Shown here in pieces: positions 1 through 25,548 of a stretch of 25,548 bases of DNA. Source of the DNA: a virus. Each line of letters starts with the position of its first letter. Positions within the stretch are counted from its first letter, which is position 1. The DNA is taken from IMG/VR virus record IMGVR_UViG_3300017714_000148, positions 1 to 25,548 of that record. One strand, given 5' to 3'. Position numbers and translations under genes: made by a program. Under the pieces are notes generated by a model that saw only the letters and a program-made list of their open reading frames with translations, was not told where the DNA came from and did not search any database.

Positions 1-1
1 C

Positions 2-901
2 AGTGAACTGATGGGCCGTGAATTACCTGTTGAACAGGTATCTGTAAATTGGCCTAACTGTAGAATTTATTACTTTTGGTCGGAGATGAGTCCCTTCGTT
101 GACTACAACGAACTGATCCGCACCTACTCGAAACAAACACAAGAGGTAAAACTCGCCCGTTTATACGGGATTCCTAGCAAGGCAATGGAGGGGAGATTCC
201 CTAAATTCTCAAGAGACACAAATGTCATACCCCATGAGAAAATCCCCTTCATTGCTGATGCTACCGTACCCTGCACTAGGTATTTTATATGTGACCCCGG
301 TGGTAGTAAACCTTGGGTAGCCACATGGATCGGAGTCTTGGAGGATGGTAGTATATATGTATACCGTGAGTTCCCTGACAGTACGATGGGAGCATGGGCA
401 TTACCTCATGTCAATGGAGTGGGAAAGAGTGTGGGTAAACCTGGTCCCGCACAGCGTCCACTTGGCTGGGGCTACACACAGTATAGGGATCACTTCTTGG
501 ATCTCGAGCAGGGAGAGGATATCTTTGAACGAATCGTTGACCCTCGAATGGGAGCAGCCACAGTGCGCGAGAAAGAGGGAGAGAGTAATATTATTAATAC
601 TATGGCAAACTTGGACTTTGTCATGCGACCTGCTCCCGGTGTGGATGTGGAAGCTGGCATTGCCAAGATAAATGATGCTTTGGCATGGGATGACACAGAA
701 CCAATGACAGAGTCAAATAGACCAAAAATCTTTGTGTCAGATAGATGTGAGAACTTTATAAGTTCAATGCTTGAATACACAGGCAGTTCCCGTCAGGAGC
801 ATTGGAAGGATATGGTTGACTGTATTAGATACTTCATGGTCAGTGGACCTGAGTATGTGACCAGCGGAAGCATCCAAGCCACAGGTGGTGGTGGATATTG
901 A
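2..901 (+). CDS. Terminase large subunit, C-terminal nuclease part (5' truncated by window edge)
   Basis: This is the motor/nuclease that cuts concatemeric DNA and drives it through the portal. The frame is open to the left edge, so the ATPase domain lies outside the window; the first in-window Met is at 11. Counting from that Met, the RNase H-like nuclease domain starts at about residue 90 with the strand motif FICDPGG (Asp95), followed by the beta hairpin around EDGSIYVYREFPD. The second acidic site is IVDPRMGA (Asp177) and the third is the helix DMVDCIRYFM (Asp267/Asp270). This order of Asp residues and the D-x-x-D-x-x-R-Y-F ending are typical of TerL. It lies just upstream of the portal gene, the usual order. 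I see no truncation other than the window edge. Confidence 0.9.
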   Translation, partial: SELMGRELPVEQVSVNWPNCRIYYFWSEMSPFVDYNELIRTYSKQTQEVKLARLYGIPSKAMEGRFPKFSRDTNVIPHEKIPFIADATVPCTRYFICDPGGSKPWVATWIGVLEDGSIYVYREFPDSTMGAWALPHVNGVGKSVGKPGPAQRPLGWGYTQYRDHFLDLEQGEDIFERIVDPRMGAATVREKEGESNIINTMANLDFVMRPAPGVDVEAGIAKINDALAWDDTEPMTESNRPKIFVSDRCENFISSMLEYTGSSRQEHWKDMVDCIRYFMVSGPEYVTSGSIQATGGGGY

Positions 902-914
902 TCTTGCCCTAATG

Positions 915-944
915 GCTACAAGTAGCTACATTATGCTACGCATA
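915..944 (+). repeat. Three 10-bp-phased GCTAC repeats upstream of the portal gene
   Basis: Three direct repeats start at 915, 925 and 935, each beginning GCTAC(A/G): GCTACAAGTA, GCTACATTAT and GCTACGCATA. The last runs into the portal ATG (944). The 10-bp period puts each copy on the same DNA face. A matching array lies upstream of the scaffold gene (3937-3976). There is no Shine-Dalgarno sequence between the array and the ATG. A promoter or regulator-binding role is inferred; the sequence shows only the repeat. Confidence 0.6.
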
Positions 945-3031
945 TGCAGTCTGCCGCAGATCCTGAATTACTATATGTCTCAAAAGAGCCTGATATTGCT
1001 TACTTAGCTGAAGCGTACAAGCGTACCCAAAGCGATTTAGGCGAATGGTTAGACCGCAGACAAAGAGATTATGATACCCGCCATTGTCATTGGTCAGGGC
1101 AATCAGATGATTTTAAGAAACATGCTTCTTTAAATTCCACAGGTGAGGTATTTCCCTGGGAAGGTGCAAGTGATCAGCAGGTAAGACTTTGCGATGAATT
1201 GATTTCCTGCCGGATTGCAATGAGCATGAATGCCATAAGACGTGCGCACATTGTAGCCACTCCCACAGAATCAAATGATGTGGAGCGTGCAAATGTGGTA
1301 AGTAACTTTTTACGATGGTTAATTAATTCCAAGATGGATGAATTTTATCCTGAAGTGGAACTTGGACTAAATCATTTCTTTGAGAAAGGCATGATGGTTC
1401 ATTACTGCTGGTATGAGAATAAGGAATTAAAACAACAGCAGACCATCAGTTTACAGGAGATTGCCCAGGCACTTCCACAGATTGCTTCGGCAATTCAGGA
1501 TGGCAGTATGGATGAGGAGTTAAGCGAAGCCCTTAAAGGACAGTTTAACATCAGTAAATCCAAAGCACGGGGAATGCTCAAAGAGATGCGCAAGGATGGT
1601 GAGACTACTATTCCTGTGACCCGTCAGGTGGTAAGCAGGCCCAAGATCAAAGCCCTTGCCCCAGATGAGGATGTGTTTTGGCCTAGTTATGCAATCGATC
1701 CGCAGGAAGCTCCTTATATGTTTCATGTGGTTTCGATGACTCCTGAACAATTAAGGTCTAAGATTAGTACCGAAAAATGGTCAGAAGAGTTTGTGGATGC
1801 AGCCATTGAGTTGGCAGGACAGGGAGAGGATGTGGATGAAAATATCTACCAACTCCGAGATGATGATAATTTTACCAGAAGTGATGATGATAGTCTTGTT
1901 AGAATTGTGTACTGTTATCAAAGACTGTTGGACGAGGATAATGTCCCCGGCATCTACTGTACCATTTACTCAAGTCATATATCTGATCTTTATGCCAAAC
2001 ATCAATTACTTGATTATGCACATGGCAAGTATCCATTTGTCGTAACCACTCTTGAAAAAACAAGTAAGAAACTTTACTCATCGAGATCATACCCAGAACT
2101 CATTGAAGGCTTGCAGCAGGTACTCAAGGTTGAAACAGATGGAGGCATTGACTCGCAATCGTTGGCAACTTTGCCACCAATCGAACACCCGCTTGGTCGC
2201 GCACCAAGTCGCTATGGTCCTGGGGTCAGGTTACCCTATCGCGTACCGGGCGAGGTAAGATTTGCATCCACTCCTAGAGGTTCCGTATCCAATGTAGAAC
2301 TTCGCAGATATATACAGGAGCAAGCAGATAGATACTTTGGTAGAAACGCACCTGGAGTAAATCCTGTGGAAGCACAGATGAAACAGCAGGAGGTAATAGA
2401 TAAAGTCTTTCACCACCTTAAACATGTGCTTGATCAAGTGTATTCACTTTACCAACAGTATGGTCCCGATCAGGAATACTTTAGAGTCACAGGAATGCAG
2501 GATATGCAGAAGTATTCCAAGGGTAATCCTAATGATCGTTTTGACTTTTATATGCAGTTTGATGCTGCCACTCAAGACCCTGAGCAAATGCTTGAAAGGG
2601 TGAATGCGATAGCCACACTTGGCGCGCAACTAGATAAGAATGGAACGCTTGATACTGAGCGATTACTACAGATTGCAGTTGGACAGATCATGCCAGGTGC
2701 AGCCGAAAGTGTTTTACTTCCCAAGGAGACTGCACAGGCAAAAGCAATGGATGAGGAAAGACAGACCATTGCAGAAATCTATGCAGGTGTACCTCCTAAT
2801 GTTAAACCCAATGATGCCCATGAGATGAAACTTCAAGTGTTTCAACAATGGTTACAGCAACCAGATGTGGCACAGAAGGTACAGGAAGATCCGGCATTAC
2901 AGGAGCGTATTCAGAATTATATGCAGCAAAGAAATATGCAGATCCAGCAAAAACAAAACGCTCAGATTGGAAGGCTAGGGGCCGCCCCTACACAGTTTGG
3001 GCAAACAGGATCAGCACCAACAGGAGGATAA
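944..3031 (+). CDS. Portal protein
   Basis: Portal (head-tail connector) of 695 aa; twelve copies would form the DNA entry/exit ring at one capsid vertex. Its position directly after terminase, its size and its composition support the call. An N-terminal helical part has the PWEGASDQQVR stretch near residues 65-75. An alpha/beta wing region (about 220-400) follows, then a helical stem with a run of basic residues, then a C-terminal Gln-rich coiled-coil tail (about 620-690). Size and layout resemble the large podovirus (P22/T7-type) portals more than the 400-500 aa siphovirus portals. The frame has a stop at 923 and the first Met is at 944, so the start is well fixed, although it has no Shine-Dalgarno sequence and sits at the end of a GCTAC repeat array. 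The stop overlaps a strong AGGAGG serving the next small gene. Confidence 0.88.
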   Translation: MQSAADPELLYVSKEPDIAYLAEAYKRTQSDLGEWLDRRQRDYDTRHCHWSGQSDDFKKHASLNSTGEVFPWEGASDQQVRLCDELISCRIAMSMNAIRRAHIVATPTESNDVERANVVSNFLRWLINSKMDEFYPEVELGLNHFFEKGMMVHYCWYENKELKQQQTISLQEIAQALPQIASAIQDGSMDEELSEALKGQFNISKSKARGMLKEMRKDGETTIPVTRQVVSRPKIKALAPDEDVFWPSYAIDPQEAPYMFHVVSMTPEQLRSKISTEKWSEEFVDAAIELAGQGEDVDENIYQLRDDDNFTRSDDDSLVRIVYCYQRLLDEDNVPGIYCTIYSSHISDLYAKHQLLDYAHGKYPFVVTTLEKTSKKLYSSRSYPELIEGLQQVLKVETDGGIDSQSLATLPPIEHPLGRAPSRYGPGVRLPYRVPGEVRFASTPRGSVSNVELRRYIQEQADRYFGRNAPGVNPVEAQMKQQEVIDKVFHHLKHVLDQVYSLYQQYGPDQEYFRVTGMQDMQKYSKGNPNDRFDFYMQFDAATQDPEQMLERVNAIATLGAQLDKNGTLDTERLLQIAVGQIMPGAAESVLLPKETAQAKAMDEERQTIAEIYAGVPPNVKPNDAHEMKLQVFQQWLQQPDVAQKVQEDPALQERIQNYMQQRNMQIQQKQNAQIGRLGAAPTQFGQTGSAPTGG

Positions 3032-3035
3032 GATT

Positions 3036-3128
3036 ATGGCACCGATGGGAAAGGGAACATACGGAACTAAGGTAGGTAGACCACCTAAGAAGAAAAAGAA
3101 AAAGTGTGGCAAGCGGAAGACCAAGTAA
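3036..3128 (+). CDS. 30-aa very basic phage peptide
   Basis: A 30-residue ORF preceded by AGGAGG (3022-3028, overlapping the portal stop) with ideal spacing. It starts MAPMGKGTYGTKVGRPPKKK and ends in a Lys/Arg-rich tail with one Cys. The MGKGTYG-x-K-x-GRPPKKK pattern is one I recognise from marine phage genomes, next to portal or capsid genes. The charge suggests it binds DNA or the acidic scaffold protein; that is inference. It overlaps the next gene by 23 nt in a different frame. Confidence 0.65.
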   Translation: MAPMGKGTYGTKVGRPPKKKKKKCGKRKTK

Positions 3129-3366
3129 AGTAAATAGCCCAAGGCGTATCCGCAAAGGTGAACCTGGTTATGGTAAGAAGAAGTTTGTAGTCCTAGCTTC
3201 TGAGGGTGGGAAGAAGAAGACTATCCGCTTTGGTGACGCAAATTTAAGTATTAAGAAAAGCCAACCTGCGCGCAAGAAGAGCTACTGTGCGAGATCAGGT
3301 GGTATCAAAGGAAAGAACACAAAACTTAGTGCCAACTATTGGTCACGCAAAGCATGGAACTGCTAG
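3106..3366 (+). CDS. Small basic phage protein, YWSxKxW family
   Basis: An 86-aa basic protein starting at GTG (3106), inside the end of the 30-aa gene; no in-frame ATG exists. The core KKKFVV...KKTIRFGDANLSIKK, the segment PARKKSYCARSGG and the ending SANYWSRKAW match a pattern widespread in marine tailed phages, where the usual forms are 'R-x-S-F-x-A-R' and 'ARYWSC-x-x-W'. It has three Cys residues (in YCAR, and the terminal NC, with others lost compared with the usual form). It is encoded between portal and scaffold and is probably virion- or prohead-associated. Molecular function is unknown. The GTG start and 23-nt overlap leave the N-terminus uncertain. Confidence 0.7.
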   Translation: MASGRPSKVNSPRRIRKGEPGYGKKKFVVLASEGGKKKTIRFGDANLSIKKSQPARKKSYCARSGGIKGKNTKLSANYWSRKAWNC

Positions 3367-3510
3367 ATGAGTCTATACAAAAACATTCACGCCAAAAGAA
3401 AGCGTATAAAAAAAGGTAGTGGTGAAAAGATGAGAAAGCCTGGATCTAAAGGCGCGCCCACTGCCAAGGCATTTAAGAAAGCAGCTAAGACAGCAAGGAA
3501 GCGTAAGTAA
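3367..3510 (+). CDS. 47-aa basic phage protein (MSLYxNIHAKRKRI family)
   Basis: Starts at the base after the previous stop (TAGATG) and reads MSLYKNIHAKRKRIKKGSGE, then KMRKPGSKGAPTAKAFKKAAK. I recognise this as a short family common in marine bacteriophages, nearly always beside portal, scaffold or capsid genes. It has over 35% Lys/Arg and no hydrophobic core, so it is probably a nucleic-acid or scaffold-binding peptide; the family function is not known to me. The stop overlaps the next start (TAATG), suggesting translational coupling. Confidence 0.75.
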   Translation: MSLYKNIHAKRKRIKKGSGEKMRKPGSKGAPTAKAFKKAAKTARKRK

Positions 3511-3581
3511 TGTGTCCCATCTGCAAAGAGAAGTCTATTGGATCGTATTGTTGGTCATGTTCTTCATCGAACGTAACGTAA
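3510..3581 (+). CDS. 23-aa double-CXXC zinc-knuckle-like peptide
   Basis: A 23-residue ORF whose ATG overlaps the preceding stop (TAATG). It begins MCPICKEK and continues GSYCWSC: Cys2, Cys5, Cys14 and Cys17, i.e. CPxC-8-CWSC, the spacing of a minimal zinc ribbon/knuckle. Its shortness is a reason for caution, but the coupled start, the four evenly placed Cys residues and the run of coupled small genes upstream favour a real peptide. No function can be assigned. Confidence 0.45.
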   Translation: MCPICKEKSIGSYCWSCSSSNVT

Positions 3582-3630
3582 TCATAGATACTTTATTCCT
3601 AGCCCTATCCCTAATTTACGAAAACTTTAA

Positions 3631-3867
3631 ATGAAGCTCAGAAAGACAAACCATGAAATCGATCAAGACGAAGCATTCCGAGCGCTGTCCGTTCTTAAAA
3701 ACGATCCTAACTTCAAAAGATATATTGAGTTGCGTGAAGCTATGCGTGAAGAAACCATTCGCGCGTTGCAGACTCCAGCGAACATTGAAAACTTAAACTT
3801 ACACTTTCATATTTCAGGGAAGCTTGAAGCAATAGATGAAGAGTTAGACAACTTTTACAAGCTTTAG
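3631..3867 (+). CDS. Hypothetical helical protein, 78 aa
   Basis: A charged, mostly helical protein (MKLRKTNHEIDQDEAFRALS... to ...GKLEAIDEELDNFYKL) with heptad-like Leu/Ile spacing in its C-terminal half, suggesting a short coiled coil. It is the last gene before the strong terminator at 3888 and follows the basic mini-genes. Small helical proteins of about 80 aa are common at this place between portal and scaffold in podovirus-like genomes, but I do not recognise a named family. No clear Shine-Dalgarno sequence precedes the ATG; the 49 bp upstream look non-coding. Confidence 0.65.
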   Translation: MKLRKTNHEIDQDEAFRALSVLKNDPNFKRYIELREAMREETIRALQTPANIENLNLHFHISGKLEAIDEELDNFYKL

Positions 3868-3887
3868 ACTTGGTGTGTGTGTTTATT

Positions 3888-3924
3888 AGCCTTCCGCGTT
3901 AGGGGTTTCGCGGAAGGCTTTTTT
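3888..3924 (+). terminator. Strong intrinsic terminator
   Basis: A perfect 11-bp stem, AGCCTTCCGCG (3888-3898) paired with CGCGGAAGGCT (3909-3919), has a 10-nt loop and is followed by a T-run. It lies 20 bp after the 78-aa gene and ends the portal/mini-gene transcript. Confidence 0.92.
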
Positions 3925-3936
3925 ATTGCCCTTCTC

Positions 3937-3976
3937 GCTACAATAGACTACATTTTGCTACACTAGGCTATTTATG
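3937..3976 (+). repeat. 10-bp-phased GCTAC repeats upstream of the scaffold gene
   Basis: Units start at 3937, 3947, 3957 and 3967: GCTACAATAG, ACTACATTTT, GCTACACTAG and GCTATTTATG. The first three units align with the array at 915-944 over about 30 bp. It lies between a strong terminator and the scaffold start, where a promoter must be, so promoter or activator binding is a reasonable inference. Confidence 0.6.
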
Positions 3977-3986
3977 CCTTGCTTTT

Positions 3987-5084
3987 ATGGAAACATTACA
4001 AGAAGGGGTTGTCTCAGAGTCCTCCGAAAATTCTGTGGATAGTTTAACGCAAAGTGAAGGTAACCTCACAATGGCAGAACTAGCATCAAATCTGATGAAA
4101 AGCCGCCAAGCCGAGGAAACTGAAACTGCCGATGAGGAACCTGAAGCCGCTGAAGAAACTGCGGAAGAAGAGGAACCAGAGGTACAGTCTGCTGAAGAGT
4201 CGGATGAATCAGATGAGGAATCAGATGAACCGCCCGTAGATCCTTCAGATGTTCTTTCTAAATATAATATAGACTTGGATTCATTATCCGAGGAGGATGC
4301 TAAGAACTTAGCTAAACAGTTAAATGCTTCTGCAATCAAGCGGTTTGGAAAGCTAACCGCACAGAAGAAAGCACTGCTGGCTGAGAATCAGGAGTTACAG
4401 CAACAAGTTGAGCAAGCACCCGTGCCTGCTGAATCACCTGCTTTCCTCAAGGATAATGCTCTGCATAACATAACTGATGTCAACGCACTGAATAAAGAAG
4501 TTGAGAACCTTAACACGCTCATTGAATGGGCAGATGAAGGGATGGAAAACGAAGTTGAGTACGATGACGCTGGTAATGAGTTTGTGGTCAAGGATGGGGA
4601 AAAGACTTATACAAAGTCTGATCTGAGGAGAATCAAAGCGAATGCAAAAAAGATACTTCGCAAAGATGCTCCTGCTCGACAAGCCTGGATAAAGGAACGT
4701 CAAGCAAGTGACCAACAAGCAGTCCAAACTTTTGAGTTCCTAAGTGATGGAGAAAGTGATGACTACAAGATGTTCATGCAGGTGAAGCAAAGCCCGCTTT
4801 ACAAGCCACTAGTTGATCACCTGCCCAATAGTAATTTTGCATTGGGACTTATGGTGGAAGGACTAAAGGCAGTGCAAGCCCGCCAAGCAAATGCAAGTCA
4901 ACCGAAGAAATTGAAGAAACCAACTGCTCCTGTTGCAAGTACTGAAGCAGGTGCGAGTAAACCAAGATCCGAGGGAAGTAAACATCAGAAAGCTCTACAG
5001 GCGGCTCATGCCAAGTTTGAGAAATCAGGCAATATAGCAGACTACCAAAATTACATAAAACTAAAGCGAGCAATCGTAAAATAA
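3987..5084 (+). CDS. Scaffold-like (capsid assembly) protein
   Basis: A 365-aa protein directly before the major capsid gene. Residues about 45-90 are an extremely acidic Glu/Asp/Ser stretch, then there is a helical/coiled-coil part with QKKALLAENQELQQQVEQ around residues 125-145, and a Lys-rich helical C-terminus ending HAKFEKSGN...YIKLKRAIVK. An acidic N-terminus plus helical middle plus short basic C-terminal capsid-binding segment is the usual scaffold layout. No protease motif is visible. The start is uncertain: ATG 3987 has no Shine-Dalgarno sequence, and in-frame Met29 (4071, MAELASN) is preceded by GAAGG at fair spacing. It probably forms its own transcript with the capsid gene after the 3888 terminator. 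Confidence 0.82.
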   Translation: METLQEGVVSESSENSVDSLTQSEGNLTMAELASNLMKSRQAEETETADEEPEAAEETAEEEEPEVQSAEESDESDEESDEPPVDPSDVLSKYNIDLDSLSEEDAKNLAKQLNASAIKRFGKLTAQKKALLAENQELQQQVEQAPVPAESPAFLKDNALHNITDVNALNKEVENLNTLIEWADEGMENEVEYDDAGNEFVVKDGEKTYTKSDLRRIKANAKKILRKDAPARQAWIKERQASDQQAVQTFEFLSDGESDDYKMFMQVKQSPLYKPLVDHLPNSNFALGLMVEGLKAVQARQANASQPKKLKKPTAPVASTEAGASKPRSEGSKHQKALQAAHAKFEKSGNIADYQNYIKLKRAIVK

Positions 5085-5113
5085 TAATTTAAAACAACAA
5101 GGAGGATATAGAT

Positions 5114-6079
5114 ATGGCTAAAGCCACTACTTACAATACTGCTGGAAATCGTGAAGATTTAACTTCGATTATTTCAGTGTTAGAACCAGAAGCGACACCG
5201 TTCGTTTCCATGATTAAAAAGGGAAAAGCAACCGGGACATTTTTCGAAACACAGGTCGATAAATTAAATTCCGTGGAATTTTCTGGAGTTGAAGAAGGTG
5301 AAGATGTTACCGCTTTCAAAAATCAATCTGCTGACCGTGCAAGAATTGGTAATTACGTCCAAAAGTTCCGCGATACGTTTATGGTCTCAGACTTGCAAGA
5401 GATGGTTGACACTGCTGGTGTCGCATCTGAGTTTGCAAATGCTGAGTCTAAAGCAGTTCGCAACATAAAACGTTCAATTGAATCTGCATTCTGTTCTTCA
5501 CAGGATCGTCAAGCAGACGCTGGTGCAGGTGCGCCTTACAAAACACGTGGTATGCTGAAATGGCTTGGAGTTGGTGGACAACCTTCCGACATCCCTGCCT
5601 TTGCACAGAATGTTGCTAATGACACCACAGGTACACAAACCGAAGCTACCTTTAATAGTGTTCTTCAAGAACTCTACGAAGCTAACGGAATGCCTGGTGG
5701 ACAGTTGACCTTACTTGCAGGCCCAAGCCTCAAGAAAGAGATCAGTAACTTCTCACGTCAGCTTGCAGCTACCAACGGAACTTACACTGTCAATCAAGAC
5801 GCTGACAGCAAAAAGATCACGCTTACAGTAAATGTTTACGAAGGTGACTTTGGTAATGTGGCAATCGTCCCATCTTTGTTCATTAATAGAACAAGTGGCA
5901 GTGACACAGTAGACGCAGACGCAGGACTCTTAATCGATCCTGAGTATGTATCCATGATGTCCTTGAAAGCTGAGTCTGTTACCGAGCTTGAGAATCAAGG
6001 TGGTGGTCGCAGAGGTTTCGTAGACGTAGTAGCCGGACTTGCCTGCTTGTCTCCAAAAGCTCACGGATATTTTAATTAA
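5114..6079 (+). CDS. Major capsid protein (SU10/DUF5309-type, HK97 fold)
   Basis: A 321-aa protein behind a textbook Shine-Dalgarno sequence (AAGGAGGA at 5099-5106). The start region TYNTAGNREDLTSIISVLEP followed by EATPFVSMI is the signature of the SU10-like major capsid family (formerly DUF5309): 'GNRE(D)L...I..I.P..TPF'. The middle VQKFRDTFMVSD and the C-terminal MMSLKAESVTELENQGGGRRGFVDVVAGL (given here in part) fit the HK97-fold P-domain and A-loop regions. Position after the scaffold gene and before a small beta protein is the standard head order. It is probably the most expressed gene here. I see no N-terminal delta domain in it; scaffold is separate. Confidence 0.92.
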   Translation: MAKATTYNTAGNREDLTSIISVLEPEATPFVSMIKKGKATGTFFETQVDKLNSVEFSGVEEGEDVTAFKNQSADRARIGNYVQKFRDTFMVSDLQEMVDTAGVASEFANAESKAVRNIKRSIESAFCSSQDRQADAGAGAPYKTRGMLKWLGVGGQPSDIPAFAQNVANDTTGTQTEATFNSVLQELYEANGMPGGQLTLLAGPSLKKEISNFSRQLAATNGTYTVNQDADSKKITLTVNVYEGDFGNVAIVPSLFINRTSGSDTVDADAGLLIDPEYVSMMSLKAESVTELENQGGGRRGFVDVVAGLACLSPKAHGYFN

Positions 6080-6106
6080 TAATACTTAACATAAGGAGAT
6101 TAAGAT

Positions 6107-6535
6107 ATGTCAGAATTATCAAATAATGAAGCAGGTAGAGGTTTCACGCATGTGTACACCGCTACTTACGAAGACCTTCAAACAATTGGCAACGCTGGAC
6201 AGTTGACCATCGCAACTATACCCGCAGGTGGTGCAGTTGAGTTGGCAGGTGTGTACGAAGCTGAAGCATTTGCAGGTACAACCTCTCTAGTCATTGACGT
6301 GGGAACAAGCTCTGGAGATCCTGATGAGTTCATCGATGCTCTTGATGTGGACGGTATGTCCGCTCCCGTGTTCAATACAGGAGATGCATTCACAGGCGGT
6401 CAGTCCCAGCCTGTAGGTGGAACAAACACTGCGACTTCTATTATCTTGGAAGTCACCGATGCCGCTATCGCATCCGCAACTGCTGGTAAAATAGTGATCG
6501 GGTTACGTATCGTTGACCTTGGTCAATTTGCTTAA
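6107..6535 (+). CDS. Small beta-rich virion protein (possible head decoration)
   Basis: A 142-aa protein with Shine-Dalgarno AAGGAGA at 6094-6100. It is almost all short beta strands with Gly/Thr/Ala (QLTIATIPAGGAVELAGVY..., TSLVIDVGTSSGDPDEFI..., KIVIGLRIVDLGQ). The layout 'IPAGA-x-V-x-x-V-x...F.G..S..IDVG' is seen in small capsid-associated or fibre proteins encoded directly after capsid genes. Decoration protein is my preferred reading, but a head fibre or neck component cannot be excluded. It is followed by a hairpin that may end or attenuate the capsid transcript. Confidence 0.65.
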   Translation: MSELSNNEAGRGFTHVYTATYEDLQTIGNAGQLTIATIPAGGAVELAGVYEAEAFAGTTSLVIDVGTSSGDPDEFIDALDVDGMSAPVFNTGDAFTGGQSQPVGGTNTATSIILEVTDAAIASATAGKIVIGLRIVDLGQFA

Positions 6536-6551
6536 TCGCAATTAGGATTTG

Positions 6552-6584
6552 GGGAGTGGTCTGCGTAGCGGGTCACTCCCTTTT
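6552..6584 (+). terminator. Terminator-like hairpin after the capsid genes
   Basis: GGGAGTG (6552-6558) pairs with CACTCCC (6574-6580). Including G-U pairs, the stem extends to about 13 bp with a 3-nt loop, followed by only four T residues. It may terminate or partially attenuate, giving more capsid than neck mRNA. Confidence 0.6.
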
Positions 6585-6599
6585 CCACATCAATTTATA

Positions 6600-6956
6600 A
6601 TGTCAGAAATATTTATACCGAAGTGGAGCAAGGCCGAAGGCAATGGTTCGCAATTCATGAAAAACTTAGAGAAGCATCTTCGTTACGAGGTGGATCTTGA
6701 AAAGTACGAAGCTAAGAAACGCGAGATTGAAGTGGGTCAAGAGAACCAACAAGGCAATCAAGTGGACGGTCTAGGGCAGTTAAAGGCAAGTATACCTGCC
6801 CGTGAATATTTCAGATGGGAACAGTTCAAGCCAGGATGTTGGGGTGATAAACAATTTGTCAACGAGATGCTTCGTGACAATCCGGCATTCAAAGCAAAGT
6901 CATTAAATAAGAAGACCTTCGTTCAGGGAGGTTTTGATAAACCTAGTTTCGCATGA
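6600..6956 (+). CDS. Hypothetical phage protein, 118 aa (neck/head region)
   Basis: The ATG at 6600 ([16 protein letters not shown]) is preferred. An upstream in-frame TTG at 6549 would place coding sequence inside the hairpin at 6552-6584. The N-terminus is charged and helical; the C-terminal half carries [20 protein letters not shown] followed by [11 protein letters not shown], a pattern I have seen in other marine phages at this position but with no known function. The stop overlaps the next start (ATGA), so it is translationally coupled to the connector-like gene. Its position suggests a structural or assembly role. Confidence 0.7.
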
Positions 6957-7789
6957 GACAAATAGCAGTAAGCACCATGTTGACCAACTTAGTAAGTATG
7001 GTTGGCGTGGACAGTTTTCTTACTGCTGAAAACACAGCGGCAGTACGGAGCTTTAATCGCTTTGGTAAATTAGCATGGGACCGTACAAGCTGGCCTTTTG
7101 CGTCCCGCTTATCCCAAGTAATACCTGATGTCCGGGTAAGAAGTGTGCAGGTAGGTAGTGGAGGAAGTGGATACACATCTGCCCCTACGGTAGCCTTTAG
7201 CGGAGGTGGAGGAAGTTCTGCGGCTGCAACTGCCACAATTAATTCAGACGGACAGGTAAACGGAGTGGCTGTGACCAACAATGGCACAGCATTTACATCT
7301 GCACCTACCGTGTCATTTAGTGGCGGTAGTGGAAGTGGGGCAACAGCCACAGCAAATCTGCTCACCTATATAGACTTTGGTACAACTATATCCGAGATAT
7401 TTAGGGTCACAGAAAATGATCCCTACGGTAGTGGGACCACAAGTGATCAGGCATTTAAAAATATCTACGCCACAGGTGGTAGTGTATATGGTGAGGCCAT
7501 CCTGCCGGATCGCAGTTCCACCTCTCCTGTATGGGTATACTACCGCGCACCATATCCAGAGTTTGCGAGTGGAGCGAGTGACTTCCCCTATGTATTCAGT
7601 GAATACGCAACAGTAGGCGCTTATGGGGACTGGCTTTCTAGTGATGGTCAATTGGACAAAGCACAGGTCATCTATCAGCAAGCAGAATCAATTTTACAAA
7701 GCGAGTTGGACAAACTCGAAAGACAAGAGGGTCAAGTAAACCCAATACAATTTATAACCTACGGCACAACTGCCGTTTCAACAGCATAG
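6953..7789 (+). CDS. Head-tail connector-like protein with inserted beta repeats
   Basis: A 278-aa protein coupled to the gene before it. Residues 1-60 are helical ([17 protein letters not shown]) and residues about 136-278 contain [20 protein letters not shown] and a C-terminal helix pair ([21 protein letters not shown]..., [17 protein letters not shown]). These flanks look like neck/adaptor proteins that sit under the portal. Between them, residues about 63-135 hold two copies of a Gly/Ser-rich beta unit: [20 protein letters not shown] and [20 protein letters not shown]. Such 'GYTSAPTV-x-F-SGG' units are common in phage surface and tail proteins. The adaptor call rests on gene order and the flanks, and the insertion is plainly visible. 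Confidence 0.68.
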
Positions 7790-7795
7790 AATATT

Positions 7796-8062
7796 ATGGC
7801 ATCATCAAACGAATATAGAGGTTTAGGACTCAATGGTGGGATTTACATTAATGATACTGCCGCGAAGACTAACAGTAATGGATGGTTTGCTATCGTGGCA
7901 ACTGAGGACACTGTTATCGACAGCATCACAAGCAATGTGGATAACCTGAGTGATATAACAGCATCCCAGGATAATACCACTTTGGCTGCAAACACAGCAA
8001 TTTACGGAAACATATCTGCGGTCACTTTAGCGAGTGGTGCAGTAATAGCGTACAACATTTAA
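7796..8062 (+). CDS. Small structural-type protein, 88 aa
   Basis: An Ala/Thr/Asn-rich beta protein: YRGLGLNGGIYINDTAAKTN near the start, then DTVIDSITSNVDNLSDITA and a C-terminal LASGAVIAYNI. This layout (a Gly-rich start, 'F.AI...EDT.I', and an ending 'ltAGavIAYN') is typical of short phage neck or fibre-associated proteins. There is no clear Shine-Dalgarno sequence; the start is 6 bp after the preceding stop. The exact role is unknown. Confidence 0.62.
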   Translation: MASSNEYRGLGLNGGIYINDTAAKTNSNGWFAIVATEDTVIDSITSNVDNLSDITASQDNTTLAANTAIYGNISAVTLASGAVIAYNI

Positions 8063-8063
8063 A

Positions 8064-8273
8064 GTGCTATCGCTCGATCTCAACGTAGGAACACCGCGAC
8101 CCTTCACATCAGGTGGAGTCCCTAGTCCTGACGGAGTCCTACGCACAGAGAATGGGCGATTCATCATTACTGAGAATGGAGACTTCATCGAGTTTGAACT
8201 GCCACCTTTCCTAACCACTGAGGCCGATGAGGTCTTACGAACAGAATTAAACGAAGCAATCTTAACCGAATAA
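8064..8273 (+). CDS. Small protein with repeated T-E-N-G motifs, 69 aa
   Basis: A GTG start at 8064, one base after the preceding stop, is the only start, because the frame has stops at 8043-8048 and no ATG. The middle has a short internal repeat: LRTENGRFI then ITENGDFIEFE, and the C-terminus has LTTEADEVLRTELNEAILTE. Short 'LLTEDGxxI'-type repeats are common in phage virion accessory proteins. It sits between two structural genes with intergenic gaps of 1 and 4 bp. I cannot name a function. Confidence 0.55.
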   Translation: MLSLDLNVGTPRPFTSGGVPSPDGVLRTENGRFIITENGDFIEFELPPFLTTEADEVLRTELNEAILTE

Positions 8274-8277
8274 TAAA

Positions 8278-8886
8278 ATGGCGAATCTTAAAATCACTCA
8301 ACTCTCAAATCTGGCATCTCCAGCAGGTGCTGATGTTTTACCTATCGTGGATGACGTTGCAGGAACCGCGACCACCAAAAAGGTAACCGTTACAAATTTA
8401 ATGACACTCGCCCCGCAAGGCGATTTAGTCGCAAGCAACAATCTAAGCGATGTGGCAAATGCGGGAACATCCCGCACAAACCTCGGACTCGGAGATGCGG
8501 CTACCAAGACAGTCGGAACAGCCGACACCAATGTCATCGCGGTAGCGAGCGGAACGGTAGACTTGGGAGGCAATAAACTTGAAGACTTTGACGCATCGAT
8601 TAACGATCAAACGGGAACAGCCTACACGCTCTTAGCGGGAGACAATGGCAAGGTTGTGGTACTTAATAACGGGTCTGCGATTACACTGACTGTTCCTAGT
8701 GGCCTAGGTGTAGGTTTTAACTGCACAGTCGTACAAAAGGGAGCGGGGCAAGTGACATTCACAGCAAGTTCAACAACCATAAATAATCGCCAATCGCATA
8801 CGAAAATTGCGGGACAGCATGGAGTCGCAAGCATTTGTGCGATAGTAGCTGACACCTTTGTTCTAGCGGGTGACACAGCTTCCTAA
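8278..8886 (+). CDS. Tail-fibre-like protein
   Basis: A 202-aa protein. The N-terminus MANLKITQLSNLASPAGADV followed by LPIVDD...T.K.T...L is the usual attachment-type start of short tail fibres. Residues about 55-80 contain NNLSDVANAGTSRTNLGLGD, the classic fibre repeat 'NNLSDVANAaTARtNLGLG'. The C-terminal half is a beta domain (TLLAGDNGKVVVLNNGSAITLTV...) ending in a Cys-containing strand, as in many fibre head domains. It is shorter than typical podovirus fibres and may be a fibre base or small head spike. It precedes the LamG-like protein, so the two may form one adhesion apparatus. Confidence 0.75.
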   Translation: MANLKITQLSNLASPAGADVLPIVDDVAGTATTKKVTVTNLMTLAPQGDLVASNNLSDVANAGTSRTNLGLGDAATKTVGTADTNVIAVASGTVDLGGNKLEDFDASINDQTGTAYTLLAGDNGKVVVLNNGSAITLTVPSGLGVGFNCTVVQKGAGQVTFTASSTTINNRQSHTKIAGQHGVASICAIVADTFVLAGDTAS

Positions 8887-8891
8887 GTCCG

Positions 8892-9644
8892 ATGACTTTT
8901 ATCTTACCTAGTTTCGGAGCATCGGCTATATCCGCAGTACCTGGTGGTGGTGGGTTTAGTAACGATTATTCGCTTAGCTACGATGGCTCTGATGATAATA
9001 CTCAAGTCACAGGACTAAGTTTATCGGGTGCTACGAGTTTTTCCATGTGGTTTAATGCTCAGGAAAGCGTAAGCGGGAAAATATTTTCATTGCTTGAGCA
9101 ACAGCCAACGAGTTTATCATTTGATCTTGGAGTCGGTAAATTTAGGGTTTATCTCTACGATGGAAGCGCTTATGACGCTGGTGCTGGTGGCTTCATGGAG
9201 AATCAGTCTACTTTTACACCAACAATTTATCAATGGTATCACTTGGCTGTGACTTATGACGGCTCAATTAACCCTACGGGACTAAAAACTTACATTAATG
9301 GAAATTTGACAACGCCTGTGTCAAATGCAAGAAGCTCAACCAATTTTACTTCATTTAACACGGGGCCTAGTAAAAATTTTGAGATAGGTGCGAGAACGGG
9401 AAACAGTCGATACAATCAGCAACTGATGGACGAGGTTGCTATTTTTAATTCTGAATTATCAGCTACCAATATTTCGGACATTTATAATAGCGGTGCGCCT
9501 ACAGACATATCTTCGCTAAGTCCTATCGCGTGGTGGAGAATGGAGGAAGGATCAGGGACTAGCGTAGTGAACACAGCTAACAGTGGAACCTACGACGCTA
9601 CTTTGGTCAACGGCCCAACCTTTTCGTCAACTGTTCCAACTTAA
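8892..9644 (+). CDS. LamG/concanavalin-A-like lectin-fold virion protein
   Basis: A 250-aa protein. Residues about 23-205 show the jelly-roll lectin pattern: YSLSYDGSDDNTQVTGLSLS, SFSMWFNAQ, FSLLEQQ, WYHLAVTYDG, LKTYINGNLT and FEIGARTG, then MDEVAIFNSELSATNISDIYNSG, which is the characteristic end of LamG-like domains. A C-terminal IAWWRMEEGSGTSVVNTANSG begins what resembles a partial second copy. A carbohydrate-binding, receptor-recognition role is inferred from the fold and from its position after a fibre-like gene. It lacks a long N-terminal shaft, so it probably attaches through another fibre protein. Confidence 0.82.
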   Translation: MTFILPSFGASAISAVPGGGGFSNDYSLSYDGSDDNTQVTGLSLSGATSFSMWFNAQESVSGKIFSLLEQQPTSLSFDLGVGKFRVYLYDGSAYDAGAGGFMENQSTFTPTIYQWYHLAVTYDGSINPTGLKTYINGNLTTPVSNARSSTNFTSFNTGPSKNFEIGARTGNSRYNQQLMDEVAIFNSELSATNISDIYNSGAPTDISSLSPIAWWRMEEGSGTSVVNTANSGTYDATLVNGPTFSSTVPT

Positions 9645-9650
9645 AATAAT

Positions 9651-9893
9651 ATGAGCAGAAAATATGTAATTATAGATGCGGATGAAGTAGCTTCCGTTGA
9701 CTTTAGCCAAGTGGCAGAAACGAGTGCCAACACAGTAAGATACAATGTCTACCCTGCTGGCACGAAAACATTCGTAAAGTTTGACGGTGACACGCCTTCA
9801 TTCTTGGAAGGTAAAACTCAATACTCGCACTCCGAAATTCTCACAATTCTAGCGGGGCCTGAGTGGACAGATCCAAACGCTGGTCCTGAATGA
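9651..9893 (+). CDS. Hypothetical phage protein, 80 aa
   Basis: A short mixed alpha/beta protein (MSRKYVIIDADEVASVDFSQ ... FVKFDGDTPSFLEG ... SHSEILTILAGPEWTDPN). The pattern 'MSR.YVII.A.EV..VDFS.V.ETS..T.R...' is familiar to me as a small protein in phage fibre/lysis regions, with no known function. The stop overlaps the next start (ATGA), linking it to the lipoprotein gene. Confidence 0.65.
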   Translation: MSRKYVIIDADEVASVDFSQVAETSANTVRYNVYPAGTKTFVKFDGDTPSFLEGKTQYSHSEILTILAGPEWTDPNAGPE

Positions 9894-10333
9894 CGCGAGG
9901 CTTTATAATACTTATGCTAATCAGCCTGACAGGATGTTCGATACGATCCCTAGTAACCCCCGCCACAACGGTTGGCGGTGCGGCTTTGGGTGGTGTCGTA
10001 GGTCCAGGTGGAGCGGCATTGGGAGCAGGGGTAGGTTATGCTGGTGGAAAGATCTACGAGCTAACGGATGCGAATGAGGAGTTAGTGGACTCAATTACAC
10101 ACGGAGATGTGCAAGGTTTAGTGACGGCTGGACTAGCACAGCACCAAACAGGCTTTGAGAAATTCACAAGCACTGTGAAGAAGATCCTGATAGGAGCCGC
10201 AGTATTGCTCGCCGGATACTTAGCCATTCCGATCTTCATCGCAAAACGAACTGCTCAAAACTGCTCGAAGACAGAAGCGATTAAGCACCAAACCCGCGCA
10301 CCATTCCCTCCCAAACCAAGCACTCCAAAATGA
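9890..10333 (+). CDS. Lipoprotein with glycine-zipper and C-terminal membrane helix (candidate unimolecular spanin)
   Basis: A 147-aa protein. The N-terminus MTRGFIILMLISLTGC is a lipoprotein signal with lipobox LTGC (Cys16, +2 Ser). Residues about 26-57 are glycine/alanine-rich (glycine-zipper-like), about 60-95 are soluble, and about 104-124 form a hydrophobic helix (ILIGAAVLLAGYLAIPIFIA), followed by a basic, Pro-rich 20-residue tail. A lipobox plus a C-terminal membrane helix in one chain is the topology of unimolecular spanins, which join outer and inner membranes to finish lysis of Gram-negative hosts. Two tiny membrane proteins follow, with coupled starts, supporting a lysis cassette. 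Alternatives are a 17-kDa-antigen-like surface lipoprotein or a superinfection-exclusion protein. Confidence 0.6.
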   Translation: MTRGFIILMLISLTGCSIRSLVTPATTVGGAALGGVVGPGGAALGAGVGYAGGKIYELTDANEELVDSITHGDVQGLVTAGLAQHQTGFEKFTSTVKKILIGAAVLLAGYLAIPIFIAKRTAQNCSKTEAIKHQTRAPFPPKPSTPK

Positions 10334-10446
10334 GAAACTTAGAACTTTTAAGAGATAAATTTTTAGACCTTTCGAAAAAAGGAAAAATGATAACGGTATT
10401 TGTCGGGCTAGTCGTTGGCATCATAATCTTGGATTTACTGTTCTAA
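10330..10446 (+). CDS. 38-aa single-pass membrane peptide
   Basis: The ATG overlaps the lipoprotein stop (ATGA). The first 19 residues are charged (MRNLELLRDKFLDLSKKGK), followed by one hydrophobic helix MITVFVGLVVGIIILDLLF to the C-terminus. Its size, topology and place between the lipoprotein and the next membrane peptide suggest a lysis-cassette component such as a holin or antiholin partner. No family is recognised. Confidence 0.6.
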   Translation: MRNLELLRDKFLDLSKKGKMITVFVGLVVGIIILDLLF

Positions 10447-10595
10447 TGATCGACCGAACCTCAATATTTGGTATGGGTGGTACATTAGCCACTTTTGGTA
10501 TCTCACAATTAGATAGTCTATTCGGATGTATAGCTGGAGTAATTACTATCATTTACATGGGCAAAAAACTTTACCAAGAAACTAAGAAAAAGTGA
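10446..10595 (+). CDS. 49-aa membrane protein, holin-like
   Basis: The ATG overlaps the preceding stop (TAATG). Two hydrophobic segments lie at about residues 6-20 (SIFGMGGTLATFGIS) and 24-39 (SLFGCIAGVITIIYMG), then a basic tail KKLYQETKKK. Short two-helix proteins with a lysine-rich C-terminus ('...I..IIYM..K.YK..KK') are typical class II phage holins, so holin is my preferred reading. It lies between the spanin-like lipoprotein and the tail nozzle gene; no endolysin gene is adjacent. Confidence 0.6.
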   Translation: MIDRTSIFGMGGTLATFGISQLDSLFGCIAGVITIIYMGKKLYQETKKK

Positions 10596-10596
10596 A

Positions 10597-12243
10597 ATGG
10601 CACGATATCGCACATCTGGCAGACTCGATGATCAAATCCTCACAGACGGGGATCGTGGATTTCGTGGTATCAATTCACATTTAGAACAGACAAGCTTAGA
10701 GGGTGGGTTCGTACAGACTAGCGAGAATATGCGCCTGTCTGGCGATCTTGCAGAAACCCGCAAAGGAATAGACTTTTTAGCAGGCAGTGTAACACTAAGC
10801 TACAACGGCACAGATGAGCGTGTGTTTGCCAGCACTTTATTCAGTGACCCAGCCACAGGCACAGAGTTTGTAGTGGCAGCCACCAAGACAAAAGCAATCA
10901 TTTGGAACGATGCAAATAATAGTGGTATCGCTATAGATTATCCTGGTGGTGAGATAGTCGCAGAAGCAGACAATGCAAGCTTTGTACAATCACTTGAGAA
11001 GCTAATTTTGTTTCGTGGCAAGGACAAGACACCGCTCGAATGGGATGGTAATTACAGCAGTCCTACAGACTTTGTAGTCAAAGCAAATGGAAGCCCAGGT
11101 GCAGGACGCATACAATGTCCAAACACAGACTATGGTGTATTCTTTAGGAATCGTTTAATTATACCGCAACCCACAGATAGTAATTATACAATCTTAATGT
11201 CTGACTTATTGGACACAGATAATTACTACGCTGCTGAATCACAATTTAGAATAAATAAAGGAAGTGCAGATAAACTAGTAGGATTTTTTCCTTACCAAGA
11301 AGATCAGTTAATCGTGTTTATGCGTAACAGCATCCACATGATTAACAATATTGCGACTACCTCCGCAGCCAACACTTACGAGATCACAAGACAGCATGGA
11401 TGTGTGTCCCGTAAATCAATCGCACAGTCTGGACCACAAACATTCTTCCTGTCTGACAATGGAGTAATAGTATTATCTCCCGGTACAGATCCAGGAAAAG
11501 GGCTTGGCGTGGCAATTAGTAAAATAAGTGGTGAGACAGTACCCATGACCCGCCCCATACAGGATCAGTTTGATGATCCTAATGATGGAATAAACTACGC
11601 AGCAGCAGACAAATCATGTGGTGTGGTGTATGACAATAAATACTATCTTGCTGTACCCACAGGTAGTTCAACAGTTCCCAATGCAATATTTATATTCAAC
11701 CTCCTGACCAACACCTGGACAAGCGTTGACTCCTACCCAGCAATGGCAGGCAGTGCGGCATTTCATGTAGATGACTTTGTGATTTGCTCGCACGGATCTG
11801 TACCAACAAGACGCAGACTATTCGCATGTAACAAAACAGGTTGGTACTTGATGGAAGAAAACTCCATTGATGATAGTGGACGAAAAATAGGCAGCACAAG
11901 CGAGTCAGGCACAACTGCAATCGCAGGTAAGTTAGTGTCTCGATCCTTTACCTTTGGAGACATAGGAGTAAAGAGTTGGAGACGTGGACAGGTAGGCGCA
12001 AACACAGTTAATGCTGATGCCTTTAATATTAAGGTCAATACCCTTGACCCGGACTCAAGCACTACCGTTCTTACCCACACCGCAGATGGCACAGAGGAAG
12101 CACTGTTTAGATTTGGTACAGGTCGTACCCGTGGCTATGGGGCAAGTATAGAAATAAATGTCACAGCGGGAAGACCGAGCTTTAGACATTTAAGCTTAGA
12201 AGCAATAGGAGTAGGAGCAAATGCAAGAAGAGAGGTGGCATAA
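10597..12243 (+). CDS. Tail nozzle / tubular protein B-like (beta-propeller)
   Basis: A 548-aa protein starting one base after the holin-like gene. The N-terminus ITSHLE-type stretch (RGFRGINSHLEQTSLEGGFV) and SENMRLSGDLAETRKGIDFL are followed by repeated beta blades with aromatic motifs: QLIVFMRNSIHMINN, ITRQHGCVSRKSIAQSG, TFFLSDNGVIVLSP, YDNKYYLAVP, FNLLTNTWTSVDSYP. This propeller-like pattern ('G.vS..si...g..v.FLS..GV..l' and 'n..YyLAvP......n..iviFN..t..W') is characteristic of podovirus nozzle/stabilisation proteins such as T7 gp12 and P22 gp10. It would close the tail tip and hold packaged DNA. The stop overlaps the next start. Confidence 0.82.
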   Translation: MARYRTSGRLDDQILTDGDRGFRGINSHLEQTSLEGGFVQTSENMRLSGDLAETRKGIDFLAGSVTLSYNGTDERVFASTLFSDPATGTEFVVAATKTKAIIWNDANNSGIAIDYPGGEIVAEADNASFVQSLEKLILFRGKDKTPLEWDGNYSSPTDFVVKANGSPGAGRIQCPNTDYGVFFRNRLIIPQPTDSNYTILMSDLLDTDNYYAAESQFRINKGSADKLVGFFPYQEDQLIVFMRNSIHMINNIATTSAANTYEITRQHGCVSRKSIAQSGPQTFFLSDNGVIVLSPGTDPGKGLGVAISKISGETVPMTRPIQDQFDDPNDGINYAAADKSCGVVYDNKYYLAVPTGSSTVPNAIFIFNLLTNTWTSVDSYPAMAGSAAFHVDDFVICSHGSVPTRRRLFACNKTGWYLMEENSIDDSGRKIGSTSESGTTAIAGKLVSRSFTFGDIGVKSWRRGQVGANTVNADAFNIKVNTLDPDSSTTVLTHTADGTEEALFRFGTGRTRGYGASIEINVTAGRPSFRHLSLEAIGVGANARREVA

Positions 12244-12554
12244 TGGCGATTACCTGCACAGTGACCCGTGGTTTTACATACGCGACCGGGGTGGATATTT
12301 CCGCAGCCAATCTCAATCAGTTGGGCGAACCAACCGTAACCGTTCCAGATGTGACGGACACAACCGTAGTGCTGAAGAGTTTTGCAGTTGCGGGTCTTCC
12401 TTCTGCTGGTACTGCGGGAAAAGTGGTTTACTGCACCAACGGGGACGGAGGAAGTCCATGCCTCGCAGTAGACAATGGTTCAGCGTGGTTACGAGTAAAC
12501 CTGGGCAGTGCAGTGAGCGCAACTGATGCAGACGAATATTTAACCGCAGAATAG
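12243..12554 (+). CDS. Small tail-associated protein, 103 aa
   Basis: Coupled to the nozzle gene by TAATG. It is a beta-rich protein beginning MAITCTVTRGFTYATGVDIS, then AANLNQLGEPTVTVPDV; the C-terminal half has GKVVYCTNGDGGSPCLAV and DNGSAWLRVNLGSAV, resembling a small fibre-like beta fold with 'A..Nqlg.PTv' and 'vvY..dgddG.PcLA..dG..W'. Probably a virion accessory or small fibre protein. Function not established. Confidence 0.65.
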   Translation: MAITCTVTRGFTYATGVDISAANLNQLGEPTVTVPDVTDTTVVLKSFAVAGLPSAGTAGKVVYCTNGDGGSPCLAVDNGSAWLRVNLGSAVSATDADEYLTAE

Positions 12555-12555
12555 C

Positions 12556-12927
12556 ATGAGCAACATTCCTAAAGTAATAAAAATAAAAGACCCCAAAACT
12601 TTTCAGTTAGTTTCAAAACTAGCAGAAGAGGATAATGACAATATGAATATGCCTACCCATGCGGTAGTCAAAGGAGACGATATAGTGGGCGGTTGGAACT
12701 TATGCGAAGTACCAATGGTATTGCTGTGGCATCATTCAAAAAAAGTCGGAGCAAAAGATTCTTTAATTTTAAATCAAATACAGGAAAGCATGTTATCCGA
12801 GAAAGGTGTGGACCAGGCATTTATTGCGTGTAATTCGCACAGTCCTTACCAAAAGCACATGGAACACTTCGGATTTAAACCTGTTTGGCCTACTAACATT
12901 TTCTACAAAAACTTACCAAAAATCTAG
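12556..12927 (+). CDS. GNAT-acetyltransferase-like protein in the tail region
   Basis: A 123-aa alpha/beta protein. Strands THAVVKGDDIVGGWNLCEVP and the helix around LILNQIQESMLSEKGV precede FIACNSHSPYQKHMEHFGFK followed by PVWPTNIFYKNL. The central 'hAVV.dd.ivG.w.l' strand pair, the following helix and the late 'h..FGF' segment fit a reduced GNAT fold, and similar proteins occur in structural clusters of marine podoviruses. The acetyl-CoA loop (Q/R-x-x-G-x-G/A) is not clearly present, so enzymatic activity is doubtful; a structural or assembly role is possible. Confidence 0.6.
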   Translation: MSNIPKVIKIKDPKTFQLVSKLAEEDNDNMNMPTHAVVKGDDIVGGWNLCEVPMVLLWHHSKKVGAKDSLILNQIQESMLSEKGVDQAFIACNSHSPYQKHMEHFGFKPVWPTNIFYKNLPKI

Positions 12928-12939
12928 GAGACACTAATT

Positions 12940-15108
12940 ATGTGCGGATCAAGTCAAACACCACAAATTATACAGCCAGTTCAAAAAACCTATGGGGAAG
13001 GAATGGCAGAAGCTTTAAAGGCTCAAGTTGATTTACTTACAGGAAAGGGCGATTTTGCAGAAGTAGCGCCAGGTGGATTAGAAGGACTTCTTCCTATGGA
13101 GGAAAGAGTCCGTCAAAAATCCGCTCAAATGGATACAGATGTTCTTCAAAGAACTTTACTAGGTTCTACCACTGATGGAGAAAAGGGAACTTACGATGAT
13201 GAAGGTAGGCTTGTGGTTGGTTATGAAGGTGCTGACCTTGGTGGACCAAGGTTGCATACGGTAGATAAGCCAAGAGTTGAGGTTAGTAAGACACCTCCTA
13301 GCAGGGACTTAGCATCTGGGGGTTATATTTATCAAGTGAAATTCATGGATGACTCATTGAGTAAAAACGGAATGGAACCAATCGTTAAACAGATTCAGGT
13401 TTTACAAGATTCCGAAACACCGCCTGATCCAAATAAACCAATGACTAGTATTGATGGTTTTAACTATCAACCAGGACAGGCAATTTCTGAACATATTTCC
13501 ATTCGCCCTAGAAATGCAAAACCTATTTACGCAAAGAATGAAAAGGGCGAGATTGTAACTGACAAATCCAAAGCTGGGCAAGTTGTAGACGCACCTGGTA
13601 CGCGAGCAGGAGACGGCATGATTGATCTCCTTGGAGATAAGCGCAATGTACAGGAGTTTACCACCCGTCAAGCCACACAAGAAGATGTGAACGCAGGACT
13701 TGCATCAGAAATAGGTGAATCAATTACAGAAGCAACAGGTGACCGCCAAGCAGGGTTTGATGCAGATGGTCAATTTCTTGGTCTATCCGCATTTACCGAG
13801 GATCTTGCTCGCGGTAATCTTTCCCGCCAACGCGAAGCTGACCTAGCAGATGTGGAGCGTTTATCAGGAAGATTCCAAAATGTAATGGATGAGTACAAGC
13901 CTGGTGCAACGCAAGGTATAGAAGGGGCCTCTGAATTACTAGAAGCACAAAAAACTGCAATGACAGGAGGCGGGGACGCGATCACTTTACCAACAGCAGG
14001 TAGTAGCACTTACGGTGGAGACATTGGTACAACTCCTGTAACAATGACGGCAGCAACAATAGGTGAAGCTCCACAGCTAACTGCAAACACACAGTTTGAT
14101 CAAGAGTTAGCTAGAACGCCTGATACGCTTCGCGCAAATTTACTTGGTGATGCCAAGACTGCATTAGATTCTGGACTCACGGATCGCGAGCAAAGACAAG
14201 TCGCAGAAGCCGCCCGTGCGAGATCCACCATGATGGGCAGAACCTTTGACCAAAGCGGTGCAATAGCAGAAGCTGAAGCTCGCGTGCAGGAGGATAATAA
14301 CCGTAGAATGCAAAACCGTTCCTACGCACAGTCAGTGCTTGGTCAGGAAGCAGGATTACAGCAGGGTGATATTACTCGCGGCATGGCACAGGAAGGGCAA
14401 CAAGGGCAATTTACGCAGGCAAGAAACCTAGCACAAGCACAGCTTGATCAGCAAGCTAATGCCTTTGATGCACAGACAGCACAACAGACAGGCATCATAA
14501 ACCAAGGGCAAAGACAGCAAGCTAATCAGTTTGACCTTGGCGCAACAATGGATGCAGAGCGTTTGAACGAACAACTTAGTCAGCAGGGCTTAATGAACTA
14601 CATCAATGCAGTAGGTGCATTAGCAAGCCTTGAAGATCAGTATACACTCGATCCATTCCAAGCACTGTTAGGCCGAGGAGGAGGAGGAAGTTTACAAGCC
14701 GGACAGGGAGTATTTGGTCAGGCAGGATATGGGTTAAACTCAGGTCCACAGTACATTAATCCAGAATCAGGGCTTGGTTTCATAAGTCAACAAGATGCTA
14801 ATCAAGCTAATATGTACGGTGCGCAGGTAGCCGCAAACGCGAGCAGGGATTCAGGACTGATGAGTGGAATAGGTGCAATTGGTGGAGGTTTAATGTCAGG
14901 ACTTTTCTGTTGGGTAGCACGCGAGGTCTATGGACCCACTAATCCATCGTGGTTACAATTCCGTGAGTGGATGTTCACAGAATCACCTAATTGGTTCTTT
15001 AAACTATATGCAGAATATGGGGAACGCTTTGCCAATTGGATAAGCAATAAGCCTCGCCTGAAATCAATTATCCGCAAGTGGATGGATTCTAAAATAGGAG
15101 ACAAATAA
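12940..15108 (+). CDS. Large internal virion/tail protein with C-terminal CWVAREVYG module
   Basis: A 722-aa protein with Shine-Dalgarno AGGAG at 12927-12931. The N-terminus MCGSSQTPQIIQPVQKTYGE is typical of internal virion proteins. Residues about 395-540 form a Gln/Ala-rich helical region (LTDREQRQVAEAARARSTMM, QGDITRGMAQEGQQGQFTQA, LDQQANAFDAQTAQQTG), as in ejection proteins that line the DNA path. A Gly-rich hydrophobic stretch (SGIGAIGGGLMSGLF) leads into the ending CWVAREVYGPTNPSWLQFRE then WMFTESPNWFFKLYAEYGER...IIRKWMDSKI, a module I recognise at the C-termini of otherwise unrelated phage proteins. First of three consecutive large ejection-type proteins. Confidence 0.72.
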   Translation: MCGSSQTPQIIQPVQKTYGEGMAEALKAQVDLLTGKGDFAEVAPGGLEGLLPMEERVRQKSAQMDTDVLQRTLLGSTTDGEKGTYDDEGRLVVGYEGADLGGPRLHTVDKPRVEVSKTPPSRDLASGGYIYQVKFMDDSLSKNGMEPIVKQIQVLQDSETPPDPNKPMTSIDGFNYQPGQAISEHISIRPRNAKPIYAKNEKGEIVTDKSKAGQVVDAPGTRAGDGMIDLLGDKRNVQEFTTRQATQEDVNAGLASEIGESITEATGDRQAGFDADGQFLGLSAFTEDLARGNLSRQREADLADVERLSGRFQNVMDEYKPGATQGIEGASELLEAQKTAMTGGGDAITLPTAGSSTYGGDIGTTPVTMTAATIGEAPQLTANTQFDQELARTPDTLRANLLGDAKTALDSGLTDREQRQVAEAARARSTMMGRTFDQSGAIAEAEARVQEDNNRRMQNRSYAQSVLGQEAGLQQGDITRGMAQEGQQGQFTQARNLAQAQLDQQANAFDAQTAQQTGIINQGQRQQANQFDLGATMDAERLNEQLSQQGLMNYINAVGALASLEDQYTLDPFQALLGRGGGGSLQAGQGVFGQAGYGLNSGPQYINPESGLGFISQQDANQANMYGAQVAANASRDSGLMSGIGAIGGGLMSGLFCWVAREVYGPTNPSWLQFREWMFTESPNWFFKLYAEYGERFANWISNKPRLKSIIRKWMDSKIGDK

Positions 15109-15109
15109 C

Positions 15110-16159
15110 ATGGCAAGAAAACCATTCTTTTCAGGTAATTACGGAAGCGCACTAAGCTCTAACGCCAATGCCGCTAATCTCATCGCCAGGGCAGGGCAAA
15201 GCCAAGGGCAAATGTTTGCCAATCTCGGCGGTCAGATCGGAGGCATGATACAGCAGTACGGGTTGAATAAGGAGAAGCAGGGCAAATTAACTGATAAAAT
15301 TGAAAATCGGCTCAAGTTAGATCCAAGCATTGCGCAACGTTTGACAATGTCTGGCGATGAAGAATTTGATAAAAAGAATGCAACTGACATGGAAAAGCTC
15401 ACTAGCGGTGAACTTGGATTGAAAGGTTTACAAAGACTAGACAGTGCAATGGCAACGATCAATGAAGTTGATCTCCTCAAACAAGCAGAAGAGGATCGCG
15501 AAATGAAAAAGTCTGCGTTTCAGTTATCGCAACTGACACAGCAATTATCAAATGATAACGCTAAACTGCGTAAAGAAATTGCTGAAACTGAAAAGGCATA
15601 TCAAAAAGATATAATAAAGAAAGATTTGGATAATAAACAAAGCCTTATTGATTATAGAAATGCTGCCACTCTTAGTATGTTTTTTAAACAAAATAACCTT
15701 CCTGCAACTGTTTCTAAAGAAGGAGAAAAAAGATATTCTGAAATAATGAATCTATTTCCAAAGCTTGATGATACAAAAATTAAAGTTATGACCAAAGGAG
15801 CTTTAGGCACAGGAGTTTTTGCTGAAGAAAAAGAAATCCCTTATTCAGAGTACAAGGAAAATCCTAATGATTATGCACCTCTTGTTTCAGATCAAGTTAA
15901 AGGACTGCAAATGCGAGAGAACGCATTAAATGAAGAGTTATCACAATTAACCTTAAACGCTCGTATCCCATTTACAAATAATGACACAGGCGATCAAGGG
16001 ATGACAACCGTTCGTGAAATGTTAGAATTTCAAAAACAAAGTAAAAATAATACACCAACAAAACCACAAAGTATGCCACTTGGGGAAGAGGACATAATGA
16101 TACTTGATCAACCAGGCACAACAATAGGAGTACCTCAAGTACCAACTTTTATTAGATAA
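15110..16159 (+). CDS. Internal virion protein (ejection type), 349 aa
   Basis: The N-terminus MARKPFFSGNYGSALSSNAN, then Ala/Gln-rich GQMFANLGGQIGGMIQQYGL, leads to a long charged helical region (residues about 60-165: DREMKKSAFQLSQLTQQLSN, RKEIAETEKAYQKDIIKKDL) predicted to be coiled coil. The C-terminal third is less structured (PTKPQSMPLGEEDIMI...). Size and place, between a 722-aa and a 1256-aa helical protein, parallel the T7 gp14-gp15-gp16 series of core/ejection proteins. Sequence alone does not show a family. Its stop overlaps the next start (TAATG). Confidence 0.62.
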   Translation: MARKPFFSGNYGSALSSNANAANLIARAGQSQGQMFANLGGQIGGMIQQYGLNKEKQGKLTDKIENRLKLDPSIAQRLTMSGDEEFDKKNATDMEKLTSGELGLKGLQRLDSAMATINEVDLLKQAEEDREMKKSAFQLSQLTQQLSNDNAKLRKEIAETEKAYQKDIIKKDLDNKQSLIDYRNAATLSMFFKQNNLPATVSKEGEKRYSEIMNLFPKLDDTKIKVMTKGALGTGVFAEEKEIPYSEYKENPNDYAPLVSDQVKGLQMRENALNEELSQLTLNARIPFTNNDTGDQGMTTVREMLEFQKQSKNNTPTKPQSMPLGEEDIMILDQPGTTIGVPQVPTFIR

Positions 16160-19100
16160 TGTTAGATCCAAATCAAAATTATACATTTGGTGATACACAA
16201 GGCGCATTAGATCCATCTGGTAATTATTCTTTTGGTGGAACTTCACGGGAACTTTATCGTGAAGCACCACAGACGGGAATAGAAACAGCAATGATTATCG
16301 GCCTTGAGGTCGTACCTGCATTAGTTGGTGGTTTTGCTGGAGCAATAGGTGGACCAAAAGGTGTAGTGGGTGGTGGCGCTTTGGGTTCTGCATTTGGTAA
16401 TTACATATCACAGAAGTATCGAATCAACCGTGGTTTGCAGGAAGATTTTGGGATGGCTGAATTTGGAGCAGCAACGGCATTGGGTGGAATACCCTCGGTC
16501 ACAGGATTAAAGCAGCTAAAAAACATAAGTGGTGCTGCAAGAACGGGAATACGTACAGCAGAAGGTTCAGGTTTAGCTACAGGAGAAATGCTTGCACGAA
16601 CATACGGAGACGAAGGCCGCGCACCAACAAGAGAAGAAATTGCAACCACTGTCCTATTTGGTGGTGCATTTGGAGGTGGTCTTGGTGCATTAGAAGCAAA
16701 GTGGTTAGGCAAGAATTTGGTAGATGATGCAGAGGAAGGTATGACTCGTCCTGAACTTTTGGATAAGCATACTGAAAATATAAAGGAAGCAGGTGGTGTC
16801 CAAAATCTTTCAGTAGGAACTCCATTACTTAACGTTATGGATGTTGATGCTTTAGCTAAGAAATCACCAAGGGAAGCCGCAGAAGAATCTTTACAAGCGG
16901 TTGAAAACAAACTGCTTGATGAGTCTGATGACATGATTAAGCAGATTGCAACAGGGGAGCCATCTTTGACTAGCCCGTCACTTACTGCACCATCAATGAG
17001 TCGCGGTGCATTGGAGTCATTTAGTACACCTACTCAAAAGCAAAGTATTCTTGGAGAACCGTCACTTGATCAACCATCCATGCCGGATTCGACAAGGGTA
17101 ATGTCAGATATACAACGAGTAACGGATGATCAATCCGCACAAGGTAATGCTCTTGTTTCAGGCATGATGAGGCAGACCAGTGAAGGCCAAAAGCAAGCAA
17201 GGGAAATAGGTGCAGTGAAGCAAATGAATGATTTGCAAAAGTCTTTTGATGCACAGGTAGTACAAGACTCTGAGATATTTACTTCATTAATGAAGGAGGT
17301 TGATTTAGGTTCACAAAAAATCGGAGACAATGCAAGACTAGGCGAGATTAGTCGTAGTATTGCCATGCTGGATCACAAGCACGGACCAAACAAGGGTGCG
17401 AGTAATCAGCGTAAGAAGCTCAATGCCGAGAAGCAACGCATTCTTAGACGTAATAACATGACTGTTGGTGACCTGGAGGCACAAATGCAGAGTAGACAAA
17501 TGCCACCCAACAGACAAGATGCTCCGCTTGGCGATCAACCAATGAAGCAAGCTGACCCCATGACTAAGTCGGAGCAGATGGCAGAGGATAAGCTGGGACC
17601 AAACTACGAAAAGTATTTTAATATCGCAATGGGTACAGGAGCAAGTGGTGCTGCTGGGTATTCAATGTTTGCTAATGAAGAAGATAGCGAGCAAATGGCA
17701 ATGGCGGGAGTTCCCGGTCCACTTGCATTTTTGTTAGCCGCCGCAGGATATAAAGGTAAGTCGTTAAAAAAATTCTTTAAAACTAAAAAGTTCAAACAAC
17801 TTAAGAGCCAAGCCAAGCAAAATCCAAAGTCCGTTGAACCTACTGTCATAAAATCACAAAGGGTAGAAAATTCAGTAAATCGAGATTTTGCACCGAAAAG
17901 ATGGTGGAGCAAAGTGTTCGAAGATGTGCAAAGTATTACTTCTGACATGGTGACACCAATCTCTAGGCAGATAAAAAACCTAGACAAAAAACTAGGAACT
18001 ACTTTTACTGAACGATTTCGGAACCTTGATTTACGCAGTGGAAAGAAAACCGCTGCTCTGATGCAGGGTGCAATGCCTTTTATGAAATCAATGGGTAATG
18101 CATTAAAAGGAAAGCCAGAGTTAAGTGAGAAGTTTGATGACTTACTACTAGAAGGTGACTTTAATGGAATGGTTGTTTTAATTGACGATCTTAGGCTTGC
18201 TGAAAAGGTAAGCCAGGATATCAAGATTAAGTTAAAACAAATGAAGGAAACTTTAGAGGAAGTTCGTACCTATGCCCGCGAAGAAGGTGGTTTTGAAGTT
18301 GGATATATCGAAAACTACTTTCCTCGTAAGGTTAAAAATTATAAAGAACTGAGAAAGTTTTTGGATGAAGATCCTGAGATGAGACAAGCAACGACTGATA
18401 TCGATAAAGCCATTGATGAGTTTGCGGCAAAAAATAATATAAGTAAGGAGGATCTCACACCAGAAGAATTAGCTGAAGTTGCAAGTAAAGTAATTCGTGG
18501 ATACCCGGTAACCGGGACTATACCATCAAACTTTAAGCCAAGGAGTATATTTGATAAAAAGACACTTAACAAAATCCGTAAAGCATATGAGTCACCAGAG
18601 GATGCACTAGAGTCTTACATTAGGGGAACTGTTGATGCGGTTGAAAGAAAAAAGTTTCTTGGTGTGGTAAAGCCTGCAAAGGGTGAGGTAGTATCTGGTG
18701 AGGGCTTTCAGGATATTGCAGGATCTGATGTTGGTATGCGTGCAAAAGTTGATGACACACTTGCTGATGCAGTTGCTAAAGATCTTCTTAAAGGCACAAA
18801 GTTTGGACAAGAAGATGTCGATAAGCTTAGGGAACTAATACAGTCCAGATTTTCAGGTGGTACTGAAAGTTACACAACAAGAGCATTAAAAAACTTAGGG
18901 TACTTACAAGTAATGACCAATTTTGGTTCTGCAATTACGCAGCTTGCGGATCAAGTATTTAGTATTCACTTTAATGGATTTGGTAATCACTTCAGAACTT
19001 TATTGAACCGCAAAGATATGTTTAACTTTGCTGAGTTGACAGGTTTGAGCCAACGAGAATTTGAGAACATGGGCAATAGTGACAAGCTTAGTGGATTGCT

Positions 19101-19929
19101 TGATAACTTGTTTCGTAAGACTGGACTTAAACAGCTCGACCTTTTTGCTAAGAATGCATACATGAATGCTGCCTGGAGAAAGTATCATAAGATTGCACAA
19201 AGCAAAGGAGGATCTCAAAAATTAAAAGAAGAGTTAGCCCCATACTTTGGTGATCGGACTGACGAAATTATCAAGGCAGTAAGATCAAACGCACCAACCA
19301 ACAAGGAGCCACCCGCAGAAGTAACTGAGTTAGTATTCCACAAATTACTAGATGTTGCTCCGGCTACTGCCACTGAAGTGCCTGCATCGTACATGAGGAA
19401 TCCAAATATGCGGATCATGTACATGCTAAAAACTTTTACAATAAAACAAATTGATACATTCCGAACAGCCGGGTTAAGTAATATTAACGAGGGAAGAAAG
19501 CTGTATATGGCAGGAAGAGCCGAAGGGAATCAATCCAAGCAGGAAAAAGGAGCGCGGCTTGCTGCTAAAGGAACGAAAGACCTTGTGCAAATTGCAACTT
19601 TATTTGCCGCTGCCAATGCTGGAACTGATGTCATCAAAGATGTAATATATGGAAGACCTATCGAGAGAGATGAGTTGCTCGAAAATAATCTATGGAAGCT
19701 TATAGGTATAAATAGGTACACTTTTTACAACGCAAAGAGGAGAGGTCCAGGAAAAGCATTTATTGATTTGCTTGCACCACCAACTGCGGTTTTTGATAGA
19801 GCAGCAACTGATATAGCAGGCATTGTGGGAGACGGAGAGTACAAAGGTGCAATGCTACAAGGCACTCCATTAGATATGATTTATTGGCGCTACCTCGGAG
19901 GGCTTGACAAAATAAACAACTCCAAGTAG
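16159..19929 (+). CDS. Large internal virion / DNA ejection protein, 1256 aa
   Basis: The largest gene here, coupled to the one upstream. The N-terminus has two short repeats (LDPNQNYTFGDTQGALDPSG then NYSFGG) and then a Gly/Ala-rich hydrophobic segment (about residues 43-85: MIIGLEVVPALVGGFAGAIG) that could insert into a membrane. Residues about 255-320 are Ser/Pro/Leu repeats (PSLTSPSLTAPSMS, GEPSLDQPSMPD). The rest is long, charged and helical, with a second hydrophobic segment near residue 520 (MAGVPGPLAFLLAAAGY) and an ending KAFIDLLAPPTAVFDRAATD before YWRYLGGLDKI. This fits ejection proteins forming a trans-envelope channel. I see no lytic transglycosylase Glu motif, so the wall-cleaving domain of T7 gp16 appears absent. 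Confidence 0.72.
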   Translation: MLDPNQNYTFGDTQGALDPSGNYSFGGTSRELYREAPQTGIETAMIIGLEVVPALVGGFAGAIGGPKGVVGGGALGSAFGNYISQKYRINRGLQEDFGMAEFGAATALGGIPSVTGLKQLKNISGAARTGIRTAEGSGLATGEMLARTYGDEGRAPTREEIATTVLFGGAFGGGLGALEAKWLGKNLVDDAEEGMTRPELLDKHTENIKEAGGVQNLSVGTPLLNVMDVDALAKKSPREAAEESLQAVENKLLDESDDMIKQIATGEPSLTSPSLTAPSMSRGALESFSTPTQKQSILGEPSLDQPSMPDSTRVMSDIQRVTDDQSAQGNALVSGMMRQTSEGQKQAREIGAVKQMNDLQKSFDAQVVQDSEIFTSLMKEVDLGSQKIGDNARLGEISRSIAMLDHKHGPNKGASNQRKKLNAEKQRILRRNNMTVGDLEAQMQSRQMPPNRQDAPLGDQPMKQADPMTKSEQMAEDKLGPNYEKYFNIAMGTGASGAAGYSMFANEEDSEQMAMAGVPGPLAFLLAAAGYKGKSLKKFFKTKKFKQLKSQAKQNPKSVEPTVIKSQRVENSVNRDFAPKRWWSKVFEDVQSITSDMVTPISRQIKNLDKKLGTTFTERFRNLDLRSGKKTAALMQGAMPFMKSMGNALKGKPELSEKFDDLLLEGDFNGMVVLIDDLRLAEKVSQDIKIKLKQMKETLEEVRTYAREEGGFEVGYIENYFPRKVKNYKELRKFLDEDPEMRQATTDIDKAIDEFAAKNNISKEDLTPEELAEVASKVIRGYPVTGTIPSNFKPRSIFDKKTLNKIRKAYESPEDALESYIRGTVDAVERKKFLGVVKPAKGEVVSGEGFQDIAGSDVGMRAKVDDTLADAVAKDLLKGTKFGQEDVDKLRELIQSRFSGGTESYTTRALKNLGYLQVMTNFGSAITQLADQVFSIHFNGFGNHFRTLLNRKDMFNFAELTGLSQREFENMGNSDKLSGLLDNLFRKTGLKQLDLFAKNAYMNAAWRKYHKIAQSKGGSQKLKEELAPYFGDRTDEIIKAVRSNAPTNKEPPAEVTELVFHKLLDVAPATATEVPASYMRNPNMRIMYMLKTFTIKQIDTFRTAGLSNINEGRKLYMAGRAEGNQSKQEKGARLAAKGTKDLVQIATLFAAANAGTDVIKDVIYGRPIERDELLENNLWKLIGINRYTFYNAKRRGPGKAFIDLLAPPTAVFDRAATDIAGIVGDGEYKGAMLQGTPLDMIYWRYLGGLDKINNSK

Positions 19930-19940
19930 CGTGAAATCTT

Positions 19941-19972
19941 AAGGTATTTCATAGTACCTTTTCTTTTCTTTT
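19941..19972 (+). terminator. First of two tandem terminators after the structural operon
   Basis: AAGGTA (19941-19946) pairs with TACCTT (19955-19960) across an 8-nt loop, followed by TTCTTTTCTTTT. The stem is short and weak alone, but a stronger terminator follows 12 bp later. Confidence 0.55.
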
Positions 19973-20008
19973 AAGGACCGTCTTTTAACCGAGACGGTTC
20001 TTTTTTTT
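19973..20008 (+). terminator. Intrinsic terminator closing the structural operon
   Basis: An 11-bp stem (one G-U pair): AAGGACCGTCT (19973-19983) with AGACGGTTCTT (19992-20002), 8-nt loop, and an 8-T run overlapping the stem end. It separates late structural transcription from the att-integrase module. Confidence 0.9.
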
Positions 20009-20239
<231 letters not shown>

Positions 20240-21196
20240 ATGTATGCTTTACAAGACAACAGTTCATCGTTACACAATTCCGCTACCCCAATGGAAGATA
20301 ACGGATTCATACGCTTTGAAGGCGTTCGTGAATATTTGCCCGTTCTTGAACTTTTCGAAATTTACCGCTCTCAAACGCTTGTAGCAAAGCGACAGGCTAA
20401 TGAGCGGACTAAAGGCAACAATGTCCTGCGCATGGAAGCAATATTAAAGCACTACGGTATTGACTTAGATAGTGCTGACATAACCTGTTTTGCTAGTAAA
20501 ACGGGAGCGGGGATTCCGATCTGTGATGATTGGGTTGCCCATCGAGGATGCAATGAGATGCGCCAAGCGCGCTCAATCTTTTCTAAGGCGTGGATTAAGA
20601 GATACAAGCAGTTAGGAATAGACACTAGCTATTTCAGTAATTGGATTGCTTTAAGTTTAGAGGGCGTGCAGGTCACACCATTTGATGCCAATCGTAAAGA
20701 GTTGGATACAATCCGCTCGAAGTGCGAGGCACTCAAAGAATCCGATAAGGACATGTATTTAATGTACGCATTAGCGTACGGATTAGGTCTTCGCAGTAGT
20801 GAAATCCAACGGGCAAGGTTTGATGATCTGCGCGAAGACTTCGATGGAAACAAACTGATCAGGATTCATGACCCTAAAAGTGGTGGTGAATACCAAGATA
20901 GACCATGTGATCCTTCATGGTGGGAGCAGATCCTATCCTTCAGTACAGGCAATGATGCTTTTATCGTACCTGTGCAGGAGGATAGGATTACCCGTGAGTT
21001 TCCATTTTTTCTTAGACGAATTTGTGGGGTGGTGGATGATCGCCCTGTTCATCGTTTGCGAAAATACTGCGGTCACCGCGTCATGCGGGAGAATGGAAAC
21101 AATGCATTTGTGGCGAGCAAAGCGCTTGGTCACAGCAGTGTGGAAATTACTTCCCGTGTATACGTTGGAATGCCTACGATCCAGCGGAGCTTTTAG
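20240..21196 (+). CDS. int: Tyrosine recombinase integrase
   Basis: A 318-aa phage integrase that recombines attP with a host tRNA-Lys site. The C-terminal catalytic domain shows every active-site residue: Arg185 in GLGLRSSEIQRARFDDL, Lys213 in HDPKSGGE, His271-x-x-Arg274 in VHRLRKYCGHRV, His298 in KALGHSSVEITSR and nucleophile Tyr308 in SRVYVG. Residues about 25-150 form the core-binding part, with Arg/Lys-rich helices. It lacks a recognisable 60-aa arm-binding domain of the lambda type and has a short N-terminus. The start at 20240 is the first ATG in frame; Met18 is an alternative. It follows the attP core by 63 bp, and no excisionase is adjacent. Confidence 0.93.
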   Translation: MYALQDNSSSLHNSATPMEDNGFIRFEGVREYLPVLELFEIYRSQTLVAKRQANERTKGNNVLRMEAILKHYGIDLDSADITCFASKTGAGIPICDDWVAHRGCNEMRQARSIFSKAWIKRYKQLGIDTSYFSNWIALSLEGVQVTPFDANRKELDTIRSKCEALKESDKDMYLMYALAYGLGLRSSEIQRARFDDLREDFDGNKLIRIHDPKSGGEYQDRPCDPSWWEQILSFSTGNDAFIVPVQEDRITREFPFFLRRICGVVDDRPVHRLRKYCGHRVMRENGNNAFVASKALGHSSVEITSRVYVGMPTIQRSF

Positions 21197-21266
21197 CTTT
21201 TAGTAGGACTTAAATTTCTTGCCCAAGAAACAATGCGTTATAAAACCATAATAAAAATAACTACAC

Positions 21267-21518
21267 ATGACTACAATTCATACCACCTCAAAAATGGATG
21301 GACTGTGCTTGGAACACAAAAGCACGGGCAAGATAATAATCACGGCAGAAGTACCCACAGAGGTGGGTATTGAGAACTTGATAAAAGAGTTACTTACTTT
21401 TTTACCAGCCGGAAGTGAATTGGGAGGGGTAATGAATCTTCTTCAGCCCCCTCATCAAGCGCCTTACAAGCTGCCTGAAGTATCAGGTCAAATACCTGTG
21501 CCTGAAGTAGCCCTGTAG
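21267..21518 (+). CDS. Uncertain small ORF, 83 aa
   Basis: Reads MTTIHTTSKMDGLCLEHKST followed by GKIIITAEVPTEVGIENLIK and ELLTFLPAGSELG, then a Pro-rich tail. It has no Shine-Dalgarno sequence, and its last 125 bp overlap, on the opposite strand, the end of the better supported RHH gene. The first 42 codons look protein-like (amphipathic helix, short strands) whereas the Pro-rich tail may be an antisense shadow. Low confidence. Confidence 0.35.
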   Translation: MTTIHTTSKMDGLCLEHKSTGKIIITAEVPTEVGIENLIKELLTFLPAGSELGGVMNLLQPPHQAPYKLPEVSGQIPVPEVAL

Positions 21519-21600
21519 AGTCACTGACTGCCTTTACTTTATCTCTGACACTTGGTGAAAGCCGCAGAGATATCGGCTTAGTTAAGGTTATACGTCCCAT
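21394..21600 (-). CDS. Ribbon-helix-helix DNA-binding protein (candidate lysogeny regulator)
   Basis: A 68-aa product from the ATG at 21600 (reading left): MGRITLTKPISLRLSPSVRD, then KVKAVSDSTGLLQAQVFDLI and LQAACKALDE. Strand PISLRL, helix A SPSVRDKVKAVSDSTG, turn, and helix B LLQAQVFDLILQAACKAL make an Arc/CopG-type RHH fold, which binds DNA as a dimer. An upstream in-frame Met at 21642 is possible, but the shorter start fits the fold. It is the only minus-strand gene in the window, directly after integrase and before the divergently oriented SSB-like gene, the usual place for a lysogeny switch gene. A palindrome spans its start codon, hinting at autoregulation. Confidence 0.72.
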   Translation of the reverse strand: MGRITLTKPISLRLSPSVRDKVKAVSDSTGLLQAQVFDLILQAACKALDEGAEEDSLPLPIHFRLVKK

Positions 21601-21608
21601 AGTGGGAC
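21594..21608. promoter_or_regulatory. Palindrome over the RHH start codon, candidate operator
   Basis: GTCCCA-TAG-TGGGAC is a 15-bp perfect inverted repeat (6-bp arms). On the minus strand it covers the RHH gene's ATG, just downstream of a candidate -10 (TATTGT) and -35 (TTGCAG) with 16-bp spacing. RHH repressors commonly bind such short palindromes over their own promoters; that link is inference. Confidence 0.5.
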
Positions 21609-21663
21609 AATAAAAACACCTAACTACCCTGCAATACAACAATAAAATACATAAAAATATAAT

Positions 21664-22233
21664 ATGGGATTCCTAGATAACATCCAAGATGTTCCGCAAA
21701 ACTCTTCGAGTGGTGGCGGTAATTACATGAAATTAACGCAAGGTGCGAATCAGTTTCGCATAGTTGGATCTTCCGATGATGGTGGAGTAATCCAAGGTAT
21801 GCAAGGTTGGGGGACTACCGCTGATGGTGGAAGAAAGCCCTACCGTTGGAAGATTGGCGAGACTGCACCTATGGACTTTGAGGACAAGCCAAAGCAGTTC
21901 TTGGCAATGCTCGTATGGAACTACGAGGAGAAGAAAATACAAATCCTTGAGCTTACCCAGGTGGGACTTCGCAAGGAGTTAATTACCTTGGCAAAGGATG
22001 AAGATTGGGGTGACCCAAGAAGCTACGATCTCAAAATTGTGCGCAGTGGTGAGAAGTTTGACACCACATATGCCATGACTCCAAGCCCGCACAAGAAACG
22101 TGGTGAAGAAATAAATGCGGCAGTCAAGGAGATGGATGTAAACCTCGAAGCATTATTTGATGGTGGTGATCCATTTGCCCCTAAAACTCCACCCGTGGTG
22201 GAAGATGATGAATCCACGCCTGACCCATTCTGA
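21664..22233 (+). CDS. Single-stranded DNA-binding protein (phage SSB-like)
   Basis: A 189-aa protein. The N-terminal GFLDNIQDVPQNSSSGGGNY with MKLTQGANQFRIVGSSDDGG begins an OB-fold-like core (KPYRWKIGET..., FLAMLVWNYEEKKIQILELT, LRKELITLAKDEDWGDPRSY, DLKIVRSGEKFDTTYAMTPS). The Pro-rich acidic C-terminus ends DDESTPDPF, the SSB tail type whose last residues recruit partner proteins. This 'nyvK..dG.n.iRil' family is found in phage recombination and replication operons. There is no Shine-Dalgarno sequence; a perfect TATAAT (21658-21663) abuts the ATG, so a promoter there would give a nearly leaderless mRNA, or the match is chance in an AT-rich leader. First gene of the early operon. Confidence 0.78.
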   Translation: MGFLDNIQDVPQNSSSGGGNYMKLTQGANQFRIVGSSDDGGVIQGMQGWGTTADGGRKPYRWKIGETAPMDFEDKPKQFLAMLVWNYEEKKIQILELTQVGLRKELITLAKDEDWGDPRSYDLKIVRSGEKFDTTYAMTPSPHKKRGEEINAAVKEMDVNLEALFDGGDPFAPKTPPVVEDDESTPDPF

Positions 22234-22421
22234 TGAGAAGGTATAAGAGTAAAGCCTTTTGTGAAGGCGAAAAGATGAACCCTTCAACACCTGGACAAAC
22301 GCTTTCAATTTGTATGCCCAAGAGTCTGAAGGTTGAGATCGTGGAGTACACACAAAAGCAGGAAGTTTCCATTGCTTCATGGGTGCGAAAAGTTCTCAGG
22401 AAGGAGATGGGCAAATGCTAA
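22233..22421 (+). CDS. Small ribbon-helix-helix protein, 62 aa
   Basis: The ATG overlaps the SSB stop (TGATG). Residues 22-60 are RHH-like: strand GQTLSICMP, helix A KSLKVEIVEYTQKQE, then VSIASWVRKVLRKEM as helix B. The basic N-terminus MRRYKSKAFCEGEK may be dispensable, because a second in-frame ATG at 22275 has a good GAAGG leader. It overlaps the exonuclease start. A DNA-binding or repressor role within the early operon is likely; the target is unknown. Confidence 0.62.
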   Translation: MRRYKSKAFCEGEKMNPSTPGQTLSICMPKSLKVEIVEYTQKQEVSIASWVRKVLRKEMGKC

Positions 22422-23392
22422 AGGAAGGTATATCAAATGCGGATTACCACGGGTCGAGCGAGTTGGGTCGCTCGACTGCGTGGTCCCTCCTTCAGTCATG
22501 CCCCGCAAAGGTGAGGTATGACATGAATAACCGCAGACCAAGCAGTCCTGCGTTGGTTCTTGGCAGTGCATTCCACACTGCAACATTAGAACCTGAGAAG
22601 TTGGATGAAGAGTTCGCAGTAAAGCCTACGGAAATTGATGGGAAAAGCTCTAGGACTAATCATTACAAAGAAGCATTTGAGATTATGCAGAAGAATGAGC
22701 CGGACAAACAATGGCTTGCTCCTGCTGATTATGATCTTGCTTTGGAAATGGCGGGAAGTGCGCTGGATAATTCTATTCTTCGGCACTACATGTCCGATTT
22801 GGACAAGGTAGTGGAGGGAACGGGATTCTTTGACATGGAAGGTGCAAAGTGTAAGGTTCGTCCTGACTTGTATATTCCCGGCGCGGGTGTGGTGATTGAT
22901 TTAAAAAGCACACAGGATGCGAGTCCAAAAGGATTCACAAAAAGTGTGCGTCAATTTGGCTACCTTTTCCAAGCCTGCTGGTATATGCACGCATTGCGAA
23001 TGGTTGGACTCAAGCCCAAGCAGTTCATCTTCCTAGCGGTTGAGAAGACTGCACCATACGCTACTGCCGCCTACACCATCAAGGAAAGCGATATTAATAA
23101 GCAGTTTGGTAACATGGAAAGAGCGTGCCAACTATGGGCCACTTGCCAATCTAGTGGCATCTGGCCCAGCTATGCGGATGAAGTGCATCAGTTGGATCTT
23201 GGTTCTAAGATCAGTAGTAACCGCTTAAACATCTCACAATTAGGTGAGCGTTTCGGAGTTAGCAGAAACTATGTCTACCGCATTATCAAGGATTACGAGC
23301 TTGTATCTGTGAGCATAGGCAATCGTAGAACTCTGGACATTACAGAGTTTCAAAATGCAGTAAGGCGGGACTCGGAGGGAAAGGCGGCATGA
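22415..23392 (+). CDS. PD-(D/E)XK exonuclease (RecE/exodeoxyribonuclease VIII type) with C-terminal HTH
   Basis: A 325-aa product from ATG 22415 (AAGGAG leader; overlaps the previous stop as ATGCTAA); an upstream in-frame start at 22379 is less likely. MLKEGISNADYHGSSELGRS, then SPALVLGSAFHTATLEPEKL, are hallmarks of the phage PDDEXK_1/DUF3799 exonucleases. Catalytic pieces: His54, Asp151 in KVRPDLYIPG, Asp162 and Lys164 in VVIDLKST, and Gln186/Tyr190 in QACWY (motif QxxxY). It would make 3' overhangs for recombination-dependent replication or DNA pairing. After the usual C-terminal end (SGIWPSY, residue 253), a further 70 residues contain a helix-turn-helix: LNISQLGERFGVSRNYVYRI then KDYELVSVSIGNRRTLDITE, of MerR/excisionase look. 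That extension is unusual for the family. Confidence 0.82.
   Translation: MLKEGISNADYHGSSELGRSTAWSLLQSCPAKVRYDMNNRRPSSPALVLGSAFHTATLEPEKLDEEFAVKPTEIDGKSSRTNHYKEAFEIMQKNEPDKQWLAPADYDLALEMAGSALDNSILRHYMSDLDKVVEGTGFFDMEGAKCKVRPDLYIPGAGVVIDLKSTQDASPKGFTKSVRQFGYLFQACWYMHALRMVGLKPKQFIFLAVEKTAPYATAAYTIKESDINKQFGNMERACQLWATCQSSGIWPSYADEVHQLDLGSKISSNRLNISQLGERFGVSRNYVYRIIKDYELVSVSIGNRRTLDITEFQNAVRRDSEGKAA
22446..22484 (+). repeat. Long inverted repeat inside the exonuclease gene
   Basis: GTCGAGCGA (22453-22461) pairs perfectly with TCGCTCGAC (22468-22476) across a 6-nt loop. After a 1x2 internal loop, ACCACG (22446-22451) pairs with CGTGGT (22479-22484). There is no T-run, so it is not a terminator. 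It starts about 30 nt after the ATG, where a 15-bp hairpin could slow translation of the exonuclease, or it may be a protein-binding site. Confidence 0.6.
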
Positions 23393-23595
23393 ACTACTTA
23401 GACAACACAAAGAAAGCATTGGATTTTGCGAGCGAGAAGCTTTCAAAAGCGGATACCTTTGGCGCGCTCACCGTCATGCACGCAGCCCTAGAGCAAATGG
23501 TGGCACATCTGAGGAATGAGGATATGAATAATATCAGTGATCCCGATCTCATGATTACCTTCGAGGAGGATTTTGGTGAGGAGGATGACACATGA
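23389..23595 (+). CDS. Hypothetical acidic protein, 68 aa
   Basis: Coupled at both ends (ATGA overlaps with the exonuclease and the resolvase). It has helical repeats: NTKKALDFASEKLSKADTFG, then ALTVMHAALEQMVAHLRNED, with an acidic tail EEDFGEEDDT. The first two helices look like a four-helix-bundle hairpin. The acidic tail could mimic DNA or bind a partner. I do not recognise it; early-operon context suggests a replication or recombination accessory. Confidence 0.65.
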   Translation: MNYLDNTKKALDFASEKLSKADTFGALTVMHAALEQMVAHLRNEDMNNISDPDLMITFEEDFGEEDDT

Positions 23596-24059
23596 AGCTT
23601 ACCATAGGCATAGATCCCGGTAAGTCAGGAGGCTATGCAATCGCATGGGGTGGATTAGATTCTATCAACTTACATACATTGAATGAAGACTTTGAGTTTG
23701 TTGAGCATATGGAAGAATTACTCAAGCATCCTGATGTCACAGGAATTGAGGCGGTGGTTGAATTGGTCCCGCCATTTGCGGGGAAGATGATTCCATCGAG
23801 TACCAGCTTTAAGCTTGGTAAATCATGCGGATTCTTGGAAGGCGTGCTTAGAATGGCAAAAATTCCATTTACTCTAGTACGCCCACAGGAGTGGCAAAAA
23901 GGACTAGGTGGACTAGGTGGCCTCACCTCAAACAAGCGCAAGAAGGTTCTTATGAACCATGCAAAACAGTTCTTCCCGTCAACGGATGGACTCACACTAA
24001 AAACAGCAGATGCCATCTTAATTTTAAGGCATCATTTAAATAACCAAGGAAAGGAATAA
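23592..24059 (+). CDS. RuvC-like Holliday junction resolvase
   Basis: A 155-aa RNase H-fold nuclease. It shows IGIDPGKSGGYAIA (Asp8), AVVELVPPF (Glu57, following Glu53) and the C-terminal LKTADAILILRHH (Asp140), the acidic set of RuvC-type resolvases, which cut four-way junctions left by recombination before packaging. The segment around residues 60-80 (FAGKMIPSSTSFKLGKSCGF) with R97PQEWQK fits the family's central region. A short Gly-Leu repeat (GLGGLGGL, residues 104-111) is an internal triplet-like duplication. The length is typical for phage RuvC-like proteins. Confidence 0.85.
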   Translation: MKLTIGIDPGKSGGYAIAWGGLDSINLHTLNEDFEFVEHMEELLKHPDVTGIEAVVELVPPFAGKMIPSSTSFKLGKSCGFLEGVLRMAKIPFTLVRPQEWQKGLGGLGGLTSNKRKKVLMNHAKQFFPSTDGLTLKTADAILILRHHLNNQGKE

Positions 24060-24063
24060 TACT

Positions 24064-24963
24064 ATGGCAATACCACAAATAAACCAAGAGTTAGAACCAA
24101 GCGACTACATCTATGACCCAAGTAGAGGACTGTATGTAGCACTACGAACCATTGACCCAGAAATGGCAGAACAAATACTAAGTACGAGAAAAAAGAACCG
24201 TGCTATTAGTATGGCAACCGTTAAACTATACACTAAGTTCATGCGAGAAGGGCATTGGGTACTTAACGGGCAACCTATCATATTCGCAGACAATCTTCTT
24301 ATAGATGGACAGCACAGACTTTCCGCATGTGTGAGGACAGGCATACCTTTGGAAGTGCTTGTAGTTGAGTTAGGGGATAGTAGTGCCTTCAAGACACTAG
24401 ATCAAGGTAAGCGTAGAAACGGAGCTGATGTTCTAGGCATCGCAGGATATACAAATACTTCAGTTATATTTACTGCTATAGGCATTCTGGAGAAGATTAA
24501 AAGAACAGGCACTCTTGGCTACAATCAACTCGGAGATAGCGCTAGGGTGGTCATTGGTAATCATGAAATCGAAGCTATAGCTAACCAATATCCAAACTTG
24601 GATATATCTGCTACATTTGCAAAGACTTTTTATAAGAGTCTAAAGGTAAAGCCGGGACCAATTACCGCACTGCATTACATTCTCAAACAAACAGAATCAG
24701 AAGTAGTTTCGTTTGATGATGACAAGAAGTCAGATGAGTTTATGCAAATCCTGTGTACAGGTTTAGGCTTAGAGAAAGGGAATCCAATTCTTTACTTTAG
24801 GAACTCTTTGATTAAGCAGATGTCTGAGCAACTAAAGATATCCCCGCACTTCATTATTAGAGGTGGTATTCTCACTTGGAATAATTGGATAAAGGGTAAG
24901 AAGATCACAAGATTTGTGCTTGGCTCAGATTCAAAAATACCCACCGCAGTAAGACCAATATAA
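24064..24963 (+). CDS. ParB/Srx-like DGQHRL-motif protein
   Basis: A 299-aa protein with a purine-rich leader (AAGGAAAGGAAT). The signature is LNGQPIIFADNLLIDGQHRL followed by SACVRTGIPLEVLVVELG: the 'G-(x)n-L-I-D-G-Q-H-R-L' of the ParB/sulfiredoxin-like fold seen in phage proteins and DndB-related families. Upstream is TRKKNRAISMATVKLYTKFM; downstream, the charged SDEFMQILCTGLGL and a C-terminal TWNNWIKGKK are helical. ParB-fold proteins bind CTP or ATP and DNA, and some are nucleases; the role in phages of this type is not established. It lies between the resolvase and the replication gene, so a DNA-metabolism or regulatory role is likely. Confidence 0.68.
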   Translation: MAIPQINQELEPSDYIYDPSRGLYVALRTIDPEMAEQILSTRKKNRAISMATVKLYTKFMREGHWVLNGQPIIFADNLLIDGQHRLSACVRTGIPLEVLVVELGDSSAFKTLDQGKRRNGADVLGIAGYTNTSVIFTAIGILEKIKRTGTLGYNQLGDSARVVIGNHEIEAIANQYPNLDISATFAKTFYKSLKVKPGPITALHYILKQTESEVVSFDDDKKSDEFMQILCTGLGLEKGNPILYFRNSLIKQMSEQLKISPHFIIRGGILTWNNWIKGKKITRFVLGSDSKIPTAVRPI

Positions 24964-24968
24964 GTGTC

Positions 24969-25085
24969 ATGGATGGGATAAAAAACATAGCAAGACTACT
25001 ACTTCATGGACTGCTTTTTGCAGTCTGTGGGGTAGCTTTCTTCTACATAATCATAGGTGCTATTTGCACATTATTAGGACTATAA
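24969..25085 (+). CDS. 38-aa single-pass membrane peptide
   Basis: ATG 24969 reads MDGIKNIARLLLHGLLFAVC then GVAFFYIIIGAICTLLGL: a short basic N-terminus plus one long hydrophobic helix. The stop overlaps the next start (TAATG), so it is coupled to the replication gene. No family is recognised. A toxin-like peptide, a superinfection-exclusion factor or a membrane anchor are all possible; only the topology is seen. Confidence 0.55.
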   Translation: MDGIKNIARLLLHGLLFAVCGVAFFYIIIGAICTLLGL

Positions 25086-25548
25086 TGACAGACCAAGTAC
25101 AAAGAAAGACAGAACTGCGCATCAAGGTTCCTCAGTGGATAAGTGATCTTTTGAAAGAGCATTGTGATCTTTATGGAGTGACCGCAGTTTCCACCATTAC
25201 TCCACTCTTGGTGGAGTATCTGCGGCATCCCTCGCGCGTGCGCGACAATTGTTCCAATTGTTTTAATATTAAATATAGCGCTAAATCCGCGGTTAGTGGA
25301 AAACCATCCAAGAAAAAACGAGGCACGCAGATCCCTGATGATTTTGATCCACCAATGGACATTGCCAAGAAGAATGGACTAGATCATGAGACGGCTGTTT
25401 CTTTTTTCTTAGACTGGGCAAAGGGCAAGGGTCATACCCAAGTGGACTGGATGGCTACCTACCGCAATGCTTGCAGGGGATGGATCAAGGAAAGATCAAA
25501 CTCCAAGACATCATCAGATGATATTGTTTTGAAAGAAGTCATTCTTCC
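25085..25548 (+). CDS. Replication protein, RHH-like N-terminus plus phage replication C-terminal domain (truncated at window edge)
   Basis: Open from ATG 25085 through the window edge (154 codons, no stop). The N-terminal 42 residues are RHH-like: TELRIKVPQWISDLLKEHCD then LYGVTAVSTITPLLVEYLRH. A lysine-rich linker (about residues 43-77) leads to TQIPDDFDPPMDIAKKNGLD, then DWAKGKGHTQVDWMATYRNA and CRGWIKERS, the 'lPDdF.Pt...A...gld.e..v..F.dyw..kg....DW.A.wrnWi' domain found at the ends of phage replication initiation proteins. Such proteins load helicase at the phage origin. The linker DNA holds a dense set of palindromes (25198-25292), a possible origin. Confidence 0.75.
   Translation, partial: MTDQVQRKTELRIKVPQWISDLLKEHCDLYGVTAVSTITPLLVEYLRHPSRVRDNCSNCFNIKYSAKSAVSGKPSKKKRGTQIPDDFDPPMDIAKKNGLDHETAVSFFLDWAKGKGHTQVDWMATYRNACRGWIKERSNSKTSSDDIVLKEVIL
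25198..25292. repeat. Cluster of perfect palindromes inside the replication gene (candidate origin)
   Basis: Six inverted repeats in 95 bp: TACTCCAC-N5-GTGGAGTA (25198-25218), TCGCGC-GT-GCGCGA (25232-25245), ACAATTG-TTC-CAATTGT (25245-25261), TTTAATATTAAA (25262-25273), TAGCGCTA (25276-25283) and CCGCGG (25287-25292). The AT-rich part (25245-25276) would melt easily. Phage origins inside initiator genes are known (lambda O, P22 gene 18); origin function here is inference. Confidence 0.5.

Follow-up and report, generated by a model that had tools for sequence, protein, structure and literature searches.

A conserved pair of predicted late promoters with a putative phage-specific control site before the portal and scaffold genes of a phage family

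The closest described counterparts of the locus studied here are promoters that are bound by a protein between their -35 and -10 elements. Two protomers of the Q protein of phage 21, which has a sigma-region-4-like fold, bind direct repeats between the -35 and -10 of the late promoter (PMC6606751), and in Caulobacter a palindrome between the -10 and -35 of the GTA promoter is the target of GafZ, whose HTH is sigma-like (PMC11150451). A published Verrucomicrobia phage genome paper makes no mention of promoters (PMC4642752), and in the literature we found no earlier description of a phage-specific, fast-changing control site together with unusual message starts.

The locus lies in 25,548 nucleotides of an IMG/VR virus record (IMGVR_UViG_3300017714_000148, positions 1 to 25,548; the window) and resembles the phage 21 Q-binding element in having repeats or a palindrome within a late-promoter spacer. 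However, its repeats extend onto the -10 and the start region, with one unit on each, they are in 10-bp phase, compared with a distance of 8 bp for the tested C:G pairs at -21 and -13 (PMC6606751), and each genome has two promoters of this kind. Among the window proteins scanned there was no Q homologue, and the third repeat unit reads TACACT at about -2 to +4, upstream of the usual place of Q-type pause -10-like elements. The likeness to the GTA promoter and its GafY and GafZ proteins is that a palindrome lies in the spacer and that the element itself codes for an HTH protein, joined in some relatives by one of the sigma-r4 type, whereas no IHF site is known here and the HTH protein has an OB-fold tail. 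We note these likenesses and do not claim membership in the phage 21 Q or GafY/GafZ system. Compared with a sigma70 promoter, the locus has the same TTGCCC-N17-TACATT core, conserved and within the 16-18 bp separation of the hexamers, and the phage adds lineage-specific repeats in the spacer and, across the start region, a conserved TGCTAC[AG]. As in leaderless phage mRNAs, the portal ATG directly follows the predicted start region without a Shine-Dalgarno sequence, but here the portal message stands beside a conserved structured leader on the sister scaffold transcript.

Layout and conservation of the two promoters

Array 2 (3937-3976) consists of four units, GCTACAATAG, ACTACATTTT, GCTACACTAG and GCTATTTATG, in exact 10-bp phase, and precedes the scaffold ATG at 3987; the first three are true CTACA repeats, and the fourth has CTA alone in common with them. 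Array 1 consists of three CTACA-type units at 915-940, before the portal gene. Without gaps, array 1 (915-944) and array 2 were identical at 21 of 30 positions, or 29 of 41 counted from the -35 onward. The window had two instances of three CTACA copies in 10-bp phase with at most one mismatch, whereas 300 first-order shuffles had none (mean, 0.00; maximum, 0), which bears out the match between four phased units and the upstream array made in the original prediction. No other 5-mer of the window formed such an array of three anywhere along its length. In the window and ten long relatives (11 phage genomes), 28 of the 45 CTACA pairs within 40 bp were spaced 10 bp apart, against a mean of 2.5 for permuted 5-mers, and 10 bp was by far the commonest spacing of neighboring copies. 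A further pair with this spacing, CTACACATGACTACA at 21261-21275 on the plus strand, overlaps the ATG (21267) of a small ORF and is also present in relatives G007 and G009. Separately, TACACTTAGCTACA was observed at a third genome place in four relatives, within a coding region or close to one. Four unrelated viral contigs (L166, L167, L199 and L209) had long, perfect tandem arrays of GCTACA decamers, which do not belong to the phage promoter system.

Both arrays occupy the same promoter frame on the plus strand: a -35 TTGCCC, a 17-bp spacer and a -10 TACATT, each hexamer being weak (4/6 matches). In the scaffold promoter these elements are at 3926-3931, 3932-3948 and 3949-3954, and in the portal promoter they are at 904-909, 910-926 and 927-932. 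Unit 1 lies in the spacer at one and the same offset from the -35, as GCTACAATAG (3937-3946), presumed to be part of an operator, and as GCTACA (915-920). The -10 falls inside unit 2 of array 2 (3947-3956) and is itself unit 2 of array 1, and unit 3 follows as GCTACA (3957-3962) and GCTACG (935-940). Because of these positions in the frame, unit 2 is best read as the -10 box and unit 3 as the start region; unit 4 would be the 5' arm of an mRNA stem-loop. Transcription from sigma70 promoters is expected to start 6-8 nt downstream of the -10. The starts predicted here are at about 938-940 for portal and, from the -10 spacing, at about 3960-3962 for scaffold. The promoter type is ordinary, with a sigma70-like core, and both arrays would be host-sigma70-like promoters. 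A generic promoter scan of positions 1-20000 listed neither of them, since each hexamer matches at only four of six positions, and it returned fewer sites than in shuffles; such scanning is uninformative for this window.

To the left of array 2, an intrinsic terminator (3888-3924, plus strand), with an 11-bp stem in 3888-3919 and a T run, ends the portal unit. Its fold of -20.9 kcal/mol (z, -4.3) was equaled by no shuffle, in agreement with the strong terminator originally noted there, and its G-rich 3' arm and T run were kept upstream of scaffold in relatives. The portal-like gene (944-3031, plus strand) was assigned by position, and the scaffold-like gene (3987-5084, plus strand), encoding an acidic protein of 365 aa, was assigned by its position before the capsid gene and by composition; neither product had a Pfam or PHROG match. 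The major capsid gene (5114-6079, plus strand) matched SU10_MCP (Pfam PF17236; E, 1.8e-60). An Rfam search of the window gave no match.

We compared the regions that precede the portal and scaffold orthologues of IMG/VR contigs. The shared frame was TTGnCn, 17 bp, TAnnnT, 1-2 bases and then TGCTAC[AG] or TGTAAC, and it was found before portal at 161/172 loci and before scaffold at 231/237 loci (duplicates included), the latter with TTG[CT/A]C fixed 17 bp before the -10. Of the distinct scaffold promoters of the CTACA type (n = 59), 13 had CTAC[AG] at unit 1, 53 had it at unit 2 and all 59 had it at unit 3 (as GCTACA in the window), while 38 retained the CTA of unit 4. The -10 offset held TACA or TACG in 57 of these 59 and in all 16 distinct TAAGG-type scaffold promoters, and GCTAC[AG] was present at a +0 or +1 offset in all 39 distinct CTACA-type portal promoters. 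Before the orthologous genes of close relatives, where a lack of the repeat would have refuted the original prediction, units 2 and 3 were found in essentially all cases. In the ten long relatives and the window, all 14 matches to TTG[ACT]C-N18-TA[CT]AnT were at portal or scaffold and none was away from these genes, as in phage late-promoter sets, in which one motif stands before several structural operons and not elsewhere. This supports the promoter that had been postulated at array 2 to match the one before portal. The late-promoter element first proposed is therefore largely right as a conserved promoter pair, but not as one homogeneous repeat or activator site, since unit 2 is read as the -10, unit 3 as the start region and unit 4 as part of a stem-loop in the transcript, and only 13/59 distinct scaffold promoters retain unit 1.

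Spacer repeats and the candidate regulator

While units 2 and 3 were conserved, unit 1 was not, and the spacer repeats differed by lineage. Direct CTACA units occupied the spacer in the window and in G007, the spacers of portal promoters in many close relatives had CTACATTA..TAATGTAG (CTACAT..ATGTAG type), a further group had TGTAAGG..CCTTACA in both promoters (the TAAGG group), and other lineages had GTCAA-type palindromes. These repeats were perfect palindromes of 6-9 bp or exact 10-bp repeats. The run shared by the portal and scaffold spacers of one genome was 5.20, compared with 4.50 ± 0.14 for shuffled partners (0/5000 shuffles), in a test that takes no account of phylogeny; without the TAAGG group the effect was weak (4.75 versus 4.46; p, 0.03). 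In the scanned genomes, TGTAAGG..CCTTACA and CTACA..TGTAG were confined to these promoters, save for one TAAGG match in a coding stretch of G003. Because the spacer repeats are more alike within a genome than between genomes, they suggest that the two promoters of a genome are recognized by a single phage factor, and the pattern is what would be expected of a trans-acting factor coevolving with its sites.

The explanation that we consider probable is that these are matched late promoters, at which host RNA polymerase carrying the housekeeping sigma factor would recognize TTGCCC, 17 bp and TACATT, and that the CTACA units over the spacer, the -10 and the start region are the predicted site of a phage-encoded DNA-binding regulator. 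This regulator, which may be an activator, a repressor or an antiterminator, would switch both head-gene transcription units together and would probably also control its own operon. The promoter layout, its conservation, its near-exclusive placement, the repeat type common to both promoters and the leader stem-loop can be read from the sequences compared, and we infer from such data the use of sigma70, the transcription start sites, the binding of a regulator and its sign. Overall, the data argue for a real late-promoter pair with a phage-specific control site, conserved in hundreds of related marine phages.

The strongest alternative is a core promoter and nothing more: units 2 and 3 would serve the polymerase of this host as a good -10 and a favored place to start, unit 1 and the palindromes would be coincidental, and the array would have no dedicated reader. 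Such a promoter would account for the conservation of units 2 and 3 next to the 13/59 of unit 1, and CTACA-ATG also occurs before some early genes of relatives, so that it may be a general phage start context. However, palindromes and 10-bp repeats that vary by lineage and yet are common to both promoters of a genome would be unexpected, and the motif is not used by the host. We regard this alternative as unlikely.

As the candidate regulator we propose, as a guess with a real but minority chance of being correct, the protein of 142-154 aa whose gene heads the operon containing the terminase gene (the HTH-OB protein; located at 773-1231 in L087, with orthologues in relatives). The window, being a fragment, does not include this gene. 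In many relatives its promoter had CTAC[AG] pairs in the same 10-bp phase directly before the ATG, which would make it a third member of the CTACA promoter set, the set thus comprising two or three promoters; the original prediction missed this member because its gene is located beyond the window. No TAAGG operator was present at the HTH-OB promoter of the TAAGG lineage. An AlphaFold2 model (mean pLDDT, 83.5; pTM, 0.42) had four N-terminal helices (local pLDDT, ~90), a coiled segment and an OB-fold tail. Pfam matches to Xre-like (E, 0.046) and HTH_3 (E, 0.063) were both below the cutoff, and a PDB profile search with the HTH-OB alignment gave nothing significant. In Foldseek, IF-1, eIF1A and S1 domains were near the top for the tail, with IF-1 and eIF1A at probability 1.0 and E values of 3e-3 or weaker. 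Homology to IF-1 was not supported by sequence (hhalign probability below 1%), and the modeled tail appears to resemble IF-1/S1-like OB folds in fold only. The recognition helix varied with the operator class (TVRLAFS, TARMAFS, SFRMNLS and TMRTCVH), an association that covers about four lineages and has one counterexample, L155. This contig (IMGVR_UViG_3300002930_000543) is an apparent recombinant with a window-type portal promoter and an HTH-OB protein of another helix class. Two small window proteins (21394-21642, minus strand; 22233-22421, plus strand) looked ribbon-helix-helix-like by eye and had no significant Pfam match.

A further alternative, which we take as a serious rival even though its probability is rather low, is that the spacer is a loading site for an antitermination factor, which would bind repeats or a palindrome between the two hexamers and then travel with the polymerase, as the precedents of phage 21 Q and GafZ would suggest. 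In some relatives the HTH-OB gene is followed, within its operon, by a gene for a Sigma70_r4 protein (E, 1.7e-7; G001, 14716-15198; G005, 23059-23517; also L121, L155 and L260), which could be an antiterminator or an activator, and the OB-fold part of the HTH-OB protein resembles NusA as well as S1 domains. However, most relatives lack the sigma-r4 gene, G007, the closest of the long ones, among them, and no strong terminator was evident in the window between the scaffold promoter and about 19.9 kb. Additionally, the 10-bp units lie on one helix face, whereas the two 21Q protomers contact different faces.

Transcript 5' ends and translation starts

The two promoters would give rise to messages of different kinds. 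In all relatives the portal ATG was 0-6 nt after CTAC[AG], so the portal message is predicted to have no leader or almost none. The leader of the scaffold message, of about 25 nt, contains a putative 5' stem-loop (3965-3979, plus strand), in which AGGC (3965-3968) pairs across a loop with GCCT (3976-3979) and which overlaps unit 4 of the array. A stem of 4-6 bp was present in 55 of 57 distinct scaffold leaders, with a fixed start and an end 4-9 nt before the ATG; of the other two leaders, one was shortened by an upstream ATG and one had a 3-bp stem. Compensated stems were AGGC/GCCT, AGGTA/TACCT with a T-G intermediate, ACGC/GCGT and AGCG/CGCT, with loops of 3-8 nt, and the covariation score was reached by 4/500 shuffles in a MAFFT alignment of 20 scaffold leaders. 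It is this covariation that carries the case for the stem, the single-sequence fold being unremarkable against shuffles (z, -0.1 to -0.7). The compensatory changes and the variable loop length speak for a hairpin in the RNA and against a DNA site that is bound by a protein. No Shine-Dalgarno sequence was found at portal or scaffold, while the capsid gene has AGGAGG. A regulator acting at two levels, with its HTH on the fast-evolving operators and its IF-1-like OB fold aiding the ribosome to start on leaderless or hairpin-capped late messages that lack Shine-Dalgarno sequences, seems improbable to us.

Host, integration and distant relatives

A 46-bp attP (20131-20176, plus strand) is an exact match to the 3' part of tRNA-Lys(CTT) and adjoins the gene for an integrase of the tyrosine recombinase type (20240-21196); a tRNA scan of the window found no tRNA, because only this 3' part is present. 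With an integrase and an attP, the phage looks temperate. Exact matches to the 46 bp were found in 7 genomes among 84,980 bacterial and archaeal genomes, all of them marine Opitutales or other Verrucomicrobia, and since the attP is identical to the end of their tRNA-Lys(CTT), the hosts are probably marine Opitutales or other Verrucomicrobia. A prophage search by capsid alignment in 84,980 bacterial genomes found none. The host tRNA-Lys promoters were of the same kind as the phage core (TTGACC...TACTTT). In seven host genomes the full promoter pattern was no more common than a reversed control, and in one host genome CTACA preceded 2/362 genes and was not enriched; CTACA as a general host signal was rejected on these grounds. 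In that one genome, Shine-Dalgarno-like sequences were rare (7%, compared with 33% in the phages).

These data also bear on the idea that the site belongs to a host regulator, such as an SOS-type repressor, which the phage exploits for induction. The apparently temperate lifestyle and the known control of late promoters by hosts in general would fit this idea, but the site differs in sequence from one close phage lineage to the next, with the inferred hosts all in one group, and the promoter pattern is not enriched in host genomes, so we find it very unlikely. Chance or low-level repeat expansion without function, for which the tandem GCTACA decamers of other origin in unrelated viral contigs offer a parallel, is hardly credible given the shuffle statistics, the conservation over hundreds of loci and the fixed offset from both the -35 and the ATG.

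The distant isolated relative C75C1 (OQ984151.1; L329), with a capsid 43% identical, had no CTACA pair in an 18.5-kb stretch. Just ahead of its likely portal ATG stands a TATAAT, and there may be a small hairpin in front of the likely scaffold gene (about 5050-5087, 7400-7460). With this TATAAT but without a CTACA pair in C75C1, the CTACA element seems to be particular to the phage family of the window, and the promoter layout may be older than the CTACA repeats.

Little is known about gene timing in marine Verrucomicrobia phages. Here, the comparison of many uncultured phages led to a putative late set of two or three promoters, a likely host and a concrete candidate regulator. The absence of a Shine-Dalgarno sequence at portal and scaffold, against a strong one at capsid, raises the question of how the two types of transcript are translated. 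The lineage-wise change of the presumed control site, common to both promoters within a genome, resembles the operator diversity that underlies the immunity groups of temperate phages.
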